From positions 43,421 through 107,420 of IMG/VR virus record IMGVR_UViG_3300046543_000595: a DNA stretch of 64,000 bases; one strand, written 5' to 3'. This document shows positions 1 to 64,000 of this stretch, in pieces (positions within the stretch are counted from its first letter, which is position 1; every line of letters starts with the position of its first letter). This stretch comes from a virus. Position numbers and translations under genes: made by a program. The notes under the pieces were generated by a model that did not search any database, was not told where the DNA came from, and saw only the letters and a list, made by a program, of their open reading frames with translations.

Positions 1-64
1 GCTAGCGATCTACAGCGCGGCCACGCGTACCGGGCAAGGTCGCCCTCCTAAGAAAAGGGCATGA
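1..64 (+). CDS. C-terminal end of an upstream gene (partial)
   Basis: Only about 20 codons are inside the window. The frame beginning at base 2 is open and ends in TGA at 62-64, giving a C-terminus of LAIYSAATRTGQGRPPKKRA. The stop overlaps the ATG of the next gene as ATGA, the junction used by most neighbouring genes, which is the main reason to call this frame. The basic tail gives no clue to function. Confidence 0.5.
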   Translation, partial: LAIYSAATRTGQGRPPKKRA

Positions 65-492
65 TCTTCACCGAGCAGCAGATCGGTCGGGCGATGGAGC
101 GGGCGATGGACGTGTTTCACGGCCACGCGCAGAAGTTCGGAGCCGCGCCTGAACAGATCATCTCCGGCACAATGATGGCCGCCCTGCTGCTGACCGAACT
201 TGGACTCAAGAATGGCGAGGAGGGTATCCGCCCGGCGCTGGACCGCCTTCACGGCGAACCTAAACCGTACGACTTCCTCAACGAGACGCACCGGCAGGCC
301 GTGGCGCTCATGCTGCAGCAAATGTTCGAACCGCTCGGCGTCTTCCGGATCTTTCTGATTGCCCTGACGCCCGAGCATAAAACGTTCATCACGGACATCG
401 CGAGGGATGGCGTGGAGAATCTGTCGATCGAGCAGATGCGCGGATTACTGCTGGCTGTGGCCGAAGATGACGATGCGGAGTGGATGTTATGA
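61..492 (+). CDS. Hypothetical helical phage protein, 143 aa
   Basis: I do not recognise a family. The protein looks all-helical and acidic at its C-terminus (DDDAEWML). It has no signal peptide, transmembrane stretch or cysteine motif. The start ATG overlaps the upstream stop (ATGA at 61-64), and its own stop overlaps the next start in the same way, so it belongs to the translationally coupled chain that carries the glycosyltransferase and methyltransferase genes. Its role there is unknown. Confidence 0.7.
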   Translation: MIFTEQQIGRAMERAMDVFHGHAQKFGAAPEQIISGTMMAALLLTELGLKNGEEGIRPALDRLHGEPKPYDFLNETHRQAVALMLQQMFEPLGVFRIFLIALTPEHKTFITDIARDGVENLSIEQMRGLLLAVAEDDDAEWML

Positions 493-1478
493 GGTGGGTA
501 GCGACAAGTGTCCGGTTGACGAACGCCAGTATCGATCAGATGTGTGCGCCAAACTGCAACGATCAGATCGCCGCCCGGGCGTTCGGCGCGATCTGTCACT
601 ATTCCCCGCTGGAGATCGCGAAGTACGCTGACGAGTGCGATGCCGTGTTCGCCACGATGTGGAAGGTGCGCGCCGACTTTGAGCCGCGCTGGATGGACGC
701 GCTGCATACGCTGGCGGGTCTCGGCAAGAAAGTGGTGCTCTTTCAGGAGGCCGAGACGGGATGGCCGCTGACGCGCTCGTGGGAGGAAATGAAGAGCTTT
801 ATCGAACTGCTCGGCAAGGTCGATCTCTTCCTGACGCACAATACCCGCGATACCCACTACTGGGGGCGACTGGCCAGCAAGTCTTATCGCTGGAGGACAT
901 GCCTCGATCTATCGCCGATCTGGAGATATACCATGGATCCGGACCGGAAGGCAGATCGGCCGATCCTCTTCGGATCGAGCTACGACGACCGGGCAAATGG
1001 GCTTGCCGGTCTGCTTGCGGTGAAAGATCTCGGCCATCCGCTCTGGCATCAGAACCGATCGACGGGCTACATGGATCGCAATAAGGAACTACCGGAGGTA
1101 CTCGGTGTCAAGATCGACAAGGAGATTCCGCACGATAGTTGGTCGGATTGGCTGCGGGAAGTCTCCGGGGCGTATCTTGCGGTCCACCCGATGCCAGCGG
1201 CGGCTGCCGGCCGCGACCAGATCGCATTCGCGGCGCTAGGAATCCCATGTATCGGGAATGGGGAACTCGAGATACAGCGAGAACTCTTCGGCAACCTACA
1301 GATTAGCGACATCTACAATCCGAAACAGATCGAGGATGCCGTCCATTGGATACTGAACGCGCCCAGGGATTACGCGACGATCCGAGAGTACGCGATACAT
1401 AAAGTCAGGCAGGAGTATGGGCTAGCGGCGGCTGACTATCAGGCCGCAGAGATCAAGCGAAAGATGGGGTGGCTATGA
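489..1478 (+). CDS. Putative GT-B-like glycosyltransferase, 329 aa
   Basis: The protein has two alpha/beta halves. The C-terminal half has a segment typical of GT-B transferases and their relatives (LAVHPMPAAAAGRDQIAFAA then LGIPCIGNGELE, about residues 233-265), where the donor nucleotide-sugar normally binds. It would transfer a sugar to an unknown acceptor. ATG 489 overlaps the upstream TGA; a GTG nine bases upstream (480) is less likely because the ATGA junction is the local rule. It is the first of four glycosyltransferase-like genes before 10.5 kb and is directly followed by a methyltransferase. Family assignment is by fold-like pattern only, so moderate confidence. Confidence 0.5.
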   Translation: MRWVATSVRLTNASIDQMCAPNCNDQIAARAFGAICHYSPLEIAKYADECDAVFATMWKVRADFEPRWMDALHTLAGLGKKVVLFQEAETGWPLTRSWEEMKSFIELLGKVDLFLTHNTRDTHYWGRLASKSYRWRTCLDLSPIWRYTMDPDRKADRPILFGSSYDDRANGLAGLLAVKDLGHPLWHQNRSTGYMDRNKELPEVLGVKIDKEIPHDSWSDWLREVSGAYLAVHPMPAAAAGRDQIAFAALGIPCIGNGELEIQRELFGNLQISDIYNPKQIEDAVHWILNAPRDYATIREYAIHKVRQEYGLAAADYQAAEIKRKMGWL

Positions 1479-2062
1479 AACGATTCGAATTTCCAGTGCA
1501 GATGCTGCGGTATACCGAGGATGCGAACGATGGCGTCTGGACCGACAAGTCGCACTATCTGATCCTTTACGCGATGACGCACCTTGTGCGGCCGGAGAAT
1601 GCGATAGAAATCGGATCGCGCCGCGGCGGATCAGCCATGTGGATTGCGAAGGCGATGGAAGAGATCGGCTTCGGGAAGCTCTACTGCATCGATCCGTTCA
1701 TTGCGGCCCATGGCGGTGCTCCAGGATTCCTTGCGCATTTCGCGCACAACCTTGAAGAACTCGGATTGGACAATAGGGTCGAATTGCTCGAGATGCGTTC
1801 GGACGACCCGGACGTCTCGCCGATACTGCCTGACGAAATCGAACTGCTGTTCATCGACGGTGACCATTCTTATCAAGGCGCAAAGGAAGATTTGGAACGG
1901 TATGTCCCACACGTGAAGTCCGGCGGGTGCGTCATGATCCACGATAGCCTCTGCGAGGTCGGGGTCAAGGCCGCCATCGAGACGTCGCAGGAACTGCTGT
2001 CACCGTACGTCCATTTCACGATGGAGAACCGGAACGGGATGTGGATCGGGGTCAAGATATGA
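1475..2062 (+). CDS. Class I SAM-dependent methyltransferase, 195 aa
   Basis: The SAM-binding motif I is visible as AIEIGSRRGGSAMWIA (about residues 42-57). A motif-IV-like strand follows as LLFIDGDHSYQGAKEDLERY (about 122-141). This combination, with an Asp-Gly-Asp-His, is characteristic of the Methyltransf_24 / CmcI-like group, whose members often methylate sugars or small molecules. It is coupled to the preceding glycosyltransferase by ATGA. The acceptor may therefore be a sugar added by the neighbouring enzymes; this is inference. Confidence 0.8.
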   Translation: MKRFEFPVQMLRYTEDANDGVWTDKSHYLILYAMTHLVRPENAIEIGSRRGGSAMWIAKAMEEIGFGKLYCIDPFIAAHGGAPGFLAHFAHNLEELGLDNRVELLEMRSDDPDVSPILPDEIELLFIDGDHSYQGAKEDLERYVPHVKSGGCVMIHDSLCEVGVKAAIETSQELLSPYVHFTMENRNGMWIGVKI

Positions 2063-2523
2063 AGCGACGAGACCTGTACATGGGCACGACTAATATCGAT
2101 CCTGTCCGGACGATTTCCGAGATCCAGGCCTACCTCGTCCGGATGGGCGCCACGCGAATTATGAATACGTACGAACACGGGGAAGCGGTCGCCCTGCATT
2201 TCGTGTTGAAGGTCAACAACGAAGAAATTCCGTTCGAACTGCCGGCGCGCGTCGATCCGATCTATCGGATTATCCGCGGCGATGGACGCGGACGTACACC
2301 GCAGCGCGATCTGGAGCAGGCGAAACGGACGGCGTGGCGGCAGATCTACCGATGGATTCAAGCGCAGTTGGCGCTCGTGGAGACCGGTATGGCGAAGGCG
2401 GATGAAGTCTTCATGCCGTATATGCAGGTCGCGGACGCCCAAGGTAAACCGACAACGCTCTACCAGCGAGCGGTAACTGGAGGTCTCGGGCGGCTGGCGC
2501 TGGCCGAGCGGAGTGAAGCATGA
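2059..2523 (+). CDS. Conserved phage hypothetical protein, 154 aa
   Basis: The pattern matches a protein type common in phage genomes: an N-terminal TISEIQAYLVRMGATRI segment, a central alpha/beta part with VPF-like and LPAR strands, and a C-terminal helix WIQAQLALVETGMAKADEVF. No function is known to me. The first ATG (2059) overlaps the methyltransferase stop; an internal ATG at 2080 would remove seven residues and is also possible. It sits between two modification enzymes but has no visible catalytic motif. Confidence 0.7.
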   Translation: MKRRDLYMGTTNIDPVRTISEIQAYLVRMGATRIMNTYEHGEAVALHFVLKVNNEEIPFELPARVDPIYRIIRGDGRGRTPQRDLEQAKRTAWRQIYRWIQAQLALVETGMAKADEVFMPYMQVADAQGKPTTLYQRAVTGGLGRLALAERSEA

Positions 2524-2753
2524 AGCACACGATGGTCATCAACGGGACGGTTACCTACGAGTTGGAACCGGAGAAGGAGAACGAGGACGACCGCCACATT
2601 ATCGAGATCATGAAGACCAAGGGCAAGGTCACGATGCGGCAGAGTTCCAAGGGTGGCGTCATCTTCGAACTGGAGCGTGTAGTGCCGGAGAAGGTAGAGC
2701 AGGAATCGCCGAAGGACCTGAGCGCGATCCCGGCAAAGAAGGTGGAGAAATGA
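2520..2753 (+). CDS. Small charged hypothetical protein, 77 aa
   Basis: Unrecognised. The first two thirds look like a small beta-rich domain (MVINGTVTYELEP, then KGKVTMRQSSKGGVIFELE). The C-terminal third is Lys/Glu-rich and probably disordered. Both ends form ATGA overlaps with neighbours, so it is very likely translated as part of the same transcript. Confidence 0.65.
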   Translation: MKHTMVINGTVTYELEPEKENEDDRHIIEIMKTKGKVTMRQSSKGGVIFELERVVPEKVEQESPKDLSAIPAKKVEK

Positions 2754-4147
2754 GGCCGATCCCGGTTCTCCTCGTCACGTACAACCGTCTGGGATACACC
2801 AAGCAGGCTTTGGAGTCGATCTGCCTGAGCCCGGGGTTACCGATCGAACTCTACGTCTGGGATAACGGTTCTACCGATGGGACAGCGGAGTGGCTATCCG
2901 GCCAACGACAGCGCCAGCATCGGAACACGGCGAACTTCAACGTCTTTTTTTCGGAACGTAATGTCGGTCTTGCTCCAGCGATGAACTGGTTTTTCCGAAT
3001 GAATTCTGCTTGGCCGTTTGTCGCGAAGGTCGACAACGACACCGTACTGCCGGACAACTGGCTTGCTGACTTGCACGGCGTGCTCACGGAGAATGCTAAA
3101 TTCAAGCGGCCAAGGCTAGGTGCCGTTAGCGGCACGTGCCTGCGGCCTCCGGGGCTAACCGCTGCGGACTGGTACGGCAACATGCCAAACTTTCCGTTCC
3201 AGGACGGGCGTCTTTATATAAATCCTGCCTGCCTCGGCACCGGCGTTCTGATCAATATGGACATGATCCGCGAGCGCGGACTGTTATTCGAGAAGTTCCC
3301 GCGCGCTCCCGGCGCCGGGCCGGACGACCCGTGTCTGATCTCCGGATGGGGCGCGTACATTCAGGAAGCCAGTGCGTACTCAAACTGGCGGTTCGCGATG
3401 TACTCCAAGGTACCGGTCCAACTGCTGAACCTGAAGGAGGACCAGGTTCTCTCGAACGACTACCCGGAATACGACGCCGAGATCGCCGAGGTGCGCAACC
3501 AGGGCAACGCGTGGTGGGAGTCGGTCGGCGGCATCGAAGGCGTGCGGAAATATGTTCAGGAGCACGGCGGTCTAGAGCCGTTGCCGGGCTACAAGCCGAT
3601 CCGCGACCCGGTCGGATACAAGCGGGACAACGAACCGACAGTACTGCTGACCGGCGCCGACGATCTCGAGTATAGATCGACATCGGAATTCTGGACTGAG
3701 CGGATCGCCGCCTACGGCACGACGCGCTCGACGTTCCTGCAGACCCCGCAAGCCCGGATCAACGAATTCACGGCCCAGCATATGCAGGTGCTGAAGCGGT
3801 ATGCGGTCGGCAAGGACGTGCTCGATGTCGGCTGCGGTTGGGGGCGGATGAGTCAGTCCGTCGCGCAGTTGGCGAAAAGTTATATCGGCGTCGACTTCAT
3901 GCCGGCGCTAATCGATAAGGCCCGCGAATCGCTGCCAGATCTCGACTTCAGGGTAGCCAGTGCGACGGCGCTTCCGTTCGAGGACGCGTCGTTCGATCTT
4001 GTGATTGCCGTGACGTGCCTGTCGAGTTTCGCGGCCATTTTCAATCAGGTCCAGAAGGAACTCGGGCGGGTAGTGCGGCCCGGTAGCTACATCATCTACC
4101 TCGAGGAAGACTTTGTGCGTGTCGGATGGAAACTGGAGAACTTATGA
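2750..4147 (+). CDS. Bifunctional GT2 glycosyltransferase - SAM methyltransferase fusion, 465 aa
   Basis: Residues 1-300 form a GT-A family 2 glycosyltransferase. The N-terminal nucleotide-binding segment is PVLLVTYNRLGYTKQALESI, followed by WDNGSTDGTAEWL and a metal-binding DxD-type motif in KVDNDTVLPDNWL (about residues 87-99). Residues 340-465 form a class I methyltransferase with motif I VLDVGCGWGRMSQSVAQ and the acidic strand YIGVDFMPALIDKA, then LPFEDASFDLVIA. The in-frame opening extends upstream, but the real start is ATG 2750, which overlaps the stop at 2751-2753. The fusion suggests that a sugar is added and methylated on the same acceptor. It ends in an ATGA with a 14-codon mini-ORF. 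Confidence 0.85.
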   Translation: MRPIPVLLVTYNRLGYTKQALESICLSPGLPIELYVWDNGSTDGTAEWLSGQRQRQHRNTANFNVFFSERNVGLAPAMNWFFRMNSAWPFVAKVDNDTVLPDNWLADLHGVLTENAKFKRPRLGAVSGTCLRPPGLTAADWYGNMPNFPFQDGRLYINPACLGTGVLINMDMIRERGLLFEKFPRAPGAGPDDPCLISGWGAYIQEASAYSNWRFAMYSKVPVQLLNLKEDQVLSNDYPEYDAEIAEVRNQGNAWWESVGGIEGVRKYVQEHGGLEPLPGYKPIRDPVGYKRDNEPTVLLTGADDLEYRSTSEFWTERIAAYGTTRSTFLQTPQARINEFTAQHMQVLKRYAVGKDVLDVGCGWGRMSQSVAQLAKSYIGVDFMPALIDKARESLPDLDFRVASATALPFEDASFDLVIAVTCLSSFAAIFNQVQKELGRVVRPGSYIIYLEEDFVRVGWKLENL

Positions 4148-4188
4148 ACGATCAGGCGAACACAACATCGAGGATGGTGCAACCGTGA
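4144..4188 (+). CDS. 14-codon mini-ORF, possible translation-coupling leader
   Basis: ATG 4144 overlaps the stop of the fusion gene (ATGA), and the frame stops at TGA 4186-4188. That stop overlaps the GTG start (4185) of the next methyltransferase. The peptide MNDQANTTSRMVQP has no recognisable feature. Its likely role is to carry ribosomes from one gene to the next; alternatively it is only a gap spanned by reinitiation. Confidence 0.3.
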   Translation: MNDQANTTSRMVQP

Positions 4189-4685
4189 AGACTGGACTGA
4201 ACATTGGTTGCGGGACTAAGTACCTCAAGAGCACGCCAGAAATGCGCTGGATCAACGTCGATATGGATCCGCATCACGCTGCGGATACCCACGTGGACGT
4301 GGTGGCGCTCGGCCCGTGGTCGCTCGACACGCTGGTTGACGAGATCCTCGCCGAGGACATCCTTGAGCACATTCCCTGCACCCAGAACAATCCGACAGAG
4401 TGGAAGATCGTGCTGGGACAGTGGGCCAAATGCCTGCGGCCCGGTGGCCGGATCCGGATTCAGGTTCCGTCGCTCGATGCGATCTATCGGGCGCTGTCCG
4501 ATGGCGACATCGATGAAGATACGGCGAATCGCGTGATTTACGGAGAATGCACGACAGCGCTCGACCGGCACTATCAACTCTTTTCGAAAGATAAGCTCGG
4601 ACTCGCGCTGGCAGCGATGGGCATGCAGGTCGTCGAAACGTTCTACCTGCACGTCAATATTGTCGTGATTGCGGAGCGGCCATGA
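4185..4685 (+). CDS. SAM-dependent methyltransferase (Methyltransf_11-like), 166 aa
   Basis: Motif I appears at the very N-terminus as LNIGCGTKYLKS, followed by the acidic end of strand 2 in WINVDMDP. A later block EDILEHIP and the post-motif WAKCLRPGGRIRIQVPSL match the class I methyltransferase core. GTG 4185 is chosen as start because motif I begins five codons later; the frame stays open upstream with a less plausible start at 4113. At 166 aa it is short, lacking an elaborate substrate domain. It is the third methyltransferase domain in the cassette. Confidence 0.75.
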   Translation: MKTGLNIGCGTKYLKSTPEMRWINVDMDPHHAADTHVDVVALGPWSLDTLVDEILAEDILEHIPCTQNNPTEWKIVLGQWAKCLRPGGRIRIQVPSLDAIYRALSDGDIDEDTANRVIYGECTTALDRHYQLFSKDKLGLALAAMGMQVVETFYLHVNIVVIAERP

Positions 4686-5164
4686 TCGGGCGCGAACTCG
4701 GCTCGATGATGATCGAAGATCGCGTGATCCAGGTGATCGAAACCGAGGCGACCAAGACGGTCGATAACCGGGCGGATTTCTTAGCGACGGTCGCCGGGGC
4801 CGATTTCAGTGCGTTTATCGGATCAGTGATTGTGACGGAATGGTGGGCGCTCGTCGGGGCTGAGAAACAGCCGATCGCATACGCCAGCCTAGTGGCGGCC
4901 GACGCGGATTCTCCGGAGGTTTCCCTCCTCGTGATCGTCCATCCCGATTTTCGCGGACGCGGGGTTGGTAAATTCATGACGCGCTTCGCCACGGACCAGG
5001 CGATCCGATTCCGCAAGCGCAGCATCGTCTGCAAAGTCGAACCTAGTTCACCGATCGTCAGAACGCTCATGGACGAGGAATTCGATCCTGATCCTAGCCG
5101 GCGCGCGTTCCGTAAAGTTCTCAAATGGAGGGAAGAGCATGGAAGAGTCACAGGCGACCTTTAA
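4682..5164 (+). CDS. GNAT-family N-acetyltransferase, 160 aa
   Basis: The acetyl-CoA binding motif A is clear in VSLLVIVHPDFRGRGVGKFM (about residues 80-99), with the typical R-G-x-G-V-G pyrophosphate loop. The rest is the expected mixed alpha/beta fold. It would acetylate an amine, possibly the amino sugar made by the aminotransferase encoded at 8397; that link is inference. The gene overlaps the preceding stop by ATGA. Its last 26 bases overlap the start of the YHS-domain gene. Confidence 0.8.
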   Translation: MIGRELGSMMIEDRVIQVIETEATKTVDNRADFLATVAGADFSAFIGSVIVTEWWALVGAEKQPIAYASLVAADADSPEVSLLVIVHPDFRGRGVGKFMTRFATDQAIRFRKRSIVCKVEPSSPIVRTLMDEEFDPDPSRRAFRKVLKWREEHGRVTGDL

Positions 5165-5681
5165 AGGCTGGGCGCTCGTTGAAGTCTACGGACATTCTCG
5201 AGCCGCCGGCTACGTCACAACCGAATATTTCGGCAATGCCTGCATGTTCCGTGTCGATACGCCATCACTGCCGGAGCGTGAATGGGTGCTGGCCGAGCCG
5301 GAATATACAGACCATGGCTGGACTCAGGCCGGCGCGACGGTGAAGCGCGATGAATCGCCAGCACGGTCCACACTGCTCGGTCCGGGTGCGATCTTCCGGA
5401 TGACGCCGTGCGACGAGGCGGCGGCGCGCCGTGCCATCGACGAGATCTATAAGCGTCCGGTAATCGTGCTCAAGATGCCTGACCGCCCGGCAATTGCGCA
5501 GAAGGCGGAGGCACTGCCGATCGATCCGGTATGCGGCAGCGAAGTCGGAGCGGAGTCGGCGTACAAGGCTGAACACGCAGGGACGGTATTCTTTTTTTGC
5601 AGTAGCGACTGCCGCAGTGAATTTGGCAGTGATCCAGAAGCGTATCTCCCGGAGCCGCAAACGCCGGAGTTGGAACTCTAA
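5139..5681 (+). CDS. Phage conserved protein fused to a C-terminal YHS domain, 180 aa
   Basis: Residues 1-115 match a widespread phage protein type of unknown function (FKGWALVEVYGHSRAAGYV, later GPGAIFRMTPCDEAAARRAI). Residues 130-172 are a YHS metal-associated domain: DPVCGSEV, the bridging AGTVFFFCSSDCRSEF and the DPEAYL ending give the usual Cys and aromatic positions. YHS domains are found in copper or heavy-metal proteins and some oxygenases. I do not know why one is attached here. The start lies 26 bases inside the GNAT gene; a good SD (GGAGGGAAG) precedes it at about 5128. Confidence 0.7.
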   Translation: MEESQATFKGWALVEVYGHSRAAGYVTTEYFGNACMFRVDTPSLPEREWVLAEPEYTDHGWTQAGATVKRDESPARSTLLGPGAIFRMTPCDEAAARRAIDEIYKRPVIVLKMPDRPAIAQKAEALPIDPVCGSEVGAESAYKAEHAGTVFFFCSSDCRSEFGSDPEAYLPEPQTPELEL

Positions 5682-6733
5682 TGGCCGAAACCGATATCGA
5701 ATGGGCCGATCGTGTCTGGAACTTCCTCCGCGGCTGTACGATGATTTCGCCCGGGTGTCAGCATTGCTATGCGATGCAGCAGGCGCACCGGTTCAATTAC
5801 GCTGGCGGCGCCTATGAAGGCCTGACCGAGATGGGGCCGGAGGGTCCGCGATGGAACGGAACTGTTCGATTCATCAAGGATAAACTAAGGGAACCGCTCA
5901 CGGTTAAAGCACCGAAACGTTGGTTCGTCAACTCGATGTCGGATCTCTTTCATAAAGATGTTGAATTCGACCAGATCGATCAGGCGTTCGCGATCATGGC
6001 GCAGACACCTCACCACACGTACCAGATTCTGACGAAGCGTTCGGAGACGATGCGGATTTATTCGAATTCGGTCGAAGCGCTGAGTCCGGTGGAACGGTCC
6101 ATGCGCATGCTACGCGCTCAATACAAGGGGCACCCGGCGGAGCATGTCGTGCTGTCCGGCATCGATCCGGCTAATGTCGGACCGTTTCCGTGGCCACTAC
6201 CGAATGTATGGCTAGGGGTCTCTGTTGAAGATCAGGTGCAGGCGAATAGGCGGGTACAGGCCCTGCTGGACACTCCAGCCGCAGTTCGGTGGGTCAGTTA
6301 CGAGCCAGCACTCGAACTGGTCGATCTGACGAATCTGTCAGTGATAGGGCACTCGCTCGATGCGCTGGAAGGCGAGTGGTATTCGAGTAACACCGGCTGC
6401 GCAGTTTCAGATAAGACGGATAACCGGCTGGACTGGATCGTGGTTGGAGGAGAATCCGGCCCTCACGCCAGACCGTTCAATATCAACTGGGCGCGCTTCG
6501 TCGTCAGGCAGTGCAAGACCGCCGGAGTCGCATGTTTTGTGAAGCAGGTTGGCGCGAAGCCATACGCCTGCCGCGAATCGACAAAAGGAAGATTCCGTGA
6601 TCATGTCACCTGCATCGACGAAGGGTTTGAAGATATCCGAGATCCGAAGGGCGGCGACATGTCCGAATGGCCAGAGGATCTCAGAGTTAGGGAATTCCCA
6701 CGACATCCGCCTTCGGGCGAATCCGTAGCGTAG
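5681..6733 (+). CDS. Phage Gp37/Gp68 family protein (DUF5131), 350 aa
   Basis: The N-terminus IEWADRVWNFLRGCTMISPG followed by CQHCYAM is the signature of the Gp37/Gp68 (DUF5131) family. It carries a cysteine arrangement (C-x6-C-x2-C) reminiscent of radical-SAM cluster sites. Later family blocks are KRWFVNSMSDLFHKDVEF, YQILTKRSE, WLGVSVEDQ and WIVVGGESG. The biochemical function is not established; an iron-sulfur, radical-SAM-like role is a fold-based guess. The gene begins with a 1-base TAATG overlap and is the last before the terminator at 6770. Confidence 0.85.
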   Translation: MAETDIEWADRVWNFLRGCTMISPGCQHCYAMQQAHRFNYAGGAYEGLTEMGPEGPRWNGTVRFIKDKLREPLTVKAPKRWFVNSMSDLFHKDVEFDQIDQAFAIMAQTPHHTYQILTKRSETMRIYSNSVEALSPVERSMRMLRAQYKGHPAEHVVLSGIDPANVGPFPWPLPNVWLGVSVEDQVQANRRVQALLDTPAAVRWVSYEPALELVDLTNLSVIGHSLDALEGEWYSSNTGCAVSDKTDNRLDWIVVGGESGPHARPFNINWARFVVRQCKTAGVACFVKQVGAKPYACRESTKGRFRDHVTCIDEGFEDIRDPKGGDMSEWPEDLRVREFPRHPPSGESVA

Positions 6734-6769
6734 AACGGTGCTCTGCGCATGTGTAGCACAACTCGTTCA

Positions 6770-6804
6770 GCGGCTCGTTCTTAGTCAGTTCGAGCCGCCT
6801 TTTT
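6770..6804 (+). terminator. Rho-independent terminator
   Basis: An 8-bp perfect stem GCGGCTCG (6770-6777) / CGAGCCGC (6791-6798) encloses a 13-base loop and is followed by CTTTTT. It lies 36 bases after the Gp37/Gp68 stop and just ahead of the next SD, so it splits the modification cassette into two transcription units. No convincing promoter is seen between it and the next gene. Confidence 0.85.
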
Positions 6805-6815
6805 AAGGAGTGGAT

Positions 6816-7037
6816 ATGGAGCAGAAACCAAGCGTCGGAAGAATCGTGATCTACCATCATCCCGGCAGCGCGGATGGCAAGTATCCGCCGCAGATCTCAC
6901 CCGCGATTATTCGAGCAGTGGATCCGAGCGCGGAAAATCGGTGCCAGATTTTTGTTTTCGGTCCTCTTGGCCAACATCAAGACTGGGCAGAATACGGCAC
7001 GGGCCCGTCACAGTGGTCGTGGCCTGAGCGCGTATGA
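6816..7037 (+). CDS. Small hypothetical phage protein, 73 aa
   Basis: Unrecognised; it resembles small phage proteins beginning PSVGRIVIYHHPG and ending in a Trp-rich tail (GPSQWSWPERV). A strong SD AAGGAG (6805-6810) sits five bases before ATG 6816, which decides this start over a GTG at 6810. It is the first gene after the terminator, and its stop overlaps the next ATG. Confidence 0.65.
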   Translation: MEQKPSVGRIVIYHHPGSADGKYPPQISPAIIRAVDPSAENRCQIFVFGPLGQHQDWAEYGTGPSQWSWPERV

Positions 7038-7372
7038 CCCACACGTACGCGCTGCTGGAGGTCTCGCCGTGGGCATACGATGAGATTAAGGGGAAACTGC
7101 TCGATGCGGGATACCAGCACGCGATCCATGAGATCGGTAAGATCGGTGAGATCGGTGAGATCGGTGAGATCGACATGCACGGTATCGCTCTCGTTAAGCG
7201 CACCGAGACCATGTGTCCTTTCTACGCTCAGAGTCCTAGCCAGGAAGAGAAGTATTTCTGTTCTGAGCCTTACGGGCACACCACGATCCATCTTGACCAT
7301 CGCCGCGATCCTCACAAGCCGAAGCACTGGACTCGGATGACAGACGGTGAACTATTAGACCTGGAGGGTTAA
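7034..7372 (+). CDS. Phage hypothetical protein with internal 9-bp repeat tract, 112 aa
   Basis: The N-terminus (YALLEVSPWAYDEIKGKLLD, then AGYQHAI) and the following IDMHGIAL match a common small phage protein of unknown function. Between them the chain contains a run of EIG/KIG tripeptides encoded by five tandem 9-bp units, so this copy has an expanded linker. The C-terminal half has two Cys (TMCPFYAQ, KYFCSEP) and a His-rich stretch that could bind metal. It is coupled to the next gene by TAATG. Confidence 0.65.
   Translation: MTHTYALLEVSPWAYDEIKGKLLDAGYQHAIHEIGKIGEIGEIGEIDMHGIALVKRTETMCPFYAQSPSQEEKYFCSEPYGHTTIHLDHRRDPHKPKHWTRMTDGELLDLEG
7130..7174 (+). repeat. Five tandem 9-bp repeats inside a coding region
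   Basis: Units of GAGATCGGT (one with AAGATCGGT and a last one GAGATCGAC) follow one another without gaps from 7130 to 7174. The unit is a multiple of three, so copy number can change by slippage without altering the frame; each unit adds three residues. Confidence 0.9.
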
Positions 7373-8400
7373 TGACCACTGGAATCATTTCGTATCTATC
7401 GCAGCGCGGCCTCGGCACGATGTGCCACGACCTGCGGGAACATCTCGGAATCACTCGGCAGTTGGTCATCCCCGACATCGGGTGGCCGATGCACCTCGAG
7501 TGGGCCAACGGCGAGGAGTTCTACCTGCACCAGTGGGAGGTTCAGAAAGATGATCTCTCCGCCTGGCAATCGACCGACGGCATCGATACCGTGATCTCGA
7601 TCGAGACCGGCTTCGGGGATCACACGTTCCGCTACGCGAAAGAACTCGGGATGCGCACGATCCTGATCGTGATGTGGGAGTCGTTCAACCCGCACCTGCC
7701 GGCCTATCAGAGCGTCGACCTCTACATCTGCCCGAGCTTCAAGGCGTATCAGGAGGTTCCGTTCGACAACAAGGTCTTCCTGCCGTATCCGGTCGACACC
7801 AATCTGTTCAAGTTTCGGCAACGGTCCGGGCCGGCGCGCCAATTCATTCACAACGCCGGGTCTGGAGGCATGAACGGACGTAAGGGCACGCGTGAGACTG
7901 TCGAGGCCTTTCTGAAGGCCGATCCTGGAACATGGGACGCGACATTGCGGATTAATTCGCAGGTCGATCAGCCGTGGTTTGGCGAGATCCGTTCGCCGTA
8001 CGTTACGTTCAACATCGGCGGGTTCATGAACCGCGAGGATCTCTATACTCAAGGCGACGTGCTGATCTACCCGTCGAAGTACGACGGCCACGCGCTCGTG
8101 ACGCTCGAGGCGATGGCTTCCGGGATGCCCGTCCTGACGACCGACGCCGAGCCGATGAACGAATACTGGCCGGCGGGACACAAAATGCTGACCGGGGTCA
8201 GAAAGCAGGAGCCGGCCGGCATGATCAACCCTCACTGTCTGGCCAGCCACGTCGATACATACCATCTGGCCGAGCAGATCCGCTGGGCCGGAGGGACCGA
8301 TATGGAGCGCTACTCGACGGAAAATCGCCAGATTGCGGAAGTCCGGCATTCCTGGTCCGCCCTCCGGGACCGGTGGATGTACAGATTGGAGAAGCGATGA
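7372..8400 (+). CDS. GT-B family glycosyltransferase (GT4-like), 342 aa
   Basis: The C-terminal half carries the Glycos_transf_1 signature: YTQGDVLIYPSKYDGHALVT then LEAMASGMPVLTTD (about residues 224-257), where an E-x7-E-type segment binds the nucleotide-sugar donor. An earlier FIHNAGSGGMNGRKG loop is also typical. It is the second transferase of GT-B type here and lies directly before a sugar aminotransferase, which fits synthesis or transfer of an amino sugar. Start ATG 7372 overlaps the previous TAA by one base. Confidence 0.8.
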   Translation: MTTGIISYLSQRGLGTMCHDLREHLGITRQLVIPDIGWPMHLEWANGEEFYLHQWEVQKDDLSAWQSTDGIDTVISIETGFGDHTFRYAKELGMRTILIVMWESFNPHLPAYQSVDLYICPSFKAYQEVPFDNKVFLPYPVDTNLFKFRQRSGPARQFIHNAGSGGMNGRKGTRETVEAFLKADPGTWDATLRINSQVDQPWFGEIRSPYVTFNIGGFMNREDLYTQGDVLIYPSKYDGHALVTLEAMASGMPVLTTDAEPMNEYWPAGHKMLTGVRKQEPAGMINPHCLASHVDTYHLAEQIRWAGGTDMERYSTENRQIAEVRHSWSALRDRWMYRLEKR

Positions 8401-9446
8401 AGACGCGAATACCGATCGCCAGCCCGGACCTCCGGCTCGAGGAAATGGATAATCTGCGGATTGCAATGGCGGACAGTTGGATCTCGCAGGGACAGTTCGT
8501 GGAGCGGGCGCAGGTGTTGCTCTGTAAAATAACCGGTCGCCGGTACGCGCTCTGCTGTTCGTCCGGCACGACGGCCCTCGTTGTCGCGCTGATGGCGACA
8601 AGCGGCGGTGGCCCGGTCCGCACCATTGCGACTCCTGCGCTAACGTTCGCAGCCGTCCATAATGCTGTCCGGCTGGCGGGTGCGAGACTGCAATGCCTCG
8701 ATGCTGACATGCTGACGTGGCAGCCGCTCAACCACGATTATCGTGGCGTGACATGGGACACCGTTATATCTGCGCCATGCTACGGATCCGTTCACCTGCC
8801 GGAGTCGCTACCGCACGCGACGAGGACGTTCATCGAGGACGCCAGTGAGTCGTTCGGTGGCCATGTTGGCGACGTCTGGGCAGGCGGCGACAAACGGGCG
8901 CGGATCTCGACCTTATCCTTCTACGCAAACAAGATCGTGACGGCAGGCGAGGGCGGCGCGATCCTGACCGACGACGAGGAGTTGTACAAGGAATGCCGGC
9001 TGATCATCAACCATGGGATCGCCGACAAGAGTTACGTGCCGCTCCGGACTGGGATCAACGGGCGGATGACCGACCTGCAGGCGGCGGTGCTCTGCGCGCA
9101 ACTCTCCCGGTTTAGCGAGATGCTGGCCCGCCGGTACGAGATCATGCAGTATTACGAGGCTGCAAGCCGTGTGGAGGAGTGGAACCTGCCTGGCATCGCC
9201 AGTGACGAGATGCCAGCGCCTTGGGTATTTGCGGGTGTCGTTAAGGGTGGCGTTCCAGCACGGCAGCGGATCATTCAGGACTGCGAGCAGGAGAATATCG
9301 AGTGGCGTCCGTTTTTCCCGATCCCGCCGGAGGGCGAGCACTGCGGGAGCGCCAGATTCTTGAGCGGCATGGGCCTCTGCCTGCCGCTCTCGAGCGCGAT
9401 GACGGACGCGGAAGTCGAGCGAGTTGCGGAGGTGATCCGTGGATAA
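8397..9446 (+). CDS. DegT/DnrJ/EryC1-type PLP-dependent sugar aminotransferase, 349 aa
   Basis: The family core is visible throughout: ALCCSSGTTALVVALMA (cofactor phosphate site), the FIEDASESFGG strand with the Asp that contacts the pyridine ring, and FYANKIVTAGEGGAILTDD with the Schiff-base lysine in YANK. The C-terminal part has MTDLQAAVLCAQL. These enzymes turn a keto-sugar nucleotide into an amino sugar. The open frame begins far upstream inside the preceding gene, but ATG 8397 (ATGA overlap) starts right at the conserved N-terminus. No nucleotide-sugar dehydratase is seen in the window, so the host would have to supply the keto-sugar. Confidence 0.88.
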   Translation: MKTRIPIASPDLRLEEMDNLRIAMADSWISQGQFVERAQVLLCKITGRRYALCCSSGTTALVVALMATSGGGPVRTIATPALTFAAVHNAVRLAGARLQCLDADMLTWQPLNHDYRGVTWDTVISAPCYGSVHLPESLPHATRTFIEDASESFGGHVGDVWAGGDKRARISTLSFYANKIVTAGEGGAILTDDEELYKECRLIINHGIADKSYVPLRTGINGRMTDLQAAVLCAQLSRFSEMLARRYEIMQYYEAASRVEEWNLPGIASDEMPAPWVFAGVVKGGVPARQRIIQDCEQENIEWRPFFPIPPEGEHCGSARFLSGMGLCLPLSSAMTDAEVERVAEVIRG

Positions 9447-9765
9447 GATTGATGACTTAATCAAACAGCCGGGTTGGCATTGGCTGAAACTGTTAGGACC
9501 TGGCGTCGACGAATATGGCCATACCATGGAGGACGGAACTTACTATCCTCCGACGTTCAAGCGCTCTTTTCAGATATGCGCGCTGCGTTCTGACGGCACG
9601 TATTTCTCAATCAATGTCATCTTTGAGCCAGACGTAGACCGTGATCTTCTCAAGAAAATAGGTACTCAGTTCAAGAACAGCCTAGAGACTCTTGAAACAT
9701 TCAGGACCTGCGAATGCCTCCTCGGCAAGACCTGTGAAAAACATGGAGGATCCGCTGATGTATAG
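9439..9765 (+). CDS. Hypothetical phage protein, 108 aa
   Basis: Unrecognised. It starts with GTG 9439, overlapping the previous stop by eight bases (GTGGATAA). The sequence has a Trp-rich N-terminus (PGWHWLKLLGP), a central beta part (SFQICALRSDGTYFSINVIF) and a Cys cluster near the C-terminus (TCECLLGKTCEKHGG) that could bind a metal ion. Its base composition looks more A+T-rich than its neighbours. Confidence 0.6.
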   Translation: MDKIDDLIKQPGWHWLKLLGPGVDEYGHTMEDGTYYPPTFKRSFQICALRSDGTYFSINVIFEPDVDRDLLKKIGTQFKNSLETLETFRTCECLLGKTCEKHGGSADV

Positions 9766-10459
9766 AGTCCTTGTTGCCGAGCCGGTCTACCACGGGCTAC
9801 CGCCAATCGTCTACCACAACCGAATCCGATTCTGGATGGAGGCGACGACGGTCGGCCTGACACTCCTTCCGCCGAAAGAGAACGGCCCGCCGCTGGACAT
9901 CATGGCAATGGCTCGTATCCAGGCGCCATTGTACAAGGCCCGCCCGTACACGATCGGACCGCGGGAGAACATTCGCATGGGGCGCGATCGGGCAATTTGC
10001 GAGGCCATGGGGGAAGGCGCAACTCACGTCCTGTTCATGGACGACGACATGCTCGTGCCGCCGGATATTCTTCAGCGGCTCCTCGAGGTCGACAAACCGA
10101 TCGTCGGAGGTCTCACCCACCGTGATAACGGAGATCCGCTGGTCTGGCGGGCGATAACCGAAGGCGACGACTCTGCGGCCCTCAGTATCTACGCCGGCTA
10201 TGATGTCGAGGAGGTATCGTGGAAGGATCATCCGAAGACCGAAGCGTTTGAATGCGCAGCGATTGCGGCCGGCTGCATGCTGATCCAGGTCGACGTTTTT
10301 AAGGAGTTGAAGAAGGCTGAGCCTCTCCGCTGGCTCTTCAACTACGATGAAACCAGTCGCTCGATGGACGTCAATTTCTGCCGATCCGCGCGTGCTGCTG
10401 GATTTACCGTTTGGTGCTGGCCGGGCCGCCCGTGTATCCAAATTAAACACTATGACTGA
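9758..10459 (+). CDS. GT-A-type glycosyltransferase-like protein, 233 aa
   Basis: The DxD-like metal site is clear in GATHVLFMDDDMLVPPDIL (about residues 86-104), preceded by an arginine/acid segment (NIRMGRDRAICEAM) typical of phage GT2-like proteins. Near the end DVNFCRSARAAGFTVWCWP fits the second half of the GT-A fold. ATG 9758 is fixed by the SD GGAGGA (9745-9750) and by an 8-base overlap (ATGTATAG) with the previous stop. It is the fourth transferase-like gene of the cassette; donor and acceptor are unknown. Confidence 0.75.
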   Translation: MYRVLVAEPVYHGLPPIVYHNRIRFWMEATTVGLTLLPPKENGPPLDIMAMARIQAPLYKARPYTIGPRENIRMGRDRAICEAMGEGATHVLFMDDDMLVPPDILQRLLEVDKPIVGGLTHRDNGDPLVWRAITEGDDSAALSIYAGYDVEEVSWKDHPKTEAFECAAIAAGCMLIQVDVFKELKKAEPLRWLFNYDETSRSMDVNFCRSARAAGFTVWCWPGRPCIQIKHYD

Positions 10460-11102
10460 CAAAGAGCGCATCCTGATGCACGTCGTCCGTGGATTATCAT
10501 CGGCATCCGTCCTATGCCGGGCGACGAACTCCGATGGCTACAGGAGCGGGTCTGAGGCCTTCCGAGACCGCAACGGTGGGTTCTATGTCCATTTCGCGCC
10601 ATGGGACAAGCCGAAGCCTGGCGACCTCGTTATGGGGGAGAGCGGCAGAGTCTGCGATTGGCTAATCGCATGGTATGTCGAGCCTCCAAAAGAAGAGTAC
10701 GGGTATCACGTTGTCCGCGAAATCGGAACCGGGCAACTCTGCAACTACGGAAACGAGCGATTCTCTCCCATCCGAGGTCTGACGGAGACACAACTGCTGG
10801 AAGGCGAGCAGTACAAATTCTACATCAAGGTACTTCGGGCGTTCGGCGGGGGCGACGAATATCTTTATCGGTTCGGCGGTCTACGCTTCGATGGGCAGAC
10901 TGCGTATGTTGCCGTCCGGGAGGCCTTCGGTGGCTTTGCCGCCAAGTCTATCCCGTTCGAAGTCGAAGTGCCTTTCAACAAAAAGATCTCAGTCAAAGCC
11001 ATCCTTGCGGCGATGCGCGCGCAAGGATACGGGACGAGGAAGTTCGAACACGAGCCGCAAGCAGGCCCTCCGAAACCCACTACCGTCATCGCATTCCTTT
11101 AA
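10452..11102 (+). CDS. Hypothetical phage protein, 216 aa
   Basis: Unrecognised. A beta-rich middle (KFYIKVLRAFGGGDEYLYRF, then GGLRFDGQTAYVAVRE) and a hydrophilic C-terminus are visible, with no catalytic motif. ATG 10452 overlaps the preceding stop by eight bases (ATGACTGA); the frame is open further upstream but that would run through the glycosyltransferase. It ends the modification cassette; a 35-base gap without a clear terminator follows. Confidence 0.6.
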   Translation: MTDKERILMHVVRGLSSASVLCRATNSDGYRSGSEAFRDRNGGFYVHFAPWDKPKPGDLVMGESGRVCDWLIAWYVEPPKEEYGYHVVREIGTGQLCNYGNERFSPIRGLTETQLLEGEQYKFYIKVLRAFGGGDEYLYRFGGLRFDGQTAYVAVREAFGGFAAKSIPFEVEVPFNKKISVKAILAAMRAQGYGTRKFEHEPQAGPPKPTTVIAFL

Positions 11103-11137
11103 GCCGCTCTTTACAGGCATCTTAGAATCATCGTGAG

Positions 11138-12298
11138 ATGCCGACTCCACAACAACAGAACTTCAGGGGTATGGTCGATGCCGTCCTGAAGAAGTTTCCG
11201 AGCTACGATAAGACGCTCTGCGAGCAGGACATAAACGACAGCATCCGCATGCTGATGGGGCGCCGTAACTGGAGCGGATTGGTCGTTTATGGGATCCTCA
11301 GCGTCCCCGCCCAATACGCGACAGGGACCGTCACGGTCACCCAGAATTCGAACGTCGTGACCGGAGTGGGAACCGTCTGGCCATTCAACGACGTGGTCAA
11401 TACGACGCTGCTCACGGCAACGATCGAGGCCGGCATTATCGACTTCCAGCCGACGGCGCTGACCGGAATCGTGCCAGGGATCTGGGTCACGATCGATGGC
11501 GGAAACGCTGGCGAGGAAGCCGTCTTCGTCATGTCCGTCAACGCTGCGGCCGCCACGTTCCAGGCGGCTTGCACCAAGACCCATACTTCTGGCGTCACGA
11601 TCACCAGCGGATCCATGGCGGGCCGGCAGTTCCGGATCAACTCCAATTCGCCATTCGTCACAGCGGTCGGATTCACGAGCGCGACCCGCATGCTGATCAA
11701 CCAAGGCTGGCCGTACCTGAGCCTGGCGACCCAAAGTTACGAGATCACGATGGTCTACGCCAGTCTCGGACAGGATGTCAAAGAGGTCCTGACGATGGTG
11801 AACCCGGACCGGCAGTACCAGTTCATCGTCAATGCCGCCAAGGTGCAGTTGGACGCCGACGACCCCCGCCGCGCCATCAGCCAGATGCCGTACAAACTGG
11901 CATTCCATACGACCGATCCAGCTGGAGCTCCACTCTGGGAAATGTGGCCGCGCCCGACCTCGGTGGCGGCATACCCGTTTTTCTACATCAAGGCCACCAC
12001 GCCGCTGATCTCGGAGAACGACATCCTGCCGAACGGGATCCGGTCCGACGTGGTCGTGAAGCTCGCCAAGGCCGAGGCCGCGCGTTGGCCCGGACACAAG
12101 GTGATTGACGGCGGGATCTATTACGACCCGCGGCTTGCCGATTCGCTGGTGGCCGAGGCCGAACGGGACATCGGCTACATGAAGAACGAGGACGATTCGA
12201 CGGCCATCATGCAACTGGTTTATCAGTACCGGAAGTGGAGGTATGGTGGCCCCGGCCCGGATTACTTCCAGAACGATTACGAGAGCAACTTCGTATGA
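11138..12298 (+). CDS. Probable head-tail adaptor/connector-like protein with beta insertion, 386 aa
   Basis: The N-terminal 40 residues (GMVDAVLKKFPSYDKTL, later INDSIRMLMGRRNWSGL) and C-terminal helices (VVKLAKAEAARWPGHK) flank a beta-rich middle containing GTVTVTQNSNVVTGVGTVW, a motif often found as an insert in phage connector and tail proteins. It begins the structural block and is coupled by ATGA to a gene that resembles the phage SU10-type adaptor family, so a connector role is likely. I do not see the DRENPxW motif of the next two proteins. The start ATG has only a weak SD (GTGAG). Confidence 0.45.
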   Translation: MPTPQQQNFRGMVDAVLKKFPSYDKTLCEQDINDSIRMLMGRRNWSGLVVYGILSVPAQYATGTVTVTQNSNVVTGVGTVWPFNDVVNTTLLTATIEAGIIDFQPTALTGIVPGIWVTIDGGNAGEEAVFVMSVNAAAATFQAACTKTHTSGVTITSGSMAGRQFRINSNSPFVTAVGFTSATRMLINQGWPYLSLATQSYEITMVYASLGQDVKEVLTMVNPDRQYQFIVNAAKVQLDADDPRRAISQMPYKLAFHTTDPAGAPLWEMWPRPTSVAAYPFFYIKATTPLISENDILPNGIRSDVVVKLAKAEAARWPGHKVIDGGIYYDPRLADSLVAEAERDIGYMKNEDDSTAIMQLVYQYRKWRYGGPGPDYFQNDYESNFV

Positions 12299-12954
12299 GC
12301 ACGACGGCCGGACAGATTCTGGATCAGGTGCTGGACCGCCTCGAGGAGTCGCGCACGAATCCCATATGGGTCAGCCGGGCCGAGTTGCTGGTCCATCTCA
12401 ACGATGCGTTCCTCGAGTACACGCTGATTGCCGGACAGATGACCAGCGAGCGGACGTACGCTCTGATCGGCGCGAAACTCCAGTCGGTCCCGCAGGGCGC
12501 CATCGCGATCATCCACGTCTCGTACGCTAACAAGCGGATCCGGAAATCCTCGATTGAAAACTTCGATCGGGAGAATCCGAAGTGGGACGGGCTGGCGGGG
12601 CTACTGACGAAGTGGGGGCCGGCAGGATTAGATCGCTGGGCCATCGATCGACATCCGACTGCGGCAGGCACGAACGTTACTTTAGTAACACTTGACGATC
12701 CGCCGCAGTTGACCGAAGCGAGCGTGATCGATCTGGCGCAGGAGTACATCGACGGGCTGACCGAGTACACGTTCCACTTTGGCCGGTTCAAGGAAGGCGG
12801 CGCTGAGTTCGTACAAGCGATGCCGAATTACGACCTGTTCCTCGAAAAGTCTGGTCACCAGGCACAGCGCACGTTCTCGCAGCAGTTCACCAGTTTCTCG
12901 CGGGATCCGAACGCGGATACCGGCGAAGGCTATTCCACCATCGATCGGAGTTAG
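12295..12954 (+). CDS. Phage adaptor protein (SU10-adaptor-like), 219 aa
   Basis: The pattern fits the adaptor that sits between portal and tail nozzle in short-tailed phages of SU10 type: N-terminal helices with SRAELLVHLNDAFLEYTL, an SVPQGAIAIIHVSYA strand, the basic patch KRIRKSSIENF then DRENPKW, and a WAIDRHPTAAGTNVTLVTL strand pair leading to the C-terminal helices. ATG 12295 overlaps the previous TGA. The protein shares the DRENPxW motif with the following gene, so the pair probably arose by duplication. Confidence 0.6.
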   Translation: MSTTAGQILDQVLDRLEESRTNPIWVSRAELLVHLNDAFLEYTLIAGQMTSERTYALIGAKLQSVPQGAIAIIHVSYANKRIRKSSIENFDRENPKWDGLAGLLTKWGPAGLDRWAIDRHPTAAGTNVTLVTLDDPPQLTEASVIDLAQEYIDGLTEYTFHFGRFKEGGAEFVQAMPNYDLFLEKSGHQAQRTFSQQFTSFSRDPNADTGEGYSTIDRS

Positions 12955-14034
12955 ATGAGCACGACGGTAGCGACACTGATCTCGCAGTTGTCAGTCCTCG
13001 TTCAGGAGAACGGGAGTGTGTCTGGCGGCTACGACTGGTCGACCGGGTTCTGGTCCATCACTGAAATCATCGAGTATATCAACGTCATCTCCAAGGATTT
13101 CGTGCTCAGGTCTCAGATCATGAAACTGATCGGAGCCGTGCAGGCGGTCGCGGGCACCCGTCAGTACAGCGAAATGCCGTACACGATGCAGATCGATCGG
13201 ATTGCGTTCAACAACAATCCGACCTACCGCACGACAAAGGTCAATCTGGACCGCGAGAATCCGAACTGGCGCACGCTATCCGGAGTCCCCCGGAAGTATC
13301 ACCAGGACATGCTGCCGACGAAGCAGTTCGAGATGGACCGGGCACCGACGTCCGGCATGGTCGGCAGCGGATACTTTCCCGTCGGGCTGCTGGGAACGGT
13401 CCGGTTCATGTCTTCGGGCGGACGTCAGGTCTCCGATGCCGGGATCGTGGCGACGCAGGCAACGCTGACCTCGGCGACGGCGGCATTCACGGTTGGCGAT
13501 GTTGGGACCCTCGTGGCGATTGCTGGCGCCGGTCCGGCCAAAGGGCCGCTGATGACGACGATCGCGACGTTCCTATCGGGGACGCAGGTCCTGCTGAATC
13601 TGAACGCGAGTTTCACGGTGACGAACACAGCGTGCTCGATCGGTGGAACCCCGTACACCCCGACCGGGCTGCTTGGCGTGCCGCGGTACTTCTTCGGACA
13701 GCGCGCGCGGAACGGGATTCTGCCGCACGGTGATCCGTATGCCGGCACGATCCGCCAGTTGCTCAGCGGGAATACGAACTTCGAGGTGCTCGCGACACGA
13801 CTGATGGACAACGTCAGCGGGACAACTGACCTGCTCCGCGTGCCCGACTTCTGCGTGCTGTACATCAAGATCGGCGTGCTCGCCAAGATGCTCCGCAAGG
13901 AAGGCGAGGGGCAGGATCTGGACCGCGCCAAGTATTGCGAGATGCGTTACGAGCAGGGCGTGAAACTGTTCCTGCGGCTGATGACTGCCGCGAATCTTCC
14001 AGTGGCCCAGCCGCAGGGAGCGACGAATGGCTGA
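12955..14034 (+). CDS. Second adaptor-like tail protein with inserted beta domain, 359 aa
   Basis: The outer parts mirror the preceding protein: N-terminal helices (SITEIIEYINVISKDFVLRS), a strand leading to RTTKVNLDRENPNW, then C-terminal helices (FCVLYIKIGVLAKMLRKEGE). Between them, about residues 155-230, lies an inserted beta domain of the kind seen in phage fibres (SATAAFTVGDVGTLVAIAGA, later FLSGTQVLLNLNASFTV). Start ATG directly abuts the previous TAG. A role in the adaptor or tail hub is inferred. Confidence 0.5.
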   Translation: MSTTVATLISQLSVLVQENGSVSGGYDWSTGFWSITEIIEYINVISKDFVLRSQIMKLIGAVQAVAGTRQYSEMPYTMQIDRIAFNNNPTYRTTKVNLDRENPNWRTLSGVPRKYHQDMLPTKQFEMDRAPTSGMVGSGYFPVGLLGTVRFMSSGGRQVSDAGIVATQATLTSATAAFTVGDVGTLVAIAGAGPAKGPLMTTIATFLSGTQVLLNLNASFTVTNTACSIGGTPYTPTGLLGVPRYFFGQRARNGILPHGDPYAGTIRQLLSGNTNFEVLATRLMDNVSGTTDLLRVPDFCVLYIKIGVLAKMLRKEGEGQDLDRAKYCEMRYEQGVKLFLRLMTAANLPVAQPQGATNG

Positions 14035-15742
14035 CACGATCGTCTTCGGTCCGATCTTTCTGGAAGATCTACAGGTCGGTAACGGCACGGTGGCCGACAT
14101 CACGCTGCCGGACAATTCCCAGCAGACGCTCACAAAGATCGGCATCCAGAGTTTCCTCGGAACCGCGTACGTCAACGCGTCTGATTTTACAGGCTCCGAT
14201 ATCGGGGCGAAAATTAACACGGCCGTAGCGGCCCTCCCAGCAGCGGGCGGCGTGATCGACTGCCGCGGCCTGACCGGCGCGCAATCGGCCGCTGCGACGA
14301 TCACACTCAGCAAGCAGATCGCACTTCTACTGCCGATGGGTTCGATCCAACTGCTCGCCAATCCTGGGATACTAATCACGAGCGGAGGATGTCAGATACT
14401 CGGACAGGGGCAGAACGCAACGGTCCTGCAGTACAGCCCGTCCACTACCGCATCGGCTATCAAATGCCAGGCGCTCACTGCGGTTGCGATCGCCCAGATC
14501 AAACTGTCCGGATTCACCATGGATGCGACAGGAAATTCCCAGGTGAAGACGGCCTTCCAGATCATCGACTCAGAAGAGATGGAAGTCAGCAACATCGCGA
14601 TCTCGAATTGGAGCGATGGAACCAAATCGTCGGTCGGCCTTGAAATCAACGGTCGGCAGGCGTTTATCGGTGATCGACTGACGTTCAACTGCGATCTCCC
14701 GTGCCATATCAAGACGGATCCGAATACCTCCGTCGTGGCCGCCGACCACTTTCATTTCTCGAATATCTACTTCATTGCGGACGCGTCCCAACCATGCTGG
14801 TTGGTGGATAGTGGCGTCTGGCTGACGAACTGCACATGGGACGGATACCAGGCATGGGTTGGCGGGTCTCACGGGATCCAGTGGACCGGCTATAACGGCT
14901 CGACCCCGGCATACAACATCGCCTTCCATAACGTTCGGGCCGAACAGGGAGCCGGCGCTGGCGGCGGCAACTACGTGTTCCATCTGAACCCGACGCAGCA
15001 GATGTTCTCCGTGCTGATCAGTAACTGCACCAGCGACAGCACCCGCAACTTCATCTTCATGCGGACGGCGCGAAACTACCTGCTGGAGATAAATTTTTAC
15101 GATGGGCTTGGCGTCGCGCTCAATCTCGATTCTTCCTGCAGCGGAGACGAGGAAGCGAACTTCTGGAACATTAATGCTGGCGCTTCCCTGTCGGTTGTTG
15201 GCGCGCTGCGGACCGCAATGGGATTCGACGAGACCGGCGTTGGCTATTCCAAACCCGTCCTTGATCTCGTCGATGGTACCGGCAACATCGCCCAGTACCG
15301 GATCAACGGTGGCCAGATCGGCGCGACTACGTCGGCGCATGGATCCGGTACGGCCTACACGATCACGACGACTCCGGCGGCCGTGGCATTCGGAACGACC
15401 AGTCCGAGCATCGTACTGAGCAAAATCGGGACCTACCTACTCTTCAGTCGTGTCGTTGTCGAGTATGTAGGAGCGACGTTCGCCGGTCATCAAACCGTAA
15501 CGGTAAAACTGCGCCGGACGAACAACACTGCATCGGACCTCACCAACGGTACGACGTTTCTGGCGCTCGATATCGTGACGACGAAGACAGCGGATGCGAT
15601 GGTCATCGAACTACCGACAGTCCCTTACGGCACGCTCAACACGACCGACGCGATCACCCTGTTCGCATCGGTCGACGTTGGTCCGTCCGCCGGATCGATT
15701 GTGATCCGCGAGGCGGAAATACTGGCACTGAGGATTTCGTAG
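14027..15742 (+). CDS. Tailspike A, beta-helix receptor-binding protein, 571 aa
   Basis: Residues 1-45 (IVFGPIFLEDLQVGNGTVAD, then LPDNSQQTLTKIG) form an anchor nearly shared with two other spikes at 15746 and 22183. Residues 55-400 show the repetitive Val/Ile/Asn pattern of a right-handed beta-helix (for example GGCQILGQGQNATVLQYS). The C-terminal 140 residues look like a trimerising or carbohydrate-binding beta domain (IGTYLLFSRVVVEYVGATF). Middle blocks such as ADHFHFSNIYFIA and DGYQAWVGG recur in the spike at 22183, showing common ancestry beyond the anchor. Polysaccharide binding or depolymerisation is inferred; I cannot point to catalytic residues. Confidence 0.75.
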   Translation: MADTIVFGPIFLEDLQVGNGTVADITLPDNSQQTLTKIGIQSFLGTAYVNASDFTGSDIGAKINTAVAALPAAGGVIDCRGLTGAQSAAATITLSKQIALLLPMGSIQLLANPGILITSGGCQILGQGQNATVLQYSPSTTASAIKCQALTAVAIAQIKLSGFTMDATGNSQVKTAFQIIDSEEMEVSNIAISNWSDGTKSSVGLEINGRQAFIGDRLTFNCDLPCHIKTDPNTSVVAADHFHFSNIYFIADASQPCWLVDSGVWLTNCTWDGYQAWVGGSHGIQWTGYNGSTPAYNIAFHNVRAEQGAGAGGGNYVFHLNPTQQMFSVLISNCTSDSTRNFIFMRTARNYLLEINFYDGLGVALNLDSSCSGDEEANFWNINAGASLSVVGALRTAMGFDETGVGYSKPVLDLVDGTGNIAQYRINGGQIGATTSAHGSGTAYTITTTPAAVAFGTTSPSIVLSKIGTYLLFSRVVVEYVGATFAGHQTVTVKLRRTNNTASDLTNGTTFLALDIVTTKTADAMVIELPTVPYGTLNTTDAITLFASVDVGPSAGSIVIREAEILALRIS

Positions 15743-15745
15743 AGC

Positions 15746-17440
15746 ATGGAAAACATCGTATTCGGACCCATCTTCGAAGAGGACCTAGCGATAGGAGACG
15801 GCGCGGTTGCCGTCGGGTTGCCGGACGGCTCGACGCAGACCCTCCACAAGATCGGGATGCATACGTTCACTGGCATCTTAAACGTCAAAGAGTTTGGTGC
15901 CATGGGGGACGGCATCACTGACGACTATGCGGCAATCATCGCCGCCTACAACGCCGTTAGCCCAGGCGGGACACTGTACTTTCCTGGAAACTCGACATAC
16001 AGAATCTCGCAGCCTTGGACATTGACACGCAGCAATGTCAAAATTCTCGCCGCAGATCCAACGGCTATCCTGCAGTACGTCGGCGGCGTCACGACTTACG
16101 TGGTAGGGGACGACGGCACTTCAAGCGTTCTCTACTTCAACAACGAGATCTCGAACCTGACCATTCGCGGTAACGCGAACGTCCAGAACGGACTGCAGAT
16201 CACCTCGCAGCACCACTCGAAGTTTCTGAACTTGCGTATCCAGAACGTCGCATCGACCGGCATGCTCGTCAAGTTCGCTGTCGGCAATCAATATGATGTG
16301 CGGGTCTCAAACAACGATTGTCCAGGTAATAACTACACGGTCCAGCCAGCGGTTGGTATAGATTTTGCTGGATTGGATGTTAACCACGCGGCTACTGGAT
16401 CTGAAGCCTATCTAATTGTGGAAAGCGTATCTGGTTCTGGAATTAAAATGGGGTTCACGGATTTCATGACGTTGCGCGGGTTCTCTGAATCTAACAACCG
16501 TGGACTGGAAATCTACCAGCAGACATTTAACCTGAGCGTCATCAGCATGGACTTTGAGTCCAACGCGACTGAAGACGTGCTGTTGAACGGTATTGGCTAT
16601 TCTCAATTCATTGGGATCAATTCAACCAACAAGTTCAATTTCAATCAGGGTCGAGGCATTGCTCTGATTGGCGGGCAATTTAAGGATATCGTCATCGGGG
16701 TCCTTGGCTTGAATGCGTACCTTACCGGGCAGTTGATCTACATTGGAACGATTACAGATAACCAGCCGGATTTGACGGTTAGATCACCTCTCATTCGTTT
16801 TACTCCTGGACCTGATACCTTTAGTTACGAGAATCGTTTTTACGGAGATTCTGTAGATGTCAACAACCGGCTGAATGCTCCAACGCTGCTTCGAGTACGA
16901 GCGTCGGCCGCACAGGCAGGCGCTGCTGTTTTCAAGGTTACAGATGATATCGCATCGACTGAATTCGCTAAGATCTTTCCTTCCGGGGCTATTCAATCGG
17001 GGCAGGATGCCGTAGCGAGAACGATTCTGCAGCCAGGAAGTCCCGGTTTGATGGGTGCAGTTGACTTCTATCTCGGTGGCACGCACTATGCAAGCCTCGG
17101 TGGTGGAGCAGCGGGCAATTTTCCTCTCACACTGTTCAATGGCGCTAAGTTTGGTATCGGCCTCGGCCTCACTGGTGAATGGTCGAATACGATAGCATAC
17201 ATAGCTTCATGGAATCCGGCTAATGTTGTGAATGGATCTCAAATCACGGCCACGTTTAACGTCCCCAATGTCGTGCTTGGAGATACTGTTACTCCATCAT
17301 TCGACCTTGATTTACAGGGGATGCAACTCACTGGATATGTCAGTTCTCCAGGTGTCGTAACGGTCGTGCTGAGAAACGGCACTGGAGGCGACATTGATCT
17401 AGCTATTGGTAATTTACGCCTCGACATCTGGCAGCATTAA
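15746..17440 (+). CDS. Tailspike B with pectate-lyase-like beta-helix, 564 aa
   Basis: The shared anchor MENIVFGPIFEEDLAIGDG is followed by the classic Pectate_lyase_3 entry: NVKEFGAMGDGITDDYAAI (about residues 49-67), then GGTLYFPGNSTYRIS. The remainder has beta-helix repeats with N-x-x-I patterns and a C-terminal beta domain (LTGEWSNTIAYIASWNPAN). The DNA from about 16290 onward is noticeably richer in A+T than the flanking genes, pointing to a recently exchanged receptor-binding part. It begins three bases after the preceding stop and ends as TAATG with a 7-codon mini-ORF (17440-17463) that overlaps the next start. Confidence 0.8.
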   Translation: MENIVFGPIFEEDLAIGDGAVAVGLPDGSTQTLHKIGMHTFTGILNVKEFGAMGDGITDDYAAIIAAYNAVSPGGTLYFPGNSTYRISQPWTLTRSNVKILAADPTAILQYVGGVTTYVVGDDGTSSVLYFNNEISNLTIRGNANVQNGLQITSQHHSKFLNLRIQNVASTGMLVKFAVGNQYDVRVSNNDCPGNNYTVQPAVGIDFAGLDVNHAATGSEAYLIVESVSGSGIKMGFTDFMTLRGFSESNNRGLEIYQQTFNLSVISMDFESNATEDVLLNGIGYSQFIGINSTNKFNFNQGRGIALIGGQFKDIVIGVLGLNAYLTGQLIYIGTITDNQPDLTVRSPLIRFTPGPDTFSYENRFYGDSVDVNNRLNAPTLLRVRASAAQAGAAVFKVTDDIASTEFAKIFPSGAIQSGQDAVARTILQPGSPGLMGAVDFYLGGTHYASLGGGAAGNFPLTLFNGAKFGIGLGLTGEWSNTIAYIASWNPANVVNGSQITATFNVPNVVLGDTVTPSFDLDLQGMQLTGYVSSPGVVTVVLRNGTGGDIDLAIGNLRLDIWQH

Positions 17441-17455
17441 TGAGCACTAAAAACA

Positions 17456-20400
17456 ATGGCTGACGTTCAATCACTGACGATTAATCTCGAGAACCGTGGG
17501 CTGATGATCTCCCGCCCCGGCGACGTGTTGCCGGAAGGCTACCTGACATCGTCCCTGAACCTCACCTCGAATAAGACCGGATCGATCCAGTCCCGCGGCG
17601 GTAGCGCAAGGGTGAACGTGATCAACCTCGGTGGACCGGTCCACTCGCAGGGCCGCATCATCACAGGCTCCGGGGCCGCTTATCGATACCAGGGAGCCGG
17701 CACCTCGCTCTACCGGGAGTGGACGCAGATCGCGACCGGACTATCCGGTAATCAGTTGACATTCCGCGAGGGCGGCCCCGACGAATCGATCCTGCCGCAG
17801 GAGATCGTGTTCGATTCGAACGCCAGGTATAAGGACAACGGCGCGCTCACGACCGGCTTCGGCATTGCCGGTCCGATGGCTGCGGCTTCGGCGGTAGCGG
17901 CTGCCGCCACAACGAAGACGATCGATCTGTTTGAGTACGCCACCAACCTCGCGATCCAGAACGCGTGGACCGCCGCGACGGCCACGGTCACGACATCATC
18001 GACAAACCCGGCACAAGGATCGTTCGCCGGCAACATTGCGATTGCCGCCGGAGCGACCGGAACGATCACGGCCAGCGCGGCCAGCGTCACGCCGTTCGCG
18101 CCGATCAACCTGAACCAGTTTGCGATCGCTGGCGACTCGGATGACAACGATTGGATCGTTCTCTACGTTCGCGTCGACAAGCCGCAGTACATCATCGAGG
18201 TCCGGGTGATGTTCGACGTCGACCCGGCCACGAACGACTTCACCCAGAATTTCTACTGGAAGGCCTTCACGGCGAACATCCTCGCTCCGGCTGCCACCAG
18301 CACATCTACGGCGTCGACGGCCACGCAGGACCTCGCCTCGAACGTGCCAGTACGACTGTCCGGCGTCGACAATCAGGACCCAAGGTTCCAGCAGATTCCA
18401 CCCGACGAACTTGCGACCGGGGCGAATCAGTGGCTGCAACTCTTCGTCAAGAAGAACGAATTCACTCGCGTCGGCACCCACGTCAACAACTGGGGCAACG
18501 TCGCTGCGGTACGGATACAGGTCACGGCCGGCGCCGGTAGCGGAGTCAACGTCGGAGTCGACGGATTGATCATGCAGGGGTCCACGACGGGTCGGCTCGA
18601 CGGCACGGACTACCTGTGGATCTACCGTTACGAGAACGAGAACACGGGCACGACCAGTCCGTTCTCGCCAGACATGGTGCCGGCGGCGAACACGACCGGC
18701 ACGACGATCCAGGCGACGAAGGCGACCGTGACGGTGCGCAATCCGCGTGATACGCAGGCAACGCACATTCAACTCTACCGGTTCGGCGGCGCGAACACGG
18801 CCTACCTGTTGTCGATACGCCAGGCGGTTACCGCGTGGACCGGTACGACGACCATCACCGACGGCGTCCCGGATCAGGATCTTGGCGACGTGGCCGACTT
18901 CACGCAGATCGAACTGGCGAACTTGCTGCAGACGCCAAGCCAGACCTGCACGTCATGCGGAAAGACAGTCAACAACGGCGGCGCGTTCACCGATTACACC
19001 GCGAACGTCAGCGATGATAACGGTGGAACTTACGCCGATCTTTCGTCGCTCGGCACGCTGAACAACAACTGGCTCGTCATCGGGGCCGATCAGCAGTTCC
19101 GGCAGATCCTCATCGCGATGGACGGGAACGTCAACACGAACGCCTCCGTGCTCACCGTGCAATATTGGGACGGCGCGGTCTGGCGCGCGGTGATCAATCA
19201 GATCGATGGCACGGCGGTCAGCGGAAAGACGCTAGCGCAGCCCGGAACGATTCAGTTCGAATTGCCGCAGAATTGGGCGACGAACACGGCGAACGGCCTG
19301 TCGGCATTCTACATTCGGCTGACGTTCGGCTCCGCACTGTCGGGAGCGGTTCATATCACCGAGGTGCGGCTTAGCGCCAACGCGTTCAACCCGACAACCT
19401 GCGAAGTCCATGCCGGCCGCGTCTGGACCGACGATACGCAGCACACCGATCGGATCTGGTACTCGAACCGGTTTGCGATCGAGACGTTTGCGGATACGAA
19501 CTTCATCGTCGCGTCGACCGGCGGCGATCCGGTGGTCAAACCGTACGGCCTCGACGATCAACTGTTCGCGTTCACACGCAAAACCGTGAACCGGATCATC
19601 GGCTCAACGGCGCAGTCGTTCGATCAAATTCCGACAGGCAGCGAAGAAGGGCTGTTCGGCGAGGCCATCTGCCGCGGGCGTGGCCGAATCTTCTACCGGG
19701 CATACGGTGGCATCTATGCCCTGCCGGCCAGCGGATACGCCACAAAGGTCTCGATGCAGATCGATGGACTCTTCCACGGGTTTGGCAGCGAGGATGGCTC
19801 TATGGCGCCGATCGATCAGACGAAGGCGGCGACCGAGACGATGGAGTTCTTCGACGCCAAGGTGTGGTTCAACTACACCGATATCAACGGTACCCGTCTG
19901 GAAATCACGCTCGATCTCGATACCGAACGATGGGAGCCGACCGACCGTCCCTCGACGTCCTACCTCCGGTTGGACGATGTCAGCCAGTTCTATTCCGGAG
20001 CGAGCGATGGCCTCGTGTACCAGCGCTACACCAGCAATCAGGACCAGGGCGTCAACATCGCGCTCCGGTTGGGTACCTCGTACGTCGACTTCGGGAACGC
20101 GACGGAGACCAAGCAACTCGTGGCAGTCCAAATCGACGGCGACACGCAGGGCGCGGCGATGACGTTCCAGGTCCAGGGGGACAACGGGCAGGGCTTCTTC
20201 CAGACCAGGCAGTTGAGTAGCGCTGGACGGAACATTATGTCGTTCAACTTCGACGATGAGACCTTCGCTCGAAATGTCAGGGTATTGCTCAACAGTCAGA
20301 ACGCCGGTGCTCTCGTCAAGTTTTACAAGATCACGTTCTTCTATATTCCGCTCGTCTCGCCACTGACGAAACTCGTGACGGACTGGGACGATCTCGGTTA

Positions 20401-21001
20401 TCCGGGGGATAAGCGGCTCCGGCAGATGCAACTCGAGATCGACACGATCGACACGCCGGCCACCATCCTCGTCCAGACGAACGATCCGACTAACAACCAG
20501 ATCATAACGGCCCAGACACTGACGGTACAGGCGGCGACGCGGCAGATTGTCCCGTTCTCGCTCGCCGCCGATCTACTGGCGAAGCTCGTCCGGCTGAACA
20601 TCACCAGCGCGGCCGGCTTCCGGTACTACAAGCATCAATTCGAATTTCTGCGGGATCCGCTGCAGACCACCCGCTACGACACGTATGAGTTGGATTTCGG
20701 CTACACCCGATGGAAGTACATCCGGCGCGTCTGGGTGGCCGGCAACACGCCAGCGATCGTCACCATGGATGTCTACGTGGACCAGGCTCTACGGCACAGC
20801 CGGACGTTTGAACTCACAAGCGGCTCCGGGTGGGCCAAGATTCAACTCAAAATGCCAGCGGCGCTGAAGGGCATGCTCTTCCGATTCGTGTTCACGACGA
20901 CGACCGGCTGCAAGATCTTCCTGGATCAGTCGGATGTCGAGTGGCGTCCGCTGGCGGAGCCGCGCGGCTATCATCGCGCGCAACTTCAAAGGACGGCCTG
21001 A
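17456..21001 (+). CDS. Large tail protein, probable nozzle/stabilisation protein, 1181 aa
   Basis: This long beta-rich protein begins SLTINLENRGLMISRPGDVL followed by EGYLTSSLNLTSNKTGSIQ. That opening is typical of the hub/nozzle proteins that cap the tail of short-tailed phages (the position of P22 gp10-like and SU10-type nozzles). Interior segments resemble propeller and Ig-like blades (FYIRLTFGSALSGAVHITEV; YGLDDQLFAFTRKTVNRI). One CxxC is present in TCTSCGK. It follows two adaptor-like genes and lies among tailspikes, which supports the role. The size is larger than typical nozzles, suggesting extra decoration domains. Assignment rests on context and the N-terminus. Confidence 0.5.
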   Translation: MADVQSLTINLENRGLMISRPGDVLPEGYLTSSLNLTSNKTGSIQSRGGSARVNVINLGGPVHSQGRIITGSGAAYRYQGAGTSLYREWTQIATGLSGNQLTFREGGPDESILPQEIVFDSNARYKDNGALTTGFGIAGPMAAASAVAAAATTKTIDLFEYATNLAIQNAWTAATATVTTSSTNPAQGSFAGNIAIAAGATGTITASAASVTPFAPINLNQFAIAGDSDDNDWIVLYVRVDKPQYIIEVRVMFDVDPATNDFTQNFYWKAFTANILAPAATSTSTASTATQDLASNVPVRLSGVDNQDPRFQQIPPDELATGANQWLQLFVKKNEFTRVGTHVNNWGNVAAVRIQVTAGAGSGVNVGVDGLIMQGSTTGRLDGTDYLWIYRYENENTGTTSPFSPDMVPAANTTGTTIQATKATVTVRNPRDTQATHIQLYRFGGANTAYLLSIRQAVTAWTGTTTITDGVPDQDLGDVADFTQIELANLLQTPSQTCTSCGKTVNNGGAFTDYTANVSDDNGGTYADLSSLGTLNNNWLVIGADQQFRQILIAMDGNVNTNASVLTVQYWDGAVWRAVINQIDGTAVSGKTLAQPGTIQFELPQNWATNTANGLSAFYIRLTFGSALSGAVHITEVRLSANAFNPTTCEVHAGRVWTDDTQHTDRIWYSNRFAIETFADTNFIVASTGGDPVVKPYGLDDQLFAFTRKTVNRIIGSTAQSFDQIPTGSEEGLFGEAICRGRGRIFYRAYGGIYALPASGYATKVSMQIDGLFHGFGSEDGSMAPIDQTKAATETMEFFDAKVWFNYTDINGTRLEITLDLDTERWEPTDRPSTSYLRLDDVSQFYSGASDGLVYQRYTSNQDQGVNIALRLGTSYVDFGNATETKQLVAVQIDGDTQGAAMTFQVQGDNGQGFFQTRQLSSAGRNIMSFNFDDETFARNVRVLLNSQNAGALVKFYKITFFYIPLVSPLTKLVTDWDDLGYPGDKRLRQMQLEIDTIDTPATILVQTNDPTNNQIITAQTLTVQAATRQIVPFSLAADLLAKLVRLNITSAAGFRYYKHQFEFLRDPLQTTRYDTYELDFGYTRWKYIRRVWVAGNTPAIVTMDVYVDQALRHSRTFELTSGSGWAKIQLKMPAALKGMLFRFVFTTTTGCKIFLDQSDVEWRPLAEPRGYHRAQLQRTA

Positions 21002-22155
21002 TGGCCCAGCAGGACGTACAGGGCACCACCAAATACATCCAGATCAACGAGCGAGCTTCCGATCCGGAGAAATGGAACGAGGTTAACCGCGCGCTCCGTT
21101 ACACGTGGGAGCAGTTAGCCAACCTGAAGGGTAGCCTCGGTGTCCCGATCATTACCTCCGATCTGGATCTCGGTGGCCACAAGGCCATCAACGCGGCCGA
21201 TCCTACGGCAGCGAAGGATCTGATCACCAAGGAATATGGCGACGCGACCTACGTAGCCAAGACGACTTCGGTGAACCCCGGCCCGACCGGGACTCCGGCG
21301 GATAATCCGGGGACGTCTGGCGGCAGCGGGGGCAGCGGCCCGACGGTGGGCACAGCATCGTCCAGTCTGCAATTGGTTCGCTGGGACACGGTGACGACGC
21401 TCGGATCGGCGAGGATCCGCGACGACAACACGTACATCATTGTGGGGACCGGGACGACGGACGCTGCGGTAACGTCGAACGCGCTGATCGTCGGCTCGAG
21501 CGCGAACGCCGGTGACCTGTTGGTCGTGCGTGTCGGAATCAATTCCGAAGCGATCCGGCTTCTCCCGGGCACCGGCGGCAACCTGATCAAATCGGATATC
21601 ACCGGCGCCGGCACGTATCGCGACCTCGTCATCCACACGAACAACACCGAGGCGTTCCGGATCAATACCGGCGGCGATGCCACGGCGATCCGCGACGTGA
21701 TCGCGAATCAATTCCTCCGCTTCAAGTCCGGAACGCTGTTCCGCGGCACCCTCCAGCACGGGAATACCGGGAACCGCGGCTATAACTTCCCGGATGAAAC
21801 GTGCGATCTGGCCTACAAAACGTCGGCGGCGCTGACAGCGAACGCGCTGGTGATCGGCGCCTCTGGCGGCGGTTCCAATACTGGCAGACTTGATGTCCTG
21901 GCGTCGCTGGGAACCACCACGACCGTCCTGCATGGTAACGCCGCAGGAGCCCCGACATGGTCCGCAGTCGCCCTCGCCGCCGACGTATCTGGCGTGCTAC
22001 CGCTCGGGAATGGTGGAACGGGCGGTACGACCGCAGCGACAGCGCGAGCGAGCCTTGTCGTGCCGACGGCTGGAGTTGGCGCTCCGGGAACCTATACGTT
22101 TGGAACACACACGGTCGTCGTCAACGCGGACGGCCAGATCACCTCGGTGACGTAA
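21001..22155 (+). CDS. Tail fibre protein, 384 aa
   Basis: The N-terminus has a short helical attachment segment (WNEVNRALRYTWEQLANLKG) and IITSDLDLGGHKAINAADPT, a fibre motif. A Gly/Ser/Pro-rich hinge at about 95-115 follows. The shaft contains repeated strands, and the C-terminus carries VLPLGNGGTGGTTAATARAS, a signature of many phage tail fibres. The start overlaps the nozzle stop as TGATG. It could bind a receptor or brace the spikes. Confidence 0.7.
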   Translation: MAQQDVQGTTKYIQINERASDPEKWNEVNRALRYTWEQLANLKGSLGVPIITSDLDLGGHKAINAADPTAAKDLITKEYGDATYVAKTTSVNPGPTGTPADNPGTSGGSGGSGPTVGTASSSLQLVRWDTVTTLGSARIRDDNTYIIVGTGTTDAAVTSNALIVGSSANAGDLLVVRVGINSEAIRLLPGTGGNLIKSDITGAGTYRDLVIHTNNTEAFRINTGGDATAIRDVIANQFLRFKSGTLFRGTLQHGNTGNRGYNFPDETCDLAYKTSAALTANALVIGASGGGSNTGRLDVLASLGTTTTVLHGNAAGAPTWSAVALAADVSGVLPLGNGGTGGTTAATARASLVVPTAGVGAPGTYTFGTHTVVVNADGQITSVT

Positions 22156-22182
22156 TTGACTCGTATGGTGAACTAAAGGCTT

Positions 22183-23874
22183 ATGGAAAACATCATATTC
22201 GGCCAGATCCATGAAGAGGATCTGCAACTCGGTTTCGGCACAGACGCTGTCGTGCTGCCGGATAGTTCGACGCAGACTCTTCATCGGATCGGGCTGCACA
22301 CCTTTGCCGGCATGTACAGCGTCAAGGACTTTGGCGCTATTGGAGACGGCATCAACGATGATACTGCCGCCATCCAGGCGTGTATCAATGCCGCCGGTGC
22401 CAACTCCCTGATCTGGTTCCCGCCTGGAACCTACAAGACCACAAGTCAGGTCACCGTTGCCAACAATCGAGTCTTCCTGAAAGGAGCTGGCCCCGTAGCG
22501 ACACAATTGCTATTCGCCCCGACGGCCAATGGAACATGCCTCGCGTTTGACTCCGGTCAGGAAATATTCACAGGCGGCATTAGCGGTATTGGCTTTTTCT
22601 CCAATGACTCTACCTATGTGAAGGTGGCGTTAAACACGGTACAGACTGCCGAATTCTACGTTGAGGACATCGTGGTCGGTGGAAGCGTTGTCCATGGTGG
22701 AACGCAATACTGGTCTGATGCCACAAATTCCAGCATCGGCATTCAAACTAATGGGCACGAGGCCACGGACTTCAATCGCATCTCGATTGCAGCGGACAAT
22801 CCAATCTACATTGGCAAGAACCCGAACAGCACGATTGACGCGGACCACTTTCACTTCCGCAACTGCAATCTTATCGCGAACCAAAATCACGTCATTACCT
22901 GCCAGGACAATATCTTCATCCAGCACATGTTGTTCGATGGCTATCAGGCATGGGTGAAAGGCTTCGATGGCTTCCACTACATATCGAATGGGACCGGTGC
23001 TGCAGTCGGTGCCCGAGTGATGGTTCGCTTCGACAATGTCGGACGGGAGCAGGTCGAAGATGCGACACACTACTGCTTCCGCTGCAACCTCAGCGGTGGC
23101 GACGCAATCCAGTTGTTGACGATCCGCAACGCCTACGGCCCCACTCTCAACGAAGGCGGCGGTCTATTCCTCCGTGGCATCAACGGTGCCAGCATCGACA
23201 ACTACTGGTACATCGGGAACGGCACAGCCCTCAACGCAGATGCGACCTGCGCCGACTTCATGTTCAACAACTGGAACTTCTCTGCGAACGGAGGCACTCT
23301 ATCAACGACTGGATTTACTGGGTTCTTCGTCTATCGAAGCGAAACCCAAACGCTGGGCCTGAATACCTTTAGTACCAGCGGCATCCTGAATCTAGGGAAT
23401 CTCGGTTTCATTCGTGAATTGAACAGCACGGGTGTATCCAGAAGACTCATCGGGATTCCGGCGAGCGATTTTATTACCGTGGACCCGGACGCTATTGGTA
23501 CCATCATTGGCGAGACTCTCGGTGGCGGTCTACGCATCAATCACCTTGTCCCAGCGACTCACCTCGTTTCCATCCCGTATGCCCAGAACTATTCTGCTGT
23601 GAACTCCACCAGCACGGATACCGTTGCTATTGTCGGGGTAGGAAATGCGGGATTCGGTCTCAACACGGTCAACTTTGATGCTGGCCAGAACGGAAGCGTA
23701 TTTGGGTCATGGTTAGCCATCTATCAGTATCTTGAGGGCGTTGGTATTGCGGACCCGGCGAATGCGCCGGTATCGCATGGGCGGCTATATTTCCATCTGA
23801 ACGGCGGCGGCAAGATGGAACTTAAGGTACGCTGGCCTACAGGAGCCGCTCAGGTGATCGCGACGGAACCATAG
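22183..23874 (+). CDS. Tailspike C with pectate-lyase-like beta-helix, 563 aa
   Basis: It has the same anchor as the other two spikes (MENIIFGQIHEEDLQLGFG), then SVKDFGAIGDGINDDTAAIQ and LIWFPPGTYKTTSQVTV of the Pectate_lyase_3 type. Middle blocks (ADHFHFRNCNLIA, DGYQAWVKG) match tailspike A, so A and C share the helix domain while B and C share the entry to the helix. The C-terminus is a distinct beta domain. SD TAAAGG lies just before the ATG. Polysaccharide depolymerase activity is plausible but not shown. Confidence 0.8.
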   Translation: MENIIFGQIHEEDLQLGFGTDAVVLPDSSTQTLHRIGLHTFAGMYSVKDFGAIGDGINDDTAAIQACINAAGANSLIWFPPGTYKTTSQVTVANNRVFLKGAGPVATQLLFAPTANGTCLAFDSGQEIFTGGISGIGFFSNDSTYVKVALNTVQTAEFYVEDIVVGGSVVHGGTQYWSDATNSSIGIQTNGHEATDFNRISIAADNPIYIGKNPNSTIDADHFHFRNCNLIANQNHVITCQDNIFIQHMLFDGYQAWVKGFDGFHYISNGTGAAVGARVMVRFDNVGREQVEDATHYCFRCNLSGGDAIQLLTIRNAYGPTLNEGGGLFLRGINGASIDNYWYIGNGTALNADATCADFMFNNWNFSANGGTLSTTGFTGFFVYRSETQTLGLNTFSTSGILNLGNLGFIRELNSTGVSRRLIGIPASDFITVDPDAIGTIIGETLGGGLRINHLVPATHLVSIPYAQNYSAVNSTSTDTVAIVGVGNAGFGLNTVNFDAGQNGSVFGSWLAIYQYLEGVGIADPANAPVSHGRLYFHLNGGGKMELKVRWPTGAAQVIATEP

Positions 23875-23881
23875 GAGTGCA

Positions 23882-24199
23882 ATGAACGAAGATCAGAAGA
23901 AAGCAATCCGGGCGGCGGTCCTCGAGCAGCCCGGCGATTCCAAGATTCAGTTGGAATGGTGCCTTGAATCGCAGACCGAGTACACGCGCCAGATCAACCG
24001 AGTCATGGCTAAGTTCCGGCTCGCCGACTACATGGGCGACGAGGAAACGATGAAGGCTTGCCACGATAACATGGGTGACCTCAAGGCCGGACTCAGGTTC
24101 ATCCAGTCGGAGATCGTCCGGTTGGGCGAGGATGTCAAGAGCAGGGAGCCTCTTCCCCCCATGGAGCCTCTTCCCCTCGTGAATAGAATAGAGTCATGA
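23882..24199 (+). CDS. Small helical hypothetical protein, 105 aa
   Basis: Unrecognised. It is an alpha-helical protein (MNEDQKKAIRAAVLEQPGDS, then LKAGLRFIQSEIVRLGEDVK) with a short Pro-rich tail made by a direct repeat (EPLPPMEPLPL). A clear SD (TAGGAG) precedes ATG 23882. Its stop overlaps the next ATG. The position between tail and ejection genes suggests a virion or assembly role, unproven. Confidence 0.6.
   Translation: MNEDQKKAIRAAVLEQPGDSKIQLEWCLESQTEYTRQINRVMAKFRLADYMGDEETMKACHDNMGDLKAGLRFIQSEIVRLGEDVKSREPLPPMEPLPLVNRIES
24145..24176 (+). repeat. Direct repeat of 14 bp
   Basis: GGAGCCTCTTCCCC occurs at 24145-24158 and again at 24163-24176, at the 3' end of the small helical gene. 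It encodes the duplicated EPLP tail and lies about 20 bases ahead of the next start codon. Confidence 0.8.
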
Positions 24200-24747
24200 A
24201 CGCGATCGAAACCGATTTCCACCCGATAGTCCTGCCGTACTCCCTCGAGCGCGGCAATCTTCCGGACGATATCCTCCACAGGCTTTACCTCCGGCTTGAG
24301 CAGGACGGGATCCTCGTCGACCTTGTTCCGGAATCGAAGATGACCGAGGAGGACTTCGTCGAGTTCGTTAACGGCCCGGCATTGCTCAGCATCTTTCTCG
24401 ATGCAGGTACTGGTCAATTCGCTGGCCTCGCCTGGATCACCCAGATCGAGCACGGCGACTTCATCCAGAAGGGATGCGCGGGCGTCGCCTTCTTCAAGGA
24501 CTATCGAGATCCGGTAAAGACCCGCATGTTTGGCCGGATCGTGCTCGGCCACTGGTTCAACATCCTTGGAATGAACATCGTGTATGCGATGACGCCAGCC
24601 TCGAACAAGGCCGCGATTCGCTATTCACAGGGTGTCGGCTTTCGATATCTCGCGACACTGCCCGGCTTCACGAGCCGCCGCGGCGCGATCACGGACGGAC
24701 GGATTGCGTACATGACCCGGGAAGAGTTCAACTCCAGCCCGGATTAA
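24196..24747 (+). CDS. GNAT-like phage protein (DUF2824 / P22 gp14-like), 183 aa
   Basis: The protein has the layout of phage GNAT-like proteins: LAWITQIEHGDFIQKGCAGV (strand 4 region), TRMFGRIVLGHWFNILGMNI (acetyl-CoA helix region, without a canonical R/Q-x-x-G-x-G/A) and TPASNKAAIRYSQGVGFRYL near the C-terminus. Proteins of this kind are encoded next to tail and ejection genes in P22-like phages, where gp14 is annotated as a head-assembly protein. An acetyltransferase function is uncertain because the acetyl-CoA loop is degenerate. Confidence 0.55.
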   Translation: MNAIETDFHPIVLPYSLERGNLPDDILHRLYLRLEQDGILVDLVPESKMTEEDFVEFVNGPALLSIFLDAGTGQFAGLAWITQIEHGDFIQKGCAGVAFFKDYRDPVKTRMFGRIVLGHWFNILGMNIVYAMTPASNKAAIRYSQGVGFRYLATLPGFTSRRGAITDGRIAYMTREEFNSSPD

Positions 24748-24756
24748 AAGGAGACC

Positions 24757-25320
24757 GTGGGTAAGTCAGCGGCGCACCAGTCCCAACAACTACAGTCCGA
24801 GGCGGCAACACGCTACTCTAACCTCGCGACCTCGCTGATCGGCGAGGCCGGGCCGGCGCGCAACCAGGTCTCCGACTACTACTCGAACATCATCAAGGGC
24901 GGGCCGCAGGCATACGCCGCAGCGGCACCCCAGATCGCGTTCACGAAGACGCAGTTCGGCAACGCCCAGAAACAACTCGCGGAAACGGCCCCGGCCGGCG
25001 GCGCATTTATGGCGGGAAGCCGTCAACTGGCCGAGCAGAAAGCGCAGTCGGTTTCTGACGTGTATAAGAGCCAGATCAATAACGCGCTGCAATCGCTGAC
25101 CGGGATCGCGATGGGTGAGACCTCGGCGGGAGAAAGCGCGGTAGGCGGCGTATCGCACGCAGGAGATTCGCTGGCCCAACTGGCGGCATCGCAGGCTGCG
25201 GCGTGGGGTTCTGGTCTTGGCGGGATCGCCGGAGGCCTCGGGACATTCTTCGGATTGGGGGGCATGGGCGGCGGCGCGAAGCCTCCGGCGTGGACCCCGC
25301 CATACCAGGCGACGGGATAG
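24757..25320 (+). CDS. Putative internal virion/ejection protein, 187 aa
   Basis: The start is GTG 24757, fixed by SD AAAGGAGA. The protein is Ala/Gln-rich and helical for 150 residues (SQQLQSEAATRYSNLATSLI), then ends in a glycine-rich hydrophobic tail (GSGLGGIAGGLGTFFGLGG) that could insert in a membrane. That composition is typical of small ejection proteins. It is followed by two longer proteins of the same kind. No family recognised. Confidence 0.5.
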   Translation: MGKSAAHQSQQLQSEAATRYSNLATSLIGEAGPARNQVSDYYSNIIKGGPQAYAAAAPQIAFTKTQFGNAQKQLAETAPAGGAFMAGSRQLAEQKAQSVSDVYKSQINNALQSLTGIAMGETSAGESAVGGVSHAGDSLAQLAASQAAAWGSGLGGIAGGLGTFFGLGGMGGGAKPPAWTPPYQATG

Positions 25321-25326
25321 GAACAT

Positions 25327-27252
25327 ATGCCAGCGATTGACGCACTCGGAAGTATCGCATCGGAGTTCAGCAAGGGATTCTTGCAGGGGCGCTTGCTCAC
25401 GGCACAGAAAGCCATTCAGGCGCATCAGCAGAACCTCGAGGATATCAAGGCGCTGTCCGAGGGTGCCGATCGGTTCAAAGACAATCCCGCCCTTCAGGAG
25501 CAGTACCTTAGCCAACTCCACGACGCGCTCGGCAAACTGCCGAAGCCTCCAAAGACGGCTACCGGCTCCCCTACCGATGCCGGCTCTGGCGGCATCATGG
25601 ACTTCTTCAAGAGCATGTTCGCCGGCAAGAAGACGGCACAATCCCAGCAGGTCGCGCCCGGCACTCCAGGGGTCGGTCCGACGGCTCCGCCGGCCCCTCC
25701 GTCGTTGTCCCCGAACAGTCCGGACAGTTTCACATTCGGCGCCCCAGGTGCATCGATGACGCCATCGCCGTCTGCCGGCATGGCGGCTCCGGCGCCGTCC
25801 GCAGAGTCTCCAGCGTTTGCGGGTGGCCCCGGTCTTCCGCAAGGTCCTGGCCTAGGTCCTGTGCCAGCGCCCGGACATGTGCTCGGTCCGAACGGCACGC
25901 CGGCCCCGGCGGCAGCGCCCGCTGTCGGCTTCGGAGTCGACACGAACCTGCCGACTCCGTACGAGGCGCAGGTATTCGGCAAAGAGAACTGGTACAAAGA
26001 TCCGCAGTACGGATTTGTGGATCCGAAGACTGGTCAGGCAACCAAGCCGCAGTTCGCGCACTCCCCGACGGCCGAGGCAGCCATGGCTCATCGGTATGCT
26101 TATTCGCATGCGCACACGGCGCTAAACGCGCTGGATCAACACATCGAGTCGTACAACAACGCGAACCCCGGCAACGCCATCGAGACCGAGGCCGATATGC
26201 TCTCCTCGCCGCTGGCTGGCGAATACAAGCACGTGTCGGAAGGAATCCGGTCGTACGAGCGCGAAGGCCTCGTTCCCGGCAGCGGCCAACAGGGCGAAAA
26301 GGGAACGCTGGATCAGTGGCGCAGCACGGCATTCGAAGATGCCAGACCAAACTACGACAAGGCGCAGCACCAGCGCGACAAGGCCATCCGGATCAATTCG
26401 AAGCCGGACGCCGTGATCACGCCGTCGGAACGTAACTGGCTGAACGGCTACAAGGCCACGCTCAAGATGGACCGGGAGGGCAAGATGTCTCCCGAAGAAT
26501 CTGAGACGCACGACGTCAACGAGGCCTCACGCGCGGTGGCCGCGAACCCGGACATGGTTTCCAATCCGGAGAAGTACGCGACCTCAACCGATCCGAAAGT
26601 ACAGCAGCAGTTCCACGCCGTCACGGACGCCCAGAACGTCCTGTCGGCACACGCCGCTAACATTCAGGCGGCGGACCGGGCGAAGCTCACTCCGGAGAAC
26701 CGGCAGTTGGCGGACTGGGCCGATAGTTACGACAAGGCTACCCCGAAGCCAACTGATCCTAAAGCCGCACTGAAGTGGCAGGCGGACAAGGCCCGCTCGA
26801 TGGCGAGCCTCTATACCGGATTCCATCCGCAGCAGGCCGGCATCAGCGTGTTCCCTGGTATGAATCCGGCGACTCAGGAAGAAGAGGTCATGGCCTACAA
26901 CCGGGCCACCGGCAAGTTGCAATCGACCGGTGCCAAGGTCAAGCCAGCGGCGTGGACCCCGCCGGAGAAGACGGTGCGCCCGATGGTCAACACGCCTGGA
27001 ATCGCGAAAACTGATTCGCGGTACAACAATCCGGCCTTCATGCAGCCCGGCGAACCGGTACAGGTTCCGGATGTCTACAAACTGATCGAGGAGAACCGCC
27101 AGAATCCGAACCGGGTGCCGATGAACGTACTTGAAGACATCCTGCAATATCAGAAGAACTTGCCGGATGAGGACAAGGCCGAACTGAAAAAGTACGTCGG
27201 GAACCAGACACGCCCCGACTTCAACGCACCACCAAAACCGCCGGCCAGATAA
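25327..27252 (+). CDS. Putative internal virion protein, Pro/Ala-rich, 641 aa
   Basis: N-terminal 85 residues are helical (SIASEFSKGFLQGRLLTAQK). Residues 90-220 are a long Pro/Ala/Gly-rich low-complexity region. The remaining 420 residues are again helical and charged, with motifs such as HRYAYSHAHTALNALDQHIE. No enzyme motif is visible. The position directly upstream of the giant polyvalent gene and the composition suggest an ejected or core protein. Confidence 0.5.
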   Translation: MPAIDALGSIASEFSKGFLQGRLLTAQKAIQAHQQNLEDIKALSEGADRFKDNPALQEQYLSQLHDALGKLPKPPKTATGSPTDAGSGGIMDFFKSMFAGKKTAQSQQVAPGTPGVGPTAPPAPPSLSPNSPDSFTFGAPGASMTPSPSAGMAAPAPSAESPAFAGGPGLPQGPGLGPVPAPGHVLGPNGTPAPAAAPAVGFGVDTNLPTPYEAQVFGKENWYKDPQYGFVDPKTGQATKPQFAHSPTAEAAMAHRYAYSHAHTALNALDQHIESYNNANPGNAIETEADMLSSPLAGEYKHVSEGIRSYEREGLVPGSGQQGEKGTLDQWRSTAFEDARPNYDKAQHQRDKAIRINSKPDAVITPSERNWLNGYKATLKMDREGKMSPEESETHDVNEASRAVAANPDMVSNPEKYATSTDPKVQQQFHAVTDAQNVLSAHAANIQAADRAKLTPENRQLADWADSYDKATPKPTDPKAALKWQADKARSMASLYTGFHPQQAGISVFPGMNPATQEEEVMAYNRATGKLQSTGAKVKPAAWTPPEKTVRPMVNTPGIAKTDSRYNNPAFMQPGEPVQVPDVYKLIEENRQNPNRVPMNVLEDILQYQKNLPDEDKAELKKYVGNQTRPDFNAPPKPPAR

Positions 27253-27261
27253 CGGAGCGCC

Positions 27262-30200
27262 ATGGCTGAAACACTGACGACTCCGCCGCCGGTACAGGCG
27301 CCAACCACGCCAGCCGCGCCGCTCGGTCGGTCACAGCAAATCGATTCGATCATCAAGGCCTTACCGCCGGATCAGGCCGCCGACATCCGGTCGAAGTTCG
27401 ATCAGACGCTAGGCCACGCCGAACTCGAGCAGTACGTACGCGGCCTGCAGTTGCCGTCTGAATCCAAGAGCCGGTTGTGGGATGCCTACTGGGACACCGA
27501 GGCTCCGAAGGTCCGACCGACGCCGCTGACTCCGAAAGAGCCTTCCACATGGGACATCATCAAGGGCGCGCCGGCCGCTGCCCTGCAACTCGGCAAGGAA
27601 CTGCAGGCACCAAACCTGGCGAAGGCGACCCCGCTGGTCCCCGTTCCTGCTCCTCCGGTCACCGGCACGAACCGGCAGACGGTCACACCGAACACGCCGG
27701 CCACCCCGACCGACCTAACGAATCCGGAACTTCGGCTCCCGGCCCCGGCCGCTCCGCCAAAGCCGCTTTCGATTGCCGGCACTCACGGTAATGCGCTAGT
27801 CATGAGCGACGGTTCCCAGACGACACAGAATCCGAACAACCTGCGCATCTATCACGATTCTGGCTATCCTGAACTAACGCAGACCGATCTGCTGAAACTC
27901 CAGCGCGGCGAATCGCTGACGCCGACCGGTCAGGCTGAGCCGGGGACGATCAAGAATCTGTACAACCGTCCGATCTTGAAGAATCCGGACGGCTCGATCT
28001 CGACCACGCGTTCGATGTCGTTCGACGAGGGCGGCAAAGAGGTCGTCGTTCCGACGGTCGTTGACGGCAAACTGCTTAGCGATAAGGAAGCGATCGACCG
28101 GTACCACAAAACCGGAGAGCACCTCGGCAAATTCACGAACGTCCCAGACGCCGAAGCGTTCGCGCAGAACCTCCACGAAAGTCAGGCGCAGCGCCTCGGG
28201 TTGCCGATCGACGAGGATCACGACAGGAACCGGCAGGTGTCGCCATTCCGCGACACGTCGGAGAACGAGACGCCGGAGGCACTGCAGGCGCGGGTTGCCG
28301 GCCTTGAGCGCGGCGCGATTGCATCAACCGGCGGAATGAAGCCGGAGGAGCCGAAGCCGTGGACGGCCCTCGCGCAGGATCTGTACCGGCGCACGGTGCG
28401 CGGCGGGGAGAGCATGCTATCCGGCGCCACCCTTGGCGTGGCGCAGGCCGCGACCGGCACGATCCACATCCCAATCCTCGACAAGAATTTCAAGGTCATC
28501 CCGGGCACCGAAGAGAAACTGGAACAGTTGGGCATGGCGGCGCCGGCGGATAAGTGGCAGGCGGCGACAAATGTCGTATCCAGCCTGATCGGTGCGAGCG
28601 CACCGTGGGCAAGGATCTCCCGGCTGCTAGCTCCGCTGTATGGAACCGCTGAGACCGGGATTGCGGCGAATATCCTGTCGCGGCTCGAGAACACGCTCGG
28701 TACGGCGTTTATCGTCGGAGCGGTCGAACCGAAAGAAGACACAGGGGAGAAGAATCCGCAGGTCGGATTCCACGAGACGCGTCTTGAGCACATCGCCACG
28801 ACCATGGGAGCGGCCGCAATCTTCCATACGATCGCAGAGACGGCAGGCGGCATCGGTACGGCGGCAAAGATCAAGGCAATTAACGATCTCAAGGCTGAGG
28901 TATCCGAAGTTCTGTACGGCCGGCGCCCGGACACGTTCGATCCGGAGAGCGCGAAGAAGATGGCTGGCGACCTCGTCGATCAGGCGGTCGCCGAGCAGGG
29001 TGGCGTCGAGAACGTCTCCCGGAAGTCGATCAAGGACAAGGCCGCGAGAGTCAAGGGTGCATCGAAGGAGCCGCTCGCCGTCCCCGGGCAAGCGCAGGTC
29101 GAAGCGCCAGCCGGTGGACCTGGCCGTCCAGCAGGTGAGACCGGAGGGCCGGCGCCGTTCGAGGAGCCGGGAACCGTCGAAGGCCCTGGATTCACGGCAA
29201 AGCCAGGAGCGCCAGCGGAAGCGGGTGCGCAGCCGCCACTCCCGGGTCCGGGCGAAGAAGTACCGTTCCCGCCCGGAGCTCCGAAGCCGGGCGAGCCTCC
29301 AGCTGCCGCAACAATCTCTGGTGGTAAGACCAGCACCGTCATCCCCGCCGCCGACGTCGAGACAGTGCAGGGACCGAACCGTCAGGAGATCCATCCGGAC
29401 GCGATCCCCGAGAACAAGAACCTGCCGAAGGGCATGGAGACGCCGGATGGCGACGTCAACCACGGCTCCTCGAGCGTCGGCCTGAGCGAAGAGGGCAAGA
29501 AGGACGCGGCCAAACTCGCCGCGGCGACCGACCTGCCGAAGAAGATCTACACGAGCGACGCGCAAAGGGCGGTAGAAACTGCGCAGGTGGTCCAAGGCGC
29601 TCACCCGGACATCCAGGTCGTGCCAGAGCGCGGATTACAGGCGTGGGCGCTTGGAGGCCTCGAGGGACAGCCGATGAAGGATGTCCTGCCGAAGATCAAC
29701 GCGCTGGCGCAGGATATGCCGGATGCGGCACCGAGCGGGCGCGGTCCGATCTCCACCAGGGACGGACAGAGCTTCCATCAGTGGGAAGATCAACTCGGCC
29801 CAACGGTCCAGCGGATCATGGACGAGTTCGAGAAGAATCCGACGGAGAGCGTCGGCATCCTGAGCCACTCCCGCGTCTTCCAGTGGATCCACGCGTGGCT
29901 TGAGGGTGGGATGCCGGAGGACTACCGGATCGACCCGTCGAAACTCCTCCGCGCGTACGCCGATACGGGTGGCCGCGAGTATTTGTACAAAGACAAAGAC
30001 GGCTGGGTGCTCGACGACAAGAAGCCACCGAACGGTCAGGCCAGCATCCAACTGATCCGGCACGCCCATGAGCGTCAGGCGAACGTGCCAGCCGGCGCTG
30101 TTCCGCCTCCACCGGCAGAAGCGCCACAGCCGCCTGCGCTCAAGCCGAAGAAGCAGTTCGTGATTGCCGGCAAGGACGTGGCCGGAACCTATCAGGGCAA

Positions 30201-33200
30201 GGTTGTCACTGCGGACGGTACCGTCCACGAGCGGCATCCGAACTATCTCAAGACGATGAAGGCGTTCGGTTATCCGGAGTTGACCGACGATCAGTTCCAG
30301 TCGATGGGCGGAAAGATGCCGGAGACGAAGCCGGTCTCGGCGCCGGAAGCGCCGAAGCCCCTCCCGCCCGTCGCTGGACCGCCGGTCGCGGCGCCGCGCG
30401 GTAGCTATTCGGTCCGCCAAACACCAGACGGCAAGTTTGAAGTCGTGCGCCCGAATGGCGCGCCGCTTCCCCGTACTCCGTTTACCGATCAGGCGTCGGC
30501 GCAGGGTGTCGCCGACCAGATGCAGAAGGAGTACGAGACGATGGCGGGCGGTCTACCGCCAGCCGCACCTCCTGCTGCCGGTCCGGCTCCTGTGCCAGGT
30601 CCGAAGCCGGCCCCGGCACCAAAGCCTGCGCCGAAACCGAAGCCGACAGGCAAGGCGAAGAGCGACGCGGAGATCGTGAAGGAGGCGCTCAGCGAGACGC
30701 CGAAGACCGGCGCGATCGACGATTTGATGAAGGATCTCGCGCTGGGGCCGGAGAGCGCGATCAATCCGAAGAAGATTAGCGACTTCGTCAGCGAGATGAA
30801 GCGTTCGAGTAACCTCGCGCTCAAGGGTCACGCCATGCCCGACGAACTCCAGCGGATGGTCGACCGGGCCGAGAACCTTGCCGACGAAATCGATCAACGA
30901 TATGAGTCTGGCAAGACTGGCGGCATCGATAAACTCGAGGGCGAACTTGACGACTTGATTGATCGTATCGATTCCGAGATGTCACAGTCCGAGGTGGAGA
31001 ACGTCTTATACCCGGAAGATGCTGAGGCCGGGACCGAAGAAGATCTCGCCCGGCAATACGACGAACTGGTGCGCGGCCTCTATCCAAAAGACGAAGTCGT
31101 TGAGCGCATCAAGGACATCCTCGACAAGGCGCGCTTTGGAACCGGCCACACTGGACCGCGCGAACTGAATCTCGGATCCGACGACGAACTTCTCGCCGCC
31201 GCGAAGGACGCGTACGATCGGGCAAACTCCATCCGCGAACGTCTGAAACCACCGAAGCCTAATGAAGTTGCCCGCGTGAAGCAGTGGCTCGCCGATCGGC
31301 AGAATATGATCAGCGAGATGAAGACCGGAGAGGGCAAGGCCGCTGCCGGTCTGGATCCGCGCATCGTGAAGACGCTCGGCGGCAATCTCTATAACGGCGA
31401 TCTCGGCGTCGTCGCCGTGCGCGAGATGCTGCAGAACGCCCTCGACTCCCTGCGCGGACTGGACAATCCGGAATCGCGCGGCGTAACGATCGAGGTCGAT
31501 ACTAACAGGCGGACCATCTACATGGCCGACAACGGCTCCGGTATGACGCCGGAAGTCGCGCAGAAAGAACTGATGGACATCGGCGGCAGCAAGAAGGCCG
31601 AGGGTTCCTCCGGCGGGTTCGGGATCGCCAAGGTGGCCATTTTTGCCAACGCCGACGAGATCGATATCCATACGGTCGCCGAAGATCCGAAGACCGGCAA
31701 GCGCTTCGTCACGACACTCTACGGTAAGGGGGCAGATTGGGTCGATCCAGAACTAGGCCTGGACGTCGAGACGCATCCTGCTGACGAGGAAATCACTGGG
31801 ACCAATATCCGGATCAAACTCAGCCCGGACGTCACCATGGGGCAGTTCTACATGGGCCGGTTCGCGGGCGACATGATGAAGTCGACATCGCTACTGCCGT
31901 ACCGGGTCAGTTTCAAACTTAACGGACTGTTCATCGAACCGAGTTCCGTGCGGCTGCAGAAACTGGCACAGGTCGAGACGCCTGGATCGTCTGCCGATAT
32001 TCATCTGGGCGACGGGAAGGAGAAGGTTGGCGACTACGGAGCGGTTACCTATTCCATCTTGAATAACGGTCTGTACCAGTTCAACAACAGCATCAGCGTG
32101 CCGAAGCATCTCTCCGGAACCATGCTGCCAGGCCCGCTCGTCGTCAACATCCATCCGAAGGCCGGCCCCGAGGAGGCTGGATATCCATTCGCGCCGGACC
32201 GTGAACGCATCCGCGATCACGACCTGACGGAAAAGATACGGGAATGGCTGAGTGATAACTTCGTCCTCCGCGCGCTCGAGGGCGAGAAAGCCGCCTACGT
32301 CGACCGGATACTGAATGCCCCTGTCATCCCTGGACCGAATTCGCTCCCGATCGTTGACACCTCTGGCAATCTTCCGCCGGACCAGGTCGAAGCGCTGTCG
32401 AAGCGCCCGTACGTCCAGCGGCTATCGGACCAGATCATGTCGTCCATGGACACGCTGCTTGGCGCGATCAACCGGGGGCGAATGGACGGCGAACTCGATC
32501 CAGCCGCTATCGGCATCGGCCTCGGCACCAAATATCTCGGTATCAATATCCACGGCAAGATGCTGGATTGGGATCACAACCTGATCCTCGTGAACCCGTA
32601 CACGATCATGGACGAGGTCCTCTCCGCCATCCAGTTCCGGCACATCGCCCCCACGGAAGGGCCGGCCATGGTAGCGGCTCGCATTGTCTCGACGCTCGTC
32701 CATGAACTGAGCCATCAGGCCGTGCGTGATCACGATGAAAAGTTCGCAGGCGAGCTCTCCAGAAACATCGACCTCACGCTACTGGACTCGGCGCACGTGC
32801 AGGCCGAACTGCAGGCCGTACTGGAACACAACGGCGGCGAGGCATATAGTGGACTCTATGACGACCTCACCAACCTCCGGCCTCAGTGGGCAGGAGAAAA
32901 CATATTTGGCAAGATTAGCTCCAGCGTTGCAACCGGAGGAGATGAGCAAGCCGGTGCTGAGGATGTTGCTGGAGAAGGCGCAGTCGGAGGGCGTGGACGC
33001 GGCGAAGGTCTACCGAGCGGCGGTCCAGGTGCGCAACCCGAAGTGGCCGGCGGCGCCGGACCTGAGCGAAGTGATGCCGACATCACCCAACTCGACCCCG
33101 GTACCCGGGCCAAACTCCTAAAGCTCGGCGCCTACCTCTATCAGACATCGCCCGACTGGCCAGCGTGGTCGCACGCCATGAGTGCGGCTGGCGACTGGGT

Positions 33201-36200
33201 GGCACCTTACCTGCCGACAGCATATGCTTTAATCGACGACGTGGCGGCCGCGACCGGGAAGAAGCCGGTATCCGCTCCGCCGCCACCAGAGAAACCGGCA
33301 CAGGAGCCGACCGCCGGACCGCCCGATCGCGGACCGCCGCCGGTACCAGCGCCGCGAGGAGAATCCGATGTCAATGCTAAGCCAACAACCGGAGTCGGAA
33401 ATGGAGAGGGTCCAGCGGGCGAACCGACTGGCGGAGCAGGAGGTGGACCGCCTGCCGAAGGACCACGTGGAGAAGGTGGGCCGGGAGAACCTGGTGTCGG
33501 ATCTGGCGAAGGAGTATCTCCAGGGAGGCCTTCCAAGCCAGGAGCTCCGAGAAGACCTCAACAACAGCAGCCTCGGCCAGCCACCGGAGAACGTTTTACC
33601 CTAGTCGGGAAAGAGCCGATCGATCTGACGCCACAGCAGCGGCGCGAGATCAACGCCAAGGCGATTGCGATCGCCGGTGCGAAGAACCAAGGCGACCCGC
33701 TCACGCCAGAAGAGCAAGACATCCTTCGCCAGTACACTGGCCAGGGTGGGCTGGGAACCGCCGATGAAGGCGTCCTCTTCCAGCATTACACTTCCTACAA
33801 AGTCGTTCAATGGCAGTGGGACAAACTTGCTGCCATGGGCTATCCGCTCGAAGGCGCGAGCATGCTCGAACCAGCGGCCGGCGTCGGTAACTATCTCGGC
33901 TTCGCGCCTGCTGGCGTGCGAATGACCGCCGTCGAGATCGATCCGATTGCGGCGAAGATCACGCAGTTGCTGTACCCGGACGCGACCGTCCATAACAAAC
34001 CGTTCGAGAATTTCAATAGCCGGCAGAAGTTCGACATCGTCATGTCGAACGTACCGTTCTCGGCCAGCCGAGGCGAACTCCGCTACGCGAAGGATGCGCA
34101 GGAATACAAGGACATCGACACGCTGCACGATTTCTTCTTTGTGAAGGGATTGGACGTGGCGAAACCGAACGGCCTCGTATTCTTCCTGACGTCGACCGGC
34201 ACGATGGACAAAGCCGGAGACGAGATCAGGAAACTGATCAACGAGAAGGCGGAGTTCCTCGGCGCGTACCGCACACCAGCTGGTGAGTTTAAAAAGAACA
34301 CCCAGTACGGCGGTTCTGTCGACGCCATCCTGCTGCGGAAGCGTACGCCCGAAGAGATCGAAGCATTCAAGGCGCTAAAGGAAGGCAAGATTGCCACCGT
34401 CGAGGACCTCGCTAAGATGGGGTTCACTCGTCCGTTCGGCTACAACAAGGACTGGGTCGAATCCACAACGACCGACAAGTTCTCGAAGCCGGATCAGCCG
34501 CCAGCCCGCATCTCGAAATACTACATCGAGAACCCGGGGCAGATGTGGGGACAGCCGGAGGCCGGCTATGGCGTGCGACAAGTCACGCGCATGGGCGTCC
34601 GTCCGACAAAGCCGATCGAGGACTTCATCGGAACGAGCCTTGGAGATCATATCCAGTGGAAGCCGGAAGAGACGGTCGCGGCGCCGAACGCCGAGATAGA
34701 GACCGAGAAGCCGGTCGGCAAGGCGCCGGAAGGTGTACGCCATGGCACACTGATCGTCAGGCCCAAGACGAATGATCTGGCATTCGCCCACTCGGACGGG
34801 AATATTTACCCCGCGTTCCCGAAGGGGCTACCAGAGAAAACGCAGGGACGATTGCTCGCAGCCGTCAATATGATGGACATGGCGGACCGCCTGTACGGCG
34901 CGCTCCGGCAGAACGACGATGCGACGGCGAATAAGATCCGGCCACAACTGAAGGCCGCGATCACGAACTACCGTTCACAATACGGCGACAAGACCGGCAA
35001 GAAGTTAGGTAAGCCTCCTGGCTACGATCCGTTCCTGTGGAGATTCCTGAACGGCGGAACGGAGTCGATGGTGCTGTCGTTCGAAGATCCGCGGCGGTGG
35101 CTGCTGGCCGGTCTGACGGACGACGAAGGAAAGTTTGCCGACATCTTTGATCGCAACACGATCTACCGCCAACCGGTTGTCGCCCGAGCGTACAACGATA
35201 AAGATCTCGCTGATGTCGCCAAGTTTGTTTACGAGCAGACCGGCGAATTCGCGGCCTCTCGTCCGGAGATCGAAGCGAAGTACAACGGGGAGCCGGCGGA
35301 TATCGACAAGGACCTCGTGGGTAAGCCCGGCTTCAGCATCGAGAGCCTCAGCGCGGATGGCAAGCCGACGATCAATATCGACGATGAGTACATGTACGGC
35401 CCGATCTGGCCAAAGATCGATCAGACCGAGGCGATGCTCCAGCAGGCCACCGACCCGCAGATCGTATCGCAGTTGAAGCATCAACTCAGCGGGCTGCACG
35501 CGGCGCTGCCAGAGCAGGCGACGATCCAGAACCTGCCGGTCGACCCGTTCGCTTCCTACATGGACCAGGGAACGGTTATCCAGTGGCTTCGATCGTTCGG
35601 CATGAACGGCATTCAGGAATACGTTCCAGAGAATAACCGGACCATGTGGGAGATCGGAGGAGCCGGCCGGCTCAAACTGAACGTGATCACCGATCCGAAA
35701 ACGAACCAGATGGCCGACCACGAATTTACGGCCGAGGATATTCAGGGGTTCCTGAACCACAAGCGGCTCACGAAGTGGATTGATACCGGTGAAACCGATT
35801 ACCGCGGCAATCCGAAGAGGAAAGAGATCTTCGATCTCGCCAAACAGCGAATCATCGATCAGGTCGGGAACCATTTCAAGGACTGGTTCTCGCAGAATCC
35901 TAAGCTCACCGAGCACCTCGTACCGACGTACAACCGGATGTACCGATCCTATCGGCACCGGTCTCCGTCCTCTCAGGAAGTTCAGGTCAACGGCATGTCT
36001 GGCACGTTCAAGGGCAAGCCATTGAAGATCGGTAACCACCAGTGGGAAGTCGCCAATCAAATGCTGCATATGCGCTCTGGTATCAACGGCCAGGGTGTCG
36101 GTAGCGGTAAGACCATGGCGATGATCATGCTGGGCCAACTGGCAAAGCAGCGTGGACTGATCAGGAAGCCGATATACGTCGTGCCGGCGAAGGTGATCAA

Positions 36201-39200
36201 GAACTGGGGCTACGAGATCATGCAGATGTTCCCGAACGCCTTCATCCTCGACACCGGTGGCATGAACTCGAAGAACCGCAACAAGACGCTGCACCGAGTA
36301 GCGTCCAGCGATGCGGACTTTGTCCTGAGCACCTACGAAGGGATGAAGGAAATCCCGCTACGCTCCGCCGAGGAGTACATCCAGGAGGACCTGCGGGAAC
36401 TGAGCGAGCGCCTCCATGCGGTCAGCCAGAAGAACGACAAGAAGACGGAGTCCATGATTCAGGAGCAGATCCGGAAATACTCCGAAAAGTTGGCCAAGAT
36501 TCAGGACATGAAGAAGACGAATGCGATCTTCTTCGAAGATACCGGAATCGATTCGATCATCGTGGACGAGGGCCACAACTACAAGAACGCTCCGGTTCAG
36601 TACATGGACATGTCGGATTGGCTGCACGCCGGATCGTATTCCGATCGCGCGGCCGACATGGGCTACAAGACTCGGTACATTCACGAGCGCAAGGGTGGCC
36701 GTCCAGGACAGAACGTCTGGATGGCGACAGCGACGCCGACGCCGAACAACCCGATCGAAATCTATTCGATGATGAAGTACATCGCGCCGGACGAGTGGAA
36801 GCAGCGCGGCATCCACAACGCGGGCGACTTCGTCGAGCAGTTCGGCATCGTCGGACAGGTCGAGGAACCGTCGACGACCGGAGTGCCGAAGATCCGGACG
36901 GTCTTCCTTGGCTACAAGAACCTGAACGATCTTCGGTCGATCTTCCGCCGCTACATCGATATGCGTCCGACCAGTGCCTTTGCGCTGAATCGTCCGACGC
37001 CGGCGTACACCGAGCACCTGCTGAATCCGTCGCCTGCGGTGATCTATGAAGCCGCCCGGGTAGCCGAGTTGGATGAATGGGTCACGAAGCATTTCGCGGA
37101 CGCAGCGGCCCATGGATGGAACCATCTGTCGGTCCTGACACTCGCGCGTAAACTGGCTGGCGATCTCGCCATCTACAACCCGACGAAGTATGCGAACTCG
37201 TTGGGGCGCGAAGGCTCGAAACTGAACGAGATCATCCGGCAGGTCAAAGATTCCGAGCAGGGTGACAACACCCAATTGATCTTCATGGATATCTACCGGG
37301 CCGTCGCCCACGTGGAGGAAGGCAGCAAGGAAGAGAAACTGATCCAGGCATGGCTCGCCAAGAAGGGCGAGGGTGAACTGCACGGCGTTGATGTCGATGA
37401 CGATGCTGCGGCTCTCGTTAACGATCTCGAGGCGTCGTCGACCGCAGCCAGCGACACGAAAGATAGCAGCGACAAGGCGACTCCTGGCAAGATCAAGACC
37501 TACGAATTGGTCAATGTCCACAAGTCGATCAAGGAAGCGCTCATGGCCGCCGGCATCCCGGAAGACCAGATCGCGATCATCAATCAGGCAACGAATAACA
37601 GCGCGGCGAAGAAGTTCAAAGTGCAACAATTGAACGCCGAAGGTAAGGTGCGCTTCCTGATCGGGACCACGTCATCGATGGGCGAGGGCATGAACCTACA
37701 GGCGAACACGACCGACATCCATCACTACGATGTTCCGTGGACGCCGGCCGCATTGGAGCAGCGCGAGGGCCGCGGTGTCCGCCAGGGCAACAAGCAGGAA
37801 TCGGTACGTATCCATCGGTACGTCGGCAAGGGAACGTCGGACGCCAAGATGTACGCGATGCTGGCGCGCAAGGCCCAGTGGAACGAGAACCTCTGGTTCG
37901 GTGACGCCGATCAGGTCATGGACTTCGATCAGGACCATCGCAACTACGCCGACATCTCAGCGGAGGCCCAGATCGATACTTCGACGCTCGAGTATTGGCA
38001 GGTCTCGCGGCGCATCACGACGAACACGGAGAAGTTGGCCGAACTTGAGACCGATGTCGTCGCCGAAGACCGGCGGATGCTCAAGCAGGTACAGGATGAG
38101 ATTGCCAGCCGCGAGCAGAAGATCGAACAGTACACGGCGGACATTAAGGCCGGTCGCGGCAACGCCGACTACACAGCGCGCCTGATCGAACAGCACCGCA
38201 GCGCTATCGCGAACCTACGACAGGAAGAGCAGACCCGCGCCGAGACGGTCGCTAAGGCGGAGAAGGCTATAAACGAAGCACGCAAGGCGATCGAGGCGGA
38301 CAAGGCCAAACTGAAAGAACTGATTCCGGTAATGAAGGAAAAGGGCATGCCCGTCCTGCCGGAACATGAAGCGATGGCCACCGAGCCAACGCCATCGCCC
38401 GATCAGCCGCCAGTGCCTGGACCGAACGCCATGGGTTCACCATCGCCGGTGCCCGCACCTCCAGAGCAACGGGAAACGACGCTGAGTATCCCTACCAGAG
38501 ACGGAAAGGGCCAGACGGTGAAGGTGTACCCGGTCGTGCCCGGACTGGCCGTTACACCTGAACTGGAAGGCGAAGGCTTCGAGATCTTGCACACTGTATC
38601 CGGAAACCGAATCGCAAAGGCACCATCGATCGGGAGCGGGGTATTGCTAGCGAAACGCCTAGCCAAACTGGGCGACTGGAACCGCTCTGCGGAGGCACTG
38701 CAGGCCGATCCGGCAATCGTGGATGGCGTGCGCAAGGAACTCGGGCAGAAGGGCGCTGTGAACTTCTGGCAGAAGAGGCCTCCTCCATCGATTCAGCCGA
38801 ACCTGATCCCATCTCCAGATCCGGAGATGCGGAAACTGATTGATGTCCCAGCTGGTCAGCGTAACGTCTGGCAGGAGATCAAGGACATCCCGGGGCAGGT
38901 CTACCGCTTCATGACCGTCGCCCGCTACAACGAGAACCTCCGCGATTGGCCGGGCTTTTCCGAAGAGGTGCGGCGCGCGCAGGAGCTTGTGCGGGACGCA
39001 TCGGCCCAGACGCAGAAGGAGATGGAGAAGGTCGTCAAGGGACTGGACCGCTCAGGCTACGATGCCTTCCGTTCGATCGTCTTCTGGGAAGACATGTACG
39101 AGACGGCCGCCCGTGAAGGCGAAGACCGTGTCCCACTGCCTGGCAAAGACCAACTGAACCGTATCGATGCAGAGATCGCCCGGTTGAATTCGATTGCCAC

Positions 39201-41733
39201 TCCTGCCGTGCGCGATGCCGTCGATCGATTCCACGGCTGGATGGAAGACGTCTGGAACGAACTCGCCAGACGCGGCAAGGTCGACCCGGATGAAGGCCGG
39301 ATCAAATACTTCCCGAATCAGATCATCCGCGGCATCGGTGATGCGATTGACCGGCTACCAGGTCTGCCGACGCGCATGCAGAACCCGCGCCGGCTCTACC
39401 TGCGTAACCGCAAGGGCCATCTCGTGCCGCACGATTCGGACTGGATCCGAGTGATGGAGCAGTACGGTACGCGGGTTTATCTGCATAACATGATCGACGA
39501 TTTCATCAGCCGTACCGCCGATGGCCACGATTTCAACCAGTGGTTGGACGATACACAGAGGCAACAGTTGGTCGGCAACAGGACCGGTCAGGCCAAGATC
39601 GGACGGTCTTACGTGCTCGACACCTCGACGCTGACAGTGAAGCAGAAGGACGAGATCCTGACGGCCAGCCGCGGCGGCCCCGGCTACACCGGAGAACTGC
39701 CGGACAATATCGTATTGAAGGGATTCCAGTTCAACCCAGGCAACGTGATCTACCCGGTGCGTGCGATCAATGACGAGGTGATCTGGGATGCCGTGAAGGC
39801 CGGTATGGACGAACTGTCCATCGACGTCAACGCATTCCGGAACGCGGCGCTATCATCCCCGGTGCCGCCACAGTTGGAGACCGATACCGGCGAAGAGTTG
39901 ACGCGCCCAGCGCTCGCCCTCGGCGGCAAAAACAAGATCTATCTGCTGCCGGCGCCGATCGCAGACAAACTGGAACACTTCCGGGAGAACAATCTCGAGA
40001 ACCCGTTCACCGAACTCGCCCGCGCGGCCACCCGCGCCTGGAAGGGGACGGTGATCAACTCGTCCGGGCTGACGTACTACACGCACATCACGATCGGCAA
40101 CGAGATAGCCGCTTACGCCGAGGATCTCGGCTCGCTGATGAAGCAGCCGGCGGCGCTCGACGCGCTCAGAAGCAAGATGACGCCGCCGCAGTACCAGCAG
40201 GTGATGCAGTTAGCCGAGGACTTCAGGATATGGAACTCCGTCTTCTACGCGGGAAGCCAGCCTCGAGCGGTCAACGCGCCGGCCTTCCGGGAATTCCGCA
40301 ATCCGAACTGGCGCGACAACCCGATCGGCGATCTCGTCCGCGAATGGCAGCGCGCCGGCCAGATCGTTCAGTCGTTCCCGAAGTTTGCGAAACTCATGGC
40401 CGACTTGGAACGCGTCTCGAACGGGCAACCGGTTGTCGTGAAAGGGATCAGCCTTGGCGGACTGGATCCGAAGTCGATGCTGGCGTTGGGCAAGGTGGCG
40501 CGTGAGTCCATCCACCCCGACTACGGTGCCGTATCGCCCCGCATGGACCTGTTCTACTCGGTGACGTTCCCGTTCTCGGTCTTCCACGTGAAGATTATCG
40601 GGCCGTGGATGCGGCGTATGGCGCACACCGGGAAGTTTTTCCCCGGTGACGAGTTTCTGCTGAAGATGGTGCTCGGTCTATTCATCAGCACCTTCGTCTG
40701 GAATCACCTGCTGTATCCGGAGATCGAGAAGAAGCTCGCCGACTGGCAGCGGAACATGATGCACCTGAACACGCCATTCCACGACGAGAACGGCAGACCG
40801 GTGATTCTCGCCATGGAGACGCCGACCGATATCGTGAAGCAGTGGGGCGGTCTCCACACGCTCGAGTCCAACCTCGACCGGGTGCTCGACGGGAAGTCGA
40901 CGCTCGAGGATGCCGCGCGCCAGCAGTTGGAAGACATGTTTGGGCATCAGCCGCACGGCGGTCCTCTACCGACGGCGCCGGCCGCCATGCTCTACCAGTT
41001 GCTCAACCCGATGATGAAGACGTACATCGACCTGCAGGCGAACAAGGACTCGTTCACCGGGCAGGATATCGTCTCGAAATCCGAGCCGAACCTCTGGGGC
41101 GATCCGAGCAAGGACAACCCCCAGACGGATATCGGCAAGCGCCTACAGCGAGAATATGTCGCAAAGAAACTGATCTCACCGTACATGCAGTTGATGCGCG
41201 CCGAACAGATGGACAGCCCGGACTCGCCGGTCTGGAACTGGCTGACCTCGAACGGGCCGTTCGCCTGGAAGCGGGCACTCGGTATCCGATCGGTCGATCC
41301 GAACGGTCCGGACGTGAAGGACTGGTACAACGACCGGAACTGGAATCAGTCGCTCTACGACGTGAAGATGTACAAGGTTGCCGACGCCTTCGTGATGTGG
41401 GAGTCCGGCCAGATCTCGCTCGACCAGCGTGACGCCATGATCGAACCACTGCTGGAGCAGCCGGGCCCGAACCCGACCGGCCCGCACCCGTTCTCGGCTC
41501 AGGCTGGATCCGAGCCGAGCGATATCCAGCGGATGCGGGAGAAGCCGCAATACCAGATCCGTGTGGTCGAAGGCCTGATGCACAAGACAACCGATCCGGA
41601 ACAGAAGAAAGCGTATCTCAACGAACTGGACGCGTTGGAATATCAGATCCACCGCAATAGTTTCAAAGCAACCCCAGACCGCATCCGTGGATTTATCGGG
41701 CAACCGCCGGTGCCGGCGCCGGTGACCCATTGA
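27262..41733 (+). CDS. Giant polyvalent virion/anti-defence protein, 4823 aa
   Basis: One uninterrupted frame of 14.5 kb. Domains in order: 228-315, a block (NLYNRPILKNPDGS, later HLGKFTNV) common in phage virion megaproteins; 370-545, hydrophobic helices; 715-940, a histidine-phosphatase-like region (H734, H869); 1366-1600, GHKL ATPase with E1388/N1392 and DNGSG at 1423-1427; H1814-E-L-S-H1818, a zinc-protease HExxH; 2190-2370, N6-methylase with EPAAGVGN (2203) and NVPF (2263); 2930-3540, SNF2 helicase with GxGxGKT (2945-2951), DEGH (3102-3105) and QREGRGVRQGN; 3565-3690, coiled coil; 3850-4820, a C-terminal domain like those ending other polyvalent proteins (LPD38 type), with a transmembrane-like helix at about 4464-4485. 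Methylase plus helicase resembles P1 DarB. Pro/Gly-rich linkers separate the domains. It is probably packaged and injected with the DNA (inference). Confidence 0.85.
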   Translation: MAETLTTPPPVQAPTTPAAPLGRSQQIDSIIKALPPDQAADIRSKFDQTLGHAELEQYVRGLQLPSESKSRLWDAYWDTEAPKVRPTPLTPKEPSTWDIIKGAPAAALQLGKELQAPNLAKATPLVPVPAPPVTGTNRQTVTPNTPATPTDLTNPELRLPAPAAPPKPLSIAGTHGNALVMSDGSQTTQNPNNLRIYHDSGYPELTQTDLLKLQRGESLTPTGQAEPGTIKNLYNRPILKNPDGSISTTRSMSFDEGGKEVVVPTVVDGKLLSDKEAIDRYHKTGEHLGKFTNVPDAEAFAQNLHESQAQRLGLPIDEDHDRNRQVSPFRDTSENETPEALQARVAGLERGAIASTGGMKPEEPKPWTALAQDLYRRTVRGGESMLSGATLGVAQAATGTIHIPILDKNFKVIPGTEEKLEQLGMAAPADKWQAATNVVSSLIGASAPWARISRLLAPLYGTAETGIAANILSRLENTLGTAFIVGAVEPKEDTGEKNPQVGFHETRLEHIATTMGAAAIFHTIAETAGGIGTAAKIKAINDLKAEVSEVLYGRRPDTFDPESAKKMAGDLVDQAVAEQGGVENVSRKSIKDKAARVKGASKEPLAVPGQAQVEAPAGGPGRPAGETGGPAPFEEPGTVEGPGFTAKPGAPAEAGAQPPLPGPGEEVPFPPGAPKPGEPPAAATISGGKTSTVIPAADVETVQGPNRQEIHPDAIPENKNLPKGMETPDGDVNHGSSSVGLSEEGKKDAAKLAAATDLPKKIYTSDAQRAVETAQVVQGAHPDIQVVPERGLQAWALGGLEGQPMKDVLPKINALAQDMPDAAPSGRGPISTRDGQSFHQWEDQLGPTVQRIMDEFEKNPTESVGILSHSRVFQWIHAWLEGGMPEDYRIDPSKLLRAYADTGGREYLYKDKDGWVLDDKKPPNGQASIQLIRHAHERQANVPAGAVPPPPAEAPQPPALKPKKQFVIAGKDVAGTYQGKVVTADGTVHERHPNYLKTMKAFGYPELTDDQFQSMGGKMPETKPVSAPEAPKPLPPVAGPPVAAPRGSYSVRQTPDGKFEVVRPNGAPLPRTPFTDQASAQGVADQMQKEYETMAGGLPPAAPPAAGPAPVPGPKPAPAPKPAPKPKPTGKAKSDAEIVKEALSETPKTGAIDDLMKDLALGPESAINPKKISDFVSEMKRSSNLALKGHAMPDELQRMVDRAENLADEIDQRYESGKTGGIDKLEGELDDLIDRIDSEMSQSEVENVLYPEDAEAGTEEDLARQYDELVRGLYPKDEVVERIKDILDKARFGTGHTGPRELNLGSDDELLAAAKDAYDRANSIRERLKPPKPNEVARVKQWLADRQNMISEMKTGEGKAAAGLDPRIVKTLGGNLYNGDLGVVAVREMLQNALDSLRGLDNPESRGVTIEVDTNRRTIYMADNGSGMTPEVAQKELMDIGGSKKAEGSSGGFGIAKVAIFANADEIDIHTVAEDPKTGKRFVTTLYGKGADWVDPELGLDVETHPADEEITGTNIRIKLSPDVTMGQFYMGRFAGDMMKSTSLLPYRVSFKLNGLFIEPSSVRLQKLAQVETPGSSADIHLGDGKEKVGDYGAVTYSILNNGLYQFNNSISVPKHLSGTMLPGPLVVNIHPKAGPEEAGYPFAPDRERIRDHDLTEKIREWLSDNFVLRALEGEKAAYVDRILNAPVIPGPNSLPIVDTSGNLPPDQVEALSKRPYVQRLSDQIMSSMDTLLGAINRGRMDGELDPAAIGIGLGTKYLGINIHGKMLDWDHNLILVNPYTIMDEVLSAIQFRHIAPTEGPAMVAARIVSTLVHELSHQAVRDHDEKFAGELSRNIDLTLLDSAHVQAELQAVLEHNGGEAYSGLYDDLTNLRPQWAGENIFGKISSSVATGGDEQAGAEDVAGEGAVGGRGRGEGLPSGGPGAQPEVAGGAGPERSDADITQLDPGTRAKLLKLGAYLYQTSPDWPAWSHAMSAAGDWVAPYLPTAYALIDDVAAATGKKPVSAPPPPEKPAQEPTAGPPDRGPPPVPAPRGESDVNAKPTTGVGNGEGPAGEPTGGAGGGPPAEGPRGEGGPGEPGVGSGEGVSPGRPSKPGAPRRPQQQQPRPATGERFTLVGKEPIDLTPQQRREINAKAIAIAGAKNQGDPLTPEEQDILRQYTGQGGLGTADEGVLFQHYTSYKVVQWQWDKLAAMGYPLEGASMLEPAAGVGNYLGFAPAGVRMTAVEIDPIAAKITQLLYPDATVHNKPFENFNSRQKFDIVMSNVPFSASRGELRYAKDAQEYKDIDTLHDFFFVKGLDVAKPNGLVFFLTSTGTMDKAGDEIRKLINEKAEFLGAYRTPAGEFKKNTQYGGSVDAILLRKRTPEEIEAFKALKEGKIATVEDLAKMGFTRPFGYNKDWVESTTTDKFSKPDQPPARISKYYIENPGQMWGQPEAGYGVRQVTRMGVRPTKPIEDFIGTSLGDHIQWKPEETVAAPNAEIETEKPVGKAPEGVRHGTLIVRPKTNDLAFAHSDGNIYPAFPKGLPEKTQGRLLAAVNMMDMADRLYGALRQNDDATANKIRPQLKAAITNYRSQYGDKTGKKLGKPPGYDPFLWRFLNGGTESMVLSFEDPRRWLLAGLTDDEGKFADIFDRNTIYRQPVVARAYNDKDLADVAKFVYEQTGEFAASRPEIEAKYNGEPADIDKDLVGKPGFSIESLSADGKPTINIDDEYMYGPIWPKIDQTEAMLQQATDPQIVSQLKHQLSGLHAALPEQATIQNLPVDPFASYMDQGTVIQWLRSFGMNGIQEYVPENNRTMWEIGGAGRLKLNVITDPKTNQMADHEFTAEDIQGFLNHKRLTKWIDTGETDYRGNPKRKEIFDLAKQRIIDQVGNHFKDWFSQNPKLTEHLVPTYNRMYRSYRHRSPSSQEVQVNGMSGTFKGKPLKIGNHQWEVANQMLHMRSGINGQGVGSGKTMAMIMLGQLAKQRGLIRKPIYVVPAKVIKNWGYEIMQMFPNAFILDTGGMNSKNRNKTLHRVASSDADFVLSTYEGMKEIPLRSAEEYIQEDLRELSERLHAVSQKNDKKTESMIQEQIRKYSEKLAKIQDMKKTNAIFFEDTGIDSIIVDEGHNYKNAPVQYMDMSDWLHAGSYSDRAADMGYKTRYIHERKGGRPGQNVWMATATPTPNNPIEIYSMMKYIAPDEWKQRGIHNAGDFVEQFGIVGQVEEPSTTGVPKIRTVFLGYKNLNDLRSIFRRYIDMRPTSAFALNRPTPAYTEHLLNPSPAVIYEAARVAELDEWVTKHFADAAAHGWNHLSVLTLARKLAGDLAIYNPTKYANSLGREGSKLNEIIRQVKDSEQGDNTQLIFMDIYRAVAHVEEGSKEEKLIQAWLAKKGEGELHGVDVDDDAAALVNDLEASSTAASDTKDSSDKATPGKIKTYELVNVHKSIKEALMAAGIPEDQIAIINQATNNSAAKKFKVQQLNAEGKVRFLIGTTSSMGEGMNLQANTTDIHHYDVPWTPAALEQREGRGVRQGNKQESVRIHRYVGKGTSDAKMYAMLARKAQWNENLWFGDADQVMDFDQDHRNYADISAEAQIDTSTLEYWQVSRRITTNTEKLAELETDVVAEDRRMLKQVQDEIASREQKIEQYTADIKAGRGNADYTARLIEQHRSAIANLRQEEQTRAETVAKAEKAINEARKAIEADKAKLKELIPVMKEKGMPVLPEHEAMATEPTPSPDQPPVPGPNAMGSPSPVPAPPEQRETTLSIPTRDGKGQTVKVYPVVPGLAVTPELEGEGFEILHTVSGNRIAKAPSIGSGVLLAKRLAKLGDWNRSAEALQADPAIVDGVRKELGQKGAVNFWQKRPPPSIQPNLIPSPDPEMRKLIDVPAGQRNVWQEIKDIPGQVYRFMTVARYNENLRDWPGFSEEVRRAQELVRDASAQTQKEMEKVVKGLDRSGYDAFRSIVFWEDMYETAAREGEDRVPLPGKDQLNRIDAEIARLNSIATPAVRDAVDRFHGWMEDVWNELARRGKVDPDEGRIKYFPNQIIRGIGDAIDRLPGLPTRMQNPRRLYLRNRKGHLVPHDSDWIRVMEQYGTRVYLHNMIDDFISRTADGHDFNQWLDDTQRQQLVGNRTGQAKIGRSYVLDTSTLTVKQKDEILTASRGGPGYTGELPDNIVLKGFQFNPGNVIYPVRAINDEVIWDAVKAGMDELSIDVNAFRNAALSSPVPPQLETDTGEELTRPALALGGKNKIYLLPAPIADKLEHFRENNLENPFTELARAATRAWKGTVINSSGLTYYTHITIGNEIAAYAEDLGSLMKQPAALDALRSKMTPPQYQQVMQLAEDFRIWNSVFYAGSQPRAVNAPAFREFRNPNWRDNPIGDLVREWQRAGQIVQSFPKFAKLMADLERVSNGQPVVVKGISLGGLDPKSMLALGKVARESIHPDYGAVSPRMDLFYSVTFPFSVFHVKIIGPWMRRMAHTGKFFPGDEFLLKMVLGLFISTFVWNHLLYPEIEKKLADWQRNMMHLNTPFHDENGRPVILAMETPTDIVKQWGGLHTLESNLDRVLDGKSTLEDAARQQLEDMFGHQPHGGPLPTAPAAMLYQLLNPMMKTYIDLQANKDSFTGQDIVSKSEPNLWGDPSKDNPQTDIGKRLQREYVAKKLISPYMQLMRAEQMDSPDSPVWNWLTSNGPFAWKRALGIRSVDPNGPDVKDWYNDRNWNQSLYDVKMYKVADAFVMWESGQISLDQRDAMIEPLLEQPGPNPTGPHPFSAQAGSEPSDIQRMREKPQYQIRVVEGLMHKTTDPEQKKAYLNELDALEYQIHRNSFKATPDRIRGFIGQPPVPAPVTH
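32942..33121 (+). CDS. Candidate nested out-of-frame ORF in the giant gene, 59 aa
   Basis: In the +1 frame relative to the giant gene, ATG 32942 opens a 59-codon frame (MSKPVLRMLLEKAQSEGVDA, then AKVYRAAVQVRNPKW). The peptide has balanced composition and helical periodicity, while the giant frame here is a Gly/Ala-rich linker. GGAGGAG lies immediately upstream, though only about two bases from the ATG, closer than optimal. The frame is actually open from before 32726, so it may equally be the remnant of a longer frame. Coding status unproven. Confidence 0.35.
   Translation: MSKPVLRMLLEKAQSEGVDAAKVYRAAVQVRNPKWPAAPDLSEVMPTSPNSTPVPGPNS
33368..33604 (+). CDS. Candidate nested out-of-frame gene in the giant gene, 78 aa
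   Basis: In the same +1 frame, ATG 33368 is preceded by a good SD (GAGGAGA, about 33356-33362, spacing near six). The peptide is charged and strongly helical (ESEMERVQRANRLAEQEVDR, then DHVEKVGRENLVSDLAKEYL) and ends at TAG 33604. The overlapping giant frame is a Gly/Pro-rich linker between the protease and methylase domains. SD, start, composition and length together make this a good dual-coding candidate. No family recognised. Confidence 0.45.
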   Translation: MSMLSQQPESEMERVQRANRLAEQEVDRLPKDHVEKVGRENLVSDLAKEYLQGGLPSQELREDLNNSSLGQPPENVLP

Positions 41734-41768
41734 CGCCGACGATAGACTGACCCAAGGGAGGACCGTAA

Positions 41769-42089
41769 ATGTGGACACCTGGCACGCCCATTACCTTTGA
41801 CGCCACGGGCAAATCTATTTTGACGACGACGGTGGGCGCGGTCAAAGGCCTGCGCATCTACCAATTTCCGACGAACACGCACACGATCTTCTCTGGCGAC
41901 TCCACGCTGGATCCGACGGCGACACCGCCGACCGGGATAAGTGGGTGGGCCGGCGCTCCAGGCCCAACGGGGCCAGCCCCGCTGATCGATGCGTACGAGA
42001 CGAACTCGATGAATGGTATCGACGCCAACAAGATTTTCGTTTACGGAACCCCAGGAGAGATTGTTCTATGGTCGTACGTCATACAATAG
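41769..42089 (+). CDS. Hypothetical phage protein, 106 aa
   Basis: Unrecognised. A beta-rich N-terminus (TPITFDATGKSILTTTVGAV) is followed by a Pro/Gly-rich middle and a beta C-terminus (IFVYGTPGEIVLWSYVIQ). A strong SD (GGGAGG, 41755-41760) precedes ATG 41769. The last 22 bases overlap the start of a gene for a secreted protein. No signal peptide here. Possibly a virion decoration protein, on context only. Confidence 0.6.
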   Translation: MWTPGTPITFDATGKSILTTTVGAVKGLRIYQFPTNTHTIFSGDSTLDPTATPPTGISGWAGAPGPTGPAPLIDAYETNSMNGIDANKIFVYGTPGEIVLWSYVIQ

Positions 42090-42871
42090 CCGCCCTGCTT
42101 TTGATTCTGTGCCTCGGCGGTATCGCCCAGGCTGCCGACGTCGAAGTCACGCCACGGCTACCGTTCTCTGCCGTCGTCTCGATATCAGACTGGACCGACC
42201 TGACGAGTACCGGCGTCGTTCTACACAAACTCACGTGGGCGACGAGCGGGACCGTGACCGGGGGTGCCTGCGCTCTCCAGCAATCACCAGACAAGGTGAA
42301 CAGCATCACGACGCTGATCTCCGCGCAGACCGTTACCGCAAGCGGAGGCCCGACGTCATGGACCTACGCGAACGCGAACTTCGTCAGGATCAATTGCACG
42401 ACGCCGATCACCGGGAGCGGCAACGTCAGGATCACGTACGATGGCGTTAATCCGAAGCCGACGACAGACGTCAACGGGACTCCGCTCTCCGCAATAACTG
42501 ATCCCTGCGACGGACTGGTTCCGGCGGCACCGATCAACGCTATCGTGGCCAGTACGACTCTCGTAAAGATCGTCACGAAGTCCACTGGTAAAAAGAATTA
42601 CGGATGCGGATTGATGGTCATCAACGATAGCACGACGACGATCGCGCATTTCAGTCTGATCGAAGGAACGCAGACGACAAACCCGTGCGATACCGGAGCC
42701 GTGGCCGTTGTCGGCAGCACTACCGCCGGGAACGGTGTCCCGATCGCCATCAACGCTGGCGGCTTCTTTTGGAGTCGCACGCTCACCGGCACCGCCGTCA
42801 CGCAAGACTGGTGCATCCAAAACGACGGCTCGGCTTCCCTAAAGGTTGTATTGGCGGGGATTCAGCAATGA
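42068..42871 (+). CDS. Secreted hypothetical protein with Sec signal peptide, 267 aa
   Basis: The N-terminus MVVRHTIAALLLILCLGGIA followed by QA-AD is a textbook signal peptide: basic start, hydrophobic core and an AQA cleavage site at about residue 22. The mature part is beta-rich with several Cys that could form disulfides (GGACALQQ, INCTTP, TDPCDG, NYGCGL, NPCDTG, DWCIQN), fitting an oxidising periplasm or the exterior. The frame is open upstream, but ATG 42068 begins exactly at the signal peptide. It is the first of three such genes. No family recognised. Confidence 0.7.
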   Translation: MVVRHTIAALLLILCLGGIAQAADVEVTPRLPFSAVVSISDWTDLTSTGVVLHKLTWATSGTVTGGACALQQSPDKVNSITTLISAQTVTASGGPTSWTYANANFVRINCTTPITGSGNVRITYDGVNPKPTTDVNGTPLSAITDPCDGLVPAAPINAIVASTTLVKIVTKSTGKKNYGCGLMVINDSTTTIAHFSLIEGTQTTNPCDTGAVAVVGSTTAGNGVPIAINAGGFFWSRTLTGTAVTQDWCIQNDGSASLKVVLAGIQQ

Positions 42872-43602
42872 GCCTGCGCCGCATAGCGTCTGCACTATTG
42901 ATCATCCTTTCGCTCGGGCTGTGGGAGCAGTCCTTTGCAGCCGTAGCGGTTAACGATGCAGGTGCGAAGGGTACACCGACAACGGGCGTTTCCATGTCGA
43001 TGACCTACACGACGACGGCCGGAGCTACGATGATGACCGCCTTTATCGTAGCCGACAATTCGATTACCAACCCGATCGCGATGACCTACAACAGCGTCTC
43101 GCTAACGGAGATTCCTAGCACCCGAATTGTATCGGCGGGGAACTTTACGGCGATCTGGTTCTGCGTTGACAATCCGTCGGTAGGTGCGGCGTTGACGCTG
43201 GCCGCAACCTGGAGTACTTCACGAACCGTTAACATCGGAGCGGTCACCTTTAAGGGCACCGGTACCTGTGCTCAGATCGACCACCCGGTCACGATGTCTG
43301 ATATCACCGGCACAGTGACAACTCTGAATGTTGGACCGATTACATCGACGACAGACGGTGCCACGGTCGCACAAGGTTGCGATTCTCATGCGATGACACT
43401 TGGTGGAGGTGGGCAGATTGCGATCTACAACGATGGCACGATCGATGCCGCAGGTAGTTACATTATCGGTGGGACATCCAATACTCACACCTGGACCGCT
43501 GCCGCCAGCAACGTCGTTGGCACAGGATTTCATATTCCAGCGACGTCTACAAACAGCGGGCCATCGCCGGGGAGTCTAAGCCTGCTCGGAGTTGGTAAAT
43601 AA
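42868..43602 (+). CDS. Secreted hypothetical protein with Sec signal peptide, 244 aa
   Basis: MSLRRIASALLIILSLGLWE followed by QSFA-AV gives a signal peptide with cleavage near residue 24. The mature protein is Thr/Ala/Gly-rich and beta-stranded (SMSMTYTTTAGATMMTAFIV; NFTAIWFCVDNPSVGAALTL), of a type seen in surface or fibre proteins, and has few Cys. ATG 42868 overlaps the previous TGA. Function unknown. Confidence 0.7.
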   Translation: MSLRRIASALLIILSLGLWEQSFAAVAVNDAGAKGTPTTGVSMSMTYTTTAGATMMTAFIVADNSITNPIAMTYNSVSLTEIPSTRIVSAGNFTAIWFCVDNPSVGAALTLAATWSTSRTVNIGAVTFKGTGTCAQIDHPVTMSDITGTVTTLNVGPITSTTDGATVAQGCDSHAMTLGGGGQIAIYNDGTIDAAGSYIIGGTSNTHTWTAAASNVVGTGFHIPATSTNSGPSPGSLSLLGVGK

Positions 43603-45848
43603 TGAAGCGCATTGCCTGGCTCGTCCTGTCGCTCGGGTTCATCGCTTCGCCTCTATTCGCCCAAAACGGTACGACGACTGGAAGTTGCACCAACAACAGT
43701 TACCCGAGGGTATCGTTCACAACGATCTCGGTGGAGTGCGCTTACTCCGGCGACGCCAACAACGACAACGCAGCGCTCGTGGAATACACTCTCCACAACG
43801 CAGGGGCATGGTTTCCTGCCTACGCTCCATTCATCGACAAGCGTGCGGTCATTGCCAGCGACAATCCGAATCAGCACTACCACGAGGCGCGCGAATCCAT
43901 TGTCGGGTTAACGGCGAACACCGCCTACGACGTGCGCATCACCTGGATTGACGGAGATGGTGTCGCCGGGACAAACCCGGTCGTCATGACCAACGTCATC
44001 ACAAATACCTTCACTCCACCTCTCGGCGGCAGTGCCCGGACAGCGACGGACGATTCCTCACTCCAGGCGCTGACTTCCGGCGCGGCGACGCTTACTGCTG
44101 GCGACACAATTACGGTCTCTGCTGGAAACTATTCGCCTTTTACGATCAACCGTTCCGTCGGCAACGCCGGCGCGTGGGTGAAGCTCGTTTGCGGCACCCC
44201 GCTGGCGTGCCATGTCAGCGGGGTTGGCGCGACGAATATCAACGTCAGTGCGAATTTCTGGTGGATCACCGGCTTTGATCTGACGGCTTCGGACGGCTCG
44301 GCGATTCGCCTTGGTACCAGCGCGAACCATGTGCTGATTGAGAACAATACGCTTGATTCAGTGTCAACGCTGTGCGCTGGCGGAACCTTCCCAACGACGC
44401 ATTATGGGGACGCTGGCATTGGTCTTGGAGCGAGCGACAACAACATCTACCTTCGCAATAACACCATTACTGCTTCAGCTGCATTGAGTACGCCTGCCTG
44501 CACGTGTAGCGGAACAAACATGTGCAACGGCGGAAGCAATATTTACGACAGTCCGGCCGCTGGCGTGTCCATCATAGACAACAGTTTCGACATCTCTGTT
44601 GATGGCAACAATGTCGTCGGTGGCTTTCGCGACGCGATTACCGTAGACGACGCGATCTTCGTAGAGAACGTGGAGATGCGCAACAACTACGTGGAGGGGT
44701 ACAAGGACGACGGAATAGAGATCAAGGGATACGGTCCGAACAACAGAATGGAAGGCAACATCATGTATATCTTCAATTCTGCTGTCGGCGCGGGCGGCTT
44801 TGGAGAGACGTGCATGGCTCCAACGGGAGAGCCTGGAGGCAAGCCGTACGGCCCGATGTACATCTATCGGAATACCTGCCGTGTCGGCAATGGCTATGCT
44901 GCAGCGGCAAATTCTGCCTGGAAGACAGGCGGGCAAGACCCCGTCCCACTTTTCTATTTTCATAACTCGGTTGAACTATCTCAGAGTTCTTCAAACTGGG
45001 ACATTTGGGTTAACGCAGGTAATCTCACTCAGGCGGCCAACAACATCACGACAACGAAGAGCGGCCACATCATTACCAACGGGACCAACACGATCAATAC
45101 CCTCAACAACATGCTCTACCAGTACAACATGGGGTGGATCAAGGGTGGCGATAACACGTGGGCCAAGTCATGGACGGTGAGCGGCGTCACTTCAAACTAC
45201 GGAACGAACGGTGATCCTGGGGCCGCTCCGTCCTTCCAGGCAATCGGGCAGGAACTGAATACCAAGCACGGCAATCCGATCTGGACGAATCTCGGTAGCA
45301 ATACTCAGGCGCTCCAGATCACGAATACGAGCGGTGGATGGAACGCCGGTCTCGCGCTTAATAATTTCAATGGAGCGAACTCGGCGTGGCCACTGTCGAG
45401 CGGTAACAGCAACCCGAACATGGGAGCCTACGAGGCCTCGGCGGACGTCGTCCCGCCGGTCGTCGGCTCGCCATCGACGATCACGGTCAGCAATATCAGC
45501 GCTACCGGGGTGACGTTGACCTGGAATCAGGGGACCGACAACGTGACGCCGCCGGGGTCGCTGGTCTACAAGAGCTACTACAGTTTGTCGAGTAACATCA
45601 GCACGGTCGCGAACATGATCGCGAACGGCACGCTTGCCAGCACCGACACCGGGGTCGGCACGACAAACATTTCAGGTCTGACCTGTAACACGGCGTACTT
45701 TTTCAACATCGCGCTCTACGATCAGGCCGGACTGTCGGCGCCGTACACGATCACCGGTTCGAATACGACCAGCGCCTGTGCGCCGCCACCGCCGGTTGGC
45801 ACTAGCACGGGCACTGGCGCGGCTCGCGTCCGTACGCGAACACGATAA
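43602..45848 (+). CDS. Secreted right-handed beta-helix protein with fibronectin-like domains, 748 aa
   Basis: The signal peptide is MKRIAWLVLSLGFIASPLFA, cleaved before QNG. Residues 40-140 look like a fibronectin-III-type domain (VGLTANTAYDVRITWIDGDG). Residues 150-500 are a parallel beta-helix with NNTI/N-x-V repeats (LIENNTLDSVST, IYLRNNTITASA, VEMRNNYVEGYKDDGIEIKG) like polysaccharide lyases or epimerases. Residues 640-730 are another fibronectin-III domain (SATGVTLTWNQGTDN, GLTCNTAYFFNIALYDQAG). The tail is Pro/Arg-rich. The architecture suggests carbohydrate binding or cleavage outside the cytoplasm. A signal peptide on such a protein is unusual for a phage. Confidence 0.75.
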   Translation: MKRIAWLVLSLGFIASPLFAQNGTTTGSCTNNSYPRVSFTTISVECAYSGDANNDNAALVEYTLHNAGAWFPAYAPFIDKRAVIASDNPNQHYHEARESIVGLTANTAYDVRITWIDGDGVAGTNPVVMTNVITNTFTPPLGGSARTATDDSSLQALTSGAATLTAGDTITVSAGNYSPFTINRSVGNAGAWVKLVCGTPLACHVSGVGATNINVSANFWWITGFDLTASDGSAIRLGTSANHVLIENNTLDSVSTLCAGGTFPTTHYGDAGIGLGASDNNIYLRNNTITASAALSTPACTCSGTNMCNGGSNIYDSPAAGVSIIDNSFDISVDGNNVVGGFRDAITVDDAIFVENVEMRNNYVEGYKDDGIEIKGYGPNNRMEGNIMYIFNSAVGAGGFGETCMAPTGEPGGKPYGPMYIYRNTCRVGNGYAAAANSAWKTGGQDPVPLFYFHNSVELSQSSSNWDIWVNAGNLTQAANNITTTKSGHIITNGTNTINTLNNMLYQYNMGWIKGGDNTWAKSWTVSGVTSNYGTNGDPGAAPSFQAIGQELNTKHGNPIWTNLGSNTQALQITNTSGGWNAGLALNNFNGANSAWPLSSGNSNPNMGAYEASADVVPPVVGSPSTITVSNISATGVTLTWNQGTDNVTPPGSLVYKSYYSLSSNISTVANMIANGTLASTDTGVGTTNISGLTCNTAYFFNIALYDQAGLSAPYTITGSNTTSACAPPPPVGTSTGTGAARVRTRTR

Positions 45849-45857
45849 GGAGTACCC

Positions 45858-46052
45858 ATGGCAAAGTTTGATATTCCCGACGAGGGAGTGAGCTTCGACG
45901 AGATGCAGAAGCAGCACTATGAGACCTATCCGCATCCCGGCCCTGATTTTGGCCCGCCCCCGCAGGGCATGCACTACCAGGATCCAGCGCGCGAGCACGA
46001 GGCCGGTATGGATCAACTAAAGCAGGATCGCGAACGCGCTCGGCACGAATGA
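45858..46052 (+). CDS. Small hydrophilic hypothetical protein, 64 aa
   Basis: Unrecognised. It is acidic and His/Pro-rich (YPHPGPDFGPPPQGMHYQDP) with a charged helical C-terminus. A good SD (AAGGAG) precedes ATG 45858, and its stop overlaps the lysozyme start as ATGA, so it is translated with the lysis genes. No membrane segment. Confidence 0.6.
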   Translation: MAKFDIPDEGVSFDEMQKQHYETYPHPGPDFGPPPQGMHYQDPAREHEAGMDQLKQDRERARHE

Positions 46053-46624
46053 ACACCGAGGATCCAAGACTGAAGCACGCGGTCGAGATGGAAGGATGCA
46101 CCGACCATTTCTATCTGGACGGCGCCGGACTGGTAACCATCGGCGTCGGCTGCCGGATATCCATCATGGACCGCGGCGCTGGGTTGCAGATGTTCCTCGA
46201 TGACGGAGACCTGGCATCGCTTGAGCAGATCGGCGCGGACTACGAGACCGTGCGCCATATGAAGCCGGGGCTGGCGCTGAAGGAGTATCGGCAGGCCACG
46301 CGCTGCCGGATGCGCGACGATCAGATCGTGGCGTTATTTAACGAGCGCTGGCATGCGATTCAGTTGGAGATAGAGGCCTACACCGGGCCGATCAGCGAAC
46401 TCCCGATGCCGGCACAAATGGGAATCATGGACATGGCGTTCAACGTCGGTGCCACCGGTGTCGTGCATGGCTTCCCGTCATTCACGAAAGCCTTCGAGAC
46501 TCGAGACTGGGCGACCTGTGCCATCGAGTGCATCCGCCTCGAGAATCCACCACATTCAAACGGCGTCCAGCCGAGCCGCAACGTCTGGACCGCCGATCAA
46601 TTCAAATCAATTGCGGCGGAGTGA
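46049..46624 (+). CDS. Endolysin, T4-type lysozyme (GH24), 191 aa
   Basis: The catalytic triad of T4 lysozyme (E11, D20, T26) is found with identical spacing as E15, D24 and T30 in MEGCTDHFYLDGAGLVTIGV. The later QMGIMDMAFNVGATGV and FPSFTKAFETRDWATCA match the helical lobe. It cleaves the glycan strands of peptidoglycan at the end of infection. There is no signal or SAR segment, so it needs the holin encoded nearby (46963) to reach the wall. It overlaps the preceding gene by ATGA. Confidence 0.88.
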   Translation: MNTEDPRLKHAVEMEGCTDHFYLDGAGLVTIGVGCRISIMDRGAGLQMFLDDGDLASLEQIGADYETVRHMKPGLALKEYRQATRCRMRDDQIVALFNERWHAIQLEIEAYTGPISELPMPAQMGIMDMAFNVGATGVVHGFPSFTKAFETRDWATCAIECIRLENPPHSNGVQPSRNVWTADQFKSIAAE

Positions 46625-46630
46625 GGACAT

Positions 46631-46963
46631 ATGACGATAGGAATTCAAGTGTTTTTGACGGTTCCGATGAAGGCTGGCGATAGTTATCCCACGCCGTTCG
46701 GGCCGCAGATCCTCGAGCAGGGACAGATCGACATGCAGCCGGCCGGCACGTACGTTCACACAGTCGGTGCCACGCGTACGGCGGCAGCGGATCTCGCAGG
46801 AGACGCGCAGACGATTGCGGCAAGGGAAGCCGAGCGCATTGCCGCTGACCTAATCAGTGGACCGCCGGTCCAGGTGGCGGTCCAGCCACTAACGGTCGAC
46901 GAACTCGCGGCCCAGTACACCAAAGATGAACTGATCCAGGCCGCACTGAAAGCGACGAAGTAA
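46631..46963 (+). CDS. Hypothetical protein in the lysis cluster, 110 aa
   Basis: Unrecognised. An N-terminal beta part (IGIQVFLTVPMKAGDSYPTP) is followed by an Ala-rich helix (RTAAADLAGDAQTIAAREAE) and a short C-terminal helix. SD GAGGA precedes the ATG, and the stop overlaps the holin start (TAATG). No transmembrane segment, so it is not itself a holin or spanin. Confidence 0.6.
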   Translation: MTIGIQVFLTVPMKAGDSYPTPFGPQILEQGQIDMQPAGTYVHTVGATRTAAADLAGDAQTIAAREAERIAADLISGPPVQVAVQPLTVDELAAQYTKDELIQAALKATK

Positions 46964-47505
46964 TGGGATTCAAAGATATCTTCAAGACCGCCCTGCCGTT
47001 CCTGTCGGCGGCTCTTCCGCTCCCGCCTCCGCTCGGACAAATTGCCAGCCGGGCGATCGGATCCGCGCTGGGCGTCGACAACCTCACGCCGGACAAGGTC
47101 GATGCTGCGGTCGCGAATGCCACGCCGGAACAGATTGCGGCCCTCAAGAAGGTGGAGAACGACTTCGCCCTGCAGATGCAGGAGATGGGATTCAAGCAGG
47201 TCGACGATCTGTTGGGCATCGATGCGGCGGACCGGGCCAACGCGCGCGCTCGAGAAATCGCGACGCATGATCAGACGCCGAAGGTTCTCGCTGGCGTCGT
47301 GGTAGCGATGACCATCCTCGCCGAGGGATGGATACTCTACCATGGTATGGGCATGCTCGATGCGACATCGGCGGCCATCGTGGGCCGGATCCTCGGCACG
47401 CTCGACTCGGCCCTGATGCTCGTGCTCAGTTATTACTTCGGTTCGTCCGCCGGGTCCACCGAGAAGACGCGGATGATGAACAACATGGCCACGGGAGGGA
47501 AATAG
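46963..47505 (+). CDS. Holin (3TM holin family-like), 180 aa
   Basis: The N-terminal 100 residues are helical and partly amphipathic, with ALGVDNLTPDKVDAAVANAT and FKQVDDLLGIDAADRANARA, a region typical of the holin-of-3TMs family. Hydrophobic helices follow at about 107-130 (KVLAGVVVAMTILAEGWILY) and 143-165 (ILGTLDSALMLVLSYYFGSS). A charged tail ends STEKTRMMNNMA. It would permeabilise the inner membrane to release the lysozyme encoded two genes upstream. Confidence 0.75.
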   Translation: MGFKDIFKTALPFLSAALPLPPPLGQIASRAIGSALGVDNLTPDKVDAAVANATPEQIAALKKVENDFALQMQEMGFKQVDDLLGIDAADRANARAREIATHDQTPKVLAGVVVAMTILAEGWILYHGMGMLDATSAAIVGRILGTLDSALMLVLSYYFGSSAGSTEKTRMMNNMATGGK

Positions 47506-47738
47506 TGCCTATCCAGATGCAGCGACTGAAGTCCGCGTCCGGTAACCACGTTGCGGCCGGCTACGATCCGCTGGAGCAAGTCCTGCGGGTCGAGTTCCGA
47601 GGCGGGGCCAAGCGGGATTACCACGGGGTAACACCCGAGGTGGCCAAGACAGCGTTCGAGGCACCGTCGTTCGGGCAGTACCTGAATAAGGTGATCATCC
47701 CGGCGGCGCCGACATCGATTCCGAAAGAAGGTGAGTGA
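47505..47738 (+). CDS. KTSC-domain protein, 77 aa
   Basis: The sequence SASGNHVAAGYDPLEQVLRV, then EFRGGAKRDYHGV and FEAPSFGQYLNKVI follows the KTSC domain pattern almost end to end. KTSC proteins are small and occur in phages and bacteria, sometimes fused to RNA-modifying enzymes; the function is unclear. Start GTG 47505 overlaps the holin stop (TAGTG), with SD GGGAGGG upstream. Confidence 0.8.
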   Translation: MPIQMQRLKSASGNHVAAGYDPLEQVLRVEFRGGAKRDYHGVTPEVAKTAFEAPSFGQYLNKVIIPAAPTSIPKEGE

Positions 47739-47929
47739 TGCCGGTACCGAAAGGCCGCGAAGGCGTCAAGGAAGAGATGGAGAAGTTTAAGGCCGGCGAT
47801 CTTCATTCCGGATCGAAGTCCGGGCCGAAGGTTACGAGCCGGAAACAGGCAATTGCGATCAGTTTAAGCGAGGCCGGCATGTCGAAGCGCAAGCCGAAGC
47901 GTTCCGCCGGTCGGTCCCGTGGCCGCTAA
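47738..47929 (+). CDS. DUF6496-like small basic protein, 63 aa
   Basis: The pattern EEMEKFKAGDLHSGSKSGPK, then VTSRKQAIAISLSEAG and a Lys/Arg-rich tail is typical of the DUF6496 family, common in phages and of unknown function. ATG 47738 overlaps the KTSC stop; a GTG three bases upstream is an alternative. The basic tail suggests nucleic-acid binding (inference). Confidence 0.75.
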   Translation: MPVPKGREGVKEEMEKFKAGDLHSGSKSGPKVTSRKQAIAISLSEAGMSKRKPKRSAGRSRGR

Positions 47930-48134
47930 AGCAACTAAGGCGACAGCTGGGTACCAACCCCCAGACCAGGGGCCATTCCACTGCAAAGGCTGCACTCACT
48001 TTGATGCCAAAGAAAACCTATGTACGGAAGTCGCCGGCCCGATCGCCCCGGAAGGCTGCTGTAACTACTACGAAAAGAAAGACACCTCCACGGCCGGCGT
48101 CATCGCGGAAAACTACAAAAAACGTACGCGTTAA
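47919..48134 (+). CDS. Small Cys-rich, probable metal-binding protein, 71 aa
   Basis: Start GTG 47919 lies 11 bases inside the previous gene. Residues 22-48 hold the metal-site pattern CKGCTHFDAKENLC, then EVAGPIAPEGCC (C-x2-C, HF, C, GPI, G-x-C). The same order of residues occurs in a 53-aa protein encoded on the opposite strand at 48296-48457. It could be an iron-sulfur or zinc micro-protein. The C-terminus KKRTR is basic. Its 3' half overlaps a membrane-protein frame in +1. Confidence 0.65.
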   Translation: MAAKATKATAGYQPPDQGPFHCKGCTHFDAKENLCTEVAGPIAPEGCCNYYEKKDTSTAGVIAENYKKRTR

Positions 48135-48414
48135 ACTCGACCCGCGGCTGAGGTTCGGCTTCATCCTGCTGGGAATGCTCGGCTCGCTGGCCGTCGTGAT
48201 CGGACTCGGCCACGTCGAGGAACGGACGAGCTTCGGGCTGACTCAGATCGTCAATGGTCTGCTGATGCTGGCCTCTGCCTGGTCCCAGTGGGCATTCAGC
48301 ACGATGCCGCCGGAGCATCTTTCGGCACGTAGCCAGCTGGCGGGACGCCGTCGCACAGTCCGTCGTGAACGATCGGTCCGCTCACGACCACGCACGGCCC
48401 CTCTTCCGGATTGA
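48004..48414 (+). CDS. Small two-helix membrane protein, 136 aa (start uncertain)
   Basis: The informative part begins near 48120: LDPRLRFGFILLGMLGSLAV then VIGLGHVEERTSFGLTQIVN and GLLMLASAWSQWAFST, giving two transmembrane helices around a conserved-looking LGHVEExTS loop. No ATG, GTG or TTG lies just before this segment. The only in-frame starts are TTG 48001 and ATG 48004, which add a Lys/Arg-rich N-terminus read out of frame from the Cys-rich gene. A frameshift from that gene or a non-standard start is possible. The Arg-rich C-terminal 40 residues are antisense to the minus-strand Cys-rich gene. It might assist lysis as a second holin or spanin-like protein. Confidence 0.5.
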   Translation: MPKKTYVRKSPARSPRKAAVTTTKRKTPPRPASSRKTTKNVRVKLDPRLRFGFILLGMLGSLAVVIGLGHVEERTSFGLTQIVNGLLMLASAWSQWAFSTMPPEHLSARSQLAGRRRTVRRERSVRSRPRTAPLPD

Positions 48415-48457
48415 AATGAACGCAGGTTCCGCAGCAGGCTTTCATCGTGGCTTTCAT
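48296..48457 (-). CDS. Minus-strand Cys-rich micro-protein, 53 aa
   Basis: Reading the minus strand from ATG 48457 gives MKATMKACCGTCVHFNPEEG, PCVVVSGPIVHDGLCDGV and a short Pro/Ala tail, ending at TGA 48298-48296. GGAG (48469-48466, minus strand) lies eight bases ahead of the ATG, a normal SD. The C-x2-C, HF, C, GPI, G-x-C order repeats that of the 71-aa + strand protein encoded 160 bases away, which is strong evidence that both are real and homologous. It is the only convincing minus-strand gene in the window, and its 3' half runs against the membrane-protein frame. Function unknown; metal binding likely. Confidence 0.65.
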   Translation of the reverse strand: MKATMKACCGTCVHFNPEEGPCVVVSGPIVHDGLCDGVPPAGYVPKDAPAASC

Positions 48458-48507
48458 CGTCGCTTCTCCAGTTTAATTTCTTGAACTAGACTTCAAGCCG
48501 TGGTACC
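48458..48507. promoter_or_regulatory. Divergent intergenic region with inverted-repeat operator candidate
   Basis: The 50 bases between the minus-strand Cys-rich gene and the HTH gene contain the perfect inverted repeat CTTGAA (48480-48485) / TTCAAG (48492-48497) with a 6-base spacer, in an A+T-rich setting. It would be a natural binding site for the adjacent HTH protein and could control transcription both ways. I see only weak -35/-10 matches (TTGAAC with a poor -10), so the promoter itself is unproven. Confidence 0.5.
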
Positions 48508-48807
48508 GTGCCAGTCAATATGAAACGGCGTGAATTGTCCGCCACAAATCGGCGCCAGTCTGAGGAGAGCACCATCGTCAAAACCGAGGAGCAGCGCGAG
48601 AAAACGCCCATGGACGTCGTCATCGAGATCGAGACGCTGCGTGTCCGTCTGGGTATCAAAAAACAAGACCTGAGCGCGGCGGCCCATATAAAGCCAGAAA
48701 TGTACAGTTACATTCTGCGCCGTGCTCGTGATGGAGAGTCTCTGCCGGAAGTGCGCATCAAGGCGCTCCGCCGGGCTCTTCGGAGATTCGAGAAGAAAAG
48801 CGCATGA
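48508..48807 (+). CDS. HTH (Cro/CI-like) DNA-binding regulator, 99 aa
   Basis: The C-terminal 55 residues form a helix-turn-helix of the XRE type: LRVRLGIKKQDLSAAAHIKP then EMYSYILRRARDGESLPEVR, with the recognition helix near EMYSYILRRA, ending in a basic helix. The N-terminal 35 residues are polar and may be disordered. The start is uncertain: GTG 48508, ATG 48520 or ATG 48610 are possible and none has a good SD. Placed at the head of the replication block beside an inverted repeat, it probably regulates the phage programme. Confidence 0.65.
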   Translation: MPVNMKRRELSATNRRQSEESTIVKTEEQREKTPMDVVIEIETLRVRLGIKKQDLSAAAHIKPEMYSYILRRARDGESLPEVRIKALRRALRRFEKKSA

Positions 48808-49013
48808 AAAAGAATCGCAAGCGCACGGTGACTCCGTGCCGCTGGATCCGGGAACACAATGGCTCGATGAAGCCGGAGCCGGCCCGGCGCCTCGCCGTCG
48901 GTACCACCGTTTACTCCGTCATGAATACCGGGCAGATTATGCTCGAACGGACGGCCAAGAAACTGGGCCTATTCAAGGCTGCGCGGGAACTGCCAACCGG
49001 GGAGAATCAATGA
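48804..49013 (+). CDS. Small basic hypothetical protein, 69 aa
   Basis: Unrecognised. It is Lys/Arg-rich at both ends (MKKNRKRTVTPCRWIREHNG) with a central RRLAVGTTVYSVMNTGQIML. It overlaps the regulator stop and the next start by ATGA on both sides, so it is cotranscribed. The basic N-terminus suggests nucleic-acid binding, unproven. Confidence 0.6.
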   Translation: MKKNRKRTVTPCRWIREHNGSMKPEPARRLAVGTTVYSVMNTGQIMLERTAKKLGLFKAARELPTGENQ

Positions 49014-50410
49014 TACGCAACGTCACACACAACGAACAGAATCAGCCGATCATCCAGATCACCCGGGCCTATAAGGTTTCGATCGGGATCCCGGCCACCG
49101 CCGACAGCAACTTCCCGCAGAAGTCAGACCACTTCCATATTCGCAGCCGTAACGCGAAGGGCGAGTGGGTCGACGACAAGAAGTTCATGGCCCAACTGCA
49201 GGAACTCTATATGCCGCTCGTCGACGTCGATGACGGCAAGGGCAACGTCTCGCAGATACGCGTGGCGCTCCGGGAGTTCGATATCATCTTCCTTAGCGAC
49301 GATATCGAAGAGATCTTCCCAACCGAATACGCGTGGTGGGCGACGAGCGAGAAGAAATGCTCCGGCCATGGCTGTGACGACGCGTTCCGCCGCGTGACCG
49401 CCCTGCCGGAGAAAGAGCGCCTGAAGTATCCCGGCGTGGATCTGATTCCATGGAAGCCGTGCGGCGAGGGATGTCCGGAGCTCGAGAGCAGCAAGTGCAA
49501 GCCGACCGGAGAACTGCGCTTCATCTTCAAGGACCGACCGGTGATGGGTAGTATCGCCGCGCTCTCGACGACCTCTTACCAGTCGATCAAGCGAATCCAT
49601 TCATCGCTTCTGCAGATCCAGTCCGTCACAGGTGGACGCCTACGTGGCATCCCGCTGAAGATCGTGGTGCGACCAGGCAAGACCCGGTACATTCAGGACG
49701 GCAAGGCAAAAAGCAGCATGGCGTTCTTTGTGAACATCGAGTTCCGCGAAGAGGATTACAGCCGACTGGTGCCGGCTCTTCTGGAACGATCGGCGTCGTA
49801 CGAGAAGTCGCTGACGACCGGGCGCCGGATGCTAACCGAGGCGGTGGATGCGGAGGACGATGCTATCGATGTCGAAGGTGCCAGGATCGAAGAGACCCCA
49901 GAGGCAGAGAGGGCCGCAGAGATGACGTCAGAGTTCTTCCCGGAGAACCGGACGGCCTCAGCCAGCAAGCCGGAACCAGATGCCGACGATCAGGCGATTA
50001 CGCTCGCCTTCAACTCGCTCGGGCTAAGTCCGGCGCATAAGGAGCGGCTCTATCAGTCGCTCAAGGGCGACATCGCCTCGATCCGCGAATGGATCACCGA
50101 CTTCGGGAACGGAGTCGCGTCGCTGAAGCTCTCGGCGTCAGCGACGCAGGAGTTTTATATGAAGATCGTCGTCCAACCGCACAACCTGAAGGCCGGACTG
50201 CAGGCATTGGTTGCCGCGAAGGTGGAGACTGCGGCGGAACAGCGGGCTCCGGCACGGTCACGTAAGGGTACAGCGAAGAAGGCAGCGGAAGTGCCGCCAG
50301 CCACGAGCACTCCGGCTCCGGTCCAGACCCAGCAGCCCACTCCAGAGAAAAGGGAAGAGCCGAAACCGGCCCCGCCAGCCGAGCCGAATCTAGGAACATT
50401 CACGTTCTAA
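49010..50410 (+). CDS. Recombination-directionality-factor-like metal-binding phage protein, 466 aa
   Basis: The central part matches the gp3-like/RDF-like phage family in its cysteine layout and following core: KKCSGHGCDDAF, then PWKPCGEGCPELESSKCKPT, GELRFIFKDRPVMGSIAALS, TTSYQSIKRIHSSLLQIQ and RLRGIPLKIVV. The Cys set probably binds zinc. The C-terminal 160 residues are disordered and Pro/Ala/Lys-rich. ATG 49010 (SD GGGGAG) overlaps the previous stop; the open frame upstream is not needed. RDFs control the direction of serine integrases, but no integrase is in the window, so the name reflects family likeness only. Confidence 0.55.
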   Translation: MIRNVTHNEQNQPIIQITRAYKVSIGIPATADSNFPQKSDHFHIRSRNAKGEWVDDKKFMAQLQELYMPLVDVDDGKGNVSQIRVALREFDIIFLSDDIEEIFPTEYAWWATSEKKCSGHGCDDAFRRVTALPEKERLKYPGVDLIPWKPCGEGCPELESSKCKPTGELRFIFKDRPVMGSIAALSTTSYQSIKRIHSSLLQIQSVTGGRLRGIPLKIVVRPGKTRYIQDGKAKSSMAFFVNIEFREEDYSRLVPALLERSASYEKSLTTGRRMLTEAVDAEDDAIDVEGARIEETPEAERAAEMTSEFFPENRTASASKPEPDADDQAITLAFNSLGLSPAHKERLYQSLKGDIASIREWITDFGNGVASLKLSASATQEFYMKIVVQPHNLKAGLQALVAAKVETAAEQRAPARSRKGTAKKAAEVPPATSTPAPVQTQQPTPEKREEPKPAPPAEPNLGTFTF

Positions 50411-50418
50411 ACCGCACG

Positions 50419-50460
50419 GGCGCGCAGTTTAAAAAATTAAATTGCGCGCCATTTTTTTTC
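50419..50460 (+). terminator. Strong rho-independent terminator
   Basis: GGCGCGCA (50419-50426) pairs with TGCGCGCC (50443-50450), extended inward by TTTAA/TTAAA around an A-rich loop, and is followed by ATTTTTTTT. It ends the unit that includes the regulator and RDF-like gene and precedes the nuclease gene. A TTGCGC box inside the 3' arm could act as a -35, but no good -10 is visible. Confidence 0.9.
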
Positions 50461-50477
50461 CTGTTAGTCTACCGCCG

Positions 50478-51608
50478 ATGTCAATCAGGCCAGTTATCCG
50501 ACAAAGCACTCTCGAGACCGCCCGATGTCTTTACCGCTTTCATAAGATCCACGTTGAAGGCGTTCAGGAATTCGAGTCAGAGTTCGCGCAGCGTGGTACC
50601 GATTTTCATCAGATGGGCAAACTCTACGTGGACTATCTCGTCGCGACGCAGCAGGAGATGGACTGGGAGGCTGCCGACCGAATCGCTTCCAATTCTGGCG
50701 TAGTCACGTGGAACCAGGACGCGATCGACCTGTTCTTACCGTGGAGTCGTGAGCGCGTGTTCGAGCCGTCGAAGATCGTGGCGACCGAGTACGAGATCCG
50801 GCTTAACGCTGACGGCACGCCGTGCTTTCACGGGGACCACCGATATTCCTGCGATCTGGACCGGCTGGAGATCGAGGACGGCCACGCCGAGATCTTCGAT
50901 TACAAGTCGCACTTCGGCGTATTCAACCCGACGACGATCCAGTCGGTAGTCTATCCCTGGATGCTCTGGCAGATCATGCCGGATCTTAAATCGATCACGT
51001 TCACGCTCGACTTCGTTCGCTGGGGAATCTTCCGGTCTCGCACGTTCGAACGTGAGCAGTTTGCGCGGATGGATTCCTTCATCCGGAATCAGGTGCAGCG
51101 GCTCGAGACAGCGTTCGAGCGCGACGAATGGCCGGCGGAGGTGAACAGCAAGTGCGCCTACTGCCGGCTCGAATGCCCGCTGGTTGGACGGGGATTGACC
51201 GAGCAGTCGATCGGCCAGATCAAATCTGCCGAGCACGCCTCCGCGATGGCCCAGCAGGTCTTCGCGATGCGCCAGGCCTCGGCGAGGATGATGGCGAGTT
51301 TGCGAGCTTACGCGCTCACCGAGGGGCCGGTGATGAAGGCCGGGAGCGATCTCAGGCTTGGATTCAAGAAGCAGAACCGCACGGCGTACAAGGTGCGGAC
51401 GATCCAAGGACTAAACGATAAGCATGGGTTTGATCCGAACCGGGCGCTGGCGGTGGACTCCAGCGAGATCCGCCGGATCGGCCGCGATTATCCGGACTAC
51501 GTGACCGAGGCGAAGAAGACTGCCCGCGACACGAGTAGCACGAAGTTCACGTTCTGGTCTGAAAGCGGCGACCCTCTGGAGGTGGAAGACGATGACGGAA
51601 TCGATTAA
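50478..51608 (+). CDS. PD-(D/E)XK nuclease, Cas4/AddB-like, 376 aa
   Basis: The nuclease core is YSCDLDRLEIEDGHAEIFDY followed by KSH, giving the D...(E/D)xK catalytic set. A downstream Gln-type helix QSVVYPWMLWQIM fits this fold. One cysteine near the N-terminus (ETARCLYRF) and three later (CAYCRLECPL) form the arrangement of an iron-sulfur-stabilised nuclease of the Cas4/AddB type. Start ATG 50478 (MSIRPVIRQS) is chosen because the upstream extension would be encoded by the terminator. It would process DNA ends in phage recombination, in line with the neighbouring SMC-like ATPase and resolvase. Confidence 0.78.
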   Translation: MSIRPVIRQSTLETARCLYRFHKIHVEGVQEFESEFAQRGTDFHQMGKLYVDYLVATQQEMDWEAADRIASNSGVVTWNQDAIDLFLPWSRERVFEPSKIVATEYEIRLNADGTPCFHGDHRYSCDLDRLEIEDGHAEIFDYKSHFGVFNPTTIQSVVYPWMLWQIMPDLKSITFTLDFVRWGIFRSRTFEREQFARMDSFIRNQVQRLETAFERDEWPAEVNSKCAYCRLECPLVGRGLTEQSIGQIKSAEHASAMAQQVFAMRQASARMMASLRAYALTEGPVMKAGSDLRLGFKKQNRTAYKVRTIQGLNDKHGFDPNRALAVDSSEIRRIGRDYPDYVTEAKKTARDTSSTKFTFWSESGDPLEVEDDDGID

Positions 51609-51846
51609 TCCTCGAGCAATGCTGATCACCGAGCTCGAGTTCAGTATCGTCGGCAACCCGAGGCCGTGGATAGACGACATTCAGACGTTTCGTGACGTTG
51701 ATGCCACGCTGTGCAAGCGGACCAACGGACGATACTACCTGCCGACCTCATTGCCGCCAGTAGATGCGGTCATCCTATTTCAGATTCTGATCGGCGAGGG
51801 CGAAGAGCGTTGTATGAAATTTGTAGCCGTACTTGGAGGGAACTAA
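51592..51846 (+). CDS. Small hypothetical protein, 84 aa
   Basis: Unrecognised. It starts 17 bases inside the nuclease gene at ATG 51592; ATG 51619 is an alternative. It has a beta strand (LITELEFSIVGNPRPWIDDI) and a hydrophobic middle (PPVDAVILFQILIGEGEERC). No motif. The position between nuclease and SMC-like ATPase genes suggests an accessory role. Confidence 0.55.
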   Translation: MTESINPRAMLITELEFSIVGNPRPWIDDIQTFRDVDATLCKRTNGRYYLPTSLPPVDAVILFQILIGEGEERCMKFVAVLGGN

Positions 51847-51847
51847 C

Positions 51848-51970
51848 GTGAAGATCGAAATCAAATCGAGATGGACCGGTGCGGTGCTGTTCAGCGTGGA
51901 GACGGAGAACTTAAGCGACAGCGGCGCGTGGTTCTCCCGACCGCTGTCTCACTTTAAGGTAGATATTTGA
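51848..51970 (+). CDS. Short protein like the N-terminus of phage pentapeptide-type proteins, 40 aa
   Basis: GTG 51848 opens MKIEIKSRWTGAVLFSVETE plus 20 further residues, ending at TGA 51968-51970 immediately before the next ATG. The IEI-x-RWTG-x-V-x-F opening is the one many phage pentapeptide-repeat proteins have, but the repeats are absent here. It may be a truncated remnant or a stand-alone small protein. No clear SD is seen. Confidence 0.4.
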   Translation: MKIEIKSRWTGAVLFSVETENLSDSGAWFSRPLSHFKVDI

Positions 51971-53836
51971 ATGAAGATTCGAAAACTCAAACTGCAAAAC
52001 TTCTCTTCTCACGTTCAAACCGAACTGGAATTCTCCCAGCCCTGCGCGATGGTCGTCGGCTACCTCGGTACCGGCAAGACATCGATCGCCCAGGCCGTCG
52101 AATTCGTCCTGACCGGCGACTGTGGCTATTACCGCAAGCGCACGGACGACAGGAACGAACTGATCCACGATCTGTTTCCAGAGGGCGCCGCGCTCACGGT
52201 AACCATGGAGACCGACCGTGGCAGGTTCACGCGGATGAAGTCCGCCATGGGCCAGACGTGGTCGTTCGACGATCAGGCGATGCAGAACGTCGACGCGATG
52301 GACCGGGCCGTCTCCGGGGCACTGAACGTCACCAAAGACATGCTGTCGGCCATCCTGAACGTCGGACGGTTCTTCGACATGGAACCGGCCACCCAGAAGG
52401 AGATGATCATCTCGCTAATCGGGGCCGATGTGACTCCGGAGAAGGTCGTCGAATTGTTCAACGTCGACGGCGATGCCAGCGAGGCGTTCAAACTGCTGAC
52501 CGGCCCGATCAACTCGTTGGCCGCTATCCAGAACGCGTACCAGTACTCGTTCGAGCGGCGGACGGTCGTGAAGCGCGAACTCAAAGATCTGAAACCGCCG
52601 GGTGCGCCGGAGGGTGAGGCTCCGCCGGTCGATAAGATCCGGGCGCTGCTCGAGACGCTGCGCAAGGAACTGGAGACGAAGGTCGCGGCGAGGGCGCGCC
52701 TAGATGTGTCGTCGGGTACCGAGAAGACACGTGAGCGGCTGAAGCGTGAGCGCGAGAGGCTCCTCGCGATGGAGAGGCCGGGGCTGGCTGAATTATTAAA
52801 AGAGCGATTGCAGGCCGAGATCGACGCGACGAGTCACTACGCCGAACTGTATACGGCGGTCGAGCAGAAGGTGATCTCGGCCCGTGCCCAGATTCTCTCC
52901 CGCGACGAGAACGTCAAACTCTTATCGAAGTTCAACGGTCGATGCGTTGCCGGCGACCATGTGTGCCCTGCGCCAGCGAAAGATATGGAGGCGGCCCTCG
53001 AGGCCCAGCAGCGAGTGCGCACCAAACTCAAGACGGACGTCTCCGCACTCGAGGCTGAACTGGCTGATCTCGGCAGAAAGCGCGACGACAAGACCGGATT
53101 CAATGAGGCCTACGCCGCCGTCAACAAGCAGGAAGAGGCGATCCGCCTGTACGAGCATTCACGTCAGCAATTGACCGCCGTCACCAATGAACTCGACGGA
53201 CTACCAGACGCGTTCGTCACCGACACGCGGGCGATCGACGGCGAGATTCAAGTCCTGCGGGACCGGATCCTGAATGGAGAGAAACGGCTTGCCGATTCCG
53301 TCTCCTGGGTGGAACGCGCGCGGCAGGTGACGGCCGTCGCCGAAAAGCGGGCACGCCTCGAAAAGGAAGTGTCGCAACTGGAGCAACTGGTCGAATTCTT
53401 TGGACCGAAGGGCGTCAAGGTGAAGCTCATCGACGAACGGATCGGCGGCTTCGTGACGCAGATCAATCAGAACCTCGCGCCGCTCGGCTTCGAACTGGCC
53501 ATCCAGGTCGAGCCGTGGCGAATACTCTGGGGGCGGCGGCCGATCAGCCGGATTTCCCGGTCGGAGCGTTTCCGGATGGCTATCCCGTTCCAGATTGCGC
53601 TGGCCAAACTGACCGGGCTGAACTTTATCATCGTCGATGACGCGGAACTGCTGACGCCGGAAGCGCGGAGTCAGGTGATGCGGATGATCGTCGGGGCCGG
53701 CCTGGATCAGGCGGTCGTGATCATGACGTTTATGTCTGAGGAGCAGTTCCTCGACAACCGGAAGGGCATGTCGCCGATCCTTGAACCGTTCGTCGTGAAG
53801 AAGGTCGATGGCGTGTCGACCGTGGAGAAAGTATGA
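51971..53836 (+). CDS. SMC/Rad50-like ATPase, 621 aa
   Basis: The Walker A motif is GYLGTGKTSIAQAVEFVLTG starting at residue 30. A long coiled coil (about 200-470) is interrupted by CVAGDHVC, a zinc-hook-like pair with wider spacing than the usual CxxC. The C-terminal head has an ABC signature variant RISRSERFRMAIPFQIALAK and Walker B LNFIIVDDAELLT. Such phage proteins act in DNA end processing together with a nuclease; the PD-(D/E)XK gene 360 bases upstream is the likely partner. The ATG directly follows the preceding stop. Confidence 0.82.
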   Translation: MKIRKLKLQNFSSHVQTELEFSQPCAMVVGYLGTGKTSIAQAVEFVLTGDCGYYRKRTDDRNELIHDLFPEGAALTVTMETDRGRFTRMKSAMGQTWSFDDQAMQNVDAMDRAVSGALNVTKDMLSAILNVGRFFDMEPATQKEMIISLIGADVTPEKVVELFNVDGDASEAFKLLTGPINSLAAIQNAYQYSFERRTVVKRELKDLKPPGAPEGEAPPVDKIRALLETLRKELETKVAARARLDVSSGTEKTRERLKRERERLLAMERPGLAELLKERLQAEIDATSHYAELYTAVEQKVISARAQILSRDENVKLLSKFNGRCVAGDHVCPAPAKDMEAALEAQQRVRTKLKTDVSALEAELADLGRKRDDKTGFNEAYAAVNKQEEAIRLYEHSRQQLTAVTNELDGLPDAFVTDTRAIDGEIQVLRDRILNGEKRLADSVSWVERARQVTAVAEKRARLEKEVSQLEQLVEFFGPKGVKVKLIDERIGGFVTQINQNLAPLGFELAIQVEPWRILWGRRPISRISRSERFRMAIPFQIALAKLTGLNFIIVDDAELLTPEARSQVMRMIVGAGLDQAVVIMTFMSEEQFLDNRKGMSPILEPFVVKKVDGVSTVEKV

Positions 53837-54042
53837 AAAGCATTCGCGTCTGCGCGGAGCATTCCTATCCGGTTGGGCTGACGCAGGAACCCCCTGAATT
53901 CGTCTGCCTGTTGGGATACGAGCGGCTCACGATCGAGGAAACGAAGATCGTCGCCACTGATTACTTCAGGATCGTCCGGTTGGTCACATCGCGTGCGGAC
54001 TGTCGGCCACGGCCGGCGCAGAAGAAACGGAAGAAGACATGA
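53833..54042 (+). CDS. Small hypothetical protein, 69 aa
   Basis: Unrecognised. It begins MKSIRVCAEHSYPVGLTQEP and ends with a strongly basic tail (RPRPAQKKRKKT). Three Cys are spread over the chain without a clear metal motif. It overlaps both neighbours by ATGA. Confidence 0.55.
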   Translation: MKSIRVCAEHSYPVGLTQEPPEFVCLLGYERLTIEETKIVATDYFRIVRLVTSRADCRPRPAQKKRKKT

Positions 54043-54506
54043 AGGCGCTGACGCTCTGGCAGCCGTGGGCATCGCTGGTCGCGCTTGGCATGAAGCAGGT
54101 CGAGACCAGATGCTGGACCACGAAGTACCGCGGCGAGTTGGCCATCCACGCTGCTGCTAAATTGCCGCCAAAATGGCTCGGGGCCTCCCGCCATGATCCA
54201 ACCTTCCGCGATGAACTTGCGGACGTATTCGACGTACGCCGAGACCGTGATGATCGGTCCGGTCCGCACGTGGATGGCGCGATTCAGTCACTTCCGTACG
54301 GTTCGATCCTTTGCATCGTGCGCCTGGTCGGCATCGAGGAGACGCAGGAAGTGCGTGAGACTTTGTGCATCCGGGAAAACATCTTCGGTAACTACGAGGA
54401 TGGACGGTATGCGTGGTTCCTTGAATTAGTCGAGCGTTTCGAGCAGCCGATCCCGGCGAAGGGAAATCGAATGCTCTGGAACTGGGAAAGGAAATCTAAT
54501 GTCTAG
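54039..54506 (+). CDS. ASCH-domain protein, copy 1, 155 aa
   Basis: The protein begins MKALTLWQPWASLVALGMKQ and continues VETRCWTTKYRGELAIHAA, the standard opening of ASCH (PUA-like) domains, where the LWQPWAS and W-x-T-x-x-RG elements build the RNA-binding cleft. FGNYEDGRYAWFLELVER forms the C-terminal strand pair. ASCH proteins are thought to bind RNA or modified nucleotides. A close paralogue is encoded at 57593. It overlaps the next gene by eight bases (ATGTCTAG). Confidence 0.85.
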   Translation: MKALTLWQPWASLVALGMKQVETRCWTTKYRGELAIHAAAKLPPKWLGASRHDPTFRDELADVFDVRRDRDDRSGPHVDGAIQSLPYGSILCIVRLVGIEETQEVRETLCIRENIFGNYEDGRYAWFLELVERFEQPIPAKGNRMLWNWERKSNV

Positions 54507-55134
54507 TGTTCTTGGAGTCGATCTGTCACTGACCGGAACCGGGCTGGCGCTCGTCTGCCGCGAAGGGCCCGACCGCCTCAAGCGGGCGATGCTGTACGTC
54601 GATCAGTTCGATTACGTCAGCACAATTGACGGCGTGGTCATTCGGTTACACCCGCCAAAGCCTGAGCCGGGCGATTCGGCTAATTATAGTAAGTTCCGCA
54701 ACTGGCAGTACATCCGCGATTCCGTCATGCTATTCACCGTCTTCGCTGACTTTGTCGTGATCGAGGGCTACGCGTACGGTGCAAGTTTCCATCGCGAAGA
54801 CCTTGCGGAAATCGGCGGCATCATACGCTACGCGCTCTGGTCAGAAAATGGAGGCCTGGGCGGGCCGACGATTGTCGCACCGACGATCCTGAAGAAGTTC
54901 CTGACTGGCAGCGGCGCCGGCGGTCAGAAGGAACTTGTCCTGAAGGAGGTCTACAAGCGCTACGGTCTCGACGTCACTGACAACAACATGGCCGACGCCT
55001 ACGTACTGGCGAAGATTGGCCAAGCGATGGTCGACGGGACGTATGGGCTACCGGCATTCCAACGGGAGATCGTCGAGAAACTGCAGGCCGGACCGCAACC
55101 GAAACCCAAGAAAGCCAAGAAACGGAGCGCATGA
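54499..55134 (+). CDS. RuvC-like Holliday-junction resolvase, 211 aa
   Basis: The RNase-H-fold acidic residues are visible: D8 in VLGVDLSLTGTGLAL, a Glu in FADFVVIEGYAYG (about residue 92) and an Asp in TDNNMADAYVLAKIG (about residue 166). The C-terminus is basic (KPKKAKKRSA). It would resolve branched DNA made during phage replication and packaging. It sits in the recombination group with the nuclease and SMC-like ATPase. Confidence 0.78.
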   Translation: MSSVLGVDLSLTGTGLALVCREGPDRLKRAMLYVDQFDYVSTIDGVVIRLHPPKPEPGDSANYSKFRNWQYIRDSVMLFTVFADFVVIEGYAYGASFHREDLAEIGGIIRYALWSENGGLGGPTIVAPTILKKFLTGSGAGGQKELVLKEVYKRYGLDVTDNNMADAYVLAKIGQAMVDGTYGLPAFQREIVEKLQAGPQPKPKKAKKRSA

Positions 55135-55214
55135 CGTTATTTGTACCTTCTACCGGTGGACTAAGTGTGGATACACGTCCCGAAATCCATATTATTGTCA
55201 AGCATAAAGTCTAG
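55131..55214 (+). CDS. Possible 27-aa ORF after the resolvase
   Basis: ATG 55131 overlaps the resolvase stop (ATGA) and opens 27 codons (MTLFVPSTGGLSVDTRPEIH and seven more) to TAG 55212-55214. The junction type supports translation. However, another frame of the same stretch reads like a zinc-ribbon fragment, so this may be decaying sequence. Low confidence. Confidence 0.25.
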   Translation: MTLFVPSTGGLSVDTRPEIHIIVKHKV

Positions 55215-55218
55215 TTTA

Positions 55219-55246
55219 ACTACTTACGTTAAGTAGTATATTGACA
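55219..55246. promoter_or_regulatory. Inverted-repeat operator candidate next to a consensus -35 box
   Basis: ACTACTTA (55219-55226) and TAAGTAGT (55230-55237) form a perfect 8-bp inverted repeat around CGT. Four bases later a perfect TTGACA (55241-55246) occurs; 17 bases downstream is TAATCC, a weak -10. The region is clearly A+T-rich compared with its surroundings. This looks like a repressed promoter driving the block of genes from 55300. The regulator is unknown; either HTH protein in this window is a candidate. Confidence 0.5.
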
Positions 55247-55299
55247 CAAGCAATCAATGAGTTTAATCCGATGCTCGCGCTTATCGAGAAGGAGGCACG

Positions 55300-55386
55300 G
55301 TGACCGAACTGACCGGACTGGATTTGAGGCGGAAGGCGTGCGACTTGATTGATGATCAGAGAAGGGAGGCACGGGCGAATGCGTGA
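55300..55386 (+). CDS. Truncated remnant resembling the ABA-sandwich protein N-terminus, 28 aa
   Basis: GTG 55300, seven bases downstream of a strong SD (AAGGAGG), opens MTELTGLDLRRKACDLIDDQ and eight more residues to TGA 55384-55386. The LTGLDLRRKAC part matches the start of the full-length protein encoded at 57204 (LTGLELRKACCEAL). It therefore appears to be a shortened copy whose stop couples to the next start by an 8-base overlap (ATGCGTGA). Confidence 0.45.
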   Translation: MTELTGLDLRRKACDLIDDQRREARANA

Positions 55387-56296
55387 CTTTAGAGTTCTCA
55401 GCCTTGGGGCCGGAGTGCAGAGCACGACACTGTATCTGAAATTCGCATTGAACCATTTCGACGGCGACAAGTATCCCCGTCCCCAGGTCGCGATTTTCGC
55501 CGATACCCAAGATGAACCCCATTGGGTCTATGAGCACTTGAATTGGCTTGAGGCCAACTTCGGTGACAGGCTGCCAATTCTCCGCCCAACCAAGGGTTGC
55601 ATAAGCACTGACCTTGCCAGAGGAGAGAACTCGACCGGTCAGCGGTTTGCGTCCATTCCGGCGTTCACTGTTTCCAAGAAAGGCAAGAAGGGCCGCACAC
55701 GTCGCCAGTGCTCCAAGGAATACAAAGTAGTCCCGATTGAGCAGGCGATCCGCTACAAGGTCGTTGGGCTTGCTCCACGCCGACCGTTGCCGAAAGATGT
55801 TACGGTTACTCAGTACATTGGAATGAGTCTGGACGAGGGTGGCAGGGCTAACCGACTCCGTGCCCGATTCGCGAAGAAGCCGCGATGGTCCGTTGAGTTT
55901 CCGCTGATCGGAATTGGCTGGACCCGTGGAAGTTGCGAGACATTCCTTCAGCAGATTGTTCCTCATCGTGTCAGGCGATCCGCCTGCAAGGAATGCCCTT
56001 ACCATTCTGACCGTGAATGGTATGAACTTTCCCAAGATCCGATCGAATGGCCGCAAATCTTGGAGATCGATGAAGGGCTTCGCATTCCGGGCCGCATCGT
56101 TAACAGGAAAATGCGGCAGGAATTGTTCTTGCATAACTCCTGCAAGCCGCTCCGCGAGATCGACTTTCCCGCGCTCATTGAAGCCAAGCGTGTTGAACAG
56201 GAAGAACTCGCTCGAATTCGTGGCCTGCAAGGGCAACTTATTGGAATGGAGTTCAACCATTTCACGGAAGAATGCGAAGGCGTGTGTGGTTTTTGA
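55379..56296 (+). CDS. PAPS-reductase-family (PP-loop) phage protein, 305 aa
   Basis: The PP-loop that binds ATP or PAPS is SLGAGVQSTTLYLKFAL at residues 8-24, followed by VAIFADTQDEPHWVYEHLNW, a block typical of phage members. Three Cys groups follow: RRQCSKEYKV, RRSACKECPYHSD and ECEGVCGF, which could hold an iron-sulfur cluster or zinc. Family members act in sulfate reduction or nucleic-acid modification; phage versions are generally uncharacterised. ATG 55379 (SD GGGAGG, nine bases upstream) is preferred over ATG 55349. Confidence 0.75.
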   Translation: MRDFRVLSLGAGVQSTTLYLKFALNHFDGDKYPRPQVAIFADTQDEPHWVYEHLNWLEANFGDRLPILRPTKGCISTDLARGENSTGQRFASIPAFTVSKKGKKGRTRRQCSKEYKVVPIEQAIRYKVVGLAPRRPLPKDVTVTQYIGMSLDEGGRANRLRARFAKKPRWSVEFPLIGIGWTRGSCETFLQQIVPHRVRRSACKECPYHSDREWYELSQDPIEWPQILEIDEGLRIPGRIVNRKMRQELFLHNSCKPLREIDFPALIEAKRVEQEELARIRGLQGQLIGMEFNHFTEECEGVCGF

Positions 56297-56341
56297 GCAC
56301 ATTTTTGGAATTTCCATTAGTAAGTTCGCGATGGAGCAAGT

Positions 56342-56803
56342 ATGGCCCAAAAGGGAAGGAGCGGGGTGAGATCACATGGCCCGCGGTACGTACTGGAACG
56401 GCAACTCGCCGCCGCCGAATTCCGCGCAGAGCAGTTACGAAAGGAGATCGTCACCGCAGTCGAGATTTACTGTGGGTCGATTTCCGGTGCAGCGACTAAC
56501 GCGATTCGAGAGGATTATCCAGAGATTGCTGAGGCTATCGACAACTTGCACGCTCGCTGTCTAGCTGCCGAATCCCGCGCCGAGCAGGCCGAGAAACGAT
56601 TAGAAGAACATCGCGAATCGTGCCGTGCCGCCCTCCGATGTTCGGTGCCGAAGGAAGAACTTAATACCGCTATTCGTCGCGCAGAGCAGGCCGAGCAGCG
56701 GTTGGCGAGGGTGAGGGAAGTGTTGGACCTTGTTGCCAAAGATGATTTCTGCGCGTATACCCACACGGCCAGAAAAGCCTTGAAAGAATTGGAGGAGAAA
56801 TGA
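56342..56803 (+). CDS. Coiled-coil hypothetical protein, 153 aa
   Basis: Most of the chain is a coiled coil rich in A-E-x-R-A-E repeats (CLAAESRAEQAEKRLEEHRE). The C-terminus QRLARVREVLDLV...ALKELEEK is shared in design with the 318-aa protein encoded at 58051. The first 17 residues are encoded by a leader sequence that recurs at 57178, where it is non-coding, so the start may be a secondary product of rearrangement. No function known. Confidence 0.6.
   Translation: MAQKGRSGVRSHGPRYVLERQLAAAEFRAEQLRKEIVTAVEIYCGSISGAATNAIREDYPEIAEAIDNLHARCLAAESRAEQAEKRLEEHRESCRAALRCSVPKEELNTAIRRAEQAEQRLARVREVLDLVAKDDFCAYTHTARKALKELEEK
56353..56382 (+). repeat. Translation-leader repeat, copy 1
   Basis: GGGAAGGAGCGGGGTGAGAT followed by CACATGGCC (56353-56381) is nearly identical to 57178-57209, where it supplies the SD and ATG of the ABA-sandwich gene. 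Here the ATG (56376) is in a frame that does not give a plausible protein. Confidence 0.6.
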
Positions 56804-56976
56804 ACATTTTACTTTTGCTGTTTGCGGTCTCAAGTTCAGACATGCTGCCTCCATTATCCTTGACTGAACTATTCACTCTTTCACTGGTCGCCGTTTGCTG
56901 CTGTGGAATGGCCATTTTCGCCTTTCTCACCGTGCGACAGAACCGAAAGCGACGTGATAAGTCGAGGACGAAATGA
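56800..56976 (+). CDS. Small single-pass membrane protein, 58 aa
   Basis: ATG 56800 (SD GGAGG) opens MNILLLLFAVSSSDMLPPLS then LTELFTLSLVAVCCCGMAIF and a basic tail RQNRKRRDKSRTK. It has a short hydrophobic N-terminus and one clear transmembrane helix followed by a positive cytoplasmic end. Both ends form ATGA overlaps, which strongly supports expression. Role unknown; it could target host membrane processes. Confidence 0.65.
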   Translation: MNILLLLFAVSSSDMLPPLSLTELFTLSLVAVCCCGMAIFAFLTVRQNRKRRDKSRTK

Positions 56977-57197
56977 CCGAAACCTTAGAGCAGGAGAATG
57001 CGCGGCTGAAGGCGGAGGTCGAGACACTCCGCAAGAAGTTCGATCTACGCTTCTGCCATCTTCGCACTGAACTTGAACATCGGCAGCAGCATTGCCAAGA
57101 GCATCTATTGATGATCGAGGAAGACGAAAAGCGCATTGCCGAACTGGAAAAGCAACTATCCACTCTTCAGTCCGAACAAGGAAAGGAGCGGGGGTGA
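56973..57197 (+). CDS. Small coiled-coil protein, 74 aa
   Basis: A leucine-heptad coiled coil runs from the start (MTETLEQENARLKAEVETLR) to the end (EKQLSTLQSEQGKERG). The first 21 bases after the ATG region are repeated exactly at 59327, at the head of a 14-codon mini-ORF. Its stop lies within the leader repeat of the next gene. It probably forms a dimer or scaffold; unknown function. Confidence 0.6.
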   Translation: MTETLEQENARLKAEVETLRKKFDLRFCHLRTELEHRQQHCQEHLLMIEEDEKRIAELEKQLSTLQSEQGKERG

Positions 57198-57211
57198 GAT
57201 CGCATGGCACG
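57178..57211 (+). repeat. Translation-leader repeat, copy 2
   Basis: AAGGAAAGGAGCGGGGGTGA followed by GATCGCATGGCACG is the second copy of the leader seen at 56353. It carries the SD (AAGGAG) and the ATG of the ABA-sandwich gene at 57204, and overlaps the stop of the coiled-coil gene. Confidence 0.6.
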
Positions 57212-57596
57212 TAAAAACAATCTCACTGGACTCGAATTACGTAAGGCTTGCTGCGAGGCGCTGGGGTGGCATCACGGCGACCGCTTCTGGCATCACCCGT
57301 GGTGCGGTGAAGAGAATGGATGCGTGACCGGCTGCGGCGTTCGGCTGGCGAATATTGCAGGCCTCCCCGCCATCGAGTCCGAGATCGGCATCGCGTGGCC
57401 GATCTTTGTGGAGTGGGTGAAGAAGCACAAACTGGAATGGCAGATCAGCCCTTCCAATCCAGAGGATAGGCTCGAAGAGCATATTGTTATCTGGGCATAC
57501 AATCCGGCGACCGAGTTCGAACTTGGAGTCAGCGACTCGACCCTCCCGCTCGCCATCGCCCGCGCCATCGTGGAAGCAGAGGAGAAAAGGAAATGA
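57204..57596 (+). CDS. Phage ABA-sandwich domain (DUF2591-like) protein, 130 aa
   Basis: The opening NLTGLELRKACCEALGWHHG, the HHPW motif, and the end ESEIGIAWPIFVEWVKKHKL plus STLPLAIARAIVEAEEK match the small phage ABA-sandwich family found in many genomes. The function is unknown. A Cys/His-rich stretch (HHPWCGEENGCVTGCG) might bind metal. A truncated relative lies at 55300. Start and SD come from the leader repeat. Confidence 0.75.
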   Translation: MARKNNLTGLELRKACCEALGWHHGDRFWHHPWCGEENGCVTGCGVRLANIAGLPAIESEIGIAWPIFVEWVKKHKLEWQISPSNPEDRLEEHIVIWAYNPATEFELGVSDSTLPLAIARAIVEAEEKRK

Positions 57597-58054
57597 AAGC
57601 ATTGACCTTATGGCAACCCTGGGCATCGCTCGTTACGCTGGGGGAAAAACAGGTGGAGACGCGATCATGGTCTACTAGCTATCGCGGAGAACTAGCAATC
57701 CATGCCGCTGCGAAACTGCCGCCGAAATGGCTAGGTGCCTCTCGACACGAGAAACTGTTCCGCGACGAACTCGCCGATGTATTCAATGTTCGACGCGATC
57801 GAGACGAGAGATCTGGGCCGCATGTCGATGATGCGATTCAAGCGATACCCTACGGGGCCATCCTCTGTATTGTCAAATTGGTGGCTATCGAAGAAACCGC
57901 ATTAGTCCGCGCCACTCTCGGCCAGCGCGAGCTCCTATTCGGCAACTACGAAGATGGTCGCTACGCATGGTTCACCGAACTGGTTGAGGTATTCAATGAT
58001 CCGATCGCAGCTAAGGGAAATCGGCGGTTGTGGAATTGGGAGAAAAACGCATGA
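57593..58054 (+). CDS. ASCH-domain protein, copy 2, 153 aa
   Basis: It has the same architecture as the protein at 54039: MKALTLWQPWASLVTLGEKQ, YRGELAIHAAAKLPPKWLGA, FGNYEDGRYAWFTELVEVF. The two are so alike over their whole length that recent duplication is the simplest reading; differences cluster around residues 52-56 and 103-113. It probably binds RNA or a nucleotide. It overlaps both neighbours by ATGA. Confidence 0.85.
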   Translation: MKALTLWQPWASLVTLGEKQVETRSWSTSYRGELAIHAAAKLPPKWLGASRHEKLFRDELADVFNVRRDRDERSGPHVDDAIQAIPYGAILCIVKLVAIEETALVRATLGQRELLFGNYEDGRYAWFTELVEVFNDPIAAKGNRRLWNWEKNA

Positions 58055-59007
58055 GACTGGGGAAGGAATTCAGTCACGATTCAATGTGTGACATTTACGA
58101 TCGACCGCCAGAATTCGGACGTCCAGCGACAGGCCAAAAACCGTGCAATTGTCACGTTGCCGAGATCGACACCCTCCGCGCCGAGTTGAAGCAGGCCCAG
58201 TGCGCTAATCAAGAACTCCGCGATCTGAATGTGGCGGGTAAAAAACTAGGCGATTGGATAGATTTAACCTCCAAGCTCGCCGCCGCCGAATCCCGCGCCG
58301 AGTTGAAGCAGGCGCAGGAGCAAATTGATACGCTCCTTGCCGACTGTCAGGCCCACGGTTCACACATTCGTGAACTTCAAGCCGAGTTGAAGCAGGCTGA
58401 ATTTGACATAGCTAGAAAAGCTCGCGCGATTATCGCACTAAATGAAAGCTACAAGGCGCTGCGAGACGGTCTGGAGCCGAAACTTGCAGAGATCACTGGA
58501 AAGAGAAACGCCGCCGAATCCCGCGCAGAGGAAGCGGAGCGGTCAGCAGAAGCGGCTGAGGCCCGCGCCGAGCAATGGGAGCGCAAATTCAATGATGACG
58601 GTCCACGCTGCAAGGTACGCACGGATTCCAAAGATGGTCGCTTTATTGCACCAACCGACTGCGGGAAGGAAGATTTAGAGCAGCGGTTGGCGAAGGAATC
58701 TCGGGGCAACTGTGCGGATTGTTCAGAATCCATGCTCGGGCAGTTGGGCGGCTTTACGCGAATTGGCGAATACCGCTGCTACTACTGCAAAGCATGGTTC
58801 TGCGGGGATCATGCTTTTGCGCACTTCGACGATCATGATAAAGGGCAGCAGAGGCGCATATCCGACCTGGAGCAGCGATTGGCGAGGGTGAAGGAGAAAG
58901 TCCTTAACCATGGCCGACATGCCCATGACTGTGCGTCTCACTATGGGCATAGTCTTCAGTGCGACTGCTGGAAGTCCGCAGCCTTGAAAGAACTGGAGGA
59001 AAGATGA
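58051..59007 (+). CDS. Coiled-coil protein with Cys/His-rich domain, 318 aa
   Basis: Residues 35-190 are coiled coil with repeated RAELKQAQ and AAESRAE units. Residues 218-265 hold a Cys/His set (NCADCSESMLG, YRCYYCKAWFCGDHAFAHFD) that looks like a small zinc-binding module. The C-terminus DLEQRLARVKEKV...ALKELEER mirrors that of the protein at 56342 but has a further HAHDCASHYGHSLQCDCW insert. It appears to have been assembled from duplicated coiled-coil pieces. Start ATG 58051 by ATGA overlap. Confidence 0.65.
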   Translation: MRLGKEFSHDSMCDIYDRPPEFGRPATGQKPCNCHVAEIDTLRAELKQAQCANQELRDLNVAGKKLGDWIDLTSKLAAAESRAELKQAQEQIDTLLADCQAHGSHIRELQAELKQAEFDIARKARAIIALNESYKALRDGLEPKLAEITGKRNAAESRAEEAERSAEAAEARAEQWERKFNDDGPRCKVRTDSKDGRFIAPTDCGKEDLEQRLAKESRGNCADCSESMLGQLGGFTRIGEYRCYYCKAWFCGDHAFAHFDDHDKGQQRRISDLEQRLARVKEKVLNHGRHAHDCASHYGHSLQCDCWKSAALKELEER

Positions 59008-59057
59008 AGCGCACACCATTTTATGAAGTGACTCGGTTGGAGAAACGTCATGGCTAA
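59004..59057 (+). CDS. 17-codon mini-ORF bridging two genes
   Basis: ATG 59004 overlaps the upstream stop (SD GGAGG) and opens MKRTPFYEVTRLEKRHG to TAA 59055-59057. That stop overlaps the next start by eight bases (ATGGCTAA). Its role is likely translational coupling; a functional peptide cannot be excluded. Confidence 0.35.
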   Translation: MKRTPFYEVTRLEKRHG

Positions 59058-59325
59058 ATCAATTCCGGGACCGTGGACCGCTAAAGGCTACCAAGTATTC
59101 GCACTTGAAGAGCATCCGCTTCGCATCATCGCCTATGCGAGGGGCTTGAACATCAAAGAACGCACACCTGAAGACGAAGCCAACGCCCGCTTGATCGCGG
59201 CTGCGCCGGATTTGCTGGAGGCGTGTGAGGACTTCGTCGAAATGGCGGAGACTCCGTACAAGGACACACGCCTATTAGTTCAGCGAGCGAAGGCCGCCAT
59301 CCAGAAAGCGAAAGGTGCCAAATGA
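59050..59325 (+). CDS. Conserved small phage protein, 91 aa
   Basis: The segment RTPEDEANARLIAAAPDLLE, followed by a C-terminal amphipathic helix, is a well-known pattern of small phage and prophage proteins of unknown function; the start SIPGPWTAKGYQVFA is also typical. No enzyme motif. It is linked to neighbours by an 8-base overlap upstream and ATGA downstream. Confidence 0.75.
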   Translation: MAKSIPGPWTAKGYQVFALEEHPLRIIAYARGLNIKERTPEDEANARLIAAAPDLLEACEDFVEMAETPYKDTRLLVQRAKAAIQKAKGAK

Positions 59326-59366
59326 TCGAAACCTTAGAGCAGGAGAAGGGGCGGGATGGCGCGTAA
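59322..59366 (+). CDS. 14-codon mini-ORF, copy of a coiled-coil gene start
   Basis: ATG 59322 opens MIETLEQEKGRDGA to TAA 59364-59366 and overlaps both neighbours. Its first codons share a 21-base identical stretch with the start of the 74-aa coiled-coil gene at 56973 (both encode ETLEQE). It appears to be a recycled leader that supplies the SD GAGAAGGGGCGGG to the next gene. Confidence 0.35.
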   Translation: MIETLEQEKGRDGA

Positions 59367-59685
59367 TCGAACTATCCAGCCGGAAGTACGGAAGGCAATC
59401 GTGGACATGTATCGTGCCGGCCTGGGCTGGGTTAAGCATCCGGGTTTCTACCTGAAAGAGGAAATGGAAGAGCGAGGATTGTTTGCTAGGGACTTGGCTT
59501 TTATTCTTGGAGTTCCAGAGCAGTCCTTGAACACTATTTTGTCCGGCAAGCGTGGTATCAGCCCTGATATGGCGAGGGCTCTGGGTGAAGCCTTCGACGT
59601 ACCGGCTGAATTCTTCATGAACCTACAACAGGCATACGACCTTTCCCGTGCCGCCATGCCTGACCCTGGAGTAGCAGAGGCCTAG
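59356..59685 (+). CDS. HigA/VapI-like HTH protein (antitoxin type), 109 aa
   Basis: The HigA-family core is clear: HPGFYLKEEMEERGLFARDL, AFILGVPEQSLNTILSGKRG and ISPDMARALGEAFDVPAEFF, with the recognition helix near PEQSLNTILSG. In bacteria such proteins neutralise HigB-type RNases and repress their own operon. No toxin gene is adjacent, so it may act as a transcription regulator or as an antitoxin against a host toxin. ATG 59356 lies within the preceding mini-ORF. It is the last gene before a 120-base gap. Confidence 0.78.
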   Translation: MARNRTIQPEVRKAIVDMYRAGLGWVKHPGFYLKEEMEERGLFARDLAFILGVPEQSLNTILSGKRGISPDMARALGEAFDVPAEFFMNLQQAYDLSRAAMPDPGVAEA

Positions 59686-59805
59686 TCTTTCTTTTTCCAA
59701 CGTGCATGAGCGGCGATTTGCGCAATTTCCCCCACTACCAAAATTTTCGATTGAATTAAACCAAACGCGGGTGGATGATGGCTCCCCTGCGGAGGAGTGG
59801 AACCG
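59686..59805 (+). other. Intergenic gap of 120 bases, A+T-rich
   Basis: The gap begins with a T-rich run (CTTTCTTTTTCC) that lacks a clear stem. A TTGCGC and the A+T-rich AAAATTTTCGATTGAATTAA could contain a promoter for the helicase-primase block, but I cannot assign a -10 with confidence. It ends in the SD GGAGGAG (59791-59797). Confidence 0.35.
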
Positions 59806-61257
59806 GTGAGTCTGGAACTACGGGACTATCAACAGGCGATGTACGCCGAAGCCAGAGAACTCCGACGCGCCGGTGCCCGCTCCATGATCTTTCAGGCTCC
59901 GACCGGCTCCGGCAAGACCGTCCTCGCCGCCACGCTCCTCAAAAACTGCGTCGATAAAGGATTCACTGCGTGGTTCCTCTGTCACCGCCGCGAGATCCTG
60001 CGGCAAAGCCTGATCAAACTGGCCGAAGCCGAAGTACCTGCCGGTCTTGTCGCCTCCGGGACGCCGATGGACAAGATGGCTCCGGTACAGGTTTGCTCGA
60101 TCCAGTCGCTGGCCCGTCGGCACTTTCATCTGCCGTCGCCACACCTGATCATATGGGATGAATGCCACCACGTGGCCTCGAATACGTGGAGCGCGATCCA
60201 TGCTGCCTATCCCGCTGCGGTCCATATCGGACTAACGGCCACCCCGCTTCGCCTTGACGGGGCGGGGCTAGGGAAATACTTCGATCATCTTCTGCTCGGC
60301 CCATCGGTCCGGAGTCTCATCGATCAGGGCTGGCTATCCCCGTACAGGATCTTTGCTCCCAGCCGCCCTAACCTCGACGGTATCCAGACCATCGGCGGCG
60401 ACTACAATCAGAAGCAACTCCACGAGCGGATGGGGTCGACGAGCGTCGCTGGGGACACCGTTAAACACTACCAGCAGCACCTCCAGGGCCGCCGGGCTAT
60501 CGTATTCATGTGGTCGGTGCCATCGTCCATCGAAATCGCCGCACGGTTCAATCAGGCAGGTATCCCGGCCGCCCATATCGATGGCGGAACGGACGAACGG
60601 ACGCGCGACCGTGCGATCCAGATGTTCCGGGACGGGCAGATCCTCGTACTGACGAACGTCGATATCGCCAGCGAGGGCTTCGATCTTCCAGCCTGCGAGG
60701 CCGGGTACTTCTGCCGGCCAACCCAATCGCTCACTCTCCATCGGCAACAGATGGGACGTGTCTTGCGGCCGGCGCCTGGCAAGGTGGCCTACCTCGTCGA
60801 TCAGGCATCGAACTGCCGGCTGCTCGGTCTGCCCGATGATGACTATGAGTGGACGCTCGACGGCGCAAAGAAGAAAAAGCGCAAAGCCAAAGACGAGGAA
60901 TCCGTCCGCGTCTGCCCGAAGTGCTTCGAGGCGCACCCGCTCCGGGTTCGCGTCTGTCCATGCGGCCACGTGCTTGTCGAGGCTCGTGAGATCGACGTCG
61001 ACGAGAACGCTCAACTCACCGAATTGAGCGAGGAAGAGATGCAGCGGCTTCGCTGGCGGCGCATGGACGAACAGTCGAATGCGAAAGACCTGACTCAGCT
61101 GATCGCGTTCGGACGCTCGAAAGGCTACAAAAACCCGGAAGTCTGGGCAAGGATCGTGTTTCAGGCAAGGAAAGATAAAAAGGCACGCAAAGATGCCGAA
61201 CGATTGCAATCTCGGACTGAACTGTTGGCTGAACTGACCGGACAGTGGAACTTTTAA
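59806..61257 (+). CDS. Superfamily 2 DEAD/DEAH-box helicase, 483 aa
   Basis: The Q-like LRDYQQAM and Walker A APTGSGKT (residues 31-38), the DECH box (118-121), motif III LTATPLR, motif V DIASEGFDLP and motif VI QQMGRVLRP are all present in order. A zinc-ribbon-like segment CPKCFEAH...CPCGH follows. It unwinds DNA or RNA in phage replication, probably with the primase encoded next. GTG 59806 is chosen because the SD GGAGGA (59791-59796) is nine bases upstream; GTG 59797 lies inside the SD. Length is normal for phage replicative SF2 helicases. Confidence 0.9.
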   Translation: MSLELRDYQQAMYAEARELRRAGARSMIFQAPTGSGKTVLAATLLKNCVDKGFTAWFLCHRREILRQSLIKLAEAEVPAGLVASGTPMDKMAPVQVCSIQSLARRHFHLPSPHLIIWDECHHVASNTWSAIHAAYPAAVHIGLTATPLRLDGAGLGKYFDHLLLGPSVRSLIDQGWLSPYRIFAPSRPNLDGIQTIGGDYNQKQLHERMGSTSVAGDTVKHYQQHLQGRRAIVFMWSVPSSIEIAARFNQAGIPAAHIDGGTDERTRDRAIQMFRDGQILVLTNVDIASEGFDLPACEAGYFCRPTQSLTLHRQQMGRVLRPAPGKVAYLVDQASNCRLLGLPDDDYEWTLDGAKKKKRKAKDEESVRVCPKCFEAHPLRVRVCPCGHVLVEAREIDVDENAQLTELSEEEMQRLRWRRMDEQSNAKDLTQLIAFGRSKGYKNPEVWARIVFQARKDKKARKDAERLQSRTELLAELTGQWNF

Positions 61258-61275
61258 AAACATCTGGAGGACAGA

Positions 61276-61491
61276 ATGAATGTCATACCGCTTACCGTCG
61301 ACGAACAGACCGCTCTGAAGAACGCACAGCAGGCTGTCGCCGACGCTCAGGCTGCAGTGAAGACCGCAGCGGCTAACCGCAACCGTGTATTCAATGGCAT
61401 CCTCGACCAGCACAAACTTTCGACCGGCAGCGACGTTCCGATCTTGACCGAAGATTGCCAGTTTCTGGTGACCGGTACGATATTCACCTAA
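61276..61491 (+). CDS. Small hypothetical protein, 71 aa
   Basis: Unrecognised. One long Ala-rich helix (EQTALKNAQQAVADAQAAVK) is followed by a beta-like C-terminus (VPILTEDCQFLVTGTIFT). SD TGGAGG precedes ATG 61276. It lies between helicase and primase genes. Confidence 0.6.
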   Translation: MNVIPLTVDEQTALKNAQQAVADAQAAVKTAAANRNRVFNGILDQHKLSTGSDVPILTEDCQFLVTGTIFT

Positions 61492-61509
61492 CTTCGCGCA
61501 GGAGGACCT

Positions 61510-61581
61510 GTGTTTGTTGTCCTAAACGCCGCAGAGATCGCGGCCCTTTGGTGCTTGCGCGGAGGGTGGTCTGAGTACTGA
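61510..61581 (+). CDS. 23-codon ORF upstream of the primase
   Basis: GTG 61510 with a strong SD (AGGAGG) opens MFVVLNAAEIAALWCLRGGW and three more residues to TGA 61579-61581. The stop lies eight bases past a candidate CTG start of the primase in another frame, so this ORF probably couples translation into the primase. It could also be a tiny functional protein. Confidence 0.4.
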   Translation: MFVVLNAAEIAALWCLRGGWSEY

Positions 61582-63859
61582 TTTTGATCACCTGAATCGA
61601 ATTCTCCTCTCGCAGGGCGAGCAGTTACTGAGTGCCTGGCTTCCAGGAGGCCGGCGTATCGGAACGGAATACGTGTGTGCGTCGCTCGATGGCGGGGCCG
61701 GACGCTCATGCTCCATCAATCTCAACACTGGGATTTGGGCCGACTTTAGTGCGGATGAAATTCGCGGGCGCGATTTAATCGCGCTTTACGCGCAGATGCA
61801 CCACATCAATAACGGACAGGCAGCCAAGGAACTGAGCGAGAAATACGGCGACGCGCCGGCCGTCACCCGTCCTAAGCCGAACGGCCACGCCGACCCGGCG
61901 CAGAAGATCGCGTACGTCGTGCCGGACGATGCCCCAGAGCCGGACCTCCATCATCGAGACCACGGGGACCCGTCCCGCACATGGGTCTACCGCGACGCAG
62001 AAGGCAGACGCCTGATGATTGTCGCCCGTTACGATCCACCCGACGGCGGGAAGCAGTTCTGCCCGTTCGTCTGGGACGGCAAGCGCTGGCAGAAACGCCA
62101 CTGGCACGAACCGGCGCCGCTCTACGGCCTCGACGACCTTGCGCTCCGACCCGACTGCTCGGTCATCATCGTCGAAGGCGAGAAGGCTGCGGACGCCGCG
62201 CGTAAACTCTGCCCAGGGCAGGTCGTCGTCACATGGCCGGGCGGATCCAATCGGTGGCACAAGGCAGACTTTTCGGCAATCTACGGGCGAAAGATCGTCC
62301 TATGGCCCGACAACGATCAGGCCGGACTGCAGGCGATGCACGGGCTGGCTCGAGCGCTACAAAGTCACTGCCCGACGATCAAGATCTTCAACGTCTCGGA
62401 CATGCCTGCGAAGTGGGATGCCGCCGACGCGGTCGAGGCAGGCTGGACGGGTCAGCAGTTCGCCGAATGGGCACAGGCGCACATGACCGACATCCCGGTA
62501 CTTACGGAGGCCGTGTCAAGGACTGTTAAGGGGGCGGTGGATACGCCACCCGGCGCCGCAGCCGCCGCGAAGCCGAACGGCCACGCCTTGGTCAGTTGCT
62601 ACAGCCGGTGGGAGCAATGGGGACTCTCGAAGACCGGAAGCATGCCGAACCCGAACGTCGACAACTGCGTGGCGATCCTCGAGAACGATCCGGTGTTCAA
62701 GGACCGGATCTGGTACGACGAGTTCCTCTGCAAGTACATGGTGACCGATCCTTCCGGCCGGACTCGCGAGTGGGAAGAATCCGACGAGATCCAACTGCAG
62801 GTGTACATCCAGCGGGAACTCGGCATCCACCGCATGGGGTCGGAAGCCGTCCGCCGGGCCTTCATTAGCGTCGCCCGGCGCCACGTGCGCAACTGCGTGC
62901 GCGACTGGCTCGATTCGCTGGTCTGGGACGGCATACCGCGGATCGCCAAGTTTCTCGAAGACTGCTTCCATGCCAGCCCCACGAGCTATGTTAGCGCCGC
63001 CAGCCAGAACTTTTGGCTATCGATGGTCGCCCGGATCTACCGGCCCGGCTGCAAAGTCGACAACGTCATCGTGCTTGAGGGTGGACAGGGCGTCGGCAAA
63101 TCGAAAGCTCTCCAGATCATCGGCGGGCCGTATTGGGCCGAACAGCATGCCGGTCTCGGTAGCAACCAGTTTTATGAGGTGTTGCAGGGCAAGATGCTCA
63201 TCGAGATTGGCGAGATGGATGCGTTCCGCCGGTCCGATGACGCCGAAGTCAAGCGGGCGGTCACGTGTCCGACCGATCGGTATCGTGAGCCGTACGCGAC
63301 GAAGGCTGCCGATCATCCCCGGCAGTGCGTCTTTGTGGGGAATAGCAACCGGGACGACTATCTCAAGGATGAGAGCGGTGGCCGCCGCTGGTGGCCGATC
63401 ACTGTCGGCGGTGACGTGGAGCTCGGAATCATCACGGCAAACCGGGATCAGTTCTTCGCGGAGGCCGTCGTTCTGCTTAATCCGAAGGGTGGCTGGAACG
63501 AGGAACTCTGGCACTTCAACGGTGGGCAGAAGTGGTGGGAGATGCCGAAGGGTCAGACCGAAAACGAACAGGAGAAGCGGCTGCAGGACGATCCGTGGAC
63601 GGAGCACATCGTCCGCTATCTGGACTACGAGCACATCGGCAACGAGTGGACGCCGCGGTTGGTCCCGATGAACCAGGTCACCATGAACGAAATCCTGATG
63701 AACGCGCTGTTCTTTAAGGAAGTCTCACGGATCCAGCGGAGCGACGAGAAGCGGGCTGGTGCCTGTCTGACGGCACTCAAGTTCAAGAAGTACTCGGCCC
63801 GAACCAGCGATCCTGATGTCTTCACGAAAATCTGGAGGAGGCGAGATGCGACTGGATAG
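61571..63859 (+). CDS. TOPRIM/VirE-type primase-helicase, up to 762 aa
   Basis: The N-terminal zinc-free fold (EYVCASLDGGAGRSCSINLN, GIWADFSADEIRGRDLIALY) leads to a TOPRIM domain (CSVIIVEGEKAADAARKL and IVLWPDNDQAG). A VirE/D5-type ATPase follows with Walker A LEGGQGVGKSKAL, the Walker-B-like KMLIEIGEMDAF and the arginine-rich DESGGRRWWPI. It would prime and unwind DNA. The first standard start is GTG 61673, but conserved-looking sequence (EQLLSAWLPGGRRIGTEY) lies before it. No ATG, GTG or TTG exists between the stop at 61523 and 61673. CTG 61571, five bases after GGAGGG, is proposed as start. Confidence 0.8.
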   Translation: MSTDFDHLNRILLSQGEQLLSAWLPGGRRIGTEYVCASLDGGAGRSCSINLNTGIWADFSADEIRGRDLIALYAQMHHINNGQAAKELSEKYGDAPAVTRPKPNGHADPAQKIAYVVPDDAPEPDLHHRDHGDPSRTWVYRDAEGRRLMIVARYDPPDGGKQFCPFVWDGKRWQKRHWHEPAPLYGLDDLALRPDCSVIIVEGEKAADAARKLCPGQVVVTWPGGSNRWHKADFSAIYGRKIVLWPDNDQAGLQAMHGLARALQSHCPTIKIFNVSDMPAKWDAADAVEAGWTGQQFAEWAQAHMTDIPVLTEAVSRTVKGAVDTPPGAAAAAKPNGHALVSCYSRWEQWGLSKTGSMPNPNVDNCVAILENDPVFKDRIWYDEFLCKYMVTDPSGRTREWEESDEIQLQVYIQRELGIHRMGSEAVRRAFISVARRHVRNCVRDWLDSLVWDGIPRIAKFLEDCFHASPTSYVSAASQNFWLSMVARIYRPGCKVDNVIVLEGGQGVGKSKALQIIGGPYWAEQHAGLGSNQFYEVLQGKMLIEIGEMDAFRRSDDAEVKRAVTCPTDRYREPYATKAADHPRQCVFVGNSNRDDYLKDESGGRRWWPITVGGDVELGIITANRDQFFAEAVVLLNPKGGWNEELWHFNGGQKWWEMPKGQTENEQEKRLQDDPWTEHIVRYLDYEHIGNEWTPRLVPMNQVTMNEILMNALFFKEVSRIQRSDEKRAGACLTALKFKKYSARTSDPDVFTKIWRRRDATG

Positions 63860-64000
63860 GCTCCTGCCGGAAGCCGCAGCGCTCCGGATCTTTGCCGATA
63901 CCTGGATGCAATACATGGCCATGATCGAGGCGGACACGTTCGATCCACGCACGCTCGACTTCATCATGGACGTCGAGCAACAGATGCGCCGGCTCCTGCC
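63846..64000 (+). CDS. Hypothetical protein, partial at window end
   Basis: ATG 63846 (SD GGAGG, 14 bases inside the primase 3' end) opens at least 51 codons: MRLDRLLPEAAALRIFADTW then MIEADTFDPRTLDFIMDVEQ, running off the window. It looks helical and acidic. Too little is visible to assign a family. Confidence 0.6.
   Translation, partial: MRLDRLLPEAAALRIFADTWMQYMAMIEADTFDPRTLDFIMDVEQQMRRLL

Follow-up and report, generated by a model that had tools for sequence, protein, structure and literature searches.

What does a virus gain from encoding a single protein of 4823 aa, and what is that protein made of? This question is raised by a virus record, IMGVR_UViG_3300046543_000595 (107,420 bases), of which we analyzed a 64,000-nt stretch (bases 43421-107420), referred to as the window herein. 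The giant ORF (27262..41733, plus strand, as for its domains and the cassette genes below) opens with ATG, runs without an internal stop, and takes up 13.5% of the record. Its start codon lies 9 bases 3′ of the stop codon of the preceding gene. When the helicase part of the giant was used to scan IMG/VR, intact homologous ORFs turned up in four other viral contigs, namely L005 (4179 aa), L006 (4141 aa), L007 (4529 aa), and L008 (4174 aa). Upon searching phage records, we found no close relatives at the DNA level, and the GHKL, C-terminal, and phosphatase parts of the giant had no true relatives there.

An earlier note on this DNA had read five enzyme-type regions in the frame, a phosphatase-like region, a GHKL ATPase, a protease, a methylase, and a helicase, and had named domain searches and structure prediction as ways to check them. 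Pfam analysis of the giant bore out four of these, with matches to His_Phos_1 (residues 735-888, E 1e-14), HATPase_c_3 (1384-1494, E 8e-7), Eco57I methyltransferase (2244-2328, E 3e-6), and SNF2 plus Helicase_C (2928-3117, E 3e-12, and 3441-3509, E 5e-7), while the protease stayed at the level of a weak motif. The N6-adenine methylase (residues 2125-2378; 33634..34395) contains motif IV (NVPF), and the SNF2-type SF2 helicase/translocase (residues 2928-3510; 36043..37791) contains Walker A/B, TATP, and QREGR motifs. Near the N-terminus, residues 216-310 (27907..28191) form an ejection-protein domain with ∼50 to 54% identity to a podovirus “DNA transfer protein”/IVP-C-like protein. The C-terminal region (residues 3700-4805; 38359..41676) is kept in L005 and weakly in L008, and it belongs to no database family. 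A PDB search gave no match for gene g99 or for the first 723 residues of the giant. With the exception of the protease, the domain identities are established computationally.

In canonical branch-1 histidine phosphatases, the RHG strand opens the fold. In the window phosphatase (residues 733-945; 29458..30096), RHG is instead the last strand, ∼190 residues downstream of its usual place. The HMM matches of L005, L006, and the window start past the RHG strand, and the strands GGIYFVRHGETAWN, GVYFIRHGATNWN, and IQLIRHAHERQAN, respectively, follow ∼190 residues further. This displaced RHG(A) catalytic strand covers residues 929-942 of the giant (30046..30087), and because it comes last in the domain, the phosphatase extends beyond its HMM match, to about residue 945. 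When the L005 domain was used as a phmmer query against PhoE (1h2e), the matches were crossed: residues 217-229 aligned with PhoE 4-16 and residues 11-133 with PhoE 19-136. We also scored the domains against a doubled profile made from canonical bacterial and phage sequences. The bit scores rose from 76.1 to 83.7 for the window, from 100.4 to 118.6 for L005, from 94.8 to 111.5 for L006, and from 67.8 to 86.3 for L025. Every permuted domain except that of L026 gained score and aligned through the junction, and canonical proteins lost ∼1 bit.

Structure prediction gave the same strand order. An AlphaFold model based on nine sequences (pLDDT 86.7, pTM 0.85) was confident and placed RHG on the final strand (E208-212 of the model). 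Among the matches listed by Foldseek for this model, there were only branch-1 histidine phosphatases (best E 4.6e-7), with a sequential TM of ∼0.6, as expected for a domain with one displaced strand; against BFVD, the top match was weak (TM 0.44). The permuted domain also recurs elsewhere. A viral scan found it within large proteins of L025 (1600 aa), L026 (1026 aa), and L029 (3151 aa) and as free-standing genes in L020/L021 (231 aa) and in L022 and L024 (236 aa), together with four canonical phage relatives. Scanning viral records once more for the phosphatase added no further contig, and the best 80 matches in a scan of bacterial genomes were all canonical. Taken together, the crossed PDB matches, the doubled profile, the free-standing genes, and the AlphaFold model show computationally that the window phosphatase is circularly permuted. 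The earlier note was right that a phosphatase domain is present but had missed its permutation, its recurrence in other phages, and its copies as separate genes. In the freely readable literature, we did not find circular permutation of a histidine phosphatase described, and as far as our searches reach, it is apparently undescribed.

Past the phosphatase is an HSP90-type GHKL ATPase (residues 1375-1551; 31384..31914), which NCBIfam assigned over these residues to the HSP90 family protein PRK14083 (E 2.4e-9). It carries an N-box (EMLQNALD), a G1 box (DNGSGM), and a G2 box (GGFGIAK). Further along the chain is a putative zincin metallopeptidase (residues 1760-1850; 32539..32811), where HELSH at 1814-1818 is followed by HDEKF; together with sub-threshold matches to WLM (E 0.036) and Wss1 (E 2.2), this makes a zincin protease plausible. 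The single-sequence structure model of the GHKL-HExxH module, with no alignment behind it, reached a pLDDT of 32 and was uninformative. By blastp, L005 lacks window residues 1046-1943 (30397..33090), the segment that holds both regions, and the GHKL region had no match anywhere in the records of L005-L009. Viral scans by exact 8-mers, which catch fairly close relatives only, returned no relatives of the GHKL-HExxH module, and a scan of 399 genomes returned GHKL-only proteins lacking the HExxH module. Two candidate GHKL relatives were rejected, H80 as a bacterial HtpG fragment and H81 as an unrelated GHKL protein. Among the relatives found, the module appears unique to the window lineage, but given the reach of 8-mer scans, its rarity may be overstated.

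The N6-methylase precedes the SNF2 helicase in one chain, which is the DarB-like order, and PHROG analysis matched the giant to phrog_11801 (E 3e-191) and to phrog_10089 (“DarB-like antirestriction,” E 2e-146). These matches identify the methylase-helicase core as the DarB-like dyad known from polyvalent proteins. Moreover, the giant joins several disparate domains in one phage-encoded chain, as polyvalent proteins do, although Pfam found no LPD and no MPTase-PolyVal match in it. The methylase-SNF2 dyad and the concept of multidomain polyvalent proteins of up to 12,242 aa that are injected are already established (PMC5512222). The PHROG annotation and this published class agree with the polyvalent architecture with a DarB-like methylase-helicase that had been proposed from the letters of the DNA. 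As a whole, then, the giant is a polyvalent/DarB-type protein with an apparently undescribed phosphatase topology. Assignment to a specific defense system was rejected, as PADLOC matched the giant only through SNF2/methylase stretches of a generic kind, from DISARM, BREX, and others.

Comparison of the giants indicates how they are built. The core (approximately residues 2045-3700) is the only part common to all complete giants compared, with 34 to 56% identity in L005-L008 by blastp. A later scan, this time using an alignment of the core, brought in L147 (4172 aa), L148 (at least 4320 aa), and L149 (3409 aa); the L148 giant (L148:3-12962), which is open at its 5′ end, combines a DarB-like core with a long C-terminal region. 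Ends and inserts vary among the giants: L006 combines the phosphatase with a weak transglycosylase match, L007 has a SprT-like match, and L008 has a second methylase of N6/N4 type (Pfam E 1e-14). By eye, the L008 giant (L008:3092-15616, 4174 aa) also shows a P-loop-like GVSGAGKTSS a few hundred residues past this second methylase. The 1600-aa protein of L025 matches both ends of the L006 giant and has the phosphatase but lacks the methylase-helicase core; because both ends are kept without it, the core itself looks like cargo on a scaffold. A series can be drawn from L025 (phosphatase on scaffold) through L006 (with methylase-helicase) to L005 and the window, with GHKL-HExxH added in the window, which suggests that giant polyvalent proteins grow by insertion of cargo into an ejection protein. 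The earlier proposal that the five activities form one undescribed system was not borne out, since relatives put different cargo sets on the same core, and an ejection protein with variable cargo is the better description.

The surroundings of the gene bear on its delivery. The record has annotated genes for terminase, portal, major head protein, and several tail spikes, and a tape-measure protein was not recognized in any annotated gene; this combination makes a short-tailed (podovirus-like) particle likely. Inside this structural cluster, the giant is the third gene of a cassette, after a 187-aa gene (24757..25320) with the position and size of T7 gp14 and a 641-aa gene (25327..27252) with the position and size of T7 gp15. 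The T7 proteins gp14, gp15, and gp16 measure 196, 747, and 1318 aa and are encoded in the same order (PMC8954989). The order of the two neighbors is kept in L005, in which the 187-aa protein is 55% identical, and the 187-aa gene is also present in L006 and L007. In the P22-like phage Bas106, the product of the third ejection gene, annotated “DNA transfer protein,” has a homologue of residues 216-310 close to its N-terminus, and its gene comes after that of a protein annotated “released from the phage upon host infection.” The transglycosylase match of L006 is sub-threshold and lies near its N-terminus, and the window copy of the giant has no such domain. Hydrophobicity analysis of the giant revealed marginal stretches only, near the C-terminus (best Kyte-Doolittle value 1.57 at 4466). 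The cassette position and the shared ejection-type N-terminal domain lend good contextual support to a predicted delivery of the giant into the cell with the DNA, as the earlier note had proposed.

Several other features of the record deserve mention. Three tail-spike-like proteins (window 14027-15742, 15746-17440, and 22183-23874) have a common N-terminal region, with 52% identity over ∼107 aa between the second and third, which suggests several receptor-binding spikes. Upstream of the window, L003:509-4062 (record bases 20509-24062) contains a dense cluster of 31 tRNA genes on one strand that cover most amino acids. A paralogous gene pair (window 54039-54506 and 57593-58054; 79% identical, starting MKALTLWQPWASLV) looks ASCH-like. 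Lastly, a 315-aa gene (window 55349-56296) has a start, VLSLGAGVQSTTLYL, that by eye resembles PAPS-reductase/DndC-like proteins.

Could the giant or its permuted domain be artefacts of assembly or duplication? The ORF comes from a single metagenomic record, which could speak for a chimeric assembly or missed stops. However, stop-free homologous giants occur in several separate metagenomic records, and the codon-position GC (0.63/0.44/0.75) holds the signal of a normal gene along the entire ORF. Because L005-L008 carry intact homologues, we take the size as real, with chance and assembly error excluded, and an artefact of this kind is scarcely credible. It is also very improbable that the C-terminal RHG is a remnant of a second, partial phosphatase copy left by tandem duplication, with no permutation at all. 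A permutation usually arises through duplication and the subsequent loss of both ends, and an “AHGDE” upstream of the L005 phosphatase domain could be read as a trace of it. Against a second copy, the single genes of 231 and 236 aa comprise exactly one domain, from just before the second motif to just past RHG, with no upstream RHG in any frame of L020 or L024. Moreover, the doubled profile crosses the junction as one piece, and the confidently modeled fold has its final strand at RHG.

Two further rival readings concern the activity of the phosphatase and the stage at which the giant acts. The phosphatase may be a degenerate, noncatalytic binding or spacer module that leaves the methylase-helicase as the sole working enzyme, an explanation we find doubtful yet worth serious attention. 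The second catalytic His is replaced by Asn, Ser, or Thr in the embedded copies of L005, L006, and L029, the RHG arginine is also lost in L026 and L029, and the window copy reads RHA rather than RHG. Because three embedded copies lack the second His, catalysis may not be the conserved role. Nevertheless, the window retains a complete catalytic set (R769, E801, H869, R933, and H934), all five residues are kept in the free-standing L020, L022, and L024, and the equivalents of R769, E801, and H934, the last being the RH histidine, are invariant in nine of nine sequences. The pattern suggests that embedded phosphatases decay in some lineages as single genes stay intact. Somewhat less likely to our minds is that the giant is unpackaged and made in the infected cell, where it would modify replicated phage DNA and alter the host. 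Methylase-helicase fusions are indeed known outside virions, on plasmids (PMC5512222), but here two ejection-type genes immediately precede the gene within the structural cluster, and the same chain contains an ejection-protein domain.

We lean, with some reserve, toward the giant as the third ejection protein of a podovirus-like phage, gp16-like by gene order, that serves as a scaffold with acquired enzymes and is injected and active. Packaging, ejection, all activities, and the substrate are what we infer in this reading. The giant would be packaged in the capsid and enter the cell together with the DNA or before it. Its DarB-like methylase-SNF2 module would move along the incoming DNA and methylate it or shield it against restriction. 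In the first minutes of infection, the permuted phosphatase would dephosphorylate a small molecule or a phosphoprotein of the host. The HSP90-type ATPase and the HExxH domain may help the chain refold after portal passage or may cut it into pieces. A broader and quite tentative proposal is that tailed phages possess an unrecognized family of permuted histidine phosphatases, delivered by the virion as a giant fusion or from a neighboring gene, whose task as infection begins would be to dephosphorylate an immune signal or a phosphoprotein of the host. In the L029 giant, the permuted phosphatase shares the chain with a 2H phosphoesterase (E 1.5e-7) that has a sub-threshold match to the anti-CBASS protein Acb1, a combination that fits a counter-defense setting but is no proof of it. 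The same protein (L029:6189-15641, 3151 aa) also has an FtsK gamma domain. A histidine-phosphatase fold circularly permuted in nature would, as far as our searches reach, be a novelty, and it sits where phages keep their injected proteins. The 231-aa L020 offers a compact, expressible protein for tests of which phosphate is removed when a phage enters the cell.

How does the giant compare with known systems? Like the polyvalent proteins of PMC5512222, it strings unrelated enzyme domains, including the methylase-SNF2 dyad, along a mobile-element chain; in the main text of that paper, zincin peptidases are common and injection is predicted. Unlike them, it carries a phosphatase and a GHKL/HSP90 domain, neither of which (nor phosphatases, GHKL, or HSP90 in general) is mentioned in that main text, and it lacks a Pfam LPD match. 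Like the gp16-type proteins of T7 and P22 (PMC8954989), the giant is third in a small/medium/large ejection cassette; a P22-like phage carries the same N-terminal domain in its third ejection protein, and the relative L006 has the sub-threshold transglycosylase match near the N-terminus, as in T7 gp16. It differs in its 4823 aa, compared with a reported range of 609 to 1337 aa for gp16-like proteins (PMC8954989), in its enzymatic cargo, and in being without clear membrane segments, of which gp16-like proteins have two. With P1 DarB and phrog_10089, it shares an N6-methylase and an SNF2 helicase in one chain, but P1 is not a podovirus, and the giant, located in an ejection cassette, has in addition the phosphatase, the HSP90-type ATPase, the HExxH region, and ejection domains. 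DarB-like antirestriction is further characterized by presence in the virion and protection in cis against type I restriction, which for the giant would be a prediction. Lastly, the window domain has the fold and all five catalytic residues of branch-1 histidine phosphatases such as PhoE, CobC, and PGM, and with its RHG strand last rather than first, it represents a circularly permuted subgroup of them.
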